64,000 nucleotides of DNA, taken from contig NZ_CP038015.1 in the NCBI RefSeq assembly GCF_004367585.1, positions 1,618,001 to 1,682,000 on the forward strand. The letters are read 5' to 3'. The stretch is from Paenisporosarcina antarctica. GTDB lineage: Bacteria; Bacillota; Bacilli; Bacillales_A; Planococcaceae. The position numbers and the translations under genes were made by a program. Within the stretch, counting starts at the first letter, position 1. The number at the start of each line of letters is the position of its first letter. Of the stretch, positions 1 to 64,000 are shown in pieces. Below the pieces are notes generated by a model. That model worked only from the letters and a program-made list of their open reading frames with translations. It ran no database searches and was not told the origin of the DNA.

Positions 1-6
1 ATGCCT

Positions 7-939
7 TCATTCTTCTCTCAGACTCCTTCCTGTCATATGAATAAAGACGTCTTCTAACGTGGATGTTCTAGTTTGAAGGTCCGTCAATTTCAAATTTTTT
101 AAGGAAGTCAATTGTATTAAACTAATCAATGTCACCTGAAGATCGTCGGTGTACAGAACATATGTATCCTTACGATTGCCTACTTGTTTCACTCCATTAA
201 GCGATTCAAGCTCATCCTTCAGAAACTCGCCTTCAAATTGAAATTCTACCGCACTATCAGACTCTAAACTTTTAACGAGTCCTGAAGGGGTGTCTAAAGC
301 AATGAGATTGCCTTGATCCATGATGGCAATTCGGTCACAAAGAACATGAGCTTCATCCATATAATGTGTGGTTAATACTGTGGTCTTACCTTTTGCTTTT
401 AATTTTAAGACAATATCCCATAGCGTTCGTCTAGCCTGAGGATCGAGACCAGTCGTAGGTTCATCCAAGAAAAGTATCCAAGGATCATGAACTAGAGCAA
501 GCGCAATCGCCAAACGTTGTTTCTGACCACCCGAAAGAGTCTTGATTCGACTCTTGGCTTTCTCTGTTAAACTCATTTCCTCAATTAAATCAGGAATTGA
601 TACGTTTTTTTGATAAAAACTTGCATACAAGCGAAGGATTTCTTCAACAGTAAGCAGTTCGAATAATGTTGTAGATTGTAGTTGAATTCCAATTACTTCT
701 TTGACTTTCTTTAAGTCTCGTGAAATATCAAATCCACCGATTATTGCTGTTCCACCATCAGGTTTTCGCAGGCCCACCATCATTTCTAACGTTGTCGACT
801 TTCCCGCTCCATTTGGTCCAAGTAAACCAAATATTTCACCTTTTTTCACAGAAAAGCCAATCCCATTAACAGCTGTAAAGCTACCGTATTTCTTTACAAG
901 ATTTTTTACTTCAATCATTGTTTCTTCCTGATTTTTCAT
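7..939 (-). CDS. ABC-2 type transporter ATP-binding protein
   Basis: This is the cytoplasmic ATPase subunit of an ABC exporter of the drug, lipid or bacteriocin type. The N-terminal nucleotide-binding domain shows Walker A GPNGAGKST (about residue 43), signature LSGGQ (about 138) and Walker B ILFLDEP (about 156), then an H-loop THYMDEA. The last 90 or so residues form the variable C-terminal domain usual in this family. A GTG lies nine bases further upstream, but it abuts the AGGAGT ribosome binding site, while the ATG at 939 is correctly spaced, so 939 is taken as the start. The partner permease would follow on the minus strand just outside the window. Substrate cannot be told. Confidence 0.88.
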   Translation of the reverse strand: MKNQEETMIEVKNLVKKYGSFTAVNGIGFSVKKGEIFGLLGPNGAGKSTTLEMMVGLRKPDGGTAIIGGFDISRDLKKVKEVIGIQLQSTTLFELLTVEEILRLYASFYQKNVSIPDLIEEMSLTEKAKSRIKTLSGGQKQRLAIALALVHDPWILFLDEPTTGLDPQARRTLWDIVLKLKAKGKTTVLTTHYMDEAHVLCDRIAIMDQGNLIALDTPSGLVKSLESDSAVEFQFEGEFLKDELESLNGVKQVGNRKDTYVLYTDDLQVTLISLIQLTSLKNLKLTDLQTRTSTLEDVFIHMTGRSLREE

Positions 940-1240
940 TGTCCACACTCCTGCTATGTCTATAATAATATACTATTCTATTCTCAAAATAAGAATATAT
1001 CTATCTTGAATCTTCTTTTTATCAATTGAAAAACTCATCGTAAAATAAAAAGTATATCAGTCTTAAGTAATTGTTAGGGTTTTAGAGCTCCTCTCTACGA
1101 GAAGAAAAGAGAAGAGAAATTAATAGTGTTACTTCTTTCAGTAAACTAAGATTGTAGCGAACCTACTAACATTCTTACTTATCTAATATATTTACTTTTA
1201 TAAAAAAACAGAATATTCACCTTTATATATTATATCATTA
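940..1240. other. Intergenic region between divergent genes, no feature seen
   Basis: About 300 bases of AT-rich sequence separate the divergent ABC ATPase and thioesterase genes. I see no ORF, stable hairpin or repeat worth naming; it must hold the promoter of the ATPase gene. Confidence 0.5.
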
Positions 1241-1249
1241 TGCTATAAT
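1241..1249 (+). promoter_or_regulatory. Extended -10 promoter of the hotdog thioesterase gene
   Basis: The sequence TGCTATAAT is a perfect -10 hexamer with the upstream TG. No good -35 hexamer is seen, as is common with extended -10 promoters. Transcription would begin near 1256, giving a very short leader before the ribosome binding site at 1261-1265. Confidence 0.5.
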
Positions 1250-1272
1250 ATTCCAAAAGAGGAGGAATGACA

Positions 1273-1773
1273 GTGGAGAAGGTTGAACAGGTTGAGCAGG
1301 TGTTAAGAGCAATTCAAGATGATTATCCAGATGATTTTGCATGGTGCTATGGGTGTGGTCAATTAAATGAAAATGGTCATCATTTTCGGACAGGTTGGCA
1401 AGGTGAAAATACAATAACTATTTACAATCCATCACCAGATCATATCGCACTTCCTGGCTTTGTTTATGGAGGCGTGGTTGCATCACTAATTGATTGTCAT
1501 GGGACAGGTTCAGCGGCATTAATGTTACATCGCAAAAACGGACATGAAGTAGGAGATGATGCGGAGCCTCCTCGTTTTGTGACAGCTTCTTTAAAAGTAG
1601 AGTTTAAAAAGCCGACTCCACATGGCGTGCCGTTAAAAGCAATTGGAACTGTACATGAAATACACCCGAAAAAGTGGAAAGTAGATGTAGAAGTCTTTGC
1701 TAATGATATTCTTTGTGCTACTGGAGAAGTTATGGCTGTAGTAATGCCAAGCACTTTTACAAAAAAAGAGTAG
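1273..1773 (+). CDS. PaaI-type hotdog-fold thioesterase family protein
   Basis: This small cytoplasmic protein probably hydrolyses an acyl-CoA. Visible features are the CYGCG segment near residue 27, the LPGFVYGGVVASLIDCHG segment (the position of the helix-start catalytic region in hotdog thioesterases) and a C-terminal GEVMAVVMP strand, all typical of the 4HBT superfamily. An ATG at 1267 is only one base from the GGAGG at 1261-1265, whereas the GTG at 1273 has a seven-base gap, so the GTG start is preferred. It stands alone, ended by the terminator at 1795-1833. Two other hotdog proteins (15129 and 29777) lie in the aromatic catabolic island; this one is outside it and its substrate is unknown. 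Confidence 0.8.
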   Translation: MEKVEQVEQVLRAIQDDYPDDFAWCYGCGQLNENGHHFRTGWQGENTITIYNPSPDHIALPGFVYGGVVASLIDCHGTGSAALMLHRKNGHEVGDDAEPPRFVTASLKVEFKKPTPHGVPLKAIGTVHEIHPKKWKVDVEVFANDILCATGEVMAVVMPSTFTKKE

Positions 1774-1794
1774 ACTCTTAATAAGTAAGGAACT

Positions 1795-1833
1795 ATAACC
1801 AGTACAGAAGTATCATAATTCTGTACTGGTTAT
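1795..1833 (+). terminator. Hairpin terminator after the thioesterase gene
   Basis: Perfect 15-base arms (1795-1809 and 1819-1833, core AACCAGTACAGAA) enclose a nine-base loop. The U-rich tail is short, so this could work in either direction. Confidence 0.65.
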
Positions 1834-1962
1834 TTCTTATGTAAGTAACAAATAGAAGCTAATAATCATCCAGTATATATACGGATAGTTGATTTTTTCG
1901 ATAGATAATATTTAGAACTGGTCATAATTAAGCTGAATTTATCGTTTAGTAGTTTATTTAAT

Positions 1963-1990
1963 TTGAAAGTAATTTTCAATATGTTATAAT
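1963..1990 (+). promoter_or_regulatory. Strong sigma-A promoter of the antisense RNA
   Basis: TTGAAA at 1963-1968 and a perfect TATAAT at 1985-1990 are separated by 16 bases. It points at a short transcription unit with no plus-strand gene that ends in the terminator at 2095-2139, which fits an antitoxin RNA promoter. Confidence 0.7.
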
Positions 1991-1996
1991 AATACT

Positions 1997-2139
1997 TAGA
2001 AGAGCATAAACTAAAAAGACCGAATGGTGTAACCAGCACCATTCAGTCATGTAATAGCAGGTTCCCTACAAGGGTGTCAGCGTAAATAGTGAGAAATAAC
2101 CCATCTTGGCTGCTAACTCAAGGATGGGTTATTTTTTTT
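1997..2139 (+). ncRNA. Antisense RNA, putative antitoxin of a type I toxin-antitoxin pair
   Basis: A transcript of about 140 bases is predicted from the promoter at 1963-1990 to the T-run at 2132-2139. It holds a hairpin at about 2022-2047 (GAATGGTG paired with CACCATTC) and ends in the strong hairpin at 2095-2139. Its 3' end overlaps the 3' end of the convergent toxin gene (stop at 2129-2131) and it is fully complementary to the toxin mRNA 3' untranslated region. This arrangement matches txpA/RatA and bsrG/SR4 of Bacillus subtilis, where the antisense RNA promotes decay of the toxin mRNA. The exact start is inferred from the promoter. Confidence 0.65.
2095..2139. terminator. Terminator of the antisense RNA, overlapping the toxin 3' end
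   Basis: The arms AATAACCCATC (from 2095) and GATGGGTTATT (to about 2133) enclose a 17-base loop and are followed by eight T residues on the plus strand. The same inverted repeat would form in the toxin transcript, immediately after its stop codon. Confidence 0.75.
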
Positions 2140-2212
2140 GGTTAAAGGACAATATCAAAACGACTAAAGTTGCAAACGCTATTGCAAACATCAGACTTTC
2201 AGCTACTGACAC
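2129..2212 (-). CDS. Putative holin-like toxin, type I toxin-antitoxin system
   Basis: This 27-residue peptide starts with GTG at 2212. It has a short N-terminal segment (MSVAESL), one hydrophobic helix of about 16 residues (MFAIAFATLVVLILSF) and a basic tail NQKK. That pattern is the signature of the holin-like toxin family (Hol_Tox; relatives of TxpA/BsrG), small membrane peptides that damage the envelope when expressed freely. A strong GGGGG-rich ribosome binding site lies at 2221-2225, eight bases from the start. The gene is convergent with the antisense RNA of 1997-2139. No clear toxin promoter was identified. It is too short for most gene callers. Confidence 0.75.
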   Translation of the reverse strand: MSVAESLMFAIAFATLVVLILSFNQKK

Positions 2213-2507
2213 AGGCACCACCCCCTTTCAGGAAGTGAGCCAACCACCCTTGAGTACCTATACTAATACAACCCTATCATACCATTATTAACACAAGATT
2301 ACTTGGGTATAATGGTTGAAATATATAGTCGTACTTTTTCATGATGAATGTTTATTTAAAGTAGAAAATTTTAAGTTTACAATTTTACACCAGTTGATCA
2401 TGGCAATAATTTTAGAATAACTGGTGGTCTATTTTGACTTAAATTCGTATAATTCAGGAATTTTAAGTGAATAATTAGTACAGTACGAATTAAAAGGAGG
2501 ATTTTTG

Positions 2508-2687
2508 ATGAATGCTCAACGAGCGCAAGAAATTGCTTCATCCCCTATCTTGGCTGAAGTGTTTTGTGATGGAATTCCAATCTATATTCAACATGTAGAT
2601 GAAAATAAAGGAAGAGCTAGAATTTATCCTCTCAATGAACCAGAAAATGAACAAGAAGTATCATTAGCGAACTTAATAGAACAATAA
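2508..2687 (+). CDS. sspH: H-type small acid-soluble spore protein
   Basis: The product (59 residues) is a minor small acid-soluble spore protein, packaged in the forespore. The N-terminal MNAQRAQEI, the central PIYIQHVDE and the ARIYPL segment match the SspH family along its whole usual length of about 59 residues. The ATG at 2508 is seven bases from AAAGGAGG; an in-frame TTG just before it is too close. A GTATA at about 2444 and an AATAATTA 18 bases later loosely resemble a forespore sigma-G promoter. The gene is monocistronic and has its own terminator. It is direct evidence that the organism makes endospores. Confidence 0.9.
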   Translation: MNAQRAQEIASSPILAEVFCDGIPIYIQHVDENKGRARIYPLNEPENEQEVSLANLIEQ

Positions 2688-2705
2688 TTATCAAAAATAT
2701 TAATT

Positions 2706-2745
2706 AATAATAACCACCATTCTATCTAAAGTGGTGGTTGTTATT
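2706..2745. terminator. Terminator after sspH
   Basis: Arms built on AACCACCA and TGGTGGTT flank a ten-base loop, with A-rich and T-rich flanks, so it may also serve the convergent patatin gene. Confidence 0.6.
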
Positions 2746-2811
2746 TGTGATTACTGTTTGTAAATTACACAAGATGCTCTACTTTAAGTTTAAAGATCCC
2801 CTCAATTCTCT

Positions 2812-3687
2812 TCACATCACAACTTTATGATTAACATTCGCAATTCTTAACCAATCCGTGAGGTAAGGCAGATTTGCCAGGGCATCTTTATAGCCTAGAT
2901 TATATAACATCGTAAGTTTCTTGGGATTACGTTCAATTCGACCTATATTAAATGCTTGGCTTGGACGAATTATTATTGCTTTATGCTCTTCTTCTAATTT
3001 TTCTATGAAATCTAAGGTATCATTATACAACTGATACCTGTTCTCTAATGTATTTACTAATCCTTTATAATCTCTATAGAAATAAGAAGTAAATTTTATA
3101 AGTGATGATTTTGCTTTACGGTACCCTTTTTCTTTTGTTAATACAATGATGGGTTTATCGACGTAATCAGCCAATGCCTTATGTATAGGAATTGGATCAC
3201 TTATTCCCCCATCCATTAATAAGCTCCCTTGATAGTCAATTGCACGTGCCATAAAAGGCAAAGAGCTAGATGCACGAATAATGGTTAAGATATCTTTAGA
3301 AGATGTAGATTTATTAAAATATACAGGTTCACCAGTCAAACAGTTAGTCGCTCCAATAACAAATTCCTCGGGTGATTGGGTGAAGCGAGCAAAGTCAAAA
3401 GGAACTAAAGTATTTGGAATTTCATTAAAGATAAGATCCATACCAAAAAGTTCTCTTTTAAGAATCAGGTTTTTTATTGATATGTAATCTGGATGGTTGA
3501 CATAACCTATCGTCACTTGATGATTTCGTCCTAGTTGTCTTGATATATAAGAAGCCGCATTGCATGCACCTGCAGAAACGCCGATAACATAATCCGGAAA
3601 TAACCCATTCTCTAGAAAACATTCTAATACGCCTGACGTATATACACCACGCATGCCGCCACCCTCTAAAATAAGACCACTCTTCAT
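2812..3687 (-). CDS. Patatin-like phospholipase family protein
   Basis: This predicted serine hydrolase has the patatin catalytic dyad: GGGMRG oxyanion loop (about residue 10), nucleophile motif GVSAG (about 37) and DGGISDPIP (about 160) carrying the catalytic aspartate. The family hydrolyses lipid acyl esters in the cytoplasm or at the membrane; B. subtilis and E. coli relatives (YjjU-like) have no firm substrate. The ATG at 3687 is preferred because AAGGGG lies five bases upstream and family members begin close to the LILEGGG strand. An ATG at 3705 with AAAGG is an alternative that adds six residues. It stands alone. Confidence 0.85.
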   Translation of the reverse strand: MKSGLILEGGGMRGVYTSGVLECFLENGLFPDYVIGVSAGACNAASYISRQLGRNHQVTIGYVNHPDYISIKNLILKRELFGMDLIFNEIPNTLVPFDFARFTQSPEEFVIGATNCLTGEPVYFNKSTSSKDILTIIRASSSLPFMARAIDYQGSLLMDGGISDPIPIHKALADYVDKPIIVLTKEKGYRKAKSSLIKFTSYFYRDYKGLVNTLENRYQLYNDTLDFIEKLEEEHKAIIIRPSQAFNIGRIERNPKKLTMLYNLGYKDALANLPYLTDWLRIANVNHKVVM

Positions 3688-3893
3688 ACTTACCCCTTCT
3701 TTCATTTTACTACCTTTCAATTAATAAACGTTTTTTGAAAAAGAAGCCCAATACCTCCCTACATAGTAAATGCTACAGACACTATTAAAATGACAATAAA
3801 TAAAACTAAAATCTCATAGATAAATTAGGGGTCAATAAAGGGAAAAAAACCTTTGCAAACAAAAGAATTGATGTTCTTCACTGATGACCATTC

Positions 3894-4058
3894 TTGAATG
3901 ACATCCATATAGAAATTGAAGAAGTAATAGCAAAAATATGTCCATTTCCTGAAAAAAATTATTCATTCGATTATCAACATAGGTTTTACATTCCAAAAAA
4001 TTATATATATAACTTATTCATGACATTTTTCACTGTATCAAAGCTTAACTATGACTAG
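3894..4058 (+). pseudogene. Possible gene relic, 54 codons
   Basis: An open frame from a TTG at 3894 to the TAG at 4056-4058 reads like protein (acidic start NDIHIEIEE, then CPFPEKNYSFDYQH) but has no ribosome binding site and is preceded by a short open stretch in another frame (MFFTDDHS, stop at about 3894). This could be the remains of a frameshifted gene in the 408-base gap between patatin and the next gene. I do not recognise it. Confidence 0.2.
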
Positions 4059-4095
4059 TGAGATATACTATTATTAGAACAGGAGTTGTTGCTCG

Positions 4096-4695
4096 ATGTT
4101 AAAAAAACAGTTAGAAAAACATATAGCATATGCACTAACTACAGAAGAGAAAAAGTTGAATTTATATCCAGAGGAAAAAGAGTATGTAGTAAAACATCAG
4201 TTACTTTCCAGTAACATCGTAGTTGTGGATGTAGACTCTGATACTCGCTATTTTAATGCAGTTATTGAAAGATGCAATAAAGAAACAGAAGAACTGTTAT
4301 CTAAAGAGAAACTTAGCTTTTTAACTCAACCATTAAATTACCTAAAGGTTCACAGAAATGAATTTCTTTATGTTGAATCCACTTCACTTGAGAATATCGG
4401 CGTAGACTCAATTGCGTTAGAATTTGATGAAGTATTTGAAGCCTATACTGCTATGATGGGATTGAAACTGCAAAAGAAATTCGGTGATGCAATTAAAACG
4501 CATTTTGACGATCATTTGCAAGGGGATAAAACTGAATACAGTGTGTTGTTTTCGATAGAAGATGGCATGTGGCATGTGAATTTTCCTATAAACTTTGTTG
4601 ATCATTTTCACATGGAAATGTCGCTAAAAGAGGCTTATGAATTAATTTACCGCTTTTTATTTACATTAGTCGAGGATGTTGAGGATAATCAATAA
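4096..4695 (+). CDS. Hypothetical protein
   Basis: I do not recognise this 199-residue protein. It is acidic, has no signal peptide or membrane segment and no cysteine pair, and looks like a soluble cytoplasmic alpha/beta protein; the ends of the chain are rich in Glu and Lys. The ATG at 4096 follows AGGAG by ten bases, and a TATACT resembling a -10 element lies at 4064-4069. It is monocistronic, ended by a strong terminator at 4749-4790, and its coding character (codon use, length, ribosome binding site) is like that of the neighbours. Confidence 0.65.
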   Translation: MLKKQLEKHIAYALTTEEKKLNLYPEEKEYVVKHQLLSSNIVVVDVDSDTRYFNAVIERCNKETEELLSKEKLSFLTQPLNYLKVHRNEFLYVESTSLENIGVDSIALEFDEVFEAYTAMMGLKLQKKFGDAIKTHFDDHLQGDKTEYSVLFSIEDGMWHVNFPINFVDHFHMEMSLKEAYELIYRFLFTLVEDVEDNQ

Positions 4696-4748
4696 GTAAC
4701 ATTGCTTCTATTCAAAACGAAGTAAGTGCTAAAAATATTAATAAATGA

Positions 4749-4790
4749 AAAACGAGAAACTCATCAAATATCTGATGGGTTTCTCGTTTT
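4749..4790 (+). terminator. Terminator after the 4096 gene
   Basis: Eighteen-base arms (AAAACGAGAAACTCATCA and its near-complement with one G-U type mismatch) enclose a six-base loop and run into a T-rich tail. Confidence 0.8.
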
Positions 4791-4797
4791 TATTCAG

Positions 4798-4835
4798 TTT
4801 TCAACATTTTTATTATTGTTAATAAAAATGTTGAA
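4798..4835 (-). terminator. Terminator of the TrpXYZ-type ABC operon
   Basis: Perfect 16-base A/T-rich arms (4798-4813 and 4820-4835, containing CAACATTTTTATT) lie 14 bases beyond the ATPase stop codon at 4849. It sits next to the convergent terminator at 4749-4790. Confidence 0.65.
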
Positions 4836-4848
4836 AAATATAAATAAA

Positions 4849-5646
4849 TTAAACGGATAATAACGCTTTGTCACTCGTCAACTTTTCACCACGGATACGC
4901 TGAAATTCATCCATTAATTTTGGAATGGTTAATTTCTTCTTCTCCACAGCGTCTATTTCTAAAATGATTTGTCCTTTGTCCATCATAATAAGCCTGTTAC
5001 CTAAGTCTAAAGCTTGTTGCATATTATGAGTAATCATCAATGTTGTGAGCTGATTTTTTTCAACAAGTTCTTTTGTTAAATTGGTAATCAACTCTGCACG
5101 AGAAGGATCAAGTGCAGCAGTATGTTCATCCAGTAGTAAAATATCCGGTTGTGTGAAGGTAGCCATCAACAGTGAAAGAGCTTGTCTTTCTCCTCCTGAA
5201 AGCATTCCTACTTTTGCATTCAAACGGTTTTCAAGGTTTAAATGAAGTGTTTCAAGAGATTCACGGAACAATTCCCGACGTTTCTTGTCCACACCTATTC
5301 GTAAAAGACGTTTTTTGTTCCGTGAATAGGCCATCGCAAGGTTTTCTTCGATTGTCATCGTGGGCGCAGTTCCTGCCATTGGATCTTGAAATACTCTTCC
5401 AATCATCTGAGAACGCTTATATTCAGGCAATTTTGTCACGTTTTTTTTGGCAATTTCAATTTCACCAAAATCGGGAGTAAGCGCGCCGGAAATCATATTC
5501 AACATCGTCGATTTCCCAGCACCATTACTTCCAATTACCGTCATAAAATCACCTGGATTTAACTTAAGATTTATTTGATCTAAAGCAATTTTTTCATCAG
5601 GTGTTGCTTCATTAAATAATTTATTAATCTGGATGAGGTTTAGCAA
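4849..5646 (-). CDS. TrpXYZ-type ABC transporter ATP-binding protein
   Basis: This is the cytoplasmic ATPase of an importer from the family that includes streptococcal TrpXYZ (tryptophan) and relatives. Walker A GSNGAGKST is near residue 38, signature LSGGERQ near 149 and Walker B ILLLDEHTAALDP near 170, where the usual LLDEPT is LLDEHT, a known variant of this COG1101 family. The TTG start at 5646 is supported by AAGGGGGGAG six bases upstream, and it overlaps the permease gene by 23 bases, implying translational coupling. The operon order is binding protein, permease, ATPase. Confidence 0.88.
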   Translation of the reverse strand: MLNLIQINKLFNEATPDEKIALDQINLKLNPGDFMTVIGSNGAGKSTMLNMISGALTPDFGEIEIAKKNVTKLPEYKRSQMIGRVFQDPMAGTAPTMTIEENLAMAYSRNKKRLLRIGVDKKRRELFRESLETLHLNLENRLNAKVGMLSGGERQALSLLMATFTQPDILLLDEHTAALDPSRAELITNLTKELVEKNQLTTLMITHNMQQALDLGNRLIMMDKGQIILEIDAVEKKKLTIPKLMDEFQRIRGEKLTSDKALLSV

Positions 5647-6673
5647 CTGGAGCTCCCCCCTTCGTTCGCGAATGTTGATACTCTGCTAAGCGCTCGGCAT
5701 GCCGTTTAGCTTTTCTATTTTTTTCTCGTTTCTTTTCAAAGTACTGAGGTAAAATCAATGCACCAATTACAATAACGGCAGTAATTAATTTCATGTCTCC
5801 CGTATCAAGGAAGTCTATTCTAAGTGCTAGACCAAGTACAATTCGATAAATAATTGCCCCAGCAATAACAGCAAATGTAGTTCGAACAATAGTTTTGGTA
5901 CCAAATATGGCTTCACCGATAATGACAGATGCCAATCCAATGATGATCATCCCTATTCCCATTCCAATGTCTGCAAACTTAGCATACTGAGCAATCAGTG
6001 CTCCTGAAAAGGCAACCAAGGCATTTGAAAAACCAAGTCCAACAATAATGAGTGTGTCTGTATTAGCCGATAAGCTGCGAATCATTTTTTTATTATCGCC
6101 AGTAGCTCTTATGGCAAGTCCAACTTCAGTTTTCAAGAACCAATCTACAAGAACCTTAATTAGTAAAACGATGATGGTCATAATAAACAAAATACCCCAT
6201 GTGGACGGTAAATATTGAACCCCCATCATACTGAACATATTGTTAATTGCCGTGTCTATTCCAAAAGAACCCCAAAATGATTGGAATTGATTAAACATTG
6301 TTTCGGCATTTAATAAGGGAATATTCGGTCGACCTATGGAATTCTCGGAGGTTAGTCCCATTATTCGTAAATTTATAGAATATAAAGCAATCATCATCAA
6401 TATTCCAGCAAGTAAGGCATTGATCTTCCCTTTTGTATGTAGAAGGCCGGTTACACAACCAGCCAAAAACCCAATAATAACGGCTACTGCTGTAGCTAAC
6501 ATCGGATGATATCCTAAGATAATCATCGTGGCAGCAACTCCAGCTCCTGTTACAAAACTACCATCAACCGTTAAATCTGGAAAATCCAACACTCGAAATG
6601 AGATATACACCCCGAGTGCCATAATTGCATAGATGATTCCTTGCTCTACAGAGCCAAATACAGCTGAAAACAT
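5624..6673 (-). CDS. TrpXYZ-type ABC transporter permease
   Basis: This 349-residue integral membrane protein has about eight hydrophobic segments and ends in a basic cytoplasmic tail (KKREKNRKAKRHAERL). The segment FRVLDFPDLTVDGSF at about residue 27 is characteristic of the COG4120 permeases, which pair with pfam04392 binding proteins. AGGAGGTGA lies at a good distance before the ATG at 6673. It would form the channel for the substrate delivered by the binding lipoproteins of 6692 and 7986; an aromatic amino acid is the best guess from family and neighbours. Confidence 0.88.
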   Translation of the reverse strand: MFSAVFGSVEQGIIYAIMALGVYISFRVLDFPDLTVDGSFVTGAGVAATMIILGYHPMLATAVAVIIGFLAGCVTGLLHTKGKINALLAGILMMIALYSINLRIMGLTSENSIGRPNIPLLNAETMFNQFQSFWGSFGIDTAINNMFSMMGVQYLPSTWGILFIMTIIVLLIKVLVDWFLKTEVGLAIRATGDNKKMIRSLSANTDTLIIVGLGFSNALVAFSGALIAQYAKFADIGMGIGMIIIGLASVIIGEAIFGTKTIVRTTFAVIAGAIIYRIVLGLALRIDFLDTGDMKLITAVIVIGALILPQYFEKKREKNRKAKRHAERLAEYQHSRTKGGAPVAKPHPD

Positions 6674-6691
6674 GTAGAATCACCTCCTGTT

Positions 6692-7684
6692 TTATTCGCT
6701 AAATTCAGCTTTCCACTCGTCCTTGATATCAAGTCCGATAACTGATGCTGTGTCTTTATTCATAGTGAAAATTAATTTTTGTGGAATTTGAACAGGAAGG
6801 TCAGCAGGTTTGCTTTCACCTTTTAGAATTTTTACTGCCATTTCTCCTGCTTCGTATCCGATGTCAAAGTATTCAAATCCGTATGCTGCTAAGGCACCTC
6901 GTTTTACAGAGTCAAATTCGGCAGCCACCATCGGTAGTTTATTATCGTTTGCTACTGAAATGACAGATTCAAGTGCAGAAACAACTGTGTTATCTGTAAT
7001 GATGTAGAAAGAATCTACTTTGCCAATCAATGATTCGGCCGCTTGTTTAACATCTGCAGACGTAGCAACAGACGCTTCAACTACTTCCATATCCATATCT
7101 TTTAGCATTTCTTTAACCGCGTCTACTTGCGCACGAGAGTTTTGCTCTCCTGAGTTAAACACCATTCCAACTTTTTTAGCTCCTAATTCTTCTTTAAGGA
7201 ACTTCATTGTATTTGCGATCGCATCAGGATGACTATCAATCGTACCTGTTATGTTACCGCCCGGCTTTTCCATTGACTCGACTAACTCTGCTCCAACAGC
7301 ATCTGTTACAGATGTGAATACAATCGGAATATCTGAAGTGGCGCTGGCCGCAGCCTGGGCACTTGGTGTTGAATTCGCAAATATTAAATCCACATTAGAG
7401 CTGACTAGGTTAGTTGCAATTGTCGTACTGGCACTTGGATCACCTTGTGCAATTTGGACGTCATATTCTGCGTCAATTCCTGCATCTTCTATCGCTTTTT
7501 GAAAGCCATCATATGCTGCGTCTAAAGAAGGATGTTCGACTATTTGAGTAACCCCAATTTTAAATGTCTTTGTGTCTTCGCTAGATGTATCTTTTTCGGC
7601 TTCATCGTCTCCATCTCCACATGCTGCAAGAAATAGAACAGTACTAAAAAAAACAAGCCCAATTTTCTTCCAATTATTCTTCAT
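6692..7684 (-). CDS. ABC transporter substrate-binding lipoprotein (copy 1)
   Basis: The lipobox LAAC (cysteine at about residue 22) follows a short hydrophobic signal, so the mature protein is lipid-anchored outside the membrane. After an acidic linker come KIGVTQIVEHPSLDAAYDG and TNLVSSNVDLIFANSTPSAQ, typical of the pfam04392 ABC_sub_bind family. It lies 18 bases ahead of its permease. It is a close paralogue of the neighbour at 7986-8966, with long identical stretches (KIGVTQIVEHPSL, IFANSTPSAQA, FNSGEQNSR), so the pair arose by tandem duplication. The ligand is unknown; family members bind Trp or Tyr. Confidence 0.88.
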   Translation of the reverse strand: MKNNWKKIGLVFFSTVLFLAACGDGDDEAEKDTSSEDTKTFKIGVTQIVEHPSLDAAYDGFQKAIEDAGIDAEYDVQIAQGDPSASTTIATNLVSSNVDLIFANSTPSAQAAASATSDIPIVFTSVTDAVGAELVESMEKPGGNITGTIDSHPDAIANTMKFLKEELGAKKVGMVFNSGEQNSRAQVDAVKEMLKDMDMEVVEASVATSADVKQAAESLIGKVDSFYIITDNTVVSALESVISVANDNKLPMVAAEFDSVKRGALAAYGFEYFDIGYEAGEMAVKILKGESKPADLPVQIPQKLIFTMNKDTASVIGLDIKDEWKAEFSE

Positions 7685-7743
7685 TAAATTGTCCCCCTAT
7701 TATTATCTAAGTTCTATTTTGTGAATCTTTGAAACCAAGGAAT

Positions 7744-7776
7744 TTTATATTTCAATATACTATATTGAAATATAAA
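7744..7776. promoter_or_regulatory. 33-base perfect palindrome upstream of the binding-protein operon
   Basis: Sixteen-base perfect arms are centred on 7760 (core TATTTCAATATA, C, then its complement). It lies 60 bases upstream of the copy 1 start codon and about 210 bases beyond the copy 2 stop. It is the only clear structure in this 301-base gap. It could be an operator for the TrpXYZ-type operon or, less likely as it has no G/C-rich stem, a terminator for copy 2. Confidence 0.45.
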
Positions 7777-7985
7777 TTTAGTCTAAAAATTTTAAGAGTT
7801 CTGATAATTTAAGCGTTGAACATGCAGAGTTGCTATAAACCTAAAAGGATTTCAGTACTATCTTCAATCATACATTTATATATTTAGATAAGAAAGAAAA
7901 CTTTTCATATACATTAATAAATATAAAGATAAAGAGATTAGTAGCATAGAGCAAAAATAGTTAAAAACTTTAGAAAATCTCTAAT

Positions 7986-8966
7986 TTATTCACTGAATTC
8001 TGCTTTCCACTCGTCTTTAACTTTTAGCTCAATTGCCTCTACTGTCTCTTTGTTCATAACAAATCTTAATTCTTTAGGAACTTGAACTGGTAATTCGGAC
8101 GGTTTACTACCTTCTTTTAAAATCTTAACAGCCATTAAGCCCGCTTCATATCCAAGATCAAAGTATTCAAAGCCAAATGCAGCTAAACCGCCTCGTTTTA
8201 CTGAATCTAACTCACCAACCATCATTGGTATTTTATTATTTTTAGCTACTAAAACTACAGATTCAAGCGCTGAAACTACTGTGTTGTCTTTAATAATATA
8301 TATTGAGTCAACTTTACCTATTAATGAATCTGCCGCTTGTTTCACTTCTGCCGATGTTGCTACAGAAGCTTCTATAATATTTAGACCCAGTTCATTTTTC
8401 AATTCATTTACTCTATCCACCTGTACACGGGAGTTTTGTTCTCCTGAGTTAAATATAATTCCCACATTTTCTGCACTCAATTCTTCTTTTAGGAACGTCA
8501 AAGTATTCAAAATTACATCGGGATGCAAATCTATTGTACCTGTCACATTCCCTCCTGGACTTTCCATTGAATCAACCAACTCAGCACTTACAGCATCTGT
8601 AACGGAAGTGAAAACGATTGGAATTTCTTGAGTAGCACTAGCTACAGCTTGTGCACTTGGTGTTGAATTTGCAAAAATCAAATCTACTCCAGAATTAACG
8701 AGGTTACTAGCAATTGTAGTGTTCGCACTATTATCATTTTGTGCGTTTTCCACTGTATATTCTACCTCAAGTCCTTCATCTTCGATAGCCTTTTTAAAGC
8801 CATCATACGCGGCATTTAATGATGGGTGTTCTACTATTTGAGTTACACCAATCTTATATTTCTTTGTTTCCCCCGTAGCTTTGTTTTCTCCTCCTTCACC
8901 ACACCCTGCCAGGATTAGCGCAGTACTGAAAAAAACAATCCCAAATTTACCCCAAATATTCTTCAT
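7986..8966 (-). CDS. ABC transporter substrate-binding lipoprotein (copy 2)
   Basis: This 326-residue lipoprotein (lipobox LAGC at about residue 22) is a paralogue of the protein at 6692-7684, in the same pfam04392 family and with the same domain plan. It has its own GGGGG ribosome binding site and is separated from copy 1 by 301 bases, so it is likely a separate transcript or an upstream member sharing the one permease and ATPase. The two copies may have different ligands or expression. It lies between the importer and the phenylalanine dehydrogenase operon on the same strand, which suggests that an aromatic amino acid is the ligand. Confidence 0.87.
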   Translation of the reverse strand: MKNIWGKFGIVFFSTALILAGCGEGGENKATGETKKYKIGVTQIVEHPSLNAAYDGFKKAIEDEGLEVEYTVENAQNDNSANTTIASNLVNSGVDLIFANSTPSAQAVASATQEIPIVFTSVTDAVSAELVDSMESPGGNVTGTIDLHPDVILNTLTFLKEELSAENVGIIFNSGEQNSRVQVDRVNELKNELGLNIIEASVATSAEVKQAADSLIGKVDSIYIIKDNTVVSALESVVLVAKNNKIPMMVGELDSVKRGGLAAFGFEYFDLGYEAGLMAVKILKEGSKPSELPVQVPKELRFVMNKETVEAIELKVKDEWKAEFSE

Positions 8967-9182
8967 TAATTTTCCCCCTGCTAGTTTATAATTCTATGTT
9001 GAAAAAACTTGTTCCCATATTATAATTTATCGTAATATTACACGCGCTTAAATAGTTAGTCAAATAGAGTATGAAAATTTTGTATATTTAGTTTATAAAA
9101 AAGGGGATTTCAGGTATTAGATTAATTGACAATACACGCTAGTAAATAATCCTATTCTTAATTACGTTTCAGCGGAAACTAC

Positions 9183-10628
9183 TTAAATCGATAACAAATC
9201 TATCTTTCTAATTTTGATAGGTCCAGCATGAATTGCTTGTCCAATAAGACCTTCTACAGCTTCAAGTAGTCCTTCATTTAATCCTGGATGCGCGTAAGCA
9301 GGAAATTTTATATCTTCTTCTTTTGCTGCCATTTCTAACAGCTGGACAAAGGAACCCGACATGTCAATTGCACCCTCCCCAATCATGTGAATACCTGCAA
9401 TTATATCGGTAGTTGAATCGGAAACAACTTTAATAAAGCCATCCTTTTTACTTGTAATTGTCGCATAACCGTTGCCTCCAAGAGGGAATTGGCTGACACG
9501 TACTTCCATGCCAGAGTCACGTGCTTTTTGTTCAGTAAGACCAACACAAACAATGGGAGGAATTGTGTGGGCAACAATTGGTAAAAAGGTGAGATCAACT
9601 TCCGGTTTTCCACCTGCAATATATTCTACAGCCGCTTTTCCTTGCTTAATTGCCTTAACCGCTAGGAGAGGACCTTCCGTTACATCACCAATTGCATATA
9701 TGGAAAGAATCGATGATTGCATATTTTTGTCAACCTTAATGAATCCTGCATCCGTTTGTTCTATTTTGAAGCGACTGATTCCTAGTGGTTCTATATTCGC
9801 TTTCCTATTCCCAGAAAAAAGGAGATATGATCCAATTATTTTCTCTTCAGAATTTTTATCGTTTATACAAGTTACAGAAATTGCGTCCTCAGTTTCATTC
9901 GTAGAAATCAATTCAACTACTTTAATCACGTTAATTTTTCGTTTCTTGAATAATCGATTCAATTCCTTATTGATTGATTCATCAAATGGATAGCCTTCTT
10001 TATTATCGAGAAGAATCGTGACTTTTGCACCGAGTGCTGCAAAACTGGAGGCTATTTCAAGAGAGATATAATCATGTCCTTTTACGATAAGATGTTCTGG
10101 CACTTCTTCTAGTTCAAATATTTCATGGGACAATAAGGTCCGTTTTCCATTTACTAATAATTCTGAAGGCGTTTCCTGTGAACTCCCCGTAGCGATGATT
10201 ACCTGTTTAAATACGTAAATGTCAAACTGATGTCCATTTTCCACACCAATTCTGTCTATACCGAGAAATGTAGCTTTTCCTAGGATTACTTCAATTTTGT
10301 TCTCTTTACAAAGACTTTCTACACCAGATCTAAGCCTATCGATCACTGTCGTTTTATAAGAAAGGAGTTTCTTTAAATTGAAGACTTCATCTCCACTACC
10401 AATCCCTATATCACGTAAATGAGCTGTATCTGATAGCTTGGATGCAGCGTGAGTAAAAACTTTTGAAGGAATACAACCTTTGTTTAAACAAACACCACCC
10501 ATATCTGCTTGTTCAATTAATGTGACTGAAAGCCCGAGCTGGGCACCACGTATGGCGGCAGAGTAACCACCGGGTCCACCCCCGATGATAATGAGATCTC
10601 TTTCCTGAATGATTTCCCCAACAACCAT
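9183..10628 (-). CDS. lpdA: Dihydrolipoyl dehydrogenase (E3) of the 2-oxo acid dehydrogenase complex
   Basis: This flavoprotein reoxidises the dihydrolipoyl arm of the E2 subunit using NAD. It shows the FAD motif GGGPGG at residues 16-21, the redox disulfide CLNKGC with cysteines 47 and 52, a GDV FAD segment (AIGDVTEGPLLA) and a C-terminal catalytic His region AHPGLNE, where most relatives have HPTLSE. The NAD domain glycine motif near residue 180 is unusual (HLIVKGHDYISLEIAS instead of GGGYIGLE), so cofactor binding may be altered. It is the last gene of the operon, one base after E2, which marks it as dedicated to this complex. Confidence 0.9.
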   Translation of the reverse strand: MVVGEIIQERDLIIIGGGPGGYSAAIRGAQLGLSVTLIEQADMGGVCLNKGCIPSKVFTHAASKLSDTAHLRDIGIGSGDEVFNLKKLLSYKTTVIDRLRSGVESLCKENKIEVILGKATFLGIDRIGVENGHQFDIYVFKQVIIATGSSQETPSELLVNGKRTLLSHEIFELEEVPEHLIVKGHDYISLEIASSFAALGAKVTILLDNKEGYPFDESINKELNRLFKKRKINVIKVVELISTNETEDAISVTCINDKNSEEKIIGSYLLFSGNRKANIEPLGISRFKIEQTDAGFIKVDKNMQSSILSIYAIGDVTEGPLLAVKAIKQGKAAVEYIAGGKPEVDLTFLPIVAHTIPPIVCVGLTEQKARDSGMEVRVSQFPLGGNGYATITSKKDGFIKVVSDSTTDIIAGIHMIGEGAIDMSGSFVQLLEMAAKEEDIKFPAYAHPGLNEGLLEAVEGLIGQAIHAGPIKIRKIDLLSI

Positions 10629-10629
10629 A

Positions 10630-11850
10630 TTAAATCATCTCCATCATCAGTTTGTGTGGGTGTTCAATCAGACTGGCAAAACGGTTTGTAAATGCAACAG
10701 CTGTAGCTCCGTCTGCAACTCTGTGGTCAAATGCCATGGAAAGTGTCATGATATGACCGATAACGATTTCATCTTGGTCATTGACAATCGGTTGTTTTTT
10801 TGTCTTATGAAAAGCAATTATAGCTGTTTCTGGATAGTTGATAATTGGTGTCGCACCGGTACTGCCTAGTGGACCAACATTGCTCATAGTAAATGTACTA
10901 TGTTGCATTTCGAAAGGCTTCAATTTCCCAGCTTTCGCTTTCTTTGTCAACCATTTGACTTGTTCATTAATTTCTCTGATTGATTTCTTGTCCGAATCAT
11001 GGATAACCGGGACAAGTAGGCCATTGTCAGTATTAGTTGCTAAACCAATATGATAATTCTTTTTAAGTAAGATGAGGTCATTTTCTTCATCAAGTTCAGC
11101 ATTGAAAATCGGGAAATCTTTTAATGAAATAACAAGTGCTTTTATGAGAAATGCAGAAACACTTATTGATTCACCTGACGCTTTTAATTGTTCACGTATT
11201 TTAAATAGATTCGACATATTTACTTCATCAAAATGCGTAACATGTGGAATGGTAAATAGTGATTTGGTCATTTTTTGAGCAATTTTCTTACGAATGCCTC
11301 TGAAAGGAATTTCATCAGGAGTTTCTTTCTTGATTGTTATTTGCTGCACTTCCGCAATTGGTTCATTCTCCACTTGCTCCGATTTTAGGAAACGATATAC
11401 ATCTTCTTCAGATACTCTACCTGACAAATCTGAAGCACGAACATCATCAATACTAATATTGTTGTCACGTGCAATTTTACGTGTGTAGGGTGTAGCGAGT
11501 ACCCGGTGAAAAGTATTTAAGGAAGATTTCCCACTTTTTTCACTTGGTAAGATAGCTTTAATGTAAGGATTATGATTCTCTTCAGTTTGAGTTGGTTGTT
11601 TTGCTTCAGAGTTGTTATCTGCCTTGATGTAAATAAGGCTTGTTCCAACTTGGACAGTTTCGCCAGGATTAATAACAATTTTTGTCACTACACCCGAACA
11701 AGGCGAAGAAAGTTCTGCAATCATTTTGTCTGTTTGCACCTCCACAAGTGGTTGATCCGTTTTTATTCGATCACCAACCTTTACCAGGTATTGAACAATT
11801 TCTCCTTCGGTCATTCCTTCACCGATATCATGCAATTTTACTTCAAGCAT
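10630..11850 (-). CDS. 2-oxo acid dehydrogenase E2, dihydrolipoamide acyltransferase
   Basis: The core subunit carries one N-terminal lipoyl domain (lipoyl lysine 42 in TDKMIAELSS), a peripheral-subunit-binding domain at about residues 120-155 (ATPYTRKIARDNNISIDDV) and a catalytic acyltransferase domain ending in DHRVADGA with the active-site histidine. It transfers the acyl group from E1 to CoA. A single lipoyl domain is common in branched-chain and acetoin E2 and unlike the multi-lipoyl PDH of some bacteria. The context next to phenylalanine dehydrogenase suggests phenylpyruvate, giving phenylacetyl-CoA, as substrate; sequence alone does not prove this. Confidence 0.9.
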   Translation of the reverse strand: MLEVKLHDIGEGMTEGEIVQYLVKVGDRIKTDQPLVEVQTDKMIAELSSPCSGVVTKIVINPGETVQVGTSLIYIKADNNSEAKQPTQTEENHNPYIKAILPSEKSGKSSLNTFHRVLATPYTRKIARDNNISIDDVRASDLSGRVSEEDVYRFLKSEQVENEPIAEVQQITIKKETPDEIPFRGIRKKIAQKMTKSLFTIPHVTHFDEVNMSNLFKIREQLKASGESISVSAFLIKALVISLKDFPIFNAELDEENDLILLKKNYHIGLATNTDNGLLVPVIHDSDKKSIREINEQVKWLTKKAKAGKLKPFEMQHSTFTMSNVGPLGSTGATPIINYPETAIIAFHKTKKQPIVNDQDEIVIGHIMTLSMAFDHRVADGATAVAFTNRFASLIEHPHKLMMEMI

Positions 11851-11862
11851 TGCATTTCCTCC

Positions 11863-12882
11863 TTAAAAATGAACAACTTTTTCAATTCCTTTTAGTACAC
11901 GGGCGGGTGTAGGAAGATAATGTTCTTCTAATGAAAAGAATGGTACCGGTACATCAAACCCTGTCACTCGTTCAATCGGAGCACGTAAATATAGGAAAGA
12001 TGTATCGTTTATGATAGAAATGATGTCATTGCCAAGTCCACCAGTATTATGTGCCTCGTGAACGATGACCGCTCTTGTGGTCTTTTGCACAGACTGAGAG
12101 AGTATATCTCGATCAATTGGATAAAGTGTACGAAGATCTATAATTTCACAACTAATTCCTTGTTGTACTGCCTGTTCGGCTGCTTTCTCCGCAATTGTAA
12201 CCATAGCCCCCCATGCAATAAGTGTTACATCCGTACCTTCACGTACAATTTTCCCTTTACCAATTTCTACGGTGTATTTTCCGACCGGTACTTCTTCTCT
12301 CTTTGAACGGTAATTTCTCATCGTTTCTAAGACAAGTACCGGATCGGGATCTTCCATTGCTGCAATTAATAATCCTTTCGCATCATAGGGACTAGAAGGA
12401 CAGACTACTTTGATGCCAGGCATGTGTGTGAATAATATTTCCGTACTATCCGAATGGATTTCAGGAGCGCGAATTCCAGCTCCATATGGTGCACGAATGA
12501 CCATCGGTACGGTGAAATGAGACATCGATCGTGTCCGAATTCGTGAAACATGTGTCATAATTTGTTCGTATGCAGGATAAATAAAACCTAAAAACTGTAT
12601 TTCTACAACCGGTCTGAATCCGTTTACGGCTAATCCAATCGATGTACCAATAATGCCCGCTTCAGAAAGAGGTGTATCGACTACACGATCATTACCAAAC
12701 TTTTCCTGAAGTCCTTCTGTCGCACGGAATACTCCACCGTTTTTACCAATGTCTTCTCCAAGTATGATGGTTCGATTATCCTCTTCAAGCATAATTCTCA
12801 TTCCATCATTAATTGCTTGAATCATCGTCATCTGTTTAGTCGTTTCGTTTTTTTCATTCGACTCTATCAAGTGGGTCGTCAT
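11863..12882 (-). CDS. 2-oxo acid dehydrogenase E1 component, beta subunit
   Basis: This 339-residue protein pairs with the alpha subunit to form the thiamine diphosphate-dependent decarboxylase. Recognisable segments are ILGEDIGKNGGVFRATEGL (about residue 40), DTPLSEAGIIGTSIG (about 72) and the C-terminal transketolase domain with VHEAHNTGGLG. Its ATG overlaps the alpha-subunit stop codon in an ATGA arrangement, so the two are translationally coupled and made in equal amounts. The sequence is of the general PDH/BCKDH/acetoin type and does not fix the substrate. Confidence 0.9.
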   Translation of the reverse strand: MTTHLIESNEKNETTKQMTMIQAINDGMRIMLEEDNRTIILGEDIGKNGGVFRATEGLQEKFGNDRVVDTPLSEAGIIGTSIGLAVNGFRPVVEIQFLGFIYPAYEQIMTHVSRIRTRSMSHFTVPMVIRAPYGAGIRAPEIHSDSTEILFTHMPGIKVVCPSSPYDAKGLLIAAMEDPDPVLVLETMRNYRSKREEVPVGKYTVEIGKGKIVREGTDVTLIAWGAMVTIAEKAAEQAVQQGISCEIIDLRTLYPIDRDILSQSVQKTTRAVIVHEAHNTGGLGNDIISIINDTSFLYLRAPIERVTGFDVPVPFFSLEEHYLPTPARVLKGIEKVVHF

Positions 12883-13940
12883 TTAGCTTTCCCCCTTAAA
12901 TGTGTAAGATAGGATTCTTTTTGTTCAGCAAGGTGAGCCGGCATCACTGCATATACATGATCGAAAATATCGTCCACGACGGGAGGGGGAAACTGTTCCA
13001 TTCCTTCTACAGCTGCTTCGATTTCATTATTTATTTTTTTCTTCACTTCTTTTATCCATTTTTCATCCCAGTAGCCATAATTTTTCATAAACATTTCTAA
13101 CCGTGAAAGCGGGTCGACAATATTCATTCCTTGTTCGTTTGGACGATACTTAGATGGATCATCTGCTGTAGTGTGTGCACCCGTCCTCCAGGTGACCGCT
13201 TCTATTAGAGTTGGTCCATTCCCACTTCTAGCGTAATCAAATGCTTTTTTCGTTTCAAAATACACGATAAAACAATCGTTACCGTCAATTCGAATTCCTG
13301 GCATGTCATAGGCAACTGATTTTTGTGCAATGGTTGCTGAATTCATCTGTTTTTCAATGGGAAGCGAAATGGCATAACCATTGTTCTGGTTAAAAAACAC
13401 GACAGGTACTTTGAACACACTCGCAAAATTCAAGCCTTCGTGAAAGTCACCTTCTGATGTTGCGCCGTCCCCAAAGTATGCAATGGTTGCATTTTTTGTT
13501 CCTTTTCTCTTTTCAGCCCATGCGGCACCAGTAGCATGAGGTAGTTGAGTAGCTATAGGCACCGCGGGTGGGAATATATTTTTGCCTTCGGGTGGGACAC
13601 AACCTTCTACACGTCCATTCCAGTACAAAAGCGCCCTTACCATATCGGCTCCGTACGTCAACGTTGCTCCGTGATCACGGTATGTTGGGAAAATCCAGTC
13701 ATTCGGTCCAAGAGCAAGCGCACTGCCAACTTGTGAAGCTTCCTGTCCCTCAAAAGGAGCATAAGTTCCGAGACGACCTTGTCTTTGCAAATTAATTGCT
13801 TTTCTGTCAAATGTACGAATTCGCATCATATTGAAATAAAATTCTTTAACCAATTTCTCATCAATTTGTTTTTCATAGGTTGAATCAATTATGAATCCTT
13901 TATCATCTATAATTTTTTTAATCGGATAGTCAAGTTCCAT
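12879..13940 (-). CDS. 2-oxo acid dehydrogenase E1 component, alpha subunit
   Basis: The alpha subunit binds thiamine diphosphate through the motif GDGATSEGDFHEGLNFAS (about residues 165-185) closing in NQNN. Other hallmarks are TYAPFEGQEASQVGSA and the phosphorylation-loop-like TWRTGAHTTADDPSKYR. It decarboxylates the 2-oxo acid and passes the acyl unit to the lipoyl arm. The ATG at 13940 is eight bases from AGGAGG, better than the GTG two codons earlier. It directly follows phenylalanine dehydrogenase by 21 bases, so the product of that enzyme, phenylpyruvate, is the likely substrate. Confidence 0.9.
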   Translation of the reverse strand: MELDYPIKKIIDDKGFIIDSTYEKQIDEKLVKEFYFNMMRIRTFDRKAINLQRQGRLGTYAPFEGQEASQVGSALALGPNDWIFPTYRDHGATLTYGADMVRALLYWNGRVEGCVPPEGKNIFPPAVPIATQLPHATGAAWAEKRKGTKNATIAYFGDGATSEGDFHEGLNFASVFKVPVVFFNQNNGYAISLPIEKQMNSATIAQKSVAYDMPGIRIDGNDCFIVYFETKKAFDYARSGNGPTLIEAVTWRTGAHTTADDPSKYRPNEQGMNIVDPLSRLEMFMKNYGYWDEKWIKEVKKKINNEIEAAVEGMEQFPPPVVDDIFDHVYAVMPAHLAEQKESYLTHLRGKAK

Positions 13941-13961
13941 ATTCACTGCCTCCTATCATGA

Positions 13962-15104
13962 TTAATTGCGAAATGACCATTTAGGTTTCACTGACGCTGT
14001 GTAGAAACCATTCCGTTTCCCTCTGACCTCTATTTTCTTCTCACACATTTTATTTGCTGATTCCATTGTCGACAATCCACTAATTTCAGCTTGTTTGAAT
14101 ACTTCCAATATGGCATCATAAATATGTTTTGTTTTAGCAAGAACACGTTCATGATTAGTGCCGTACAATTCATCGGCCACCTGGATAAGCCCTCCGGAAT
14201 TAACAATATAATCTGGTGCGTAAAGTATGCCTTTTTCTTGAAGCATTTTCCCATGGCTTTCATGTAGTAACTGATTGTTAGCAGAACCTGCAATTGCTTT
14301 TACTTGAAATTGAGCAATTGTATTATCATTTATGATTCCACCAAAGGCACAAGGTACGAACATATCCGCTTGTTGTGAATAAATATCTTCTTTTGCAACT
14401 ATTTTTACTGTTCCTAAAGTTTTTGTTGCTATTTCTTCAATCGCCTTAAGACTCTCTTCATTAATATCAGATACGATTAGGTGAGCACCTTCTTCAAGCA
14501 AGCTACTTGCAATTTTAAATCCAACCTTACCAAGACCTTGTACAGCGTATACAAGTCCACCCAAATCATCTTTTCCATAAAGTACTTGATTGGTTGCTTT
14601 TATTCCGTATAAAACACCAGCAGCTGTTGGTATTGATGAATCCCCGCCTCCTCCATATGCTTCCGGTAAACCGTTCACAAAGTTTGTCTCTTTCATGGCA
14701 TGGATAAAATCATCCATATTCGTTCCCATATCAGTTCCGGTAAAAAATCTGCCTCCTAATGAATTTACAAATTGACCGAATGCACGGAATAATTCAGGTG
14801 TTTTGTCTGTTGTGGGATCCCCAATAATAACTGCTTTTCCTCCACCAAAATCAACATCAGCAGCAGCACACTTATAAGTCATTCCCTTTGATAGTCGTAA
14901 AACATCTTCCAATGCTTCATCAACACTAGTGTATGGTTGCATACGACATCCTCCCAGTGCTGGTCCAAGAGTCGTATTATGAATGGCTATAATTGCACGC
15001 AAACCTGTTGAAGGATCATTACAAAAAACTACTTGCTCATGTTCACTCATTTTGTCGAAAAGTTCAAAATCTCTTGTGATTGACAATTTTTCTGTTATTT
15101 TCAT
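13962..15104 (-). CDS. pdh: Phenylalanine dehydrogenase
   Basis: This NAD-dependent enzyme reversibly deaminates L-phenylalanine to phenylpyruvate and ammonia. It has the Glu/Leu/Phe/Val dehydrogenase fold: catalytic lysine in [18 protein letters not shown] (about residues 77-95), the [11 protein letters not shown] loop and the NAD motif GLGKVG near 200. It is assigned to phenylalanine rather than leucine dehydrogenase because the C-terminal pocket reads [13 protein letters not shown] and the N-terminus [12 protein letters not shown], as I recall from the Sporosarcina and Lysinibacillus enzymes, where leucine dehydrogenases have INVADE; length (380) also fits. It is the second gene of the operon. 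A leucine or broader substrate range cannot be ruled out. Confidence 0.85.
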
Positions 15105-15128
15105 TTAAAATGCCCCCCTGAATGTAGC

Positions 15129-15539
15129 TTATTTATTTTTTATTAAGAAAGTAGCTTGTTTCAATTTCTCCGTAATCTTTTCTTTAGGTAATATTACTTG
15201 CTTCACTTCACCTTTTCCGATTACTCCTAACTGATTTTCCGCCAGTATTTTTGTCAAGACGATATTGTCACGAAGTTCAACTAAAGTTGCTGTTAATGTA
15301 ACGGTGGAACCAAGTGGAGATGCAGCTACATGTTTAAGTTGTACTGAGGCACCCATACCTTCTTCATGACTCTCCAAAAATGGTAGAATAATTTTACGAG
15401 AAACCCACTCCATGTGATACGTCATCGCTACGGTTGAATAGACAGGATGGACAACTTTTCCTTCAAACGCAGCATACATATCCTCTGTCACAATGATTTC
15501 GATTGATTCTTTTCTACCTACTTCCATTCCCGGTTTCAT
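15129..15539 (-). CDS. FlK-type hotdog thioesterase family protein
   Basis: This 136-residue protein resembles the fluoroacetyl-CoA thioesterase-like family: VVHPVYSTVAMTYHMEWVSRKI followed by a catalytic Glu/His-type region (HEEGMGASVQLKHVAASPLG) and a GKGEVKQVI strand. It is the first gene of the operon, with GAGGTG five bases before its ATG, and is followed by phenylalanine dehydrogenase 24 bases on. It may rescue CoA trapped as dead-end aromatic or ring-opened thioesters, as proposed for PaaI. The substrate is not shown by the sequence. Confidence 0.75.
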   Translation of the reverse strand: MKPGMEVGRKESIEIIVTEDMYAAFEGKVVHPVYSTVAMTYHMEWVSRKIILPFLESHEEGMGASVQLKHVAASPLGSTVTLTATLVELRDNIVLTKILAENQLGVIGKGEVKQVILPKEKITEKLKQATFLIKNK

Positions 15540-15768
15540 CGTTTCACCTCAATTTAATATGTAGATGCTTCATCGTATACTTTTAACCTAAATATATTTT
15601 AAAAAGACCTCATCTATGCCAATAGCAATCCTTTTAACATCAATACAAATAAAATCGAAAAATTATTTGAGAAAGGGAAAAAGATTATTTTTCTTTCTAT
15701 TGATGACCTTTTTAAAATTCTAGCTTTAAAGTCCCTTGCACTTCTATTTCATTGCGTCACACACTTAA

Positions 15769-15782
15769 TGAAAGCGCTTCCA
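15769..15782. promoter_or_regulatory. Candidate cre site (CcpA binding)
   Basis: TGAAAGCGCTTCCA matches the CcpA consensus TGWNANCGNTNWCA at 13 of 14 positions (the exception is the W near the 3' end). It lies about 230 bases upstream of the phenylalanine dehydrogenase operon and would fit carbon catabolite repression of amino acid degradation. No promoter was located with confidence. Confidence 0.5.
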
Positions 15783-15896
15783 TTTAATATATGATATTCC
15801 CTTTTCGCATAACACTATTCAAACGTAATATTAACAAACCGTAATATCATAGTCAACAAAATATTCAGAAGAATCTTTATTTGATCAAATATAAGA

Positions 15897-15956
15897 AAAT
15901 AATAAAGGGTCCTCCCTTAGTTCACCGAACCTAGGTAAGACCCTTCTTTATTATTT
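15897..15956 (-). terminator. Terminator of the nitronate monooxygenase-like gene
   Basis: A/T-flanked arms (AATAATAAAGGGTC at 15899-15911 and GACCCTTCTTTATTATT near 15939-15955) flank a partly paired loop. It begins at the stop codon of the gene at 15951 and ends transcription before the phenylalanine operon. Confidence 0.65.
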
Positions 15957-16925
15957 AACAGCTTTTTTAATAAGAGTATCTAATTCATTTCCTGCTTGGT
16001 TAATTTGTTTATTTGCTTCGTCCATCATGCTATCAAGTAACTCTTTTACACTGGGAATATGATGAATCAACCCTGCTATTTGACCACTATTAATAAACCC
16101 ATTATCCATATCGCCTTCGATTGCACCCTTGATGTGTTGTTTTTCAGATGTCATTTCACCAAACTGCTCTAGTGTTATTCCTGACTTTTCTAATTCAATA
16201 AGTTTTTTTGAATAAGTTGTCTTTAAAAGCCTTCTCAGTCTTCCAACGGTTCGCCCTACAATTATTGTTTCTGTATCACTAGCATCCACCAGATTTTGCT
16301 TGTAAACATCGTGAAATGGCGCTTCCTTCGTTGCAATTAAACGAGTGCCTATTTGCACACCGCTTGCTCCGAGCATAAGAGCAGCTGCGAGTCCTTTGCC
16401 GTCACCAATTCCGCCTGCTGCAACTACCGGTATTTTAACGCTATTTACTATTTGTGGAACTAGCGTAAATGTCGTAAGTTCAAGGCTAGAGTTGATGCCA
16501 GCTGCTTCAAAACCTTCGGCAACGAGAATATCCGCCCCCGCCTCTTGCGCTTTTAGTGCATGTTTGACTGAAGCAACGAGTGCAATGACGGTGATACCAT
16601 GTTCATGTAGTTTTGCAATATAAGGCACTGGATTCCCTGCTGAAAGGGAAATAATTGGAACGTTATGTTTGATAACCAGATTAATCAGCTCGTTAGTATA
16701 GGAAGAAACACTAATTGCTATATTAACCGCAAAATTCTTATTCGTTTGTTTTTTTGTTTCAAGAATAATATTTTCCACTTCAATTGGAGTCATCGTTCCA
16801 CATCCAATTGTTCCGAGCCCTCCAGCCTCTGATACAGCAATAGTCAACTGGGCATTACTAATGTTTCCCATACCACCTTGAATAATTGGATAGTTAATTC
16901 CGAGCATTTCACAAACGTATTTCAT
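15951..16925 (-). CDS. Nitronate monooxygenase-like FMN enzyme (NPD family)
   Basis: The TIM-barrel fold of the 2-nitropropane dioxygenase/FabK family is indicated by the N-terminal YPIIQGGMGNISNAQL, the phosphate-binding loops IPVVAAGGIGDGKGLAAALMLGASGVQIGTR and the AGGLGTIGCG segment. Members oxidise alkyl nitronates or act as FMN-dependent enoyl reductases or related oxidoreductases; sequence cannot choose. It has GAGGTGG before its ATG and lies 410 bases from the phenylalanine operon and divergent from the PaaY-like gene. It may belong to the aromatic island only by position. Confidence 0.8.
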   Translation of the reverse strand: MKYVCEMLGINYPIIQGGMGNISNAQLTIAVSEAGGLGTIGCGTMTPIEVENIILETKKQTNKNFAVNIAISVSSYTNELINLVIKHNVPIISLSAGNPVPYIAKLHEHGITVIALVASVKHALKAQEAGADILVAEGFEAAGINSSLELTTFTLVPQIVNSVKIPVVAAGGIGDGKGLAAALMLGASGVQIGTRLIATKEAPFHDVYKQNLVDASDTETIIVGRTVGRLRRLLKTTYSKKLIELEKSGITLEQFGEMTSEKQHIKGAIEGDMDNGFINSGQIAGLIHHIPSVKELLDSMMDEANKQINQAGNELDTLIKKAVK

Positions 16926-17009
16926 CTATTATCCACCTCTACTTAAATATGTTATAGTAAATGCAGTAATAAAACAATTGCAATAATTTAAAAAATGGAG
17001 GTAAAATTT

Positions 17010-17537
17010 TTGATAATTAATTATAAAGGGAAAACACCTGTGGTGGATCCTACAGTTTTCTTAGCTCCGGGATCTAAAATTATCGGGGAAGTTCAAGTAG
17101 GGGCAGAATCAACTATTTGGTTTAATACGGTATTACGAGGAGATGAAGGACTAATCTCTATTGGAAAAAGATGTAGCATCCAGGACAATTCAACTATTCA
17201 CTTATATGAAGATGCTCCTGTTGTAGTAGAAGATGAAGTTACAGTTGGACATAATGTCATTCTACATGGCTGTAAAGTCGGAAAACGCTCGATTATCGGT
17301 ATGGGTTCAACTATTCTTGATCATGCGGAAATAGGTGAAGAATGCATTATCGGTGCCAACACGTTAATTCCCCCAGGTAAGAAAATTCCACCCAGGTCAC
17401 TAGTTGTTGGGTCACCGGGAAAAGTTGTAAGGGAATTGAATGACAAAGATCTTGAAATGATTCAACTATCCATTGATACATATGTTCAAAAAGGATACGA
17501 TTATAGGGAAATATTTTCGAATAAAGTAAACGACTAA
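17010..17537 (+). CDS. paaY: PaaY-like gamma-carbonic anhydrase family protein
   Basis: The protein is a left-handed beta-helix trimer of the hexapeptide-repeat family, with repeats such as KIIGEV, TIWFNTVLRGDEG and TVGHNVILHGCKVG; the histidines of TVGHNVILHG are at the zinc-binding positions of the family. It resembles PaaY, a thioesterase accompanying phenylacetate degradation, and the general YrdA/CaiE proteins. The TTG at 17010 is preferred, eight bases from GGAGG at 16997-17001; an ATG upstream overlaps that site. It is transcribed toward paaX, against the rest of the island, and ends in the terminator at 17540-17572. Confidence 0.78.
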   Translation: MIINYKGKTPVVDPTVFLAPGSKIIGEVQVGAESTIWFNTVLRGDEGLISIGKRCSIQDNSTIHLYEDAPVVVEDEVTVGHNVILHGCKVGKRSIIGMGSTILDHAEIGEECIIGANTLIPPGKKIPPRSLVVGSPGKVVRELNDKDLEMIQLSIDTYVQKGYDYREIFSNKVND

Positions 17538-17539
17538 TT

Positions 17540-17572
17540 AAAAACTGGGTTGCCAATAGGCACCCAGTTTTT
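17540..17572. terminator. Bidirectional terminator between paaY and paaX
   Basis: Arms AAAAACTGGGTTGCC and GGCACCCAGTTTTT close a five-base loop, with A-rich and T-rich flanks serving the convergent genes. Confidence 0.75.
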
Positions 17573-17603
17573 AATATAAAGAAATCGATTATTTTAAAAA
17601 AAT

Positions 17604-18482
17604 TCACTCAATTATAAAGGGATGATTATCTGCATCATACGACTTGTCTTTCCTTCTCAGGTCATTATCTTCTTGGAAAACCATTTCGAAAAACTGACTA
17701 GCCGATTGCGCTAGCAACTTATAATATGACTCGAACAAAAGAGCAGCATGATTACCGTTCCATATTTCCGGTAGCAATTCTTTAGGTAGCCCTGGATCAG
17801 AAAATAGGAACTTCCGGTATTCATGAACGAGGTTTGTTCTTTCTACGAAACACTCTGCATTCGTCATTTGTCCTTTATTCATCATACTATGATGGACAAT
17901 GAATTGATTGCTATACGTCGATATGAATTCTTGATATCTTTCAGCAATTTCTTGAAGTGGCCAACTCTTTTCAACGAGTGCTCTGTCCGCTTGTGGTCCT
18001 TTATATTCAGATACGAAGAAATCTACATATGATTGAATACCGTACTTCTCGATAAGAAGGTTAACTTCCTTTTCAAGATTATTAGGTGAAATCCAGCAAC
18101 CATTTGAAAAGCTACCGAAACCACTCCATAAAAGTTCTTTACGAAGTTCATCGCGAATCTGCCTTTTTTCTTCGGGAATTGTATACATAAGAATACGCCA
18201 CTTACCATCCCAATCGTTTGGCATCAATTTGAAAATACGGATTGCCGCTTCTTCAATTCGAGTTTCTCCACGAGGGGTCATGAAATAATAGCTTTTATTC
18301 CCCTTTTTCTCGGAATCAAGCCATCCTTGCTTCATCATTCTAGAAACAGCTACACGAACAGATTGTTCATTATGACCAAACTCTTTCAATAAATGAATTA
18401 AACTCCCAATCCAAATCTTGTTTCCATAATGACGAATATAGTCGCCATATATTGTAAAAATCATTGATTGTGTATTCGCCAT
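17604..18482 (-). CDS. paaX: PaaX family transcriptional regulator of phenylacetate degradation
   Basis: In known systems PaaX represses the paa genes and is released by phenylacetyl-CoA. The protein opens with a winged-helix domain: YGDYIRHYGNKIWIGSL and the recognition segment SVRVAVSRMMKQGWLDSEK (about residues 40-60), followed by the PaaX central and C-terminal domains with WDGKWRILMYTIPEEKR. It is the last gene of the operon, about 90 bases after a hydratase gene, and that gap holds a perfect palindrome (18517-18534), suggesting its own regulated promoter. The ribosome binding site is weak, consistent with low repressor levels. Confidence 0.9.
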   Translation of the reverse strand: MANTQSMIFTIYGDYIRHYGNKIWIGSLIHLLKEFGHNEQSVRVAVSRMMKQGWLDSEKKGNKSYYFMTPRGETRIEEAAIRIFKLMPNDWDGKWRILMYTIPEEKRQIRDELRKELLWSGFGSFSNGCWISPNNLEKEVNLLIEKYGIQSYVDFFVSEYKGPQADRALVEKSWPLQEIAERYQEFISTYSNQFIVHHSMMNKGQMTNAECFVERTNLVHEYRKFLFSDPGLPKELLPEIWNGNHAALLFESYYKLLAQSASQFFEMVFQEDNDLRRKDKSYDADNHPFIIE

Positions 18483-18516
18483 GTATTCTCACTCTTTCTT
18501 CTTTACACTGATTAAC

Positions 18517-18534
18517 GATGTATCATGATACATC
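18517..18534. promoter_or_regulatory. Perfect 18-base palindrome upstream of paaX
   Basis: GATGTATCATGATACATC reads identically on both strands and lies 35 bases from the paaX start codon. It is a good candidate operator for autoregulation. A GTTATAT element at 18552-18558, also seen upstream of paaA and the ferredoxin reductase gene, lies nearby. Confidence 0.45.
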
Positions 18535-18572
18535 CCTTCCCTCATTATATAGTTATATTGCTAAAATGAAAA

Positions 18573-19349
18573 TTAATTACCTGTAAAAATCGGATCTCTT
18601 TTTTCACTGAATGCATGAAGCGCTTCCATTCGATCTTCGGTTGGGATAGTTAATTCGTAAGCTTTCGATTCAATTGCAAGTCCAGTGTGCAGGTCGGTGT
18701 TCATGCCTTGCGTAATCGCATACTTTGCTTGCGTAATTGCAACTGGTCCATTTTTCATGATATTGAATGCAAGCTGTTCACAGGTAACAAGAAGATTTTC
18801 TTTCTTCACTACTTTCAAAACGACTCCAAGATCCAAACCTTCTTCTGCTGTGAACCTTCTTGCGGTGAAAATTAGCTCTTTCGCCTTCATCTCTCCAACA
18901 AGTCTAGGGAGACGCTGCGTTCCCCCAGCTCCCGGAATGATTGCCCAACTTGTTTCAGTCAGACCCATTTTCACTCCTTCTGCTGCTATTGAGAAATCAC
19001 AAGCAATCATCAATTCAAAGCCGCCACCTAACGCATAGCCGTTGACTGCGGCTATTGTTGGTTGAGGGAGACTTGCAATGCCGTTGAATACGTCTCTGAT
19101 TTCTTTCACATTTCTTCGAACTTCAGTTTCATTTAAAGTTTTCCGCTCTTTCAAATCAGCTCCAGCACTAAATGATTTATCTCCTGCTCCAGTAAAAATG
19201 ACCACTTTAACTTCTGAATCAAGAGAAATCGAGTCAGTCACTTCCTTAAGCTCATGAAGTGTTTGGTAATTAAAGCAATTTAATGATTCTTCTCGGTTAA
19301 TGGTCACATAGGCAATGTTGTTTTGCTTTCTATATAAAATAGTTGTCAT
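18573..19349 (-). CDS. paaF: Enoyl-CoA hydratase, PaaF-like
   Basis: A crotonase-fold enzyme (258 residues). Both catalytic glutamates are present: in GGGFELMIACDF (about residue 109) and in GLTETSWAIIPGAGGTQRL (about 129), so it can hydrate enoyl-CoA. The segment resembles AUH-type hydratases. In the pathway it would hydrate 2,3-dehydroadipyl-CoA before PaaH and PaaJ, or serve in ring opening. Which of the two full hydratases in this operon is the true PaaF is not settled. AAAAGGAG precedes the ATG, and a stem-loop of about 55 bases separates it from paaJ. Confidence 0.75.
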   Translation of the reverse strand: MTTILYRKQNNIAYVTINREESLNCFNYQTLHELKEVTDSISLDSEVKVVIFTGAGDKSFSAGADLKERKTLNETEVRRNVKEIRDVFNGIASLPQPTIAAVNGYALGGGFELMIACDFSIAAEGVKMGLTETSWAIIPGAGGTQRLPRLVGEMKAKELIFTARRFTAEEGLDLGVVLKVVKKENLLVTCEQLAFNIMKNGPVAITQAKYAITQGMNTDLHTGLAIESKAYELTIPTEDRMEALHAFSEKRDPIFTGN

Positions 19350-19379
19350 ATATTTAGTCTCCTTTTCGAATGGAAAAAC

Positions 19380-19434
19380 TGTCCTACTCCTGCCACAGAT
19401 CTACTTAAAAATGTCTGGGCTTGAGGGACAGCCT
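19380..19434 (-). other. Intercistronic stem-loop within the paa operon
   Basis: CTGTCC near 19380 and GGACAG near 19429 close a long imperfect stem with further pairing (CTC with GAG, and GCC-CAGA with TCTGGGC). It lacks a T-run in the direction of transcription, so it may be a processing or mRNA stability element between paaJ and paaF. Confidence 0.4.
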
Positions 19435-19445
19435 TTATATAATGA

Positions 19446-20651
19446 TTATTCGTTTACATTCTCAATAATTGCAGCAATTCCCTGACCAACTCCGATACAC
19501 ATCGTTGCTAGACCGTATTTAACATTTTGTTTTTTCATTTCATATAGAAGTGTCGTTAAAATACGTGCGCCACTAGCACCAAGAGGATGTCCAAACGCAA
19601 TTGCTCCACCGTTTACATTTACGATTTTGTCGTCTAATTCTAACTGTTGTATACATTCAAGTGATTGTGAAGCAAAGGCTTCATTCAATTCCACAAGACC
19701 AAGGTCATTTGTCGTGAGTCCTGCACGTTCCAGTACTTTTCTAGAAGCGAAAATTGGACCAAGACCCATTACATCTGGTTCGAGTCCAGCTGTTGCTCCA
19801 GCGACGTATCGAGCTAGTGGTTTGAAATTCAATTCTTTTGCTTTTTGGGCACTCATAAGGAGTAAAGCAGACGCACCATCATTCACGCCAGAAGCGTTAC
19901 CTGCTGTAACGGTGCCACCATCAAATATTGGTTTCAGCTTAGCAAGTTTCTCAAGCGTTGTATCAGGACGAGGATGTTCATCTTGATCTACAGTAATTTT
20001 GTTACCTTTCCGGTCTATATAGACCACCGGGACGATTTCTTCAGCGAATCGATTTTCATCCATCGCTTTTTTTGCTAGTTGTTGACTTTTATAAGCAAAT
20101 AAATCTTGATTTTCTCTAGTTATATTATAACGCTGCGCAACCGTTTCAGCTGTTTGTGGCATAGAATCTGTGCCATACATCTCTTTTAGCTTATTATTGG
20201 TAAATCGCCAGCCGATTGTTGTATCTTGTAGGTCCATATTGCCTCGTCCAAAGGCTTTATCAGGCTTAGCCATAACGAGCGGCGCACGCGTCATACTTTC
20301 TGTTCCTCCAGCAATGTAAATATCGCCATCGCCTACTGCGATAGCTCTTGCTGCATACATTACGGCGTCGAGTCCTGAACCGCAAAGACGATTAATAGTG
20401 GTCCCTGCCACTTCGACAGGAAGACCAGCGAGCAATGCTGACATTCGCGCAACATTGCGATTATCTTCTCCTGCTTGATTTGCATTTCCAAATATAACTT
20501 CTTCAATTTCACTTGTCAGAAGGTTTGGATTCCGTTCGACAAGAGCCTTAATAACGACAGCTCCAAGGTCATCGGGACGTACATCTTTTAACGCGCCATT
20601 ATATCTTCCGATTGGTGTACGAACAGCATCTACTATAACGACCTCTATCAT
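19446..20651 (-). CDS. paaJ: Acetyl-CoA acyltransferase, 3-oxoadipyl-CoA thiolase
   Basis: A 401-residue thiolase with the nucleophilic cysteine in RLCGSGLDAVMYA (about residue 88), the catalytic His in GGAIAFGHPLGASGARI (about 350) and the second cysteine in CIGVGQG (about 386). In the pathway it cleaves 3-oxo-5,6-dehydrosuberyl-CoA and 3-oxoadipyl-CoA, releasing acetyl-CoA and finally succinyl-CoA. The start codon overlaps the paaH stop by four bases, so the two are coupled. Sequence alone does not distinguish it from a short-chain beta-ketothiolase, but the operon does. Confidence 0.88.
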   Translation of the reverse strand: MIEVVIVDAVRTPIGRYNGALKDVRPDDLGAVVIKALVERNPNLLTSEIEEVIFGNANQAGEDNRNVARMSALLAGLPVEVAGTTINRLCGSGLDAVMYAARAIAVGDGDIYIAGGTESMTRAPLVMAKPDKAFGRGNMDLQDTTIGWRFTNNKLKEMYGTDSMPQTAETVAQRYNITRENQDLFAYKSQQLAKKAMDENRFAEEIVPVVYIDRKGNKITVDQDEHPRPDTTLEKLAKLKPIFDGGTVTAGNASGVNDGASALLLMSAQKAKELNFKPLARYVAGATAGLEPDVMGLGPIFASRKVLERAGLTTNDLGLVELNEAFASQSLECIQQLELDDKIVNVNGGAIAFGHPLGASGARILTTLLYEMKKQNVKYGLATMCIGVGQGIAAIIENVNE

Positions 20652-21517
20652 TTCGTAACCAACTCTTCTATTGTATAGTCATATACACCTTTGCCGCTTT
20701 TTCGTCCTAGGCGTCCAGCTTTTACATATTGTTCTAGAAGTGGCGCAGGACGATATTTTTCTCCAAGTTTTTCATGTAAGTATTTCAAGTTACTTAAACG
20801 TGTGTCGAGTCCGACGAGATCCACAAGTTCGAATGGTCCCATTGGATAATTTAAACCTAACTTAATTGCTTTATCTATTTCTTCTGGCGTTCCTAGGCCT
20901 TCTTGGAGCATGTAAAAGGCTTCGTTACCAACAAGCGCACTTATTCGGCTTGTGACGAATCCTGGAAATTCATTAATAACGACGGTTTCTTTGCCCATTT
21001 TCTCAGCTACTTCTCTAATTCTTTGGGCTGTCTCATCGCTCGTTTCCAAGCCCCTTACAATTTCTACAAGAGGCATTTTATGTACAGGATTAAAAAAATG
21101 CATTGCAATTGTTTTATCTGGTCGTTTACCAAAAGAAGCGATTTCAGTCGGGCTCATCGTTGATGTATTTGTTGCAAAATAACATTCAGAAGATGCATGT
21201 TCTTCAATTGTTTCCATCACTTGCTTTTTTATAGCCATTTTTTCAGGGACAGCTTCAATAATTAAATCTGCGTACCCAGCTGCTTTGGGTAAGTCGCTTT
21301 CATAACTTAAATTCTGGCGAGCTTGGTTGACTTGATCTACTGAAATCTTTCCACGCGCAAGACCCTTTTCGAAAATATTATCAATTTCTTGCTTTGCATT
21401 TTGCAATGCAGATTCATTAATGTCAACAACTGTCATAGTGTACCCACCAACTGCGCCGACATATGCTATTCCCCTGCCCATCACTCCTGAACCGACGACA
21501 ACGATATGTTTAATCAT
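20648..21517 (-). CDS. paaH: 3-hydroxyacyl-CoA dehydrogenase
   Basis: The NAD-binding Rossmann motif VVGSGVMGRGIAYVGA is at the N-terminus, followed by HFFNPVHKMPLVE (about residue 138, catalytic His) and the C-terminal helical domain with GFVTSRI and YPMGPFELVDLVGLD. It oxidises 3-hydroxyadipyl-CoA to 3-oxoadipyl-CoA. AAGGAGG stands before its ATG, and it is separated from the aldehyde dehydrogenase gene by a hairpin (21550-21580). The strong ribosome binding site and coupled paaJ suggest robust expression. Confidence 0.9.
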   Translation of the reverse strand: MIKHIVVVGSGVMGRGIAYVGAVGGYTMTVVDINESALQNAKQEIDNIFEKGLARGKISVDQVNQARQNLSYESDLPKAAGYADLIIEAVPEKMAIKKQVMETIEEHASSECYFATNTSTMSPTEIASFGKRPDKTIAMHFFNPVHKMPLVEIVRGLETSDETAQRIREVAEKMGKETVVINEFPGFVTSRISALVGNEAFYMLQEGLGTPEEIDKAIKLGLNYPMGPFELVDLVGLDTRLSNLKYLHEKLGEKYRPAPLLEQYVKAGRLGRKSGKGVYDYTIEELVTK

Positions 21518-21549
21518 TATTTCACTCCTCCTTATTATAATGAAAGAAT

Positions 21550-21580
21550 ACGGACAGAGGTTTTAAAAAACCCTGTCCGT
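21550..21580 (-). other. Intercistronic hairpin between aldehyde dehydrogenase and paaH
   Basis: ACGGACAG-A-GGTTTT pairs with AAAACC-C-TGTCCGT around a two-base loop. It lacks a clear T-run after the stem in the direction of transcription, so partial termination or mRNA processing is as likely as full termination. Confidence 0.45.
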
Positions 21581-21595
21581 AACTTCATTTATTTA

Positions 21596-23119
21596 TTACA
21601 GTCCAAAGGGATTCAGAGGACGGCTACCGTAGTATGATAGTATGCTTTTCGTTTCTGAGTAGAGATCAAGTGTTTCAATACACAACTCGCGTCCGAATCC
21701 AGATTGCTTATAGCCACCGAATGGCGTTCCAGGAAATGCAGAAAATGGGCAGTTTATCATGACGATTCCTGCTTGTATCTGATTTGCAACACGTGTCGCA
21801 CGTGCCCCGTCTTTTGACCAAACAGCTGAACCTAAGCCAAATTCTGTATCGTTTGCTAATCGAATTGCTTCTTTTTCATCTTTAAACTTCATAACAACGA
21901 CTACTGGTCCGAAAATCTCTTCTTTAACAATTGACATGTCATGATTAACGTTTGAGATGATTGTCGGCTCGTACCAGTATCCATTTTCGTAGCCTTCAGG
22001 TTTTGCAACATTACCGCCTGCAAGGATTTCTGCTCCTTCTTTCTTAGCGGATTGAACATAACCGTCAATTGTATCGAGTTGCCCTTGATCGATAATTGCA
22101 CCCATATGTGTTGTTTTATCAAATGGGTTGCCTAACTGTAATTTTTTTGTTTTTTCTACAAACTTGCTCATGAATTCATCGTAAATATCTTCATGGACGT
22201 ATAACCGTGAACGAGCTTCACATGATTGACCTGAGTTGTAGAAAATTCCAAATAAAGAGCCATCAACTGCAGCATCGATATCCGCATCTTCAAATACGAG
22301 ACTCGGTGATTTACCGCCAAGTTCAAGTGTGACTCGTTTTAACGTTTGAGAAGCTTTGCCCATGATGTCTTTCCCGATAGGAGTTGAACCTGTAAATGCC
22401 ACTTTATCTACTTTTGGATGCTCAACTAAAAAGTTTCCTACATCAGCACCAGAGCCAGGAATAACGTTTACTACACCTGCAGGTACACCTGCTTCAAGAC
22501 AAATTTCTCCCAGGATAATAGCCGTTAAAGGAGTGAGAGATGCCGGTTTAACAATAACAGAACATCCTACCGCAATAGCAGGTGCCACTTTCCAAGCAGC
22601 CATCATGAGCGGATAGTTCCACGGAATGATTTGGGCGCAAACGCCTACGGGCTCTTTTTCAGTGTAGTTGTGAAATTGACCAGGTACGTTGTTTACTGTT
22701 CCACGATGCCCAACGATGGCGCCTGCATAAAACTCGAAATCTTCAATAGCTTGTGTGACTTGACCTTGTGCTGCATGAAGAGATTTACCAGTATCTAGTA
22801 TTTCCAATTCAACGATTTCGTTGAAGCGAGTACGCATAATAGCGGAAATTTTATTCAATACTTGTGCACGTCGGCCAATCGGGTACTTCTTCCATTTACC
22901 GTTATCAAACGCATCACGAGCCGCTGCTACTGCATTATTTGCATCTTCTTTTGATGCTTTTGCGACTTCAGCGATCAGTTCACCAGTTGCTGGATTATAT
23001 GTTTTAATTGTTTCACCTGTACTACTTTTCACTTTTTCTCCATTAATAATTAAATGATAAAATTCACGTTTCGTCGATTCTTGCTCAATTTTATTTTCTC
23101 TAGTTACTGTCATATTCAT
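21596..23119 (-). CDS. Aldehyde dehydrogenase of the paa operon
   Basis: A 507-residue NAD(P)-dependent aldehyde dehydrogenase, with the catalytic Glu in LELGGKSPSLVFEDAD (about residue 275) and Cys in FYNSGQSCEARSRLY (about 309), plus the EEIFGPVV cofactor motif. In this operon it most likely does the oxidation carried out by the N-terminal half of E. coli PaaZ (the aldehyde formed on ring opening of oxepin-CoA). Phenylacetaldehyde dehydrogenase is a possible alternative. There is no hydratase domain in this protein. The start could be 23113 rather than 23119, because the GGGGGAG site is closer to the first ATG than usual. Confidence 0.85.
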   Translation of the reverse strand: MNMTVTRENKIEQESTKREFYHLIINGEKVKSSTGETIKTYNPATGELIAEVAKASKEDANNAVAAARDAFDNGKWKKYPIGRRAQVLNKISAIMRTRFNEIVELEILDTGKSLHAAQGQVTQAIEDFEFYAGAIVGHRGTVNNVPGQFHNYTEKEPVGVCAQIIPWNYPLMMAAWKVAPAIAVGCSVIVKPASLTPLTAIILGEICLEAGVPAGVVNVIPGSGADVGNFLVEHPKVDKVAFTGSTPIGKDIMGKASQTLKRVTLELGGKSPSLVFEDADIDAAVDGSLFGIFYNSGQSCEARSRLYVHEDIYDEFMSKFVEKTKKLQLGNPFDKTTHMGAIIDQGQLDTIDGYVQSAKKEGAEILAGGNVAKPEGYENGYWYEPTIISNVNHDMSIVKEEIFGPVVVVMKFKDEKEAIRLANDTEFGLGSAVWSKDGARATRVANQIQAGIVMINCPFSAFPGTPFGGYKQSGFGRELCIETLDLYSETKSILSYYGSRPLNPFGL

Positions 23120-23127
23120 TACTCCCC

Positions 23128-23901
23128 CTATTGACCTGAATAAACAGGTTTTCTTTTTCCCATAAATGCATTGATGCCTTCGCGATGATCGTTTGTTAAG
23201 CCTGCTATTCGCTGACCTTGTGCTTCTTGCTCAAGGTAATCTTCAAAAGAAAGTTCTGTAACCGCTTTCAATGAACGTTTAATTAACCCAATTGCTTTTG
23301 TTGGTAATGCAGCAAGGCGTGTTGCAAATGCATGAACATCTTCTTCCCATGTTTCCACTGAAATAAGTCGATTTGCCAGACCCATATCTACTGCATCAGC
23401 CGCAGATACTTTTTCTCCCAAAATAGATAATTCTGCAGCTTTAGCCTGCCCGACTAACTGTGTTAAATAATAGAGATTTCCAGAATCAGGTATGAGACCA
23501 ACATGTACGAAAGCGTTTAAAAAACTAGCACGTTCCGAAACAAGCCTGAAATCACAAGCAAGTGCAAGGCTGAACCCCGCGCCAGCTGCAACACCGTTAA
23601 TTGCTCCGATAATCGGTTTTTCACATTTTCTAATTTGCATAATCATTGGACCGTAATGATCTCTTAACACTTGGCCATGATCCATATTCTCATCGACTTC
23701 TGATAAATCCTGACCTGAACAAAATGCCCGTCCTTCACCTGAAATAACAACGCAGCGAACTTGGTCATCACTCGAGGCTGCTTTGATCGCATCTTTAACT
23801 TCACGGTTCATTTGTGCAATAAATGCATTCAGTTTGGTAGGTCTATTTAAATAAAGCCATGCAATTCCATCTTTGACATCATAGCGAATTGTCTCAAACA
23901 T
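23128..23901 (-). CDS. paaG: PaaG, 1,2-epoxyphenylacetyl-CoA isomerase
   Basis: A crotonase-fold enzyme (257 residues) that lacks the first hydratase glutamate (GAGFSLALACDFRL has serine there) but carries the isomerase-type Asp in LIPDSGNLYYLT (about residue 139), as in E. coli PaaG. It should convert the ring epoxide to oxepin-CoA and shift double bonds. The ribosome binding site AAGGAGG is strong and the gene sits between hydratase and aldehyde dehydrogenase, with a 12-base gap on the hydratase side. Confidence 0.85.
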   Translation of the reverse strand: MFETIRYDVKDGIAWLYLNRPTKLNAFIAQMNREVKDAIKAASSDDQVRCVVISGEGRAFCSGQDLSEVDENMDHGQVLRDHYGPMIMQIRKCEKPIIGAINGVAAGAGFSLALACDFRLVSERASFLNAFVHVGLIPDSGNLYYLTQLVGQAKAAELSILGEKVSAADAVDMGLANRLISVETWEEDVHAFATRLAALPTKAIGLIKRSLKAVTELSFEDYLEQEAQGQRIAGLTNDHREGINAFMGKRKPVYSGQ

Positions 23902-23913
23902 TCAAGAACCTCC

Positions 23914-24690
23914 TTACTTCCCTTGATAATCTGGTATTCTTTTTTCAATAAAAGCATTCATACCTTCTTTTTGATCTTGAGTTGCGAACAACAGGTAGAA
24001 GTTTTTTCGTTCATATTGCATTCCTTCATATAAAGAAGAGTCCACTGCTTTATTCACCGAGTCTTTTATCAGACGCATGGACAGTGGTGGTTGTTTAGAG
24101 AGTCTGCCTGCAAACTTCATCGTTTCTTCCATTAAAAGTTCTGGTGCTACTATTTTATTAATGATTCCATGTTTTAGAGCTACTTCCACAGAAATACGTT
24201 CTCCAGTCCAAAGCCATTCTAATGCTTTTGTGCGCCCAACAAGTTTAGTTAATCGCTGCGTTCCACCTGCACCAGGCATTACGCCAAGACCTACTTCTGG
24301 AAATGCAAATTCGGTATTACTTGCTGATATTAGTACATCACAGCAAAGAGCAAGCTCGAATCCACCACCGAAAACAAACCCATGGACCGCGCCAATAATT
24401 GGCTTTTTAATAAGTGCTAAACGATCCCATTCGGCAAATTGATTCAATAACTCCAGACTGATTGGATTAGCTTCAGTCATTTCATCGATGTCTGCTCCCG
24501 CTGAAAAGGCTCGACCTTTTCCAGTCAGTACGATGATACGGATAGTTTCGTTACGATCAAATGCTTCCATTGCTACAACTATTTCACTTATCATTTTCGT
24601 ATTCAAAGAATTTAATTGACGGGGACGATTCAGTTCAATTACAGCAGTGCTTCCCCTTAAGTAGGTTTCAATGAAATCAAAATTGCTCAT
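23914..24690 (-). CDS. Enoyl-CoA hydratase/isomerase, second crotonase of the paa operon
   Basis: Both hydratase glutamates are visible, in GFVFGGGFELALCCDVL (about residue 112) and FPEVGLGVMPGAGGTQRL (about 132), so it should hydrate an enoyl-CoA. It overlaps the EthD-like gene (TAATG) and precedes paaG. With the hydratase at 18573 it gives the operon two full hydratases, whereas E. coli has PaaF plus the hydratase domain of PaaZ. One of them may therefore act in hydrolytic ring opening, which is an inference. Either may be the true PaaF. Confidence 0.8.
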   Translation of the reverse strand: MSNFDFIETYLRGSTAVIELNRPRQLNSLNTKMISEIVVAMEAFDRNETIRIIVLTGKGRAFSAGADIDEMTEANPISLELLNQFAEWDRLALIKKPIIGAVHGFVFGGGFELALCCDVLISASNTEFAFPEVGLGVMPGAGGTQRLTKLVGRTKALEWLWTGERISVEVALKHGIINKIVAPELLMEETMKFAGRLSKQPPLSMRLIKDSVNKAVDSSLYEGMQYERKNFYLLFATQDQKEGMNAFIEKRIPDYQGK

Positions 24691-24992
24691 TAAGCATCTT
24701 CACCAATCATTAATGTGACTAGATTCCCTGCAAATCCCATCAAATCCTTGCCAGAAGCTTTCCCTTCAGCTGAGCGTAAACCTTGCTGCAATGCCTCCAA
24801 GTTATCGTAAGTCATCTCACATGTAAGGTAATATTTCCCTTCTCCACCCATTGGAGATCCTGTAACTTTAGTCACTTTCATTTCACGAAGTCCAGGAATT
24901 TTCGCTGTTAGGGGTCCATGTACATTAAAATAGTGATTATCAAATTCCTCTTTGTTTTCAGGGTGTTTATATAATGCGATTAATTTAGCCAT
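24690..24992 (-). CDS. EthD family protein in the paa operon
   Basis: A 100-residue protein of the EthD family, small dimeric alpha-beta barrels (ferredoxin-like fold). Visible marks are the N-terminal LIALYKHPENKEEFDNHYFN with HGPLTAKIPGL, the usual EthD pattern. Relatives accompany ring degradation or ether catabolism without a well-defined catalytic role. GAGGAGA stands before the ATG, and its stop overlaps the next gene's start. Its place between paaD and the hydratase suggests a role with the ring-opening steps, perhaps in protecting or channelling reactive intermediates. Confidence 0.8.
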   Translation of the reverse strand: MAKLIALYKHPENKEEFDNHYFNVHGPLTAKIPGLREMKVTKVTGSPMGGEGKYYLTCEMTYDNLEALQQGLRSAEGKASGKDLMGFAGNLVTLMIGEDA

Positions 24993-25010
24993 TTTACTAT
25001 TCTCCTCACT

Positions 25011-25511
25011 TTACATTAGTGTAGAAACAGGTTTCATTGCTTCAAATACGTTTTTACAACTCTTACAATACAAAATACTTCTGCATGCAGTAGGTCCGAA
25101 AATATTATCCATTGTCACATATGTAGATCCACAATATGCGCAATCCACGTGCCAAGAACCGTCTTCTTCAAAATGACGAGGTGGTGGAGCAATTCCAAAC
25201 TTCCGCAAATTCACATGTCCTTTTTCTGTAATACGGTCTGACGTCCATGGAGGGTGGAAGACGAAATCTACTTCAACATTGCCCACTTCCGGCAATTTTT
25301 TGAGAGCATTCATTGTATTTAATTTAATAATCTCAAGTGCTGGGCATCCTAAGAAAGTCGGAAGTAAAACTACTTTTACGTTATTTCCTTGTGTGGTGAC
25401 TTCTTCCACCATTCCTAGGTCAATAATGCTGACAGAGTCAATTTCAGGATCTTTTACATTCATTAATACTTGATATACGAGCTCCGTAGAAACTTCGACA
25501 AGTTTAGTCAT
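25011..25511 (-). CDS. paaD: PaaD, epoxidase maturation protein
   Basis: A MIP18/DUF59 domain protein needed in known systems for PaaABC activity, probably in iron or Fe-S maturation. The N-terminal domain (VKDPEIDSVSIIDLGMVEEV, PTFLGCPALEII) is followed by a C-terminal zinc-binding region with CAYCG and CKSC (about residues 121 and 145-148). The correct start is the ATG at 25511 preceded by AAAGGAGT; a longer reading frame upstream overlaps paaC and has no translation signals. Length (166) is near the family norm. Confidence 0.88.
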   Translation of the reverse strand: MTKLVEVSTELVYQVLMNVKDPEIDSVSIIDLGMVEEVTTQGNNVKVVLLPTFLGCPALEIIKLNTMNALKKLPEVGNVEVDFVFHPPWTSDRITEKGHVNLRKFGIAPPPRHFEEDGSWHVDCAYCGSTYVTMDNIFGPTACRSILYCKSCKNVFEAMKPVSTLM

Positions 25512-25536
25512 TACGATACTCCTTTCCATATACTGA

Positions 25537-26349
25537 TTACCAGACTGCAACTGGATCAAGATTGTAAACTTCGGAAAGTGTGATAAGTGCTTCATCCAAG
25601 TCTTTAGTATGTTCTCCGTTCCGCCCATTTTTAATGGGGTTATCTGGAATTACTGGGACTTCCATTTGAAGAGCAAGAAACACTGGGGCAATACTTGCTT
25701 TCCAATTTCCCTTTAATTCTTCCTCGGTACCTATTAGTCTATTAGTCTCAATCACTTGCTTTTGGTTGCCATAGGAAAATACATCTCCAAAATCATCCAT
25801 TACGAGGGTGATAGCATCATGCATTTTCTTTTTCGCTACTTCCGTTGAGCTCATTAATTGTTTAAACCATGTTTCCCAGTGTAGTCTGTGATAATAAAGT
25901 TCCATTCTCACTTTTACAGCCGCTTCTGCAACTGGTCTGTATGAACTTTCACATAAAGAGTCAATCTTTATTTTTTTCGCCTGTGTGTAAAAATAACTTC
26001 TTACAACTGCATATGCCCAGTCATATTGGGGTGTTTCCATATAGTAGCCTTCACCATTAACCCGTTCAGTCAATATGCTGTTTTTTCTTTCGTGTGCCAC
26101 GCGACAATGAGCAAGTTCATTAGCTTCTCCCACACCTAAATCTTCAAGAAGCTTGTAGTACATTGCTGCATGCCCCATGCTATCTTGACTAATTGAAGAA
26201 GAAGCGATATCTGCCTCAATATGGGGAGCGAGTCCTAGCCATTCAGATCCACGGTAGGAGTACATAAAGTCATCATCCGCCAATTGCAATAACAAGTCTT
26301 TAGTCGCTTCTATATATTCGGAGCTCATTAACTTATCATGACTATTCAT
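25537..26349 (-). CDS. paaC: PaaC, structural subunit of phenylacetyl-CoA epoxidase
   Basis: A helical ferritin-like protein that stabilises PaaA in the epoxidase core. Segments SSISQDSMGHAAMYYKLLEDLG and YHRLHWETWFKQL correspond to di-iron-scaffold helices that have lost catalytic ligands in this subunit. The ATG at 26349 overlaps the paaB stop codon (ATGA), so it is translationally coupled; an ATG 18 bases upstream has no ribosome binding site. Length (270) is slightly over the 250 or so usual. Confidence 0.88.
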   Translation of the reverse strand: MNSHDKLMSSEYIEATKDLLLQLADDDFMYSYRGSEWLGLAPHIEADIASSSISQDSMGHAAMYYKLLEDLGVGEANELAHCRVAHERKNSILTERVNGEGYYMETPQYDWAYAVVRSYFYTQAKKIKIDSLCESSYRPVAEAAVKVRMELYYHRLHWETWFKQLMSSTEVAKKKMHDAITLVMDDFGDVFSYGNQKQVIETNRLIGTEEELKGNWKASIAPVFLALQMEVPVIPDNPIKNGRNGEHTKDLDEALITLSEVYNLDPVAVW

Positions 26350-26690
26350 TTTCTTTCCCCTCCCCATGACAGTATCTCTTTTTCATCCAGCATTCCTTGT
26401 TCATACTTGCGCCACTTTTTCTTTAAGTAGCCATATCCTTTGGTCGTGCGGTAATCTTTATTTTCAAGCCTACCGAGGGTCATTTTCTCTTCACTACTCA
26501 TTTTTCTGATGTGCTTTCTATTTACAATCCAAATGTCAGCAACCGGTTCACGACGCATGAAATTTTCCTGCGCCAAAACGAATGCCATATCTTCATTTGG
26601 AGCAAGTAAACTGAATTGGTACTGGAATGCCGAGCTCGACGTACGCTTGCTAAAAATTTCAAATTCTTGATAAAAATTCTCTTCAGCCAT
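26346..26690 (-). CDS. paaB: PaaB, phenylacetyl-CoA epoxidase subunit
   Basis: A small (114 residues) epoxidase subunit that links the core heterodimers. It begins with a conserved YQEFEIFSKRTSSSAFQYQFSL-type segment (residues 7-28) and has VLAQENFMRREPVADIWIV, both typical of PaaB. AAAGGAG lies before its ATG. It sits between paaA and paaC as in the E. coli gene order. Nothing unusual is seen. Confidence 0.9.
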   Translation of the reverse strand: MAEENFYQEFEIFSKRTSSSAFQYQFSLLAPNEDMAFVLAQENFMRREPVADIWIVNRKHIRKMSSEEKMTLGRLENKDYRTTKGYGYLKKKWRKYEQGMLDEKEILSWGGERK

Positions 26691-26709
26691 TATTCTCTGA
26701 CTCCTTTCT

Positions 26710-27669
26710 CTATCTGACTGTTGCGCTTAGTGCATCCCGTACCCATGAATTATATTCATAAGAATGACGGCGCAGATTCAGACGTTCTTGTGAACGTGGT
26801 CCTTGGTTTTTAATGATTTTCTTAAATTCATTCCAATCTGGCTGTTTGTACGACCACAAATTGCTTTCTGCATCATAGTTGAGAGTTGGGTCAGGAATCG
26901 TTAACCCGAGTGATAATATTCTTGGAATGTATTTGTCAAAAAATAGTTGTCTAAATTCTTCATTAGTTTTTGTACGGATCTTATATTTAATCGTCAAGTC
27001 TTGTTTAGATGAACCTGTTGTTTCTTTGCTGGCAGGTCCAAAGAACATAAGCAAAGCTTCCCACCAACGATTTAAAGATTCCTGAACCATTGCTCTTTGC
27101 TCATCGGTTCCTTCTGCTAACGCCATGATAATTGATTCACCGTGTTGAGCATGAAATACTTCTTCTGCACAAATACGCTGCAGTGCTCTAGCGTATGGTC
27201 CGTATGAAGCTTTAAGCATATTTGTTTGTGTAATGATAGCCGCTCCATCAACCAGCCAGCCTATAACTCCTGCATCTGCCCATGTTTTTGTTTCCATGTG
27301 GAAAACATTATGAAACTTTAAGTCTCCGTTGAATAAGTCCTGCATTAAATCTCCGCGATTTTTTCCATATGGCAATAGTAAATCTTCTGTTACTCGAAGA
27401 AGTAGTTGACCATGCCCCATTTCATCCTGAACCTTCGCCATTATGCCTAACTTTCTATTAAGAGTAGGTGCTTTGGGTACCCATTCTTTCTCAGGTAATG
27501 CCCCCATTATTTCGCTCATGCCATGCATGGAAATTAATTTAATCAATGTCTGTCTATACTCTTCAGGCATCCAATCATCTGCTTCAATTTTATCTTCAGC
27601 TTCAATTCGCTGCATAAAGTGTGCTAACTGTTCTACCTGTTCTTCTGCCGTATTGAGTAAACTCGTCAT
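26710..27669 (-). CDS. paaA: PaaA, catalytic subunit of phenylacetyl-CoA epoxidase
   Basis: The non-haem di-iron oxygenase subunit that forms the ring 1,2-epoxide of phenylacetyl-CoA with O2. Iron-ligand motifs EMGHGQLL (about residue 87) and CAEEVFHAQHGE (about 170) are both intact, with the E-x2-H spacings of the family, and the C-terminal YSYNSWVRDAL-like end matches other PaaA proteins. Length is 319, usual for the family. Electrons must come from a reductase; no paaE follows, but ferredoxin and a ferredoxin reductase are encoded immediately upstream. A strong AAAGGAGG ribosome binding site lies before the ATG. Confidence 0.92.
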   Translation of the reverse strand: MTSLLNTAEEQVEQLAHFMQRIEAEDKIEADDWMPEEYRQTLIKLISMHGMSEIMGALPEKEWVPKAPTLNRKLGIMAKVQDEMGHGQLLLRVTEDLLLPYGKNRGDLMQDLFNGDLKFHNVFHMETKTWADAGVIGWLVDGAAIITQTNMLKASYGPYARALQRICAEEVFHAQHGESIIMALAEGTDEQRAMVQESLNRWWEALLMFFGPASKETTGSSKQDLTIKYKIRTKTNEEFRQLFFDKYIPRILSLGLTIPDPTLNYDAESNLWSYKQPDWNEFKKIIKNQGPRSQERLNLRRHSYEYNSWVRDALSATVR

Positions 27670-27710
27670 TTAAGATCCTCCTTTATTTAAGGTATGTAAT
27701 CCTGCCAGTG

Positions 27711-27753
27711 TATATAACGACATTTTAACGGAGTTGTATAATATAGTTATATA
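27711..27753. promoter_or_regulatory. Inverted repeat upstream of paaA, candidate operator
   Basis: TATATAAC at 27711-27718 and its complement GTTATATA at 27746-27753 flank about 27 bases, within 85 bases of the paaA start. A minus-strand promoter overlapping it is plausible (TTGATG near 27774 and a TATATA-type -10). The GTTATA element recurs at 18552-18558 and 29355-29366, all next to paa genes. Confidence 0.4.
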
Positions 27754-27855
27754 TAAAGTCAGTATATTACATCAATATATAAAAATCAAATGTTCTGATA
27801 AATTTAATTGTTTTCCATTCTATTATATTTAGAATACTTAAATAACTAAGTTAAA

Positions 27856-29162
<1,307 letters not shown>

Positions 29163-29776
29163 TAATAAATTCCTCATTTCCCAGTGTTATTCTTCAATGT
29201 TTAAGTGTATATTCCAATTTAACAGACATTATTAAAATTAAGGATACCTTCAGACTTATTCTCCTGTTCCTCATGCCTTTTTAATTAGTAACAGTAATTT
29301 ACATGTATTGTATTGATTTAAATAAAACACCACCTCGGTTTAGCAAATCAACTTAGTTATATAACTTAATTTAAACGTAAACTTTGATATGTGTTATACA
29401 AATTATTTTAATGGAAAACCAAAACACTGTCAACACTAGTTTCTGAAAATTCATTAAAATCACTTAATTTAATTCACTTTTCAAATTATATGTGATATTG
29501 TTTTGAATAGTAATATATCTCTTTCTCGTCTGCCGTTTAATTTATGTTTCATTCTATTAAAATATTAAAGTTAAGGAGGAAGAATATTTAAATGATGAAG
29601 GCTTTCCAGGGTGAAACGGAATGCGATAGTTAGTGGCGTCAATTTCACTTCGCTTTTCAAGTTTTTTTCTATTAAGCATTAACTCAAAAAATCAATAATT
29701 AGAATAATCCTTTTGCAACAATATTACGATCGGGAGTAATTTCATTAAAATATTGAATAATGAAAGGTGTGGCATA
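29163..29776. other. Intergenic region between FNR and paaI
   Basis: These 614 bases between divergent genes are AT-rich. They hold the palindrome at 29355-29366 and an AAGGAGGA at 29573-29580 followed by a 13-codon frame starting at 29592 (MMKAFQ), which is too short to credit. I see no terminator or RNA gene. Confidence 0.4.
29355..29366. promoter_or_regulatory. AGTTATATAACT palindrome upstream of the ferredoxin reductase
   Basis: A perfect 12-base palindrome containing GTTATA, related to the elements near paaA and paaX. It lies about 190 bases from the FNR start codon, so it may mark a distal promoter or be a chance A/T palindrome. Confidence 0.3.
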
Positions 29777-30223
29777 ATGCAAAAGCGCATTGACGAATCT
29801 ATTGTACACAAGGAACACTATGATGAAATTCGCAACATTTTAGAAAATGAGCCCTACGCACAGTTTCTCGGCATGAAGCTAACCGAATTCGGACCTGGAA
29901 CGGCCACAGCCGTATTAGTTCCTACTGACAATATGTTGAACTCACATAACACAGTTCACGGTGCGGTTTTGTTTTCACTAGCTGATTACGTTTTTGCGGT
30001 TGCGAGTAACTCATTCGGAAAAACTGCTGTTGGAGTTACAACGACAATGAACTTTATGTCTTCAGGTTTTCCTGGTGAAACAATCATGGCTGTTGCTCGC
30101 GAAGAAAAACGAAACCACCGTCTTGCTTGGTATAATATCGAGATAAGAAATGAAAAAGAGCTCCTTGCAACGATGCAAGGAATGGTTTATCGAAAAAACG
30201 AATACTTCATCTCGATTGAGTAA
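29777..30223 (+). CDS. paaI: PaaI hotdog thioesterase
   Basis: A 148-residue 4HBT-fold thioesterase that in phenylacetate systems hydrolyses hydroxyphenylacetyl-CoA and related dead-end thioesters. The catalytic segment NTVHGAVLFSLADYVFAVA (Asn/His-Gly and Asp near residue 63) matches PaaI, and the length is typical. The ATG at 29777 follows AAAGGTG by seven bases; an earlier in-frame ATG has no such signal. It is divergent from the FNR-ferredoxin-paa operon and convergent with the liv operon, with its own terminator at 30312-30365. Confidence 0.88.
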   Translation: MQKRIDESIVHKEHYDEIRNILENEPYAQFLGMKLTEFGPGTATAVLVPTDNMLNSHNTVHGAVLFSLADYVFAVASNSFGKTAVGVTTTMNFMSSGFPGETIMAVAREEKRNHRLAWYNIEIRNEKELLATMQGMVYRKNEYFISIE

Positions 30224-30311
30224 CAAGTAAATCTTGTTCGTTCATTTAATTCAATCAAGAATTCTACTTCAATAAATAATTTCATCTGAGAATTCTAATA
30301 AAGTGGAAAAT

Positions 30312-30365
30312 AAGAACCCTCCTGCATGGCTTAGTTATTAAACTAAACCTCACAGGAGGGTTCTT
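30312..30365 (+). terminator. Terminator after paaI
   Basis: Arms AAGAACCCTCCTG (30312-30324) and CAGGAGGGTTCTT (30353-30365) close a loop that contains a further small A/T hairpin (TTAGTT with AACTAA). Confidence 0.75.
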
Positions 30366-30431
30366 AATGGTCGAGCTCTCAATACTTAAAAGATTGATAT
30401 AAACTCTAGGTCATGAAAAATAAGTTTCCTC

Positions 30432-30479
30432 CAATAAAATAACCAAGATACCGAAAGTGGTATCTTGGTTATTTTATTG
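30432..30479 (-). terminator. Terminator of the paaK-liv operon
   Basis: Perfect 21-base arms (30432-30452 and 30459-30479, core AACCAAGATACC) lie one base after the binding-protein stop codon, with a U-rich flank. Among the strongest hairpins in the window. Confidence 0.8.
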
Positions 30480-30480
30480 A

Positions 30481-31668
30481 TTATTTAAGTAAAATCCATT
30501 CTCCATCTTTTACTACAGCCATTACTAAGCTATCAGCCGTTAAACCATTATGATCTTTATCTGTGTAGTTAAATACACCAGTTGTCCCAACCCAATCGGT
30601 AACATCATTTTCTAAATAATCACGAATTGAATCACGATCAGTTGCTCCGCTTTGCAATGCGTCGATAACTAGCATCAAGTTATCATATCCGTATGAGCCG
30701 AAATTAGTTGGCTCACTGTCGTACTTATCTGTGTAATCCTTGTAAAAGGAAGAAATAACGTCATACTGGACATCGTCGGCTGAAATCTGACTCGGGAAGA
30801 GTAGCTTACCCGTTGGAATAATTACACCTTCAGCAGCATTCTCAGCCAATGTAATAAAGTTTTGATTTGCAATTCCGTGACTACCGATAATTGGTAAGTC
30901 GATACCTAATGCACGTGTGTTTTTGGCGATTACTGCTGGACCAGGGTTTGTACCCCAAACCAGAATCGCTTGTGCTTTTGCACTGTTAATTTTTGTGAGT
31001 TGCGCACTCATATCCGGATCTTTTGTGTTGTAGCTTTCTTTTGCTACGATTTCAATATTATATTCATCTGCAAGTGCTTCCATCTGTTCGAGTCCACTTG
31101 TACCAAATGCGTTCGAGTCAACAATAGTTCCAATCTTGTTGATTCCCTGCTCATTCATGTAAATATATACACGCTCAACCGCAAGTCTGTCAGATTGAGG
31201 CGTTTTGAATACCCATTTTGAATCTTCGACCGGTTCTACGATATGTGTACTTGCTGCCGCCGAAATCATTGGAACTTCCTGTTGCATAGCAATCCCTTTA
31301 ATCGCAAGGCTTTCACCACTACCAGATGAACCAAGAAGTACAAGAACATCTTCATCATTGATCAAGCGATTTGCTTCCTGTGTCGCTTTTTCTTGAGTGG
31401 ATTCATCATCAGCCATAACAATATTCAATGGTATTCCGTTTATGCCGCCATCGCTATTTATTTTCTCTTCTATTAATTTAGTGGCATTCCATTCAGGTTC
31501 GCCAAGTGGACTATTTGGTCCAGTTTTTGAGTAAATGACGCCAATTTTATATTCACTTACCTCTGATGAGTCTTCATCCCCGGTTTTCTCGTCTGCACCA
31601 TCGCTACATGCTCCTAGAATAATTGTGACCATAATAGCCATAAGCAATGTTAAAAGTAATTTCTTCAT
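30481..31668 (-). CDS. Liv-type ABC transporter substrate-binding lipoprotein
   Basis: A 395-residue periplasmic-type binding protein of the branched-chain amino acid family, lipid-anchored at the LGAC cysteine (about residue 20). Visible segments are YKIGVIYSKTGPNSPLGEPEW, LINDEDVLVLLGSSGSGESLA and AILVWGTNPGPA. Binding pockets of this family take amino acids, but also aromatic acids in some catabolic clusters. It is the last gene of the operon with paaK, which suggests phenylacetate or a related aromatic acid as ligand. A long internal gap separates no gene here, as it ends in a strong hairpin. Confidence 0.85.
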   Translation of the reverse strand: MKKLLLTLLMAIMVTIILGACSDGADEKTGDEDSSEVSEYKIGVIYSKTGPNSPLGEPEWNATKLIEEKINSDGGINGIPLNIVMADDESTQEKATQEANRLINDEDVLVLLGSSGSGESLAIKGIAMQQEVPMISAAASTHIVEPVEDSKWVFKTPQSDRLAVERVYIYMNEQGINKIGTIVDSNAFGTSGLEQMEALADEYNIEIVAKESYNTKDPDMSAQLTKINSAKAQAILVWGTNPGPAVIAKNTRALGIDLPIIGSHGIANQNFITLAENAAEGVIIPTGKLLFPSQISADDVQYDVISSFYKDYTDKYDSEPTNFGSYGYDNLMLVIDALQSGATDRDSIRDYLENDVTDWVGTTGVFNYTDKDHNGLTADSLVMAVVKDGEWILLK

Positions 31669-31685
31669 TATATTTATCCCCCATT

Positions 31686-32426
31686 TTAGTTTACTGTGTG
31701 GCCAAGGTAAGCTTCTTTTACTTCAGGATCATTTAACAACTGTTTAGAGTTTCCGCTTTTGACAATCGTACCGTGGGAAATTACATATCCACGATCAGCA
31801 ATTTTTAACGATGCCGTCACATTTTGTTCAATCAACAATACTGTCGTACCGAATTCAGCACGTAAATTCCTGACAAGTTCAAGTACATCTTTCGCAATTA
31901 GAGGTGCTAATCCGAGTGTAGGTTCATCAAGTAGAAGTAACTCCGGTTCAGACATTACTCCCCTTGCAATAGCAAGCATCTGCTGTTGCCCACCAGACAT
32001 CGTTCCTCCTAACTGATCCTTCCTATCTTTTAAAATTGGAAATAAATTAAAAACTTTTTCAATATTATTTTCTATATTTTTCATCTTTGTTTTTTTACGA
32101 TGATGATAAGCCCCTAAATATAAATTGTCTAGTACAGTCATCGTTGAAAATATTTGTCGGTGTTCAGGAACGTGCACAAGATGTTTTTCAACAACTTTTT
32201 CTGCTTCCATTCCAGTAATGTTATTACCCTGGTACAATATCTTACCTTCAGTAGGTTTTAAAAGTCCTGAAATCGTTTGCAATAATGTTGTTTTACCAGC
32301 TCCGTTTGCTCCGAGCAATGCAACTATTTCTCCTTTATTAACAGATAAAGAAATGTTATTTAACGCTTGAATAGGACCATAACTGGCCGATAGATCTATA
32401 ACATCTATTAATTTACTTTTACTCAT
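31686..32426 (-). CDS. livF: Liv-type ABC transporter ATP-binding protein LivF
   Basis: A 246-residue ATPase with Walker A GANGAGKTT (about residue 38), signature SGGQQQM (about 142) and Walker B LLLDEPTLGLAP (about 158), followed by LIEQN. The start codon overlaps the livG stop (ATGA). It forms an ATPase pair with LivG for the importer fed by the binding protein at 30481. Confidence 0.9.
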   Translation of the reverse strand: MSKSKLIDVIDLSASYGPIQALNNISLSVNKGEIVALLGANGAGKTTLLQTISGLLKPTEGKILYQGNNITGMEAEKVVEKHLVHVPEHRQIFSTMTVLDNLYLGAYHHRKKTKMKNIENNIEKVFNLFPILKDRKDQLGGTMSGGQQQMLAIARGVMSEPELLLLDEPTLGLAPLIAKDVLELVRNLRAEFGTTVLLIEQNVTASLKIADRGYVISHGTIVKSGNSKQLLNDPEVKEAYLGHTVN

Positions 32427-33208
32427 ATCACCGCCTCCATAATTTCACTACTATCTATATCAGCACCTAAGTAGGCGGTAATCACGGCTTCATTCTCTTG
32501 GATTTCTTTCGGTGTTCCTTCGGCTATTTTCGTGCCTTGGTCTAAAACGATAATCTTCTCACAAATTCTCATAACAAGATCCATGTCATGCTCTACAACT
32601 AAAATTGTCACACCTGAATCACGCACTTTAGTAATTAATTCACTCATTTCCAGCGTCTCTTTATGATTCAGGCCAGCAGCTATTTCATCAAGTAATAGCA
32701 GTTTCGGCTGTGTGGCGAACGCTCTTGCAAATTCAAGTAGACGTAACTTTCCGAGTGATAAGCTAGCTGCCTTCTGATCAAAAAGGTTCTCTAGACCAAA
32801 AAATTCTAAATAACTCATGGCCTTGTCATATACTAGTTTCTCCTCACTTCTTGATCCCAGAAGAAGCGAGACCATTCCCGAAAAATTTGTCTTTGTTTGC
32901 ATATGTTGACCAACCATTACATTCTCAATTACCGTCATACTTTTAAATACCTGTATATTTTGGAAAGTACGAGAAATTCCTAACGGCGCAACTTGATAAG
33001 CAGGTAATTTATCAATTCTATTCCCTAAAAATGTAATACTTCCAGTAGTAGGTTGATAAATAGATGAGATCATATTAAACATTGTGCTTTTTCCTGCACC
33101 GTTTGGACCTATTAGACCGACGATTTGCCCATCTTCAACCGTAAATGAAACTTCATTGTTTGCAACAATGCCACCAAACTTTTTTGTAATAGAGTCAATC
33201 TTTAACAT
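32423..33208 (-). CDS. livG: Liv-type ABC transporter ATP-binding protein LivG
   Basis: A 261-residue ATPase with Walker A GPNGAGKST (about residue 37), a LivG-type signature LSLGKLRLLE and Walker B LLLDEIAAGLN, followed by VVEHDMD. It has the family's usual C-terminal GTKIAEGTPKEIQ. The ATG at 33208 is preferred over an adjoining TTG. It partly overlaps livM, and translation is likely coupled. Confidence 0.9.
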   Translation of the reverse strand: MLKIDSITKKFGGIVANNEVSFTVEDGQIVGLIGPNGAGKSTMFNMISSIYQPTTGSITFLGNRIDKLPAYQVAPLGISRTFQNIQVFKSMTVIENVMVGQHMQTKTNFSGMVSLLLGSRSEEKLVYDKAMSYLEFFGLENLFDQKAASLSLGKLRLLEFARAFATQPKLLLLDEIAAGLNHKETLEMSELITKVRDSGVTILVVEHDMDLVMRICEKIIVLDQGTKIAEGTPKEIQENEAVITAYLGADIDSSEIMEAVI

Positions 33209-34238
33209 CAAACCGCCTCGCTTTCATAACACTAGGTTTATCTAGTTTTATAGTAGACTTTTTTGATAATATTGAGTTAATCCAATCAGCTGCAGTAGGG
33301 AACAATCCCCGAGGTACAAAAATGACAACAAGCATTAAAATCAAGCCGTAAATGACATGTTCAAAGTCACTTGTAATGAAAGTAAACTGACCTCCAAGTA
33401 TATGGACGACAATACCAATCATCTTAATTAGTAATGTACCAATTAGTGCTCCCCATACACTACCGCTTCCTCCCAGTACAACCATTGCCAAGAAAAGAAT
33501 TGATGCGTTAAATGTAAACATTGACGGTGAAATACTATAGCTCATATGCGCAAGCAACCAGCCGGCAAGTCCGGCAAACATGGCACTTAGAATGAATACT
33601 TGCATTTTATATTTCCCAGTATTCACACCCATCGAGCTAGAAGCTATTTCACTGTCATGAATAGAACGAAGAGCCCTACCAACCCTCGAATGAACAATAT
33701 TTAATGAAAGAATTAAGACGATGATGACGAAAAACCAAACGAGGTAATAATAAGGAACGCCTTGATTAATCGTATAACCAAATAATTCAAGTTGAGGAAT
33801 TCCAAAAAATCCTGAAGCTCCCTTTGTTATGCCACGAAATTCTACCAATAATGTATGTACAATTATTCCCAATGCGAGTGTTGCCATCGCTAGATAGTAC
33901 CCACTTAAACGAGACATTGTATAGCCCATAATAAATGCTAGCAATCCTGGAATAATTAGTGCTAATGGTAGGGTTAACCATGGACTCCAACCCATTGTTA
34001 CTGTCAATATTGAAGTTGTATATGCACCAATGCCATAAAAGGCTGCCTGTCCAAGTGATATTTGCCCTGCATAACCCATTAATAATCCGAGGCCAATCGC
34101 GATAATTGCATATATGCCTGCGAATGTTGCATGCGTTAAGTAGAATGACTGTGTAATTATTAGTGGGAATATAAGGACCGCTAAAGTAAAAATAAGTACG
34201 CCCATCCATTTTGTTTGTTGAACCCCTTGCAGTTTCAT
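33195..34238 (-). CDS. livM: Liv-type ABC transporter permease LivM
   Basis: A membrane protein with about eight to nine hydrophobic segments and the LivM hallmark GLLMGYAGQISLGQAAFYGIGAYT (GLxxGYAGxxSLGxAAF pattern). It pairs with LivH. The second of two tandem ATGs is taken as start, six bases after GGAGG and overlapping the livH stop. Confidence 0.88.
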   Translation of the reverse strand: MKLQGVQQTKWMGVLIFTLAVLIFPLIITQSFYLTHATFAGIYAIIAIGLGLLMGYAGQISLGQAAFYGIGAYTTSILTVTMGWSPWLTLPLALIIPGLLAFIMGYTMSRLSGYYLAMATLALGIIVHTLLVEFRGITKGASGFFGIPQLELFGYTINQGVPYYYLVWFFVIIVLILSLNIVHSRVGRALRSIHDSEIASSSMGVNTGKYKMQVFILSAMFAGLAGWLLAHMSYSISPSMFTFNASILFLAMVVLGGSGSVWGALIGTLLIKMIGIVVHILGGQFTFITSDFEHVIYGLILMLVVIFVPRGLFPTAADWINSILSKKSTIKLDKPSVMKARRFDVKD

Positions 34239-35116
34239 CATAATCCTCCTTTTCCAACGCTTTTTTCACCCAAAATGCCACTTGGACGAATTAACAAGAT
34301 TAAAAGAATTACAGAAAACGTAATCACATCCTTCATCCCAGAGCTAATATAACCAGCACCTAACGATTCCAATAACCCGATCAATAACCCACCAATTACA
34401 GCTCCTGGTGCACTTCCAAGGCCACCCAATATTGCCGCTGAGAAACCTTTAATACCAAGCATTGTACCCATGTCGTAAGATGGAAACATAATAGGTGCTA
34501 TAGCTAGTCCAGCCAATGCTCCGAGCGCTGCACTCAATGTAAATGAAAGTGAAGCCATTTTTTTAGGACTGATTCCCATCAATCGTGCTGCTAAAGGATT
34601 GATTGAGGAAGCTTGAAATGCTTTACCAACCATTGTTTTATTAATAAGAATATAAAGCAGTGAGACCACAACAAGCATTATTAAAATAACCCAAATTGCT
34701 TGCGGTGTAATTGTTGCTCCGACAATATTGACTGGTTTATTTTCCGTAAATGGGTCAACACGTAATTGATCTTTTCCCCACACCATACTTGCTATTCCAC
34801 GGATAAATATAGCCGTTCCGATAGTTAATATGATAAGACTAATGGGATTTGCTCCCTTTGCCCTTCTAATTAGAACAAACTCCATTAACCAACCTATTAT
34901 TGAAACAAAGACAATTGTGACTATAAATCCTAGCCAGTAGGGCATTCCAAAAGACGATAAAGAGTACATCGTCAATCCACCCAACATCACAAATTCTCCT
35001 TGAGCTAGATTTATAACCTTTGTAACACTATAAATAGTAACGAAGCCGAGGGCGACAATTGCGTAAATACTGCCAATTGTCAGTCCTGTTAAAGTAAACT
35101 GAAAAAAGTCCCCCAT
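34238..35116 (-). CDS. livH: Liv-type ABC transporter permease LivH
   Basis: A membrane protein with about eight hydrophobic segments and the LivH-type IYAIVALGFVTIYSVTKVINLAQGEFVMLGG segment near the N-terminus. The ATG at 35116 follows AAAGGAG by eight bases; a GTG upstream is too close. It is the first transporter gene after paaK, 29 bases on. Confidence 0.88.
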   Translation of the reverse strand: MGDFFQFTLTGLTIGSIYAIVALGFVTIYSVTKVINLAQGEFVMLGGLTMYSLSSFGMPYWLGFIVTIVFVSIIGWLMEFVLIRRAKGANPISLIILTIGTAIFIRGIASMVWGKDQLRVDPFTENKPVNIVGATITPQAIWVILIMLVVVSLLYILINKTMVGKAFQASSINPLAARLMGISPKKMASLSFTLSAALGALAGLAIAPIMFPSYDMGTMLGIKGFSAAILGGLGSAPGAVIGGLLIGLLESLGAGYISSGMKDVITFSVILLILLIRPSGILGEKSVGKGGL

Positions 35117-35145
35117 TATACACACTCCTTTTCCGATTTGCTAGA

Positions 35146-36474
35146 TTATACCCCCAATGGGCTTTGTTTCCGTTTATCGACAAGTCGGATTGCCTTTCCT
35201 TCCGAACGTGGAATAGTTTTCGGCGGGTTCACAACAATATCAATCGTAATTAAGCAAGTCGATTTCATTTGGTGTTGAATAGTTCTTTTTAACAGAGTGA
35301 TTGTATCGTGTTTTAAATCTTTGCCAACTTCATCGAAAAGAATCGTTTCACACTCTACATGTAGCTCTATACCATCCATTGCCCCTTTCCGTATTAAATG
35401 GATTTGATAAACTGGTACGAGTCCCCTTACTTGGAGAAGTACTCTTTCCATTTCAGATGGAAAAACATTCACACCTCGAATAATAATCATGTCATCAGTC
35501 CTGCCTTTGATACGTGACATTCTGGTAGTCGTTCTTCCACATTTACATTGCTCCCGGTTGATAGACGCTATATCTCCAGTACGATAGCGGATAATTGGTA
35601 GCGCTTCCTTTTGAAGACTAGTAAAGACAAGTTCTCCACTTTCTCCATCCTCAACAGGCTGAAGTGTATCCTTATCAATTACTTCTACATAGAAATGATC
35701 TTCTGCTATATGAAGTCCGTTCTGTTCTTCATGACACTCAACTGCTACACCAGGTCCCATAATTTCACTTAACCCATAAATATCAACTGCTTTAATATTC
35801 AGTTTTTTTTCAAGAGTAGAACGCATTTCTTCTGACCATACTTCCGCTCCGAAAATACCGTAATCAAGATTAGTCTCCCGTGGGTCAATTCCCATATCTT
35901 CCATCTTTTCAACAATGCTTAGAATGTAAGAAGGAGTTCCACAAATACCTCGGGGCTTCAAGTCGTTAATTAGTGTAATTTGTCGATCAGTATTTCCACC
36001 AGAAATTGGAACGGTAATAACACCAAGTTCTTCTGCTCCTTGGTGAAGTCCTAGACCACCAGTAAATAATCCGTACCCGTATGCGTTATGAAAGACATCT
36101 GACTTTTTGCCACCCGCTGCAACAATTGCTCTTGCAACTATAATTCCCCAATTCTTTAAATCGTTTTTGGTGTAACCAACGATTGTCGGTTTTCCGCTTG
36201 TTCCTGATGAACCGTGAATTCGATTAATATTTTCCAATGGTTCTGCAAATAGTCCGTAAGGATACGTATCACGAAAATCTTTCTTTATCGTAAATGGAAG
36301 TTTAGTAATATCGTCAAAAGTTTGAATATCCTCGGGTTTAATTCCAAGCTCATCAAACTTTTTTTTATAAAAATCTACATTTTCATATACCTTTTTTACT
36401 GTTGACTTTAGTCCATTCAACTGCCATTCTTGCATTTGAGTGCGTGATGCTGATTCAATTTCCGGATTATACAT
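35146..36474 (-). CDS. paaK: Phenylacetate--CoA ligase
   Basis: A 442-residue adenylate-forming enzyme that activates phenylacetate with ATP and CoA. The P-loop-like GSSGTSGKPTIVGYT (about residue 88) and YGLSEIMGPGVAVEC (about 235) are those of PaaK, and the C-terminal domain carries the RGVNVFPSEMERVLL region with the catalytic lysine nearby. GGGGG precedes its ATG. It is the first gene of the operon with the Liv-type importer, so the transported substrate is likely the ligase substrate. A 525-base upstream region with an inverted repeat at 36692-36725 probably holds its promoter. Confidence 0.92.
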   Translation of the reverse strand: MYNPEIESASRTQMQEWQLNGLKSTVKKVYENVDFYKKKFDELGIKPEDIQTFDDITKLPFTIKKDFRDTYPYGLFAEPLENINRIHGSSGTSGKPTIVGYTKNDLKNWGIIVARAIVAAGGKKSDVFHNAYGYGLFTGGLGLHQGAEELGVITVPISGGNTDRQITLINDLKPRGICGTPSYILSIVEKMEDMGIDPRETNLDYGIFGAEVWSEEMRSTLEKKLNIKAVDIYGLSEIMGPGVAVECHEEQNGLHIAEDHFYVEVIDKDTLQPVEDGESGELVFTSLQKEALPIIRYRTGDIASINREQCKCGRTTTRMSRIKGRTDDMIIIRGVNVFPSEMERVLLQVRGLVPVYQIHLIRKGAMDGIELHVECETILFDEVGKDLKHDTITLLKRTIQHQMKSTCLITIDIVVNPPKTIPRSEGKAIRLVDKRKQSPLGV

Positions 36475-36691
36475 ATCATTTCCCCCTTATTCAAAGTTAT
36501 ATTTTTATAATATTTTAATCACTCATTACTTTTCTTGTTTTATATTCCTGAAAACAAGAATTAATATCAGTTTTACTTGTTTATTAATCAAACCTTCTAT
36601 TAATACGATGGGTTACATTCAGCATATTTATATTAATCATTTCTAATCCCCCTTAATTAAATATATGTACTTATTACGTAACGAAAAGTAA

Positions 36692-36725
36692 ACGCAATCA
36701 CAAATATAGTTACACGTGATCGCAT
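36692..36725. promoter_or_regulatory. Inverted repeat upstream of paaK
   Basis: ACGCAATCAC (36692-36701) and GTGATCGCAT (36716-36725) pair at eight of ten positions across 14 bases, about 220 bases upstream of paaK. A second small repeat, CGTTT-TAT-AAACG, is at 36763-36775. Either may bind a regulator; neither resembles the paaX palindrome. Confidence 0.35.
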
Positions 36726-36919
36726 TAATCAACATAAACTCCGCATTACTTTTAGAGTATAACGTTTTATAAACGATATATTTATATTTGGTAATATGAT
36801 TACAGATTAATGGTGATTAACAAAGAAGTCAATAGTAATCTCTGAAAATTCTAATAAATCATTTTAAAAGAACATTCAGAATTTAATTTAATTGTGAGCA
36901 ACACTATGAAAACACAAAA

Positions 36920-36959
36920 AACTCGAAGTGCTAAGATTGTTATCCTAGCACTTCGAGTT
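36920..36959 (-). terminator. Terminator after the arsR-type gene
   Basis: Perfect 14-base arms (core AACTCGAAGTGCTA) with a 12-base loop, followed by a T-run on the minus strand. Confidence 0.8.
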
Positions 36960-36999
36960 GATCATATTTAACTTTGCAGATTATTATTAATAATTCATC

Positions 37000-37338
37000 T
37001 TATTTTTCTATATCAGCAGTATTAAATTTATCTAACATCGTGATTGTATCAACCAGATGGTTATTAAAAATTTGTCGAGCTACTTGAAGCAATTCAGCAA
37101 TCATAGGATCTCTTAAAGAATAGACCACCCGATTTCCCTCTTTGGTCCCAACCACTATATTTTTAGCTCTTAAGATGGTTAATTGTTGTGAGACAGCCGA
37201 TCCTTCACTACCAACAATTGTTTGAATCTCATTTACGTTCTTATCTCCTTCGGCCAATAGCTCAAGAATTTTAATTCTAAGAGGATGTGCGAGGGCTTTA
37301 AAAAAGTCGGATTTAAATTGACCAAGTTCATGATTCAT
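37000..37338 (-). CDS. ArsR/SmtB family regulator paired with SulP
   Basis: A 112-residue winged-helix repressor with the ArsR recognition helix segment GSEGSAVSQQLTILRAKNIV (about residues 49-68) and the usual HPLRIKILELL start. It has no cysteine at all, so it cannot sense metals or persulfides by the classical thiolate sites. It follows the SulP transporter gene by 41 bases in the same operon and probably regulates it. The ATG at 37338 has GAGAGG seven bases upstream. Ligand unknown. Confidence 0.83.
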   Translation of the reverse strand: MNHELGQFKSDFFKALAHPLRIKILELLAEGDKNVNEIQTIVGSEGSAVSQQLTILRAKNIVVGTKEGNRVVYSLRDPMIAELLQVARQIFNNHLVDTITMLDKFNTADIEK

Positions 37339-37379
37339 GTCATTGCCTCTCTTTCTTTCCATACAATAAATTCACTTTT

Positions 37380-39110
37380 CTACTTCTCGTAAGTACCACT
37401 AGATAATGCCGTACACTCTCTAAAAGCAAAATGTTTACATCCTAAACATTTATCTCTATCTAAATGCTCCAATGCAGAATTAATGGCATCTCCTGTATGT
37501 TCAAAAAAATGTTCTTCGCCTAATAAATCAGCTAACCCAGTATTTATTAATAGTTTTTTTGGTTGTGGTTTAATTCCTGATATTAGTACGACACCATGTC
37601 TGGAGAAATCTTTTACAATACTAGTGAGATAGGCTTCTCCAGTCGTATCCATAAAGGGAACTTTTCCCATTCTTAACAGCAAGACCTTAGGCTTAAAGTC
37701 AATAGCTTTCATAATCGTTTGTTCAAAAGCTTGTGCAGCTCCAAAAAATAAAGGACCATCTATTGTATAAATACTAATTTGAGGACAGTCATGAATTGAT
37801 GACACCATATTCTCATCTATTTTATCATTCTTATGTTGTGGGTTAGGAAGTCCTTTTACTGTAACTACAGCGTCACTCATCCTTTTTATAAGTAAAAGAC
37901 CAGCTAAGAGAAGACCTATTTCGACTGCGACTGTAAGATTTACAAAAACTGTAAGTAAAAAAGTAACCGTTAGAACGACTGAATCAGTTGTTTTAGTTTT
38001 TAACAACTGATAAAAAATATGGCGTTCACTCATATTCCAAGCGACTACCATTAATATCGGTGCCATACTCGCTAATGGGATACTTGATGCATACGGTGCA
38101 AAAAGCATTAAGATAAGTAATACAATGACACCATGGATAATACCTGAGAATGGAGAAACAGCTCCATTTTTAATATTTGTCGCTGTTCTAGCAATTGCTC
38201 CAGTAGCTGGAATCCCTCCAAATAATGGAGTGACAATATTTGCGATACCTTGACCGACTAATTCTCGGTTACTATTATGCTTAGTATTAGTCATACCGTC
38301 TGCGACAACCGCAGAAAGTAAAGATTCAATACTACCAAGTACAGCAATAATAAATGCTGGAACAATCATCTGTTGAATTCGCTCGAACGTAATTTCGGGA
38401 ATCCGAAAGTTTGGAAGTGTATTTGGTATTTCTCCGAAGGTTGAACCAATCGTAGCTACTTGATTTGGAAACAGTAGACTAGCTGCAATAGTCGAAAGCA
38501 CTAAACCGATAAGTGGGCCAGGAATTTTAGGGAAAAATTTAGGTGTAAGTAATATTATGATAAGACATATTACAGCTGTCAGGATACTATAAAAATTTAT
38601 ACTTGGAAAATGTATAAATATTTCTCGGAGGTTGCTATAAAATGTTTCATGTTTTTCTACACCTGTTAGTCCTAGAAAATTGGAAATTTGACTCACAAAA
38701 ATAATCACGGCTATTCCGGAAGTAAAACCAATTGTTACAGGTCTAGGAATAAATTTTATCAAAGATCCAAATTTAAAAATACCCATTAATAATAAAATGA
38801 TACCAGCTAAAAACCCTGCAATTAAAAGATTTTCATATCCATACACCATGACAATTCCAAATAATATGGGAACAAATGCGCCAGTAGGTCCGCCTATTTG
38901 ATATTTAGATCCACCAAATATTGCAATTAGTACCCCACCGATGATGCTCGTGTATATTCCATACTCTGGTTTTACGCCAGAAGCAATTGCAAATGCCATT
39001 CCGAGCGGGATAGTAATAACGGCAACGATAAGACCTGCCAATAAATCTTTTTGAAAACCTTGTAGTGAATATCCACTATATCTCCCACTAAAGTTAAATT
39101 TTCTCTTCAT
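37380..39110 (-). CDS. SulP family anion transporter with STAS domain
   Basis: A 576-residue membrane protein: about 12 hydrophobic segments, the SulP signature region (GGSKYQIGGPTGAFVPI, about residue 66), and a cytoplasmic STAS domain at about residues 440-545 (LLLRMGKVPFMDTTGEAYL). The last 30 residues hold CLGC...C (C-x2-C-x7-C), an unusual cysteine cluster for SulP. Substrates of the family are sulfate, bicarbonate and other anions. The AGAAGG ribosome binding site is good. With the ArsR gene it forms a two-gene operon. Confidence 0.88.
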   Translation of the reverse strand: MKRKFNFSGRYSGYSLQGFQKDLLAGLIVAVITIPLGMAFAIASGVKPEYGIYTSIIGGVLIAIFGGSKYQIGGPTGAFVPILFGIVMVYGYENLLIAGFLAGIILLLMGIFKFGSLIKFIPRPVTIGFTSGIAVIIFVSQISNFLGLTGVEKHETFYSNLREIFIHFPSINFYSILTAVICLIIILLTPKFFPKIPGPLIGLVLSTIAASLLFPNQVATIGSTFGEIPNTLPNFRIPEITFERIQQMIVPAFIIAVLGSIESLLSAVVADGMTNTKHNSNRELVGQGIANIVTPLFGGIPATGAIARTATNIKNGAVSPFSGIIHGVIVLLILMLFAPYASSIPLASMAPILMVVAWNMSERHIFYQLLKTKTTDSVVLTVTFLLTVFVNLTVAVEIGLLLAGLLLIKRMSDAVVTVKGLPNPQHKNDKIDENMVSSIHDCPQISIYTIDGPLFFGAAQAFEQTIMKAIDFKPKVLLLRMGKVPFMDTTGEAYLTSIVKDFSRHGVVLISGIKPQPKKLLINTGLADLLGEEHFFEHTGDAINSALEHLDRDKCLGCKHFAFRECTALSSGTYEK

Positions 39111-39234
39111 ACGGCAACCTTCTTTTTTTATATTTGTATATCTGATTATTTGAATATACTACTATTAAAATTTAACATGATTTTAGTTTTTTGTCAAAGA
39201 AATTTATATAGATAAAAATTTTCTGAATACCAAA

Positions 39235-39262
39235 AGACCTTACCATAAAAACGGTAAGGTCT
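39235..39262 (-). terminator. Terminator after the M3 peptidase gene
   Basis: Ten-base arms AGACCTTACC and GGTAAGGTCT with an eight-base loop; a T-run follows on the minus strand. Confidence 0.7.
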
Positions 39263-39367
39263 CTTAATCACTTATAGGGAAGAAAATTGCTTTCAAATAG
39301 ACAACTATGCTTCTAATTAAAATTTTTCATTATTCACAATATGATTGATTCTCTTCTTGACACACAC

Positions 39368-41068
39368 TTAAAGTGCTTTATCGTCAACCGAATTCAACCA
39401 TTGTTCAATTGGTGCAATTACAGATTCAACACAGCCATCTTCAAATGGTGAAATCAAGTTTGCTTCTTGGACAAGAGCAGTAAATGACAAACTTCCACCA
39501 AGCTTACACAAGTGGACGTAATCTGCCCAAGCTTGTTCACGATTCTCAAGCGTACGTTTAAAGAACTGGAACGCACATATTTGAGCTAATGTATAATCGA
39601 TGTAGTAAAAAGGACTTTGATAAATATGACCTTGTCTTTGCCAAAATCCACCTCTGTTTAAATAGTCATTACCATCATAGTCACGGTGAGGTAAATATTT
39701 TTCTTCTATCTCTTTCCATGCCAATTTACGAGCAGCAGGAGAGACTTGTGGATTTTCATATATATAGTGTTGGAATTCATCCACTGCTACACCATAAGGT
39801 AAAAATTCCAGCGAGCTGCTCAAATGGGAGAATTTATATTTATCTGTATCTTCCTTGAAAAAGTTCTCCATCCATGGCCATGTTAAAAATTCCATACTCA
39901 TTGAATGAATTTCACATGCTTCAAATGTTGGCCAGATATATTCTGGTATTTCAAAATGACGACTCGAGTAGACTTGGAATGCATGTCCAGCTTCGTGCGT
40001 CAATACATCAATATCTCCTGAAGTGCCATTAAAGTTTGAGAAAATAAAAGGTGCTTTGTATTCCTCGATATATGTGCAGTATCCGCCACTTGCCTTACCT
40101 TTTTTCGCGACCAAATCCATTAAATTATTGTCAATCATGAAATCAAAGAATTCACTAGTTTCTCGTGACAATTCATTATACATCTTTTTACCACCTTCAA
40201 TTATCCACTCGGGTGAACCTTTAGGTGTTGCATTTCCCGTCTTATAATTAAAGGATTCGTCATAGTATTTATAGTCGTCAAGACCAATTCGTTGTTGTTG
40301 ACGTTGCTTTAATTTAGAAGCCAACGGAACAATGAATTTCTTTACTTGATCACGGAAATTTTTTACCATTTCTGAATCATAATCGGTACGAATCATTCTA
40401 TAATAGCCAAGTTCTACAAAGTTTTTGTAGCCCAATGTTTGAGCTATTTCTGTACGGACTTTGACTAGGTCATCATAAATACGATCGAGTTGTTCCTCAT
40501 TTTTGGTAAAGAAGTTGAAGTACGCTTCTTTTGCTTCTTTTCGCATTTTACGGTCTTTGGATTCAGTAAAGGGCTGCAATTGAGCGAGTGTAAGATCTTC
40601 ATTTTCAAACTGAATGATTGCAGATGCAATCAATTGTTGATATTCAGATGTCAATTTATTTTCTTTTTGCATTAAAGGTATAACTTCTGTAGAAAAAGAT
40701 TTAATCTGTGCATTTGCGATTGCAAATAATTGCGTCCCCCACTTTTCTTCTAATTCTTGTCGGAAAGCAGAATTCACTAAGGCTAAATAATATTTTGTGA
40801 TTAAATCGTCTACCTTTGGACTAAGATCATCTAAATAGTCTTGTTCATCTTTATAAAACTCATCATTCGTATTAATTGAATTTCGAACATAGACGAGGTT
40901 CATCATCGTATCAACATTATTCCTGATATTATTAATCTGCTTCATTTCTATACTTTGAACTTCTACACTTTTTGCATCTTTAAATTTAGTTATTGCTTGA
41001 TCAAAATTACGCTCTATCTCTTCAAATATCGGTCGAGTATACGTAAACTGTTCAATTTTTTTATCCAT
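39368..41068 (-). CDS. M3 family oligoendopeptidase
   Basis: A cytoplasmic zinc metallopeptidase (566 residues) of the M3 (oligoendopeptidase F-like) family, which cuts short peptides. The zinc motif HEAGH is in DVLTHEAGHAFQVYS (about residue 355), followed by the third ligand region EACEIHSMSMEFL. The ATG at 41068 is nine bases from AGGGG; an in-frame TTG nearer to it is too close. It is monocistronic, with a terminator at 39235-39262. Confidence 0.9.
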   Translation of the reverse strand: MDKKIEQFTYTRPIFEEIERNFDQAITKFKDAKSVEVQSIEMKQINNIRNNVDTMMNLVYVRNSINTNDEFYKDEQDYLDDLSPKVDDLITKYYLALVNSAFRQELEEKWGTQLFAIANAQIKSFSTEVIPLMQKENKLTSEYQQLIASAIIQFENEDLTLAQLQPFTESKDRKMRKEAKEAYFNFFTKNEEQLDRIYDDLVKVRTEIAQTLGYKNFVELGYYRMIRTDYDSEMVKNFRDQVKKFIVPLASKLKQRQQQRIGLDDYKYYDESFNYKTGNATPKGSPEWIIEGGKKMYNELSRETSEFFDFMIDNNLMDLVAKKGKASGGYCTYIEEYKAPFIFSNFNGTSGDIDVLTHEAGHAFQVYSSRHFEIPEYIWPTFEACEIHSMSMEFLTWPWMENFFKEDTDKYKFSHLSSSLEFLPYGVAVDEFQHYIYENPQVSPAARKLAWKEIEEKYLPHRDYDGNDYLNRGGFWQRQGHIYQSPFYYIDYTLAQICAFQFFKRTLENREQAWADYVHLCKLGGSLSFTALVQEANLISPFEDGCVESVIAPIEQWLNSVDDKAL

Positions 41069-41208
41069 TTTTCCCAACCCCTACTTATCATAAATAGTAA
41101 TTCATTGAAAATATGTTATTCGATATTACTTCATACTAATATGTAGTTTACTATTAATTCAAATAGTAATTCAAGAGAATATTATATAGTTGGAATTTTA
41201 AAATTCTC

Positions 41209-41769
41209 TTATTCTGACCAATTGTTTTGTTGTTCTTCTTCTGCAATCATCTGCAAGTCATCTGCTGATATTGAAATGATGTGATAATCATGCCGTTCTG
41301 CATATTTTAATGCCAGTTCTTTCATAAACTTGGGTGAACCTTCATTCTCTTCATCATAAATAATTAATAAACCATCTGAATTTCGTATGATGAATTTATT
41401 TTTTTCTATAAATTGAGAAGCCCCTTCATAAGGCTTTTTGGTTACACTTGTTTGAAAATCTGCCTTGGCACAAATCATTTGATACTTCTCTTTTTTGGTG
41501 TCGTTCCAGTTCTTTTCTTGTTCTAAAAACGGAGTGATGATGGCATATTTAAGTTCGGGATACGTTTCTTTTAATTCAATAACCAATTCTGCTGCCCAAG
41601 TCTCGACCCCTAACTGCCCACTTAAAATAACCCATTCGAGCCCATCTTCAATCAGTTGAATGAGATGATTTTCTAATGCTTTTTTTATATAACCTACACC
41701 AGGGTGTTTGTCATCAAATACGCCAATTTCATGTTGTTTGTAACCTGTGATAACTAATCTTTTTATCAT
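41209..41769 (-). CDS. ypsA: YpsA, SLOG superfamily protein
   Basis: A 186-residue DUF1273 protein of the SLOG superfamily, with the nucleotide-binding-like LVITGYKQHEIGVF start, ILSGQLGVETWAAEL (about residue 48) and DGLLIIYDEENEGSPKFM (about 133). In B. subtilis and Staphylococcus, YpsA affects cell division. It stands alone, with AAGGCAAGG-type signal before its ATG. No recombination or toxin partner is seen next to it. Confidence 0.87.
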   Translation of the reverse strand: MIKRLVITGYKQHEIGVFDDKHPGVGYIKKALENHLIQLIEDGLEWVILSGQLGVETWAAELVIELKETYPELKYAIITPFLEQEKNWNDTKKEKYQMICAKADFQTSVTKKPYEGASQFIEKNKFIIRNSDGLLIIYDEENEGSPKFMKELALKYAERHDYHIISISADDLQMIAEEEQQNNWSE

Positions 41770-41910
41770 ACGACTTCACCTTGCCTTTCAAGTTGACTTA
41801 AATATCGTCATCGTGTAAAAACACAATGATAATATGTCAATTATGAGTTCTTATTTTTTAACTTTACTACAAGGATAGAATTTTTACTCCTCATAGGTTT
41901 TTAGACAAAA

Positions 41911-41944
41911 AAAGGCTCATCACCTGTTACAGTGATAAGCCTTT
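41911..41944 (-). terminator. Terminator of the opuA operon
   Basis: Arms AAAGGCTCATCAC and GTGATAAGCCTTT (one mismatch) with an eight-base loop, 18 bases after the binding-protein stop codon, followed by a long T-run on the minus strand. Confidence 0.75.
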
Positions 41945-41961
41945 CCTATTTCCTTAATTCC

Positions 41962-42873
41962 TTATTTTAAGTCTTCAACCGAAGTTATATCCATATAAGT
42001 TGGAACAACTAAACCAATTTTAACTCCAGTCATGTTAACACCAAGTTCTTCGAAGTCGCCTTCAAATTTATCAGCATATGTTTTATGAGTAAGTGGCATC
42101 CATGCAGCAAGGGATGCATCCGCACTTCCATCAGCAACGGCTGTCCATAGAGGACCTGCTTCAACTTGTACTAAATTTACATCATAACCCATGTCTTCTA
42201 AAACAATCTTCATAACGTTATGGCTTGCGATTTCACTATCCCATGCAACATATGCAAGTTTGATCTCATCGCCGTCCACTTTCTCAACGTCTTTTGTCCA
42301 TTCAGCTACTTTATCTTCATTTGATTCAACCCAGTTTTGAGAAGCTACATCTTCTTTTTCACCGTCTTGGATAGCGATCATCACTTCACCCATATCATCT
42401 TGAGTCCAGTTAAACTGTGAAAGAATTTGATGAGCTTCTGGTAAATCCTCTTGTAAACCTAATCTACCTATCGTACGGATCTCTTCTTCACCGCCAAAAA
42501 CTTCTTTTGGATCTTCAAGGTACTTCAAGTCGAACTTAGCGAATTTCCAGTGTGGAGTCCAACCTGTAACGATAATTGGTTCTTCGTTTTCATAAGCTTT
42601 TTGTAAAGAAGCTGTCATTGCGGCACTTGAACCTGCAATAACACTCCAATCTTCCAATTCATATTCTTCAATTGCCTTTTCCGTAGCTGCCATAAGTCCA
42701 GCACCTGGATCAATTCCAGTGATTTTATAGTCAACAGATTCACCTACTGAATTTGCTTCTGGAGTTGAAGTCGTGTCGTCTTGTGTATCCTCTTCGTTCC
42801 CACATGCAGCAAGCCCTAGTGATAGTAGAGCAATTGCTCCCAATCCTGTAATTTTTTTAAATAATAATGTCAT
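41962..42873 (-). CDS. opuAC: Glycine betaine ABC transporter substrate-binding lipoprotein
   Basis: A 303-residue lipoprotein with lipobox LAAC (cysteine at about residue 24), followed by an acidic linker. The mature part has the OpuAC-type ITGIDPGAGLMAATEKAIEEY and GWTPHWKFAKFDLKYLEDP; the tryptophan-rich pocket residues for betaine are visible (GWTPHW and MPLTHKTYADKF). It captures glycine betaine or a similar osmolyte at the outer face. It is translated after the permease with a four-base overlap. Confidence 0.9.
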   Translation of the reverse strand: MTLLFKKITGLGAIALLSLGLAACGNEEDTQDDTTSTPEANSVGESVDYKITGIDPGAGLMAATEKAIEEYELEDWSVIAGSSAAMTASLQKAYENEEPIIVTGWTPHWKFAKFDLKYLEDPKEVFGGEEEIRTIGRLGLQEDLPEAHQILSQFNWTQDDMGEVMIAIQDGEKEDVASQNWVESNEDKVAEWTKDVEKVDGDEIKLAYVAWDSEIASHNVMKIVLEDMGYDVNLVQVEAGPLWTAVADGSADASLAAWMPLTHKTYADKFEGDFEELGVNMTGVKIGLVVPTYMDITSVEDLK

Positions 42874-43721
42874 AATGTTGTTCCTCCTTTTTTGTTTTTC
42901 CCAGCGTGTTGCGTTATACGATCTAACATAATAGCAATGATTACAACTGATAGACCAGCTTCAAATCCTACACCGGTTTTCAATTGCGTGACGGCTCTAT
43001 AAACATCTGCACCGAGCCCAGGTGCACCTACCATTGAAGCAATTACAACCATAGACAGCGAAAGCATGATACTTTGGTTAACTCCAGCCATAATTGTTGG
43101 TTTTGCCAGTGGGATTTGTACTTTACTTAATCGTTGCCATGTAGTTGAACCAAAAGCCTGAGTGGCTTCAATTAATTCTTCTGGCACTTGTTGAATACCT
43201 AACATCGTTAAACGAATTGTCGGTGGCATGGCGAATATCACGGATGCCACAACCCCTGGTACTACACCGATATTGAAAAAGAAAATAGCCGGTAACAAGT
43301 ATACGAATGCTGGCATTGTCTGCATCAAGTCTAGGACTGGAACAATCGATTTCCGAACATTTGCTTTCTGAGAGCCCCAGATTCCAATTGGAATTCCAAT
43401 TGAAATTGCGAAAAAGACAGAAGTTAATACAAGAGCTAACATTTGTAGCATTGAATACCAATAACCTAAATAATCAATGAACAATAAGCCAAATAATGAA
43501 AATAAGGCAATTTTCCTAGTAGAAATAAACCATGCAAGTAAGCTAAATAGAACAGCAAGTAGTATAGATGGAACCATATCAAGAACGTCTACTGAGCCTT
43601 CAACAATTCCTTCTAATAGATCAGCAATTCCATCAAATACTGTGCCAAACGTAGTAACTAGCCAATTTACAGCAAAGTCAATCCACTCAGCAAATGGAAT
43701 ACGAGGTAAAAGTTCATCCAT
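42870..43721 (-). CDS. opuAB: Glycine betaine ABC transporter permease
   Basis: A 283-residue membrane protein with about seven hydrophobic segments and the OpuAB/ProW-type PVLDLMQTMPAFVYLLPA (about residue 132) and EAA loop TQAFGSTTWQRLSKVQIPLA. GGAGGTGA stands before its ATG. It forms the channel between the ATPase and the binding protein, and overlaps the ATPase gene by eight bases. Confidence 0.9.
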   Translation of the reverse strand: MDELLPRIPFAEWIDFAVNWLVTTFGTVFDGIADLLEGIVEGSVDVLDMVPSILLAVLFSLLAWFISTRKIALFSLFGLLFIDYLGYWYSMLQMLALVLTSVFFAISIGIPIGIWGSQKANVRKSIVPVLDLMQTMPAFVYLLPAIFFFNIGVVPGVVASVIFAMPPTIRLTMLGIQQVPEELIEATQAFGSTTWQRLSKVQIPLAKPTIMAGVNQSIMLSLSMVVIASMVGAPGLGADVYRAVTQLKTGVGFEAGLSVVIIAIMLDRITQHAGKNKKGGTTL

Positions 43722-44976
43722 TCTTATTCACCTCCGTTTCCGTTAGTCCCGCAGAATTCACTGTTCCATCACTATTAATAAACTTATTGTCTCCAGATAA
43801 AGCACCAATCAGTGGACCACGAATAAGAATTCCTTGTAGTTTTTTATCATCAGAAATCACTGCAACGGGAATGGATGCTGTTGACACAACATCAAACAAC
43901 TCCGTTAACACGGTATCTGATGAAACCATTGGAAGATCAGTAATAATGATTTCTTCAAGCGACTTTTCTGTATTAGAAGCAGCCAATGCATCTACAGCTG
44001 TCACAGCTCCTAGTAGTCGGTTACTATTGTTCACGACGTAAATGGACGATATACCCAATTGTTTCATAAGACGAAGTGCAACACGATGTCCTCGGTCCAC
44101 TTTAACTGTATCTGCCTTCACCATGACGTGACCCGCTGTTAATACTTTTGATAAATCAACATCTTCTACGAATCGTTCAACATAATCATTAGAAGGACTC
44201 ATCAAAATCTCTTCTGGAGTTCCAATTTGCACAATTTCCCCATCTTTCATTAATGCAATACGATCTCCGATTCGGAGTGCCTCATCAAGGTCATGGGTAA
44301 TGAAAATAATTGTTTTCCCCATATCATGATGAAGTTGTAAAAGTTCGTTTTGCATGTCTTTACGAATGAGTGGATCCAAAGCACTGAATGCTTCATCCAT
44401 GAGCAAAATATCTGGGTCATTTGCAAGAGCCCTTGCTAGACCTACACGTTGTTTCATCCCACCACTTAATTGGTGAGGATACTGATCTTCATAACCAGCA
44501 AGACCAACGAGCTTTAATGATTCTTTCGCCTTTGACTGTCTCTCTATTTTCGCAACGCCTTGAATTTCTAAACCATACTCTGCATTTTCAGCAATTGTTT
44601 TATGCGGAAGAAGAGCGAAATTTTGAAACACCATACTGATTTTATTACGTCTCACTTCACGAAGTTGCTCTTTATTCATCTGAACAATGTCATCTCCATC
44701 AAGAAGAATATGCCCCATTGTCGGATCAATTAATCTGTTTAATAACCGAACGAGTGTGGATTTTCCACTTCCAGACAATCCCATAATGACAAAAATTTCA
44801 CCTTCGTAAACATCAAAGGTTGCATTGTTCACTCCAACCGTTGCACCAGTTTCTTTCAAGATTTCATTTTTCGACTTACCTTCTTTAAGCTGCTGAGCCG
44901 CACGCTTACTGTTTTTGCCGAAAATTTTTGTAGCTCCCCTAACTTCAATTTTATTCTTCACAATATTTTCGCTCAT
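43714..44976 (-). CDS. opuAA: Glycine betaine ABC transporter ATP-binding protein with CBS domains
   Basis: A 420-residue ATPase: OpuAA N-terminal extension ending in TGATVGVNNATF, Walker A GLSGSGKST (about residue 68), signature LSGGMKQRVGLARAL, Walker B ILLMDEAFSALDP, then two C-terminal CBS domains (about residues 285-400) that sense ionic strength in this family. The start at 44976 follows AAGGAG. It is the first gene of opuAA-AB-AC; a divergent GbsR-type regulator lies upstream with direct repeats in between. Confidence 0.92.
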   Translation of the reverse strand: MSENIVKNKIEVRGATKIFGKNSKRAAQQLKEGKSKNEILKETGATVGVNNATFDVYEGEIFVIMGLSGSGKSTLVRLLNRLIDPTMGHILLDGDDIVQMNKEQLREVRRNKISMVFQNFALLPHKTIAENAEYGLEIQGVAKIERQSKAKESLKLVGLAGYEDQYPHQLSGGMKQRVGLARALANDPDILLMDEAFSALDPLIRKDMQNELLQLHHDMGKTIIFITHDLDEALRIGDRIALMKDGEIVQIGTPEEILMSPSNDYVERFVEDVDLSKVLTAGHVMVKADTVKVDRGHRVALRLMKQLGISSIYVVNNSNRLLGAVTAVDALAASNTEKSLEEIIITDLPMVSSDTVLTELFDVVSTASIPVAVISDDKKLQGILIRGPLIGALSGDNKFINSDGTVNSAGLTETEVNKNG

Positions 44977-45020
44977 CGATACAACTCCTTACGTTACAGA
45001 ACCTAATTTTTGCTTAGATA

Positions 45021-45073
45021 TAAATGTAATCTCTATGTAACCAGTCTTCAGTGTAAATGTAATCTGTTTGTAA
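45021..45073. promoter_or_regulatory. 33-base-spaced direct repeats in the opuA-gbsR intergenic region
   Basis: TAAATGTAATCTCTATGTAA at 45021-45040 and TAAATGTAATCTGTTTGTAA at 45054-45073 match at 18 of 20 positions and lie 33 bases apart, about three helical turns, 45 to 97 bases before opuAA. They are candidate GbsR/OpcR sites. An AAACAGT-AAAA-ACTGTTT inverted repeat at about 45104-45121 also lies in this gap. Confidence 0.45.
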
Positions 45074-45222
45074 TACAACCTTAAAAACAATATATACCGT
45101 TTAAACAGTAAAAACTGTTTATATAGCAATTAATATAAATTGCATTTTCTTGGTGGTTATAATAGGCTTAACAAGATAGATGAATTAGCTAGATAAGGCT
45201 ATTACAGTGGAGGAAATTATTA

Positions 45223-45777
45223 ATGGAAGGTAAAGAAAAACTTGAAAAATCACGTGAGCGAATGATTGAAACTATTGCAAAAAATATACATCTTTACGGT
45301 CTTACCCCTTCTGCAGGTAGACAATATGGCATGATGTTTTATCAAAATGAACCAGTAACATTGGATGATATGACAGAAAAACTGGGTATGAGCAAAACTA
45401 GCATGAGTACCTCCGTCAAAGCATTGTCCGATTTAAAACTAGTCGAACGTGCATGGAAAAAGGGCGTCAGAAAAGACTTATACCATGCTACGGATGATTG
45501 GTATCAAAGTTTTATTGATTTATTTACAATTAAGTGGCGGAGATCCGTTTCACTTCATATGGTTTCAATAAAGAAATCATTAATTGAACTTGAGCAGCTT
45601 GCCAATGATTCTACGATAAGTTTGGAACTTCAACAAGAAGTACAAATTGATATTGAAAAGTTGAATTATATTAAAAACTATTTTGAATGGCTCAATCGAC
45701 TCGTCGATACATTTGAAAACCATGAAATATTTAATCTTGTCCCTATCAATGAATCAAAAAAGGATTCTAATGTCTGA
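45223..45777 (+). CDS. GbsR/OpcR-type MarR-like regulator of osmoprotectant genes
   Basis: A 184-residue winged-helix regulator of the GbsR family, with the recognition segment LGMSKTSMSTSVKALSDLKLVERAWKKG (about residues 54-80, helix HTH) and the C-terminal helical ligand domain. In Bacillus, GbsR responds to choline and OpcR represses glycine betaine uptake operons. GGAGG precedes the ATG. It is divergent from opuA, so control of that operon is likely. It ends in the strong hairpin at 45831-45881. Confidence 0.85.
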   Translation: MEGKEKLEKSRERMIETIAKNIHLYGLTPSAGRQYGMMFYQNEPVTLDDMTEKLGMSKTSMSTSVKALSDLKLVERAWKKGVRKDLYHATDDWYQSFIDLFTIKWRRSVSLHMVSIKKSLIELEQLANDSTISLELQQEVQIDIEKLNYIKNYFEWLNRLVDTFENHEIFNLVPINESKKDSNV

Positions 45778-45830
45778 TCGAAAACAGGCTTAAATTCATG
45801 TTTAGTGGACTGAAATTAGGAAGACAATAA

Positions 45831-45881
45831 AACACCTCATATTGATATGCTTGTTTTAAAAGCATATCAATATGAGGTGTT
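45831..45881. terminator. Terminator after the gbsR-type gene
   Basis: Nearly perfect 21-base arms (core AACACCTCATATTGATATGCT) with an eight-base loop, T-rich on both sides, shared by the convergent transporter gene. Confidence 0.8.
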
Positions 45882-46003
45882 ATTTTAATATCCAGAATTG
45901 ATTTTATACATGTAATACTACCTGCATGGGAGATCCTTTTAAGGTTAATAATTTGTGGAATTTAGGACGTATAGTGTGTGAGTAAGGGGTAAATGATCTC
46001 TTA

Positions 46004-47404
46004 CTAAATTAAAAACATGGCCACAATCGTCGTGACAACTAACCCTATTGTTACTGGGGTAAGGTTTCTTCTTGCAAGTTCAAATGGATCGACGCCGCAG
46101 ATTGCGGCTGCTGGAATTAAAGCCCATGGAACCAATGTTCCTCCACCAACCCAGATAGCCGCTATTTGTCCTAGTGCTGTTAGTGTAGCTGCACCTGCGC
46201 CGATAGCTGTAGAAAATATTTGTGCAACTGAACCGACGAGAGAAATTCCTGAAAATCCAGAACCATCAAGTCCTGTTATCGCACCCACAATAGTCAATGT
46301 AACTGCACTTACTTCTTTAGTTAGCGGCACAACAGAAGCCAGTGCCACTCCAAGATCATTTACGATTCCATGTGAGTTTTTCGGTAAAAGTTCTCCAACG
46401 ATTTTTGTAAAGCCTGCATCACCCAAATAGAAAAAGGCGGCAATAGGAATAACTGCACCAAAAACTTTGAACCCAAATTGAAAGCCATCAATTAAGTAAC
46501 TAGTTGCAAGTTCAAGTCCTTTATTACGATGACTGACCATCGTAATTAGTAAAAGTATAAAAATAGATGTGCCGCCTATTAATGCAGTAGCATCACCACC
46601 TTGCAAGTTAAGGGAAGACATTACCACTACATCAAGTGCAAAGACTAGTGGAATAAAGATTGAGAATAAACGTTTTTGATTGGAAGAAAGCAACATTAAT
46701 TGTTGTGGCGAAGGTTCAGCGGTCGGGGTCGTAGTTAATCCGGTTTCATTCGTTAGTTTACCAGATTTTAAGTCGCGTTTTAAGAAGTAAAAAGCAGTGA
46801 GTGTTGTCACAAGTCCCATTATAAATACAAGTGGGATACTTGCACTAATTACTTCACTAACAGGAAGCCCGGCAGCATCTGAAGTTAATTTAGGTGCACC
46901 TTGAATAATGAAATCACCAGATAAGGCAATACCATGACCGAATAAATTCATAGCCATCGCAACTCCAAGTGCGGGTAGCCCTACTCGAATGGCTACAGGA
47001 AGTAAAACTGCACCCATTAATGCTACTGCTGGTGACGGCCAGAAAAACCAAGATATGACCATCATGAGAATGCCTATAGTCCAATATGCTAGTGCGGGGG
47101 TTCTGATGAGTTTAGAAAAAGGTGAAATCATTACATCATTAATACCGGTATCTGTTAAAACCTTACTCATAGCAACAATAATTGAAATTACCAGAATGGT
47201 AGGGAGTAACTCTGTTATCGCGAAAATAAAACTCGTAAAAATACTGCTAATTGAGGCACTTAATGATCCGGTTGCTGTTATGGCAATTAAAAAGATACCC
47301 ATAATACTTACGAGAGTCGTATCTCGCCTCATCACCATAAAGCCGATAATTAAAAAGATAAAAATAACGTAAATCCAATGCAGCGCTGTCAAATCAACGC
47401 CCAT
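46004..47404 (-). CDS. Ion transporter superfamily permease, substrate unknown
   Basis: A 466-residue membrane protein with about 12 hydrophobic segments and two glycine-rich re-entrant loops (AMNLFGHGIALSGDF and LTALGQIAAIWVGGGT), like the ion-transporter superfamily (DctM/GntP/ArsB-type). It has no close named family in my recollection, and the substrate is unknown. The ATG at 47404 has AAAGG eleven bases upstream. A TetR regulator gene lies 130 bases upstream on the same strand and may control both. Confidence 0.7.
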   Translation of the reverse strand: MGVDLTALHWIYVIFIFLIIGFMVMRRDTTLVSIMGIFLIAITATGSLSASISSIFTSFIFAITELLPTILVISIIVAMSKVLTDTGINDVMISPFSKLIRTPALAYWTIGILMMVISWFFWPSPAVALMGAVLLPVAIRVGLPALGVAMAMNLFGHGIALSGDFIIQGAPKLTSDAAGLPVSEVISASIPLVFIMGLVTTLTAFYFLKRDLKSGKLTNETGLTTTPTAEPSPQQLMLLSSNQKRLFSIFIPLVFALDVVVMSSLNLQGGDATALIGGTSIFILLLITMVSHRNKGLELATSYLIDGFQFGFKVFGAVIPIAAFFYLGDAGFTKIVGELLPKNSHGIVNDLGVALASVVPLTKEVSAVTLTIVGAITGLDGSGFSGISLVGSVAQIFSTAIGAGAATLTALGQIAAIWVGGGTLVPWALIPAAAICGVDPFELARRNLTPVTIGLVVTTIVAMFLI

Positions 47405-47545
47405 TTTCTTTCGCACCTTTCTGTTTTTTTATCATCGGAATGGGTTTTCTCGCCATCCCAGATGTACTATAGAATATGTGCTAAATGAAAAATGGGGTGA
47501 GGAATGATAAGTAAGAAATTATTGGGATCTAATTTTTATTGGTTA

Positions 47546-48199
47546 TTAACGATTGCTGTATGCCGCTTTTGGTTTGGCAAGTCTACTGATACTTTTTGTA
47601 TAAGAAATTGGTCCAAATAATTGAAGTGCAAATGGAGCAAAGTTCCCCCAAAATTTTTCGTCAATTTCATCCGTCATTGTTAATCGGAGCCCCATTAAAA
47701 GACTAAAATAGGCAGAAGCAGCGAAAATCGGATCTGATTCGCGAATTTGCCCCTTTTTTTGCCCTTTTTCAAGTAATAATGCTAGTTTAGAGCAGAATTC
47801 ATTGTGAAAAAAGTTTAATTCGTCAAACTGATCTTTAAATCTACTATGTTGGCCAATAACTTGTACAACTAGTTGTAAATAAGTACTCAATTTGGCAAAA
47901 AGATTTATATGTGAATTAACCATTATTTTAAGTTCATTTAGAGAGTCTTCAGCTTCTGGATTAAAATCCAACATAATTGAGTTGATTTCTTCAATAGGCT
48001 CAATAACTGCAGAATGAAATAAATCCTCTTTTGAAGGAAAATAGGTAAAAACACTTCCAAAACTAATCCCAGAAGCCTTGGCTACTTTTGATATGGTTGT
48101 ATCGTTATAACCTTGTTCAGAAAAAAGTGAAATTGCCTTCTCCAAAATTCGATCACGCTTCTCTTGCATCTTCAAATGCTGATTTTTTGAAATAGCCAC
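47546..48199 (-). CDS. TetR/AcrR family regulator
   Basis: A 217-residue repressor: N-terminal HTH EKAISLFSEQGYNDTTISKVAKASGISFGSVFTYFPSKEDLFHSAV (residues 16-62, quoted in part as the fold marker TISKVAKASGISFGSVF) and a variable C-terminal ligand domain. The GTG start at 48199 has GGGGGT six bases upstream. Its upstream region holds a perfect 22-base palindrome, a good autoregulatory operator. The adjacent permease is the probable target. Confidence 0.85.
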   Translation of the reverse strand: MAISKNQHLKMQEKRDRILEKAISLFSEQGYNDTTISKVAKASGISFGSVFTYFPSKEDLFHSAVIEPIEEINSIMLDFNPEAEDSLNELKIMVNSHINLFAKLSTYLQLVVQVIGQHSRFKDQFDELNFFHNEFCSKLALLLEKGQKKGQIRESDPIFAASAYFSLLMGLRLTMTDEIDEKFWGNFAPFALQLFGPISYTKSISRLAKPKAAYSNR

Positions 48200-48219
48200 T
48201 ATTTTACCCCCATTTAATC

Positions 48220-48241
48220 TATGATTGATTAATCAATCATA
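48220..48241. promoter_or_regulatory. Perfect 22-base palindromic TetR operator candidate
   Basis: The sequence 48220-48241 is a perfect palindrome with core TGATTGATTAATCAATCA, a length and shape typical of TetR-family operators, 21 bases from the regulator start codon. Confidence 0.65.
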
Positions 48242-48400
48242 ATAAGTATAACAAACCTAAAAAAAATGTAAATTTATATCACTTTATTAGATTTATTAGC
48301 TTCCCATATCTAATATATAGGTATTAGTGTTTGGGGAATCTAAAACATCCTGAGTCATAAAACTTGGGATTTAAATATAACTTCGCTCTTATATGACAAA

Positions 48401-48434
48401 AAAGATGGCAATCTCACGGGAGATTGCCATCTTT
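48401..48434 (-). terminator. Terminator after the YtxH-like gene
   Basis: Perfect 15-base arms AAAGATGGCAATCTC and complement with a four-base loop, T-run on the minus strand. Confidence 0.8.
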
Positions 48435-48457
48435 ATATATATCATTTTTTAGATTGA

Positions 48458-48913
48458 TTAGTACTTCATTTCTATAGTATTTACATTACTTTCGTTTAAT
48501 ACATAATCTGAAGTTTCTCTCGCCGTATTTTCTTGTTTTGCAGGTGATTGATTATTTGATGCTTGTAAAGATTCATTATTTTCGGGTAGAATTTTTTTTT
48601 GTGATTTAGGAAATGCGTCCAATGAACCAAATTCGGATTTCTTTTCTTGCATTCCTTCATTGTAATATTGAACACTTGTCATAGAACCCTCCTCCACCAT
48701 TCTATTATCATCCGGATCATTTGGATCAGAGTGACCAGCCTTGGTCATTTGAGTTCTACCTAACTTTTGTGTAGCCAAAAAAGAGGTTGTCTTAGTTCTT
48801 AAATTTTTAAAAGCTACATTAAATTTACCCCTATTTTCAGGATTTTGTAAATACGCATAAGCACCTGCTGCTAATCCAGCTAATAACAATGAACGACCAC
48901 TACCTTTTGCCAT
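48458..48913 (-). CDS. Hypothetical YtxH-like protein
   Basis: A 151-residue protein. The start (MAKGSGRSLLLAGLAAGAYAYLQNPENRGKF) is a single short hydrophobic segment followed by a basic, then low-complexity charged region, as in the small YtxH-like membrane-associated proteins. The last 80 residues are polar and likely disordered. TTGGAGG stands before the ATG. It is monocistronic. Function unknown. Confidence 0.6.
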   Translation of the reverse strand: MAKGSGRSLLLAGLAAGAYAYLQNPENRGKFNVAFKNLRTKTTSFLATQKLGRTQMTKAGHSDPNDPDDNRMVEEGSMTSVQYYNEGMQEKKSEFGSLDAFPKSQKKILPENNESLQASNNQSPAKQENTARETSDYVLNESNVNTIEMKY

Positions 48914-49326
48914 AACTTATTCCTCCAAGTACTTAAATTTATTGATACCGTATTATTACCCTTATTTAATCATTCCGAGACAAAAATTTGTTTTATTGAC
49001 TCATGCCAACTGAAAGTATTAACTAAAATAACGTTCATAATTTTGAAACTATCATTTGTACGCGCAAATTTAAGTTTTTGCATACTATAACAGGAGATGA
49101 CCTCTAAACAAACTCTTTCTGAATAATTACACAGTGAAAGAGTTGATTTATAAGAATTGAAAAAATAATGCACTTGATGATGATCTTATACCATCGGAAA
49201 TACAAGTTATAAATCAATCGGAAACCATAAATCTTGATTACTTTGATTAATGGGATGAGCATAACAATTTAATAAAATCTTCGTCGTCAATTCATTGGCT
49301 TTTCGTGCTTTTAGATGCTGCTTAAC
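48914..49326. other. Intergenic region, no convincing feature
   Basis: These 413 bases hold only a weak minus-strand frame (48970-49173, no ribosome binding site, odd composition) that I do not accept as a gene. No terminator or RNA gene is seen. Confidence 0.4.
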
Positions 49327-50172
49327 TTAATTTCGCAAGCGATAGCAAGAACCAGCAATTAGTTCATCAGAAGGTATATGGGATAATTCGTAATTACTAT
49401 AAGGACCGTGCTTCTTTTGAAAAGAAGCAATGACTTGAAAACCTATATAATATCCAATCCATTTAGGGAAAGGATTTCTATCATTACCATATAAAAAATG
49501 TTGATGGTTTTTTATCCCAACTATATTCAAAGAAGGTTTAAAGTATTTTTCCCATATTTCAGCAGTACCTTCTAAAGAATAGAGCTTTGTCCAGGGGGCG
49601 AGCCACTTTTCCCCGTATAAGTCTTTGACTGCATACTCTCCTAGCCCCTCAATAATTAGCGAATCCTTTAAAGGAATTTTCTCAGGAGATAACCCCAAAT
49701 AGTTTAGCCGACAAACGTGGTTATATTCATGAGCTAATAAGGCCTTAATTTCTTCTATTGGTACTTCAGTGGACAAAAATAAAAATAATGCTCCTTTATA
49801 CGCCACCCCACTTTTAGTAGGGAATTTATTTTCTACTTCAACACTTCCTTTTTTTATAGGAAATATAAATATTGGGATTTCTGGACCATTCCATAAACAT
49901 CTTAAAAGTTGATATTCAACTTCAACAATTCGCCAAATGTTATTTTTTTTCATTTCAATTAGAGTACATCCTATGGTCACCCAATCATCTGAATCAAATA
50001 ATCCGTGGTTTAAAAGCTCGTATTGCAATTCTTCGGGATTTACATTAGAGAACGATTCTACTAGTGGGACACATATAGTTTCACATTGTATAAAATATGA
50101 ATTTTCCCTAATCTGGTCCTCACATCGTTTAACAAAATTATATACCCATGTTTGTGTTTGAATTACTGACAA
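49327..50172 (-). CDS. DUF2268 domain zinc protease-like protein
   Basis: A 281-residue protein with the DUF2268 signature: HEYNHVCRL zinc-binding motif (about residue 160), LIIEGLGEYAVKDLYG about 25 residues later with the third ligand Glu, and the conserved C-terminal WIGYYIGFQVIASF. The family is a predicted metalloprotease, related to B. subtilis YjaZ. A TTG at 50172 eight bases from AAAGGG is preferred over an upstream GTG overlapping it. It stands alone; substrate unknown. Confidence 0.78.
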   Translation of the reverse strand: MSVIQTQTWVYNFVKRCEDQIRENSYFIQCETICVPLVESFSNVNPEELQYELLNHGLFDSDDWVTIGCTLIEMKKNNIWRIVEVEYQLLRCLWNGPEIPIFIFPIKKGSVEVENKFPTKSGVAYKGALFLFLSTEVPIEEIKALLAHEYNHVCRLNYLGLSPEKIPLKDSLIIEGLGEYAVKDLYGEKWLAPWTKLYSLEGTAEIWEKYFKPSLNIVGIKNHQHFLYGNDRNPFPKWIGYYIGFQVIASFQKKHGPYSNYELSHIPSDELIAGSCYRLRN

Positions 50173-50390
50173 GTATTTCACCCTTTTCTAGTTTAGTTAT
50201 TGTACGTTGATAGTTTTTCTGCTTGTTATTTAATATATGCTTTTAATACACCACTATTACTTATTACTATATGAAATGAACTTAAAACTAATTAATCCAA
50301 CTTTAGACGTTTGTCTACTATTAATAATAATTTGCTACATAAATTAATAGAACATACTTGTATGTAAATTTGTTTGAAAGGGGGATAAAA

Positions 50391-50639
50391 ATGTCTCAAT
50401 CTAATGTGTATAATCTATGCTGTAGATATCATGGTCAAACTGTGAGAATTACTTGTAGTGATGGTAGGGTTCATGTGGGGGAAATTACTAGAATAAATAG
50501 ACACACGGTTTGGATTCGTCCTACTGGAAGTCTCTGTGGTTATGGCTATGGTTACTATGGAGGATATCGTGGATTCGGCTATGGCATTGCACTTGGTGCG
50601 ATCACTGGGGTTATTCTAGCTACTGCATTTCTTTGGTAA
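50391..50639 (+). CDS. Small Gly/Tyr-rich protein with LSm-like N-terminus
   Basis: An 82-residue protein. The first half (YHGQTVRITCSDGRVHVGEITRINRHTVWIRP) resembles a small beta-barrel of the LSm/Hfq type in rhythm, with two cysteines, and the second half has a GYGYGYYGGYRGFGYG run followed by a hydrophobic helix IALGAITGVILATAFLW. AAGGGGG stands before the ATG at 50391. The Gly/Tyr run and hydrophobic tail recall spore coat or membrane-associated small proteins. Function not known. Confidence 0.65.
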   Translation: MSQSNVYNLCCRYHGQTVRITCSDGRVHVGEITRINRHTVWIRPTGSLCGYGYGYYGGYRGFGYGIALGAITGVILATAFLW

Positions 50640-50711
50640 GCCGAAATTTTGTGTATAAATAATTTAATTGATGCTGCCTTATGAATCTTTTTACTTTTTG
50701 TGGATAAATAT

Positions 50712-50744
50712 TAAACACCGCTCAAGTTATGTGAGCGGTGTTTA
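50712..50744. terminator. Bidirectional terminator between the small protein and aldo-keto reductase
   Basis: Arms TAAACACCGCTCA and GTGAGCGGTGTTTA with a six-base loop, A/T-rich on both sides. Confidence 0.75.
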
Positions 50745-50754
50745 ATTGAGAAGT

Positions 50755-51597
50755 CTAAAAATCGAAGTTATCAGGGTCTGGACCTACGCGTTTATTATCA
50801 TTTAAAGCTGCAATTTGCTTTAATTCGTCTGATGATAAGGTGAAATCAAAAATAGATGAATTTTCAATAATACGATGATTTTGTATTGATTTGGGTATGG
50901 TAACTACCCCATTTTGTATATCCCATCTCAAAATAACTTGCGCGACCGATTTGTTATGTGACTTGGCAATTTCTATCAGTTTTGGATCTTCAAGTAGTTG
51001 ACCTTGCATGAGTGGTGACCATGCTTCAAGTTGTATATTATGAAGTTTACAATAAGAAAGAAGCTCTACTTGTGATAATTTCGGATGAAATTCAACTTGA
51101 TTCACCATTGGAATAATCTTTGCGTATTTCATAACATCTTCTAGATGATGTATTTGGAAATTACTAACGCCAATCGATTTCACACGATTTTCTATATAGA
51201 GTGTTTCTAATGCCTTCCATGTGTCTAAATATTTACCTTCTACTGGCCAATGAATTAAGTATAAATCTAAATAATGTAACCCTAGTTTCTTTAAACTCGT
51301 CTCATACGCTTCTATTGTAGCTTCATAACCGAAATCTTCATTCCATACTTTTGATGTAATAAATAAATCTTCTCGAGAAATACCAGCTTCTTTTATACCT
51401 TCACGTATTCCTTCGCCTACACCTTCTTCATTCTTATAAATTGCTGCGGTATCGATGCTACGATACCCTTGTTTAATAGCTGTTTTGACAGCTGCCACAA
51501 CTTCTGAACCTTCTTTTACTTTATAAACGCCCAGTCCTACCCATGGCATTTTAACGCCGTTATGTAATGTCGTAGTTGCTTGTAAATTATTTGGCAT
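50755..51597 (-). CDS. Aldo/keto reductase
   Basis: A 280-residue NADPH-dependent reductase. The catalytic tetrad is visible: Asp and Tyr in DTAAIYKNEEGVG (about residue 48-53), Lys in FITSKVWNED (about 80) and His in LIHWPV (about 112). The pattern resembles YvgN/YtbE-type reductases of Bacillus, which reduce methylglyoxal and other aldehydes. AAAAGGAG precedes the ATG. Three TGCA-type elements lie in the upstream gap (51751-51854), suggesting regulation. Confidence 0.88.
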   Translation of the reverse strand: MPNNLQATTTLHNGVKMPWVGLGVYKVKEGSEVVAAVKTAIKQGYRSIDTAAIYKNEEGVGEGIREGIKEAGISREDLFITSKVWNEDFGYEATIEAYETSLKKLGLHYLDLYLIHWPVEGKYLDTWKALETLYIENRVKSIGVSNFQIHHLEDVMKYAKIIPMVNQVEFHPKLSQVELLSYCKLHNIQLEAWSPLMQGQLLEDPKLIEIAKSHNKSVAQVILRWDIQNGVVTIPKSIQNHRIIENSSIFDFTLSSDELKQIAALNDNKRVGPDPDNFDF

Positions 51598-51750
51598 AGT
51601 ATGAAATTCTCCTTTTTCATTATCTGTTATCTTTTATTCTTTTCTATTCTCTCTTTTTTCACTTGTGACTTCAATAAAAAGAACTTCTAGATATTCAAAT
51701 TAGTAGAGAATATAGCTTAAAACCTATTAAATCAACATTAATAAAATAGT

Positions 51751-51854
51751 TGCATTTTGCATATAATTAAGCTTTTATTTACTTGTAATATACAACCAAT
51801 TAATATCATTTGCATACTGCATATATTATACTTATCATTTAATTGCATAACGCA
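51751..51854. promoter_or_regulatory. Three TGCA-N3-TGCA elements upstream of the aldo-keto reductase
   Basis: TGCATTTTGCA at 51751-51761, TGCATACTGCA at 51811-51821 and TGCATAACGCA at 51844-51854 share a TGCA-N3-(T/C)GCA pattern, each followed by ATA-rich sequence. The spacings (60 and 33 bases) are near whole helical turns, as expected for multiple operator sites. They lie 150-260 bases upstream of the reductase. Confidence 0.35.
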
Positions 51855-51872
51855 AGTTTAATATTCTATAAA

Positions 51873-51904
51873 AAAAGCCAGTTCTTATTTCTAAGAAAAG
51901 GCTT
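51873..51904 (-). terminator. Terminator of the Spo0M-like gene
   Basis: AAAGCC pairs with GGCTTT outside an inner stem TTCTTA-TTTC-TAAGAA, with a T-run following on the minus strand. Confidence 0.6.
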
Positions 51905-51922
51905 TATCTCTATTTATTATCT

Positions 51923-52339
51923 TTAATCTAAATCTTTAGCGTATACAAATCCATCTTCATCATGAACGTCTACTGCGTTTGTAATATGGACAGAAGTTCG
52001 AAGATAAAGTTTTATATTGTCGTCTTTACAGTCCCAGCGCTCATCTGGCATTAGTTCAAAAGGAACCATACGTGTTTCTTTTGATTTCACCGAACCGATC
52101 ATTTCAATCTTATGTTTGGCAATACAATCTTCTGTCATATCGAAATCACTATCTTCTCGATAACCTTCAGTCCTTTTAAACACTTCCAGGTTAATAAACT
52201 CAATTACTTGATCACTTTGACCTCCAGCTATGTAAATTGTTCCAGAAAGAGTATCCCCATGCGCAAGTTTAGGCTGGTCGACAATAGTATCTACTTTCAT
52301 TGTACCTATTCCTATAGTCGATAAAAATTTCTCAAACAT
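51923..52339 (-). CDS. Short Spo0M-like protein (arrestin-fold N-terminal domain)
   Basis: A 138-residue protein matching the N-terminal half of the sporulation-control protein Spo0M: GIGTMKVDTIVDQPKLAHGDTLSGTIYIAGG with a following IKLYLRTSVHITNAVDVHDEDGF. Usual Spo0M proteins are about 250-260 residues, so this one either is a truncated copy or a distinct short paralogue; the clean end and terminator make a frameshift less likely. AAGGAGG stands before the ATG. The role in sporulation is only inferred from the family. Confidence 0.7.
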   Translation of the reverse strand: MFEKFLSTIGIGTMKVDTIVDQPKLAHGDTLSGTIYIAGGQSDQVIEFINLEVFKRTEGYREDSDFDMTEDCIAKHKIEMIGSVKSKETRMVPFELMPDERWDCKDDNIKLYLRTSVHITNAVDVHDEDGFVYAKDLD

Positions 52340-52389
52340 CTATTTATCCTCCTTGTCATCATAAAACTTCTAAATTTACTTTATCTTAT

Positions 52390-53580
52390 TTAATCTTCTA
52401 AGTTGGAGGGTTCAAAGTGATTATTAAGTGTTGTTTCATGACGATTGTAACGTCTTTTAAATAACATGTACATATGATTTACTAATACTTTTAGTAAAGC
52501 ATATCCCGGAATTCCTAAAATTACGCCAGGAACTCCAAATAGCGAACCTGCCGTCAATAATACAAAGATTATCGTAATTGGATGTATATGTAGTGATTTA
52601 CCCATGATTTGGGGAGAAATAAATTTCCCTTCAACTAATTGCACGACAGTCCATACTATTGCTAATTTAGCTAACATAAAAGGAGAAGTAACAATGGCAA
52701 TAACAGCCGCTGGTGCAATGGCGATTATGGGACCTAAATACGGGACGACACTTGTAATCATAGCCAACACACCCAAAAGCAACGCATAATCCATACCTAT
52801 AATTAGAAAGCCTATGAAAACCATTGTACCAATACACATGGAAACTAAAATTTGACCTTGTATATAAGCACTGATTTGTTTATCAGCTTCCTTCATTACT
52901 TGATGCGTATCTTCACGCATGCGTGGAGGTAATAGATTAAGAATATATTGTGGTAACCTCTCACCATCTTTAAGTAAATAAAATAAGATAAATGGAACTG
53001 TAACGATAGCTAAAATTAGACCAGTTAATGTAGATATTACTTTCCCGATTCCACTAGCTACCCCACCGACTGTTTCTTGCAAGATATTCCCAATGTCTTC
53101 GGGAATTTGTTCCATTAATGTATTAACATCAAATTCTAAATTTAAATAATAACTTGAAAAGATAGAATTACGTAAAAATGCATCAATAGATATTACAAGT
53201 TGCTTGAAATATTCAGGGAACTCTTGAACTAAATTTGTTAATTGTGCTTTTAAAAATGGGAATACTAGCACAATTAACAATGTAATTAATCCAGTTAACA
53301 CTAAGAATATAATGATAATCGCCCATACTTTGGGCACTTTGAATTGAATTAACTTACGCAATAATGGTCGCAACAAGTAATATGCAATTGTGGCGAGAAT
53401 AACTGGCAAGACAACATTTGCTAACAGTACTTGTAAAGGGTAAAAAACAAATGAAACAACATCAAAAATCCAAATAATTAACCCAATAAGAAAAAGTAAT
53501 ATCAATAAAAAGAGCGTATTCTTCCCACCTAGAAACTGAATGAATCTAGTAGAAAAAAAGGAAGTTTTTCCTTGTTGCAT
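52390..53580 (-). CDS. AI-2E family transporter (YueF/YdbI-like)
   Basis: A 396-residue membrane protein with about eight hydrophobic segments and the family pattern GPIIAIAPAAVIAIVTSPFM and VVQLVEGKFISPQIMGKSLHIHP near the C-terminus. Family members were named after a putative autoinducer-2 exporter but most have other or unknown cargo (Na+/H+, Li+). GAGG precedes the ATG. It stands between Spo0M-like and LytR-type genes without overlap. Confidence 0.85.
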   Translation of the reverse strand: MQQGKTSFFSTRFIQFLGGKNTLFLLILLFLIGLIIWIFDVVSFVFYPLQVLLANVVLPVILATIAYYLLRPLLRKLIQFKVPKVWAIIIIFLVLTGLITLLIVLVFPFLKAQLTNLVQEFPEYFKQLVISIDAFLRNSIFSSYYLNLEFDVNTLMEQIPEDIGNILQETVGGVASGIGKVISTLTGLILAIVTVPFILFYLLKDGERLPQYILNLLPPRMREDTHQVMKEADKQISAYIQGQILVSMCIGTMVFIGFLIIGMDYALLLGVLAMITSVVPYLGPIIAIAPAAVIAIVTSPFMLAKLAIVWTVVQLVEGKFISPQIMGKSLHIHPITIIFVLLTAGSLFGVPGVILGIPGYALLKVLVNHMYMLFKRRYNRHETTLNNHFEPSNLED

Positions 53581-53646
53581 AGCATTTCCTCACTTTCAAT
53601 TTCTCAATTCTTTTAGTTCAGGAAGAATACATCGATCAACAGTGAA

Positions 53647-54606
53647 TCAACGTAATCGCATTCCGAGAAATTCGCTTAAAGCTTGCTTATTTTTATCGAC
53701 ATTTATTTCAATTACAGATCCTACACCTGGAAAAGAACTGAAATCATAACTTTTTTCTATAGGAATAGTCAGTTTGTTAATATTTACTCCCCCACTAAAC
53801 CCTAGACTTAGGACATGTTTGATTTCTTCAGTTGTCGAGTAATCAGTCTGAACATAACCTTGAATTGCACCAGCAAATTTAGGGTAATAAAAAGCATTTA
53901 AAGGACTAAGCACTTCTTCTTTAAGTGCCTCCATAACTTTTTGTTGTCTAGCGACTCTACCAAAATCGCCTTCTTCATCAGCTCGAAATCTTGCATAGCC
54001 CAAAAGTTCTTGTCCATTTAACTGTTGAACACCCTGTTCAAGCGATACACCAATTTTCTCCGACATCGCTTTCTCAACATCAATTGTAACGCCACTTGGT
54101 GCAACAATATCAACTAAAGACTCAAAACTCTCAAAATCGATTAATGCATAATGATGAATGGGGACACCAAACATACTTGAAATTGTATCTTTTAATAGTT
54201 GAACGCCGCCTAACGAATACGCTACATTTAACTTTTGTGGTTTATATCCACCTGGAATTGAGGCATAAATATCTCGCATAAAAGACACTATGTTTACTTC
54301 GTCTGTTTCTTTGTTCCACGAAACGAGCATCATTGTATCTGAACGCGATATTCCACTTTCACTAATATCTGCTCCAAGTACCAATACATTCTGAATTGAG
54401 GAATTCTTCACATCTAGCGAATCACCTGTGAATTTAATATCTTTTTGATCTTTAGTAGAAGCTAAATCTTTTCCGGCTTTATACTGAAAAATAGAGAAGA
54501 CAACTAATCCAATGAGTAAAAGGAATGTAATAGTCATAAAGAAACGGCCAAAGCGCAATTTTCTTTTCTTTTTCATGGACCGACGATTTGGACCTTGCTC
54601 TTCCAT
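53647..54606 (-). CDS. LytR-CpsA-Psr (LCP) family cell wall polymer ligase
   Basis: A 319-residue membrane protein: cytoplasmic basic N-terminus, one transmembrane helix at about residues 20-40 and an extracellular LCP domain with GADISESGISRSDTMMLVSW (about residues 80-98), SFMRDIYASIPGGY and RADEEGDFGRVARQQKVM. The conserved arginines and aspartates for pyrophosphate binding are visible. LCP proteins attach wall teichoic acids or other polymers to peptidoglycan. GGGGG precedes the ATG; it is divergent from msrA. Confidence 0.9.
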   Translation of the reverse strand: MEEQGPNRRSMKKKRKLRFGRFFMTITFLLLIGLVVFSIFQYKAGKDLASTKDQKDIKFTGDSLDVKNSSIQNVLVLGADISESGISRSDTMMLVSWNKETDEVNIVSFMRDIYASIPGGYKPQKLNVAYSLGGVQLLKDTISSMFGVPIHHYALIDFESFESLVDIVAPSGVTIDVEKAMSEKIGVSLEQGVQQLNGQELLGYARFRADEEGDFGRVARQQKVMEALKEEVLSPLNAFYYPKFAGAIQGYVQTDYSTTEEIKHVLSLGFSGGVNINKLTIPIEKSYDFSSFPGVGSVIEINVDKNKQALSEFLGMRLR

Positions 54607-54690
54607 AACGCTTCCCCCTTTTTTACTTACGAATAATAGAACGAAATGAGACCAAATAAGTTGCGTTTTTCACTTTCTCAATCATAGTTG

Positions 54691-54719
54691 TTGAGCACTG
54701 ATCATGCAAGTGCTACAAT
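54691..54719 (+). promoter_or_regulatory. Sigma-A promoter of msrA
   Basis: TTGAGC at 54691-54696 and TACAAT at 54714-54719 are separated by exactly 17 bases, with a TG in front of the -10. It lies 35 bases before the msrA start. Confidence 0.65.
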
Positions 54720-54753
54720 ACGATTTATGCAGAGTTTGGAAGGGGTTTTTGAA

Positions 54754-55272
54754 ATGAATAAAGCTACATTTGCTGGTGGGTGTTTTTGGTGTATGGTTAA
54801 GCCTTTTGATCAATGGGAAGGCATTGAATCGGTTGTTTCCGGTTATATGGGTGGACATGTTAAAAATCCAACATATGAAGATGTTAAAAAAGGAGATTCA
54901 GGCCATTTGGAAGCAGTACAAATTCAGTTTGATTCATCTATTTTTACATATGATCAATTGCTTGAGATTTTTTGGCAACAAATTGACCCGACTGATGACG
55001 GGGGGCAATTCCAAGATCGAGGAGATTCATATAAAACAGCTATATTCACACATTCTGATGAGCAATTGGAAAAAGCAATTAACTCGAAACGATTACTTGC
55101 TGCAAGTGGACGATTCACAAAACCGATTGTTACACCTATTCGTCCAGCACAAACTTTCTATGTCGCAGAAGATTATCACCAAGATTATTATAAAAAAGAA
55201 CCGGAAAATTACGCAGAAGATCGCGCGTTATCCGGCCGTGATGAATTTATCCAAGAAAATTGGGAGAAATAG
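54754..55272 (+). CDS. msrA: Peptide-methionine (S)-S-oxide reductase
   Basis: A 172-residue repair enzyme that reduces methionine-S-sulfoxide in proteins. The catalytic motif GCFWC is at residues 9-13 (nucleophilic Cys10), with the usual GYMGG and [15 protein letters not shown] segments. The C-terminus is of the Cys-poor type. The ATG at 54754 follows GAAGGGG by about eight bases; upstream frames have no signal. Thioredoxin is the usual reductant. Confidence 0.92.
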
Positions 55273-55279
55273 TTTGTTA

Positions 55280-56467
55280 TTAGCCTTGCATTTGCAAGGT
55301 TTTTTTATTTAATAAAAGAGTGACGATAAACATTCCTACAATTAATCCGAGCATGACTAAATACGTATTTTGATGCGTCCCGCTCCAATCATATAAGATA
55401 CCAATTGCGAGAGGAACCATCCCCCCCATGATGAATCCTCCAGTTTGAACCATCGCCGTCCATGAATTTGCTTCTTTCGCATCAGTTGTTTCGTCAAGTG
55501 GTAACAATAGAGCAAGTGGGAATAATCCGCCTAACGTCAAACCTAAGAGAATCGAGGCTGGCCAAATCAGCGTAACACTTCCTGTTAATAAAAGGATAAG
55601 ACCAATTGTGCCAAGGAAGAGCGAAAAATAAATCCAAAAAGAGCGATTCGGAAATTTTTCAAGTAGTAGTGGAATGGAGATATTAGCAAATATTTGCGCT
55701 ACTGTCAAAACACTAATTACAGATCCAGCTTCAATAAGACTAAACCCTAATTCACTTGCTGCAGATGCAAGCCATGTCATTAAGGAGAAGAATAATGAAG
55801 CTTGGAAACCAAAGAACAATAAAATGAGCCAGGCTCTTTTATTAGACCACGGTGAACGAAAAACAACTTGTTGTTGTCGTTTTATGTTTAGTGGTTCTTC
55901 TTGTTGCGGTTTCATAGCAACAAACCATACTAAATAAGCAAGTAAAGCTAAAGTAGACCAAAAGGCTAAAGCGAACTCCCATTTCTCTCCTATCCAAACA
56001 TATAAAACACCAGTTAATCCAGCACTCAGAGTTGCGCCTGCACCCATTCCTAAAGAATAGATGCCGATTGCAGAGGCAGTTCGAGTAGGGAATTTTTCTT
56101 TTATTAATGAGGATATTATGGGACCTATAATTGCAATCGCTACTCCAATAACAAAAGCTGTCACTAAAAGTGAAATGTAATCATTTAACCAAGCACGGAT
56201 GAGTGTAAGAATACCAATGATACCAATTAATAAGGATATTCCACGTCTCTGTCCAAACTTGTTTAACCAATGCACAGCTAGTGGAGCAAATAATCCCATA
56301 CAAATAACTGGAACCGCAGTTAATAAGCTCACTTCACTGTTCGTTAAATTCAAATCATTACGAATAGTATCTAACAATGGACCGATAGATGTAACAGCTG
56401 GTCGTAGATTTAATGCAATTAAGAAAATTGCGAATAATAATGATGTCATTGATTTTTGAGAATTCAT
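55280..56467 (-). CDS. MFS transporter, CynX/NimT-type
   Basis: A 395-residue major facilitator protein with 12 hydrophobic segments, and the family-type start ALNLRPAVTSIGPLLDTI, where cyanate and nitroimidazole transport relatives have RPxxTSxGP. The loop motif GQRRG is present (about residue 72). The cargo is unknown. The end of the gene overlaps the msrA terminator at 55284-55305. A TCAGACGTCTGA palindrome lies 49 bases upstream of its start. Confidence 0.85.
   Translation of the reverse strand: MNSQKSMTSLLFAIFLIALNLRPAVTSIGPLLDTIRNDLNLTNSEVSLLTAVPVICMGLFAPLAVHWLNKFGQRRGISLLIGIIGILTLIRAWLNDYISLLVTAFVIGVAIAIIGPIISSLIKEKFPTRTASAIGIYSLGMGAGATLSAGLTGVLYVWIGEKWEFALAFWSTLALLAYLVWFVAMKPQQEEPLNIKRQQQVVFRSPWSNKRAWLILLFFGFQASLFFSLMTWLASAASELGFSLIEAGSVISVLTVAQIFANISIPLLLEKFPNRSFWIYFSLFLGTIGLILLLTGSVTLIWPASILLGLTLGGLFPLALLLPLDETTDAKEANSWTAMVQTGGFIMGGMVPLAIGILYDWSGTHQNTYLVMLGLIVGMFIVTLLLNKKTLQMQG
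55284..55305 (+). terminator. Terminator after msrA
   Basis: CCTTGCA and TGCAAGG with a two-base loop, followed by seven T residues; it overlaps the 3' end of the convergent transporter gene. Confidence 0.75.
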
Positions 56468-56515
56468 AATTTCACAGTCCTTTATTTATGATAGTTCTTT
56501 ATTAAGTAAACCATA

Positions 56516-56527
56516 TCAGACGTCTGA
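56516..56527. promoter_or_regulatory. TCAGACGTCTGA palindrome upstream of the MFS gene
   Basis: A perfect 12-base palindrome about 50 bases from the start codon of the MFS gene. It may bind a dimeric regulator, but it is short. Confidence 0.3.
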
Positions 56528-56660
56528 CCACAATGATATAATGACAAATATCGAATTGCGGAACATGTGTTTCATAATTAGTTTTGTACATTAGTTTAAC
56601 CGTATATTTCAACATAATGTTCTTAAGTTGAATCTCGGCTACGTTAAAAAAGGCTTCCAT

Positions 56661-58016
56661 TTACACAACTGGAAGTCCTTCCTTATATAGATTAATTTGA
56701 TTGCGACCAAGTGATTTAGCTAAATACATTGCTTGGTCAGCGTTCTTGATAATAACTTCTCGCGATTGATGTTCAGTGACTTCGCATATTCCAGCAGAAA
56801 ACGACAATTTCACTGAATCCATACGATATTTTAATAACTCATCATTGCAACATGCTTGGAGAGACAGTAATTGCCGTTGTGTTTCTATACCATTTTTATT
56901 ATGAAACAGTAGCATAAATTCTTCCCCACCCCATCTTGCAACAATATTCGGGCTAGGTATTTGCCTTTTCAATAAATTGGAAAAAGTTTGAAGGGCGATG
57001 TCACCAAAAGTATGCCCATATTGATCATTAATATTTTTAAAATAGTCTAGATCTAAGATTGCTATTGTGAAGGGCTGCCTATTTTTTTCAAGTTGATGTT
57101 GAGCTTTTTTAATTTCATCAATCATTTTACGTCGATTATATAAGGATGTTAAAGGATCCGTAATAGATAACTCTTTCACTTGATCCACTAAATGTTCTAA
57201 TTCTTTATTCCGTTGTTGCAGCTGATATTCTGTTTCTTTTCTTTCTGTAATATCAACGTGAGTACCAATCATACGTAACGCCACCCCATACTCATCGCGT
57301 TTTACGGCTTTCCCTCTATCTAAAATCCAACGATAGGTTCCGTCTGAGTGTCGTAAACGATGTTCACTTTCAAAAAAAACAGAGTCATTTCGAATATGTT
57401 CTTCGATGACCTCATTCACTTTTTCAACATCCAATGGGTGAATTCGTTTTCTCCACTCGATTAATTGGTTAGGTAATTCATGTTCTTCATATCCGAGCAT
57501 ACTTTTCCAATGTTTCGAGAAAAATACATCATTCTTTTCCAAATCCCAGTCCCAGACGCCCTCCCTCGCACTGTCTATAGCTGTTGCCCATTGATGCTCG
57601 AGAGATATATGCATATTTATTTCTTGTTTAATTTCAGTTTGATCAAAAAGAAAAGAAAAATTTGAGATTTTGCTCGTAATATTATCTTGCTTTAAATATG
57701 TATAGGATTTAATAAAGCGGATATCTCCATTTTTCGCATAAATTCGATAAGAAGATTCCCAAGGGCTTTGGGACGCAATTCGTTGAACCATAGCGGCCCG
57801 AAACTTGTCTCTATCTTCTTCAAATATAATCGATAATATAGGTACATTGCCAGTAATAATATCTTCAGGAGTGTACCCGAAAATTCGCTCAACATTTGGA
57901 GTTATTTGATCGACCACTTTATTCTCTTCATCTATTTTCCAGTGCATAAATATTATAGGGCCATTCCAAGTCATTTCCTGAAATGGTTCTACAAAAGAAT
58001 ATTCCATATTACCCAC
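56661..58016 (-). CDS. Diguanylate cyclase with two PAS domains
   Basis: A 451-residue signalling protein: PAS domain at about residues 25-120, a second PAS-PAC at about 150-270 (ending in GTHVDITERKETEYQLQQ), and a C-terminal GGDEF domain with intact active site RWGGEEFMLLF (about 385), preceded by SITDPLTSLYNRR. It should make cyclic di-GMP in response to a PAS-bound signal. No EAL domain or membrane segment is seen. The GTG at 58016 is preferred because of AGGTGGG six bases before it, with the ATG at 58007 as an alternative. Confidence 0.88.
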   Translation of the reverse strand: MGNMEYSFVEPFQEMTWNGPIIFMHWKIDEENKVVDQITPNVERIFGYTPEDIITGNVPILSIIFEEDRDKFRAAMVQRIASQSPWESSYRIYAKNGDIRFIKSYTYLKQDNITSKISNFSFLFDQTEIKQEINMHISLEHQWATAIDSAREGVWDWDLEKNDVFFSKHWKSMLGYEEHELPNQLIEWRKRIHPLDVEKVNEVIEEHIRNDSVFFESEHRLRHSDGTYRWILDRGKAVKRDEYGVALRMIGTHVDITERKETEYQLQQRNKELEHLVDQVKELSITDPLTSLYNRRKMIDEIKKAQHQLEKNRQPFTIAILDLDYFKNINDQYGHTFGDIALQTFSNLLKRQIPSPNIVARWGGEEFMLLFHNKNGIETQRQLLSLQACCNDELLKYRMDSVKLSFSAGICEVTEHQSREVIIKNADQAMYLAKSLGRNQINLYKEGLPVV

Positions 58017-58318
58017 TAAATCCCACCTGACTTATGACACTAGTATAACTGAATACACAGATTTCGGCTACTTGATTTAAAGAATACCAATTTCTAGCGT
58101 CTCTACTCAGTCATTTGATAACTGCTGTTATACCAGATATTTTTACATATGTATTTTAGAAAACTGAAGGAATAAATCTTCTCCATTAAAATTAGCAGGT
58201 CCTCTTATTTCTGCTTGTTTTAAGGAAATACGGATGATACGTTTCGCTCATACAAATATTATATCTTGAATCAAGGATAGTTTCCACTTAAAAAATCGAG
58301 CACTCTTACACCTATTTA
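58017..58318. other. Intergenic region upstream of the ABC-F gene
   Basis: About 300 bases of AT-rich DNA between divergent genes. I see no hairpin, upstream ORF or attenuator; the leader of the ABC-F gene seems to be very short. Confidence 0.4.
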
Positions 58319-58327
58319 TGCTATAAT
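58319..58327 (+). promoter_or_regulatory. Extended -10 promoter of the ABC-F gene
   Basis: TGCTATAAT (TG at 58319-58320, TATAAT 58322-58327) lies 33 bases before the start codon, and the leader would be short (about 27 bases). Confidence 0.5.
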
Positions 58328-58360
58328 TGAAGCATTGTGAAAAATATAGGAGGTTCAAAC

Positions 58361-59968
58361 ATGATTGCTGTAAGTAATGTAAGTTTACGCTTCGGAGATC
58401 GTAAGCTATTCGAAGACGTTAATATAAGATTCAACCCAGGAAACTGTTACGGATTAATAGGTGCTAATGGTGCTGGAAAGTCAACTTTCATTAAAATTTT
58501 ATCAGGTGATATCGAAACACAAGAAGGAAATGTCATCATGGATCCTGACGAACGTTTAGCTGTCTTAAAACAAGATCACTTTGAATATGAAGAGTTTGAA
58601 GTATTAGAAACAGTGATGATGGGTCATAAACGTTTGTACGAAGTTATGAATGAAAAAAATGCTATTTATATGAAAGAAAATTTTTCTGATGAAGATGGTA
58701 TGCGTGCTGCAGAACTAGAAGGTGAGTTTGCAGATATGAATGGATGGGAAGCAGAATCTGATGCTGCCATTCTTTTACAGGGCTTAGGAATTGGCGATGA
58801 ATCTTTATCAAAAAAAATGGCTGACTTAACTGGTTCAGAAAAAGTAAAAGTATTACTGGCGCAAGCTTTATTTGGTAAACCAGATGTCTTATTACTCGAT
58901 GAGCCAACTAACCATTTAGACTTAAAGGCAATCCAATGGTTAGAAGAATTTTTAATTAACTTTTCCAACACGGTTATCGTTGTATCCCATGACCGACACT
59001 TTCTAAACAAAGTATGTACGCATATTGCTGACCTTGATTTCGGGAAGATTCAAGTTTATATAGGAAACTATGACTTCTGGTATGAATCAAGCCAACTAGC
59101 GCTTAAATTGTCTCAAGACCAAAATACTAAAAAAGAAGAAAAAATTAAAGAACTTCAAGCGTTTATTGCACGATTTAGTGCTAATGCTTCGAAATCAAAG
59201 CAAGCAACTTCTCGTAAGAAAACGTTAGATAAAATTGAATTAGATGATATTCGACCTTCATCACGTAAATATCCTTACGTAAACTTTCAAATGGGCCGCG
59301 ACATTGGGAACGATGTTTTAACTGCTTCAGGGATTTCAATGGAACGTGAAGGTAAAAAATTATTTGATGACGTACATTTTTCCGTTAATAAAGATGATAA
59401 AATCATTTTGATCGGTGATCCAATTGCTAAATCAACATTACTTCGTGTGTTAGCTGAAGAAGTTGAACCAAGTGAAGGATCGATTCGTTGGGGGGTAACC
59501 ACCACACGCTCTTACTTCCCGATCGATTACAGTGAATACTTTACTGGAAATGAATTATCTCTAGTAGATTGGTTACGTCAGTATTCTCCTGATGATGAAA
59601 GTGAAACTTTTTTACGCGGGTTCTTAGGACGTATGTTGTTCTCTGGAGAAGAAGTGAAGAAAAAACCTTCAGTTCTATCTGGTGGTGAAAAAGTACGTTG
59701 TATGTTATCAAGAATGATGCTTGCAAATGCTAATGTACTTCTTTTAGATGAGCCAACTAACCATTTAGACTTAGAATCAATTCAAGCTGTTAATAACGGG
59801 TTGATTACCTTCAAAGGTGCTATGATATTTACTTCTCATGACCATCAGTTTATTCACACGATTGCCAATCGTGTGATTGAAATTATGCCAGATGGTTCAA
59901 TACTTGACAAAGAGTTATCATTTGATCAATTTTTAGAGTGGAAAGATTCTCAAGGAATTAAAAATTAA
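58361..59968 (+). CDS. ABC-F family ATPase, YkpA/YbiT-like
   Basis: A 535-residue soluble protein with two nucleotide-binding domains and no membrane part, as in translation-associated ABC-F proteins. Domain 1: Walker A GANGAGKST (about residue 37), LTGSEKVKVLLAQ signature, LLLDEPTNHLD. Domain 2: a degenerate P-loop GDPIAKST (about residue 350) with no Gly before Lys, but intact LSGGEKVRC signature and LLLDEPTNHLDLES. A charged linker with ATSRKK separates them. The ATG at 58361 follows AGGAGG. Its function, if like relatives, is in ribosome relief, but no antibiotic-resistance extension is evident. Confidence 0.88.
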   Translation: MIAVSNVSLRFGDRKLFEDVNIRFNPGNCYGLIGANGAGKSTFIKILSGDIETQEGNVIMDPDERLAVLKQDHFEYEEFEVLETVMMGHKRLYEVMNEKNAIYMKENFSDEDGMRAAELEGEFADMNGWEAESDAAILLQGLGIGDESLSKKMADLTGSEKVKVLLAQALFGKPDVLLLDEPTNHLDLKAIQWLEEFLINFSNTVIVVSHDRHFLNKVCTHIADLDFGKIQVYIGNYDFWYESSQLALKLSQDQNTKKEEKIKELQAFIARFSANASKSKQATSRKKTLDKIELDDIRPSSRKYPYVNFQMGRDIGNDVLTASGISMEREGKKLFDDVHFSVNKDDKIILIGDPIAKSTLLRVLAEEVEPSEGSIRWGVTTTRSYFPIDYSEYFTGNELSLVDWLRQYSPDDESETFLRGFLGRMLFSGEEVKKKPSVLSGGEKVRCMLSRMMLANANVLLLDEPTNHLDLESIQAVNNGLITFKGAMIFTSHDHQFIHTIANRVIEIMPDGSILDKELSFDQFLEWKDSQGIKN

Positions 59969-60004
59969 AAATAATCCAGAAAATTGAAAAGCTCCACATA
60001 AAGA

Positions 60005-60038
60005 AAGTCCGAAGGGTAATTGTCCCCTTCGGACTTTT
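60005..60038. terminator. Bidirectional terminator between the ABC-F and DUF1232 genes
   Basis: Perfect 13-base arms AAAGTCCGAAGGG and CCCTTCGGACTTT with an eight-base loop; followed by T residues and overlapping the stop of the convergent gene. Confidence 0.8.
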
Positions 60039-60523
60039 TATTTTGAATTTTTCATAAATCGTCCAAGGAGAGATTTTGATGGCAATTTACTAAGAATTCT
60101 ATCACTTATTTTTAAAGTTTTTCTTAACACATCAAGTAACTTTTGATCTCCTACCCAATGTTCTTCTAAAATAGTTGCAGAATATTTATTTAGTAGCATA
60201 TTCACAATAAATGTAGTAACAATAATATCGTCCATAAATCCACCTGGACCAATCAACCCTTCAGAAATAAAATCGAAAGGTGCAATAAAGTACAAGATAC
60301 CGCTACCTATTAAGACTTTGCTTTTTCCATCAATGCGATTGTCTAATAATGTTCTTGTTAGTAAATGGAATAAATCTGGTGCGAATAGCAAATATGGAGC
60401 AAATTTGCTTACACTCCCTGCCCGGGTATTTAAATAGGAAGTGATTTTATTGCGAATCTTCACATAAAAGTCTTGTTGTTTTTGAATACTAGGTAATTTT
60501 TCTGTTAATTCTATTTTAGTCAT
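60038..60523 (-). CDS. DUF1232 (YkvA-like) membrane protein
   Basis: A 161-residue protein with the DUF1232 signature LIGSGILYFIAPFDFISEGLIGPGGFMDDIIV (centre about residue 95), a hydrophobic hairpin ending in an Asp pair. It is widespread in Bacillales; YkvA of B. subtilis is a relative. No function is established. AAGGGGG stands before its ATG. Confidence 0.8.
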   Translation of the reverse strand: MTKIELTEKLPSIQKQQDFYVKIRNKITSYLNTRAGSVSKFAPYLLFAPDLFHLLTRTLLDNRIDGKSKVLIGSGILYFIAPFDFISEGLIGPGGFMDDIIVTTFIVNMLLNKYSATILEEHWVGDQKLLDVLRKTLKISDRILSKLPSKSLLGRFMKNSK

Positions 60524-60625
60524 GTTAATCCCCCTTACAACTTACAATTATTAAAACTGAATTTTGAAACTTTTTAACGTAAAAAACGTCTATACTTGTA
60601 TACGATTAACTGGAGGGTCACCGAT

Positions 60626-61306
60626 ATGAAATTATTAAAAGGTAGTGTGTTATTTATAGTGCTGTTACTCATCACTTCATGTAATACAGTTACTGATAAA
60701 GACTCTTCTGCTGATAAGCCGGATGCTATAACTGAAGACACAAATAAAGTTGTCGAAGATACTGAAAAAAAAGTAGAAGAACCAGAAAAAGAAATGGTTG
60801 ACCTATCAAATTTCTTTATGGAGGACGGAGCGGTTGCTAATTACTTGGGCGATGGAAATGAATATGCAAGTTATCGAGCTCGTACACAATGGCATAATGA
60901 AAACTCTGTTTCCGTTTACGAAGACAATGGTGGAACTACAGTATTGCGAACTTATCGAATAACAGAAGAATCAATTGATTTAATAAAAGAAGAAGGCGAG
61001 TTTTACGACAAATTTAATCCGTCTGATGAGGAATTAAGAACGCTACCTAAGCTCTCTACTCTTCTTCAACTTCCTTTAGAAGAAGGTAAATCATTTGATG
61101 ATTGGATGATCATCAGTATCAATCAAACAATTGCCACACCTTATCAAACTTTTGAAAAAGGTATTCTTTTGGAAAAGACCGATGAAAGTGGAGCAATCCA
61201 GCGTAAGTATTTTGTTTCTAATTTTGGTGAGATAAAACGCGAATTTATTATGAGTGATGATGAAATCGAATTTAGCGTGACGTCAACTCTTGAATCGGTA
61301 GAATAA
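60626..61306 (+). CDS. Hypothetical lipoprotein
   Basis: A 226-residue protein with a lipoprotein signal: MKLLKG, a hydrophobic run, then lipobox ITSC (cysteine at about residue 19), followed by an acidic Asp/Glu/Lys-rich linker. The mature domain (WHNENSVSVYEDNGG, FDDWMIISINQTIATPYQTFEKG) looks like an all-beta surface protein. I do not recognise a family. GGAGGG precedes the ATG at 60626. Monocistronic, with a terminator at 61359-61388. Confidence 0.75.
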   Translation: MKLLKGSVLFIVLLLITSCNTVTDKDSSADKPDAITEDTNKVVEDTEKKVEEPEKEMVDLSNFFMEDGAVANYLGDGNEYASYRARTQWHNENSVSVYEDNGGTTVLRTYRITEESIDLIKEEGEFYDKFNPSDEELRTLPKLSTLLQLPLEEGKSFDDWMIISINQTIATPYQTFEKGILLEKTDESGAIQRKYFVSNFGEIKREFIMSDDEIEFSVTSTLESVE

Positions 61307-61358
61307 AAAACGTTTAATTCAAAAAAACTTTAGATAGAAGTATTATTTTTTTGAAAAA

Positions 61359-61388
61359 AGAGAGGCATCCGAATCAGGGGTGCCTCTT
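61359..61388 (+). terminator. Terminator after the 60626 lipoprotein gene
   Basis: AGAGGCATCC pairs with GGGGTGCCTCT around six bases, with A-rich and T-rich flanks. Confidence 0.75.
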
Positions 61389-61514
61389 TTACATGTCTAT
61401 ATTAGATTTTATACTTTAGATTATAATGCACCTCAAAATCACATACTCAATAGACAAACAATAGTGCCAATTACTAATTTTTTTAATTGGGTAATCTAAT
61501 CTAGTATTGTTGTT

Positions 61515-61808
61515 TTAGTATTGAATAGGTCTTCCATCTTTTAGCCACAAAATACCATGGTATGTTTGTAAATCATCATCGCATGCTTCGCAAAATTCTT
61601 GCTCTTCTTCGGTCCAGAAAGCCCAATAAGATCCTTTTTGCTGAGCTTCATGTGGATAAATCTTTCTGAATTTAGTCAATAATGATTCTAAATAAGCTAT
61701 CGCTTCCGCGTCAGTTGAAAATACCTGTTTTTCAATAATGGTCTCTTCCCAACCCGAGAACATCCACCATGGTTCATATCCAGCTTTCATATAAATAATT
61801 TCATTCAA
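61515..61808 (-). CDS. DUF1033 family protein
   Basis: A 97-residue cytoplasmic protein. IIYMKAGYEPWWMFSGWEE near the start, FRKIYPHEA and YWAFWTEEEQEFCEACDDDLQTYHGIL are those of the DUF1033 family of Bacillales as I recall it. The TTG at 61808 puts the start where family members begin, with AAAAGG about twelve bases upstream; the ATG at 61820 abuts the AAAAGG. It stands alone, with no partner seen. Function unknown. Confidence 0.72.
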   Translation of the reverse strand: MNEIIYMKAGYEPWWMFSGWEETIIEKQVFSTDAEAIAYLESLLTKFRKIYPHEAQQKGSYWAFWTEEEQEFCEACDDDLQTYHGILWLKDGRPIQY

Positions 61809-62037
61809 AATACAATTCATCCTTTTCTAAATATACCTTATCTTCATTTTAACAAAAGAAGTTTCAACGTCTACTTATTTGCCTATTCTTGAATGAAAAA
61901 TTCTCATTGTTACCAACACTAAAAAAATCGAAATGATTGATAAGTCCACTAAAATAATATAAGTTAAGTGTACAGGTGAAACCTTTTCTCATGCCAATCG
62001 TATGTATTAGATAAGAACTCTAAAGGAGGGTTGCAAC

Positions 62038-62709
62038 ATGATCGAAGTAAAGTACTTTTTCGTTCGACATTTGCTGAGTATTCCTATATTTATCGGAAGT
62101 TGGACAGCATTACAATCAGGATTAGCCGTTCATTTCGCACTTGCAGGACTTTTATCAATTGGTACTTACGCCATTAGCAATCAGCTCATTAAAATGGTCC
62201 AATCACGTATTATCGTTTCAAAGTTTGGATTGACCTTCACAGAGTATCGACATATTAAACTTCAGTTAAAGGAAGCTAAAATAAAACTTAAACAATTAAA
62301 TGGATATTATTTGAAAGTACGTTCAATACGAGCTTTTAAACAACTTTTTGAAATGAATAACCTTTCAAAACGTATTTTCCAAATTGTTAAAACTAATCCG
62401 AGCAAATTTTATCAAGTTGAAAGTTTTTTTTATGCTCACCTCGATACGGCAGTTGAACTTACGTCTAAATATACATTACTTGTTTCTCAGCCGGTGAAAG
62501 CACTTGATGTACAAATTGCTTTACAAGATACTCGCGACACACTGCTTGAGCTTAATCAAGTAATGGAGAAAGACTTGCGTCAAGTTCTGTCTTCAGATAT
62601 TGAACATTTAAAAATGGAACTAGATTTCGCCAAAATTTCACTTAAAAAACATGAAACTCCCCTACTGTTGAAAGGAGAATTACAAGATGACCGAAAATCA
62701 ACCGGTTAA
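62038..62709 (+). CDS. xpaC: XpaC family protein
   Basis: A 223-residue protein with two hydrophobic segments near the N-terminus (SIPIFIGSWTALQSGL and VHFALAGLLSIGTYAI) and a long helical cytoplasmic part, as in B. subtilis XpaC, named from 5-bromo-4-chloroindolyl phosphate hydrolysis. It is followed by telA with a 23-base overlap, the same pair as xpaC-yaaN in B. subtilis. AAAGGAGG precedes the ATG. Function unclear; an envelope or stress role is inferred from TelA. Confidence 0.85.
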   Translation: MIEVKYFFVRHLLSIPIFIGSWTALQSGLAVHFALAGLLSIGTYAISNQLIKMVQSRIIVSKFGLTFTEYRHIKLQLKEAKIKLKQLNGYYLKVRSIRAFKQLFEMNNLSKRIFQIVKTNPSKFYQVESFFYAHLDTAVELTSKYTLLVSQPVKALDVQIALQDTRDTLLELNQVMEKDLRQVLSSDIEHLKMELDFAKISLKKHETPLLLKGELQDDRKSTG

Positions 62710-63874
62710 TAGTCAAACAAGAACTTTAGATGATTTACTAAACGCACCTTTTGATTCAACACCACAAAAGATGAATCAAGACCCTATCAATGAACAGTTG
62801 CCAGTGAAAATAGTAGATCGACTATCAAAAGAAGAAAGACAAAAAGCACAAGAAATTGCTTCTCAGCTTCCTGCAGGAAATTATGAAGCAATTCTTTCTT
62901 TTGGAGCAAATGCACAAACAGAACTTTCGGGCTTCTCTCATCAAATGCTTGATCATGTTCAAAAGAATGATATTGGACCTGTAGGAGATATTCTAAAGGA
63001 TTTAATGGACAAGCTTGGACAATTAAATCCTGATGAATTAACAAACAAAAAAAAATCAGGCATTAAACGGTTATTTGGAAAAGTTTCTCGCTCTGTTCAA
63101 GAAATTATGACTAAATATCAAAAACTAAGTACACAAATCGATCGTATTGGTATCCAACTAGAACACTCTAAAAGAGGATTAATTGAAGATGTTCATATGT
63201 TAGATAAGTTGTATGATCAAAATAAAGCCTATTTCCAAGCATTAAATGTATACATTGCAGCAGCTGAAATAAAACGTGATGAAATTCTCAATGAAACAAT
63301 CCCTGCGATGCGTAAAAAAGCTGAAGCTTCATCTGATCAAATGGCTTATCAAGAAGTAAATGATATGGCCCAGTTTTTAGACCGTTTAGAAAAACGCTTA
63401 TATGATTTACAACTCTCCCGCCAAATTACAATACAAAGCGCTCCACAAATCCGTATGATTCAACAAACCAATCAGACGTTAGCTGAGAAAATTCAATCGT
63501 CTATCATGACGGCAATTCCTTTATGGAAGAATCAAATTGCAATTGCTTTAACACTAAATCGTCAAATGAAAGCAGTGGCATCACAAAAACAAGTGACTAG
63601 AACCACGAATGATTTACTCTTGAAAAACTCAGAAATGCTGAAAATGAATAGTATTGAAACAGCTAAAGAAAACGAGCGTGGCATTGTAGAGATTGATACC
63701 TTGAAACAAACGCAAGAAAATTTGCTACAAACGATTGAAGAGACATTGCGCATTCAAGCAGATGGACGTGTAAAACGAAAAGCAGCTGAAGTAGAAATTT
63801 CGCGTATGGAAGAACAGTTAAAACAGCGACTCTTAATCGTTCATCAAGAACAAGAAAACCGTCCTCATACTTGA
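62687..63874 (+). CDS. telA: TelA family toxic anion resistance protein
   Basis: A 395-residue, mostly helical, coiled-coil-rich cytoplasmic protein of the TelA/YaaN family, associated with tellurite and bacteriocin resistance in various hosts. Typical segments are QLEHSKRGLIEDVHMLDKLYDQNKAYFQ (about residue 165) and SIMTAIPLWKNQIAIALTLNRQ (about 270). The ATG follows AAAGGAG at a usual distance within the xpaC end. The terminator at 63857-63886 overlaps the stop codon. Confidence 0.87.
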   Translation: MTENQPVNSQTRTLDDLLNAPFDSTPQKMNQDPINEQLPVKIVDRLSKEERQKAQEIASQLPAGNYEAILSFGANAQTELSGFSHQMLDHVQKNDIGPVGDILKDLMDKLGQLNPDELTNKKKSGIKRLFGKVSRSVQEIMTKYQKLSTQIDRIGIQLEHSKRGLIEDVHMLDKLYDQNKAYFQALNVYIAAAEIKRDEILNETIPAMRKKAEASSDQMAYQEVNDMAQFLDRLEKRLYDLQLSRQITIQSAPQIRMIQQTNQTLAEKIQSSIMTAIPLWKNQIAIALTLNRQMKAVASQKQVTRTTNDLLLKNSEMLKMNSIETAKENERGIVEIDTLKQTQENLLQTIEETLRIQADGRVKRKAAEVEISRMEEQLKQRLLIVHQEQENRPHT

Positions 63875-63886
63875 GGATGGTTTTTT
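63857..63886 (+). terminator. Terminator after telA
   Basis: AACCGTCCTCA and TTGAGGATGGTT with a three-base loop and a six-base T-run; the telA stop codon is in the right arm. Confidence 0.8.
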
Positions 63887-64000
63887 ATATGTAGTAAGTT
63901 TATTTGCATGATAAACCTAAAGTTATCTTCCCAATCGTATTATTTAACAACCAGATATAGCATACGACGTAGCAATCTCAACGTTTGGGTGGTGAATTCA

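Follow-up and report, generated by a model that had tools for sequence, protein, structure and literature searches.

Conversion of aryl-pyruvates to aryl-acetyl-CoA is known from the indolepyruvate and aryl-pyruvate ferredoxin oxidoreductases, ferredoxin-linked iron-sulfur enzymes found mostly in anaerobes. For complexes containing a lipoyl dehydrogenase, the textbook rule is that electrons are passed to NAD+. PglB and PglC of Streptomyces pristinaespiralis, a pyruvate dehydrogenase (PDH)-like E1 alpha and beta pair, have been proposed to convert phenylpyruvate to phenylacetyl-CoA in the phenylglycine pathway of pristinamycin biosynthesis (PMC7089894), and the 2008 genome paper of Exiguobacterium sibiricum remarks that PDH genes adjoining that for phenylalanine dehydrogenase could provide a way to phenylacetate (PMC2615787). 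Among flavin-disulfide reductases, ferredoxin-dependent flavin thioredoxin reductases are unable to use NADPH or lack its motifs (PMC12796991, PMC10880999), and human dihydrolipoamide dehydrogenase (E3) with the cofactor-binding-site substitution G194C keeps lipoamide dehydrogenase activity (PMC6776566).

The window, the whole stretch of 64,000 nucleotides of Paenisporosarcina antarctica DNA that was analysed, contains six minus-strand ORFs at 9183-15539 that very probably form a catabolic phenylalanine-to-phenylacetyl-CoA module with a dedicated phenylpyruvate dehydrogenase complex. The original prediction had read the complex as converting phenylpyruvate to phenylacetyl-CoA, and gene context, a separate E1 clade and complementarity with the phenylacetate-CoA ligase PaaK strongly support that reading. 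The operon comprises:

15129-15539, minus strand: hotdog thioesterase of FlK type, a member of the fluoroacetyl-CoA thioesterase family, encoded by the leading gene of the operon (Pfam PF22636, 114.6 bits)
13962-15104, minus strand: L-phenylalanine dehydrogenase, PheDH (active-site residues, identity to a Bacillus badius locus)
12879-13946, minus strand: E1alpha of a 2-oxo acid dehydrogenase, GTG start with an in-frame ATG at 13940 (TPP motif, own clade)
11863-12882, minus strand: E1beta (catalytic His143, NCBIfam, BLAST)
10630-11850, minus strand: E2 acyltransferase with one lipoyl domain, an E3-binding domain and a catalytic domain (Pfam)
9183-10628, minus strand: E3, a dihydrolipoamide dehydrogenase homologue without canonical NAD motif (fold, motifs)

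ORFs and domain searches confirmed the predicted arrangement of all six genes in one operon. From the thioesterase to E3, successive genes are separated by 24 and 15 nt, then overlap by 4 nt, and are again separated by 12 and 1 nt; the 21 bases originally given between PheDH and E1alpha hold if the ATG at 13940 is the start, the distance from the GTG start being 15 nt. NCBIfam and Pfam searches named the subunits of the complex concordantly. The TPP motif GDG...NN was present in 78/78 E1alpha sequences, catalytic His143 in 77/77 E1beta sequences and the lipoyl Lys42 together with the DHRxxDG motif in 76/76 E2 sequences; the E1 TPP motif and catalytic His and the E2 lipoyl Lys, E3-binding domain and HxxxDG motif that mark a 2-oxo acid dehydrogenase complex are thus all found.

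Genes for phenylacetate degradation and a putative importer flank the operon:

17604-18482, minus strand: PaaX-family repressor (TIGR02277, 328.1 bits, cut-off 264.6)
18573-29177, minus strand: paa cluster (ORFs and BLAST against related paa clusters)
35146-36474, minus strand: PaaK phenylacetate-CoA ligase (TIGR02155, 613 bits, just under the curated cut-off of 646; conserved paa context)
4849-8966, minus strand: ABC importer located downstream of E3, with a tandem pair of substrate-binding proteins (PF04392); many related loci have it in the same position

The paa cluster, which with PaaX lies just upstream of the operon, encodes enoyl-CoA hydratases, a thiolase, a 3-hydroxyacyl-CoA dehydrogenase, an aldehyde dehydrogenase, PaaD, PaaC, PaaB (26346-26690), PaaA (26710-27669), a ferredoxin and an FNR-like protein. 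No paaE was recognisable in the window's paa cluster. At 27856-29177 (minus strand), just upstream of paaA, a single-cluster ferredoxin ORF overlaps the FNR-like gene, and since this pair recurs in related paa clusters, ferredoxin and FNR probably supply PaaABC with electrons. The pair was also considered as a specific partner of an NAD-less E3, an idea rejected on its presence in paa genomes without the E3 or the complex. The two PF04392 proteins (6692-7684 and 7986-8966, minus strand) are tandem paralogues and possibly serve aromatic amino acid import. Only two copies of TTGACT-N17-TAATAT with a TACG after it are present in the window (15828-15856 and 9035-9063, minus strand), against an expectation of 0.02. 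One lies upstream of the operon and the other upstream of the ABC-transporter gene, and a similar element precedes the operon in L008 and L025; a shared promoter or operator is possible. An Rfam search of 4-37.5 kb gave no match. Matches to TIGR03394 (phenylpyruvate decarboxylase) in the genome were all below cut-off (92-113 bits), indicating no clear Ehrlich-type route.

PheDH was compared with the catalytic and pocket residue set of the B. badius enzyme (PMC8543943). The window protein matches 13 of these 14 residues (V144 being N) and the protein of B. badius NBRC 15713 locus L020 matches all 14. Catalytic K78, K90, D125 and N276 are present, as is the aromatic pocket of F86, G123 and L306, where the leucine dehydrogenase (LeuDH) of the same genome has L, A and V. 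Identity is 93% to PheDH of Paenisporosarcina sp. TG20, 77% to the L020 protein and 48% to the genome's own LeuDH. The best scores in a PDB comparison were against leucine dehydrogenases; assignment as PheDH rather than LeuDH follows from the 13 identical residues, which include F86, G123 and L306.

Of 80 named Bacillales loci, almost all have E1alpha and E1beta genes directly downstream of PheDH, among them that of B. badius, from which a studied PheDH comes. This recurrence excludes chance; the exceptions are an incomplete locus (L078) and L079, in which E1alpha is 2 kb away. The thioesterase gene precedes PheDH in most related loci, and tandem PheDH pairs flank it in several Paenisporosarcina-type genomes (L010:7246 and 9001; also G025, G029 and G069). 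Genes of the paa pathway adjoin PheDH-E1 in most loci and an ABC importer with a PF04392 binding protein adjoins the complex in many. A Thalassobacillus locus has homogentisate-pathway neighbours (HPD-, flavin reductase-, FAH- and HmgA-like, as read from sequence) and a Neobacillus locus an amino-acid permease. In 54 loci (L079 and 53 others) E2 is followed by E3, which several genera lack. In Ornithinibacillus L028 and L030, PheDH-E1alpha-E1beta stand without E2 or E3 at the locus, so that this E1 must use an E2 from elsewhere or be decaying.

Co-occurrence was scored in 120 genomes of the order, representing 17 genera. E1alpha orthologues shared 56-100% identity, PDH paralogues all fell at or below 42% and a few E1s of a third kind at 45-46%. 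An E1alpha orthologue was found in 18 genomes, PheDH in 15, all within those 18 (p ~2e-16, ignoring shared ancestry within one family), and the E3 orthologue in 13. PaaA, of the phenylacetyl-CoA epoxidase, occurred in 20 genomes, 17 of them among the 18 with E1alpha (Fisher p ~1e-16, without correction for ancestry); both states occur within genera g3, g6 and g7. Counter-cases were two relatives with E1-E2 and paa genes and no PheDH, and one with E1-E2 genes but neither PheDH nor paa genes.

PaaK was detected in 9 of the 20 paa genomes (TIGR02155, 613-642 bits) and was absent from 11 (best score 48 bits). Every one of these eleven carries PheDH, E1alpha and E3, and PaaK is present in each of the three paa genomes lacking E1alpha; all paa genomes among the 120 have at least one of the two sources of phenylacetyl-CoA. 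Cross-tabulation of complex against PaaK gives small numbers (11/0 vs 6/3, p 0.07), and the weight therefore rests on the eleven PaaK-less genomes. E3 is kept in 11/11 of these vs 2/6 of those that have both PaaK and the complex (p 0.006). The original proposal that the complex bypasses PaaK thus finds a counterpart in eleven related genomes, but the window itself keeps a PaaK gene.

The most surprising part of the locus is the loss of the NAD motif in E3, which affects the following segment:

9993-10085, minus strand: degenerate NAD-binding beta-alpha-beta of E3, residues ~182-212, VKGHDYISLE...VTILLD

The unusual glycine motif noted in the original prediction is real and family-wide. In 54 sequences (the window and 53 loci), the FAD GxGxxG motif, the CxxxxC redox disulfide and the catalytic HP...E show no variation, and Lys56 and Glu191, a pair close to the flavin, are retained. 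At the NAD site, GxGxx[GAS] occurs in 0/54, the second glycine being Asp in 49; the ribose-binding acid at position 207 is likewise found in none, with an acid at 208 in 30. In 53/54, Tyr replaces the His that stands two positions ahead of the catalytic His. The protein therefore has the FAD, disulfide and His-Glu features of a dihydrolipoamide dehydrogenase and lacks the NAD motif and the acid at the end of beta2. Canonical NAD motif and acid were kept in 21/21 PDH-E3 controls. The NAD domain is the best conserved part of PDH-E3 (0.85 vs 0.81-0.84) and, in the same set of genomes, the least conserved part of the operon E3 (0.61 vs 0.71-0.78). An AlphaFold2 model predicts an intact E3 fold (pLDDT 90.9), with a Z score of 47.6 to an E3 in structure comparison. 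L079, with an E1alpha 52% identical, has an E3 with a canonical NAD motif. A divergent E1alpha-E1beta-E2-E3 cluster in G109 (L160:6716-11371) also encodes an E3 without the NAD motif (GADPYALE), in a genome where neither PheDH nor PaaA had a match. The pattern GxDY[IF]ALE, which misses the window's own ISLE, had one match in 398 Bacillota genomes, few Bacillales being among those drawn.

A different electron acceptor may serve this E3, or it may bind NAD in a novel manner. That it is a dihydrolipoamide dehydrogenase working without NAD(P), its electrons passing to O2, menaquinone, ferredoxin or flavodoxin, has in our estimate just short of an even chance. A real possibility, though one we would not back over its negation, is that the NAD site has been remodelled and E3 still reduces NAD+ or NADP+, perhaps with lower affinity. 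In the predicted structure the domain retains an intact Rossmann beta-alpha-beta, the Lys56-Glu191 pair is retained, the acid stands one residue later in 30 sequences, and the activity of human G194C indicates that motif loss alone is no proof of lost NAD use; against this, both GxGxx[GAS] and the acid at its usual place are missing throughout, and the Asp replacing the second glycine in 49 sequences would presumably point towards the pyrophosphate. Decay of E3, its work being done by the Lpd of PDH, appears unlikely: its absence from several genera and the presence of a canonical PDH-E3 in 21/21 genomes searched are in keeping with decay, but the invariant catalytic motifs, a dN/dS of 0.08-0.23 over whole genes, which indicates purifying selection and argues against a pseudogene, and retention in all PaaK-less paa genomes are not. 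With a canonical PDH-E3 in every genome searched, NADH-linked reoxidation by that enzyme could still occur, and presumably has to in genomes lacking the dedicated E3.

The usual branched-chain complex had been predicted to lie elsewhere, and a bcd-buk-lpdV-bkdAA-bkdAB-bkdB cluster was indeed found apart in the same genome (C1:1.455 Mb, L097), as was PDH (C1:2.16 Mb, L096). Immediately after the bkd cluster come two genes resembling methylmalonyl-CoA mutase (L097:7340-11138). The operon E1alpha is 39% identical to that of the genome's PDH and 35% to its BkdA. In an E1alpha phylogeny, the check put forward with the original prediction, which covered PheDH-linked, PDH and BKD sequences and the third kind of E1 (~45% identical), the PheDH-linked sequences form their own clade (fork support 85/99), apart from the other three; the deep branching order of the tree is unsure because the BKD and L079 branches are long. 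E1alpha therefore falls outside the Bkd and PDH clades, and close orthology to the classical bkd complex, which the original prediction had named as counting against it, is not observed. A broad-specificity dehydrogenase of aromatic and branched-chain 2-oxo acids, with phenylpyruvate as one of several substrates, is quite improbable: branched-chain complexes share part of the E1alpha pattern (YRDxG, PxxTQLPHA) as well as the architecture, and both kinds of keto acid are bulky, but the genome has a complete branched-chain cluster with a distant BkdA, and the complex co-occurs with PheDH and paa genes. A second pyruvate or acetoin dehydrogenase only incidentally adjacent to PheDH is very improbable, since, although E1alpha exceeds the TIGR03181 pyruvate dehydrogenase cut-off (460.6 vs 411.4 bits), PDH is encoded elsewhere, the PheDH adjacency and paa co-occurrence are repeated across genera, and the complex is present in every PaaK-less paa genome.

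For a dedicated phenylpyruvate dehydrogenase complex, we infer the following substrate, product and electron path. PheDH would deaminate phenylalanine to phenylpyruvate, which E1alpha/beta with thiamine diphosphate would decarboxylate, loading the resulting phenylacetyl moiety onto the E2 lipoyl arm. From that arm E2 would transfer the moiety to CoA, and phenylacetyl-CoA would enter the adjacent paa ring-opening pathway with no need for PaaK. E3 would reoxidise dihydrolipoyl-E2 via its own disulfide and FAD; given the family-wide loss of the dinucleotide-binding loop, electrons may exit otherwise (to O2, a quinone, ferredoxin or flavodoxin). Alternatively, the NAD-linked Lpd of PDH would complete reoxidation, as is presumably the case in species without the operon E3. 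Such a complex would explain the supply of phenylacetyl-CoA in bacteria that have the paa pathway and no PaaK, would amount to a dedicated aerobic route starting from phenylalanine, and would correct annotations naming these genes pyruvate dehydrogenase. If E3 does work without NAD(P), the complex would be a 2-oxo acid dehydrogenase that makes no NADH, breaking the rule that electrons pass to NAD+.

Relative to a literature search with most subscription journals outside its scope, in which no phenylpyruvate dehydrogenase forming phenylacetyl-CoA was found, the Bacillales synteny, the PaaK complementarity and the NAD-motif loss are new. The aryl-pyruvate ferredoxin oxidoreductases carry out the same overall type of reaction but are unrelated to lipoyl complexes. 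The Bkd complex shares the E1alpha-E1beta-E2-E3 architecture, but belongs to another cluster and another E1 branch. PglB/PglC are alike by description, as a PDH-like E1 pair with a proposed conversion of phenylpyruvate to phenylacetyl-CoA, but are biosynthetic, with only the E1 genes in their operon and no PheDH. The same operon as that in the window is present in Exiguobacterium flavidum (L057); the E. sibiricum remark itself gives phenylacetate as the product and carries no comparative or E3 analysis. Relative to known dihydrolipoamide dehydrogenases, the operon E3 has the full fold, FAD motif, CxxxxC and HP...E but lacks the canonical NAD motif and ribose acid. The ferredoxin-dependent thioredoxin reductases offer a precedent for such nucleotide-site loss, although they are of the thioredoxin reductase type whereas the operon enzyme is of the E3 type.
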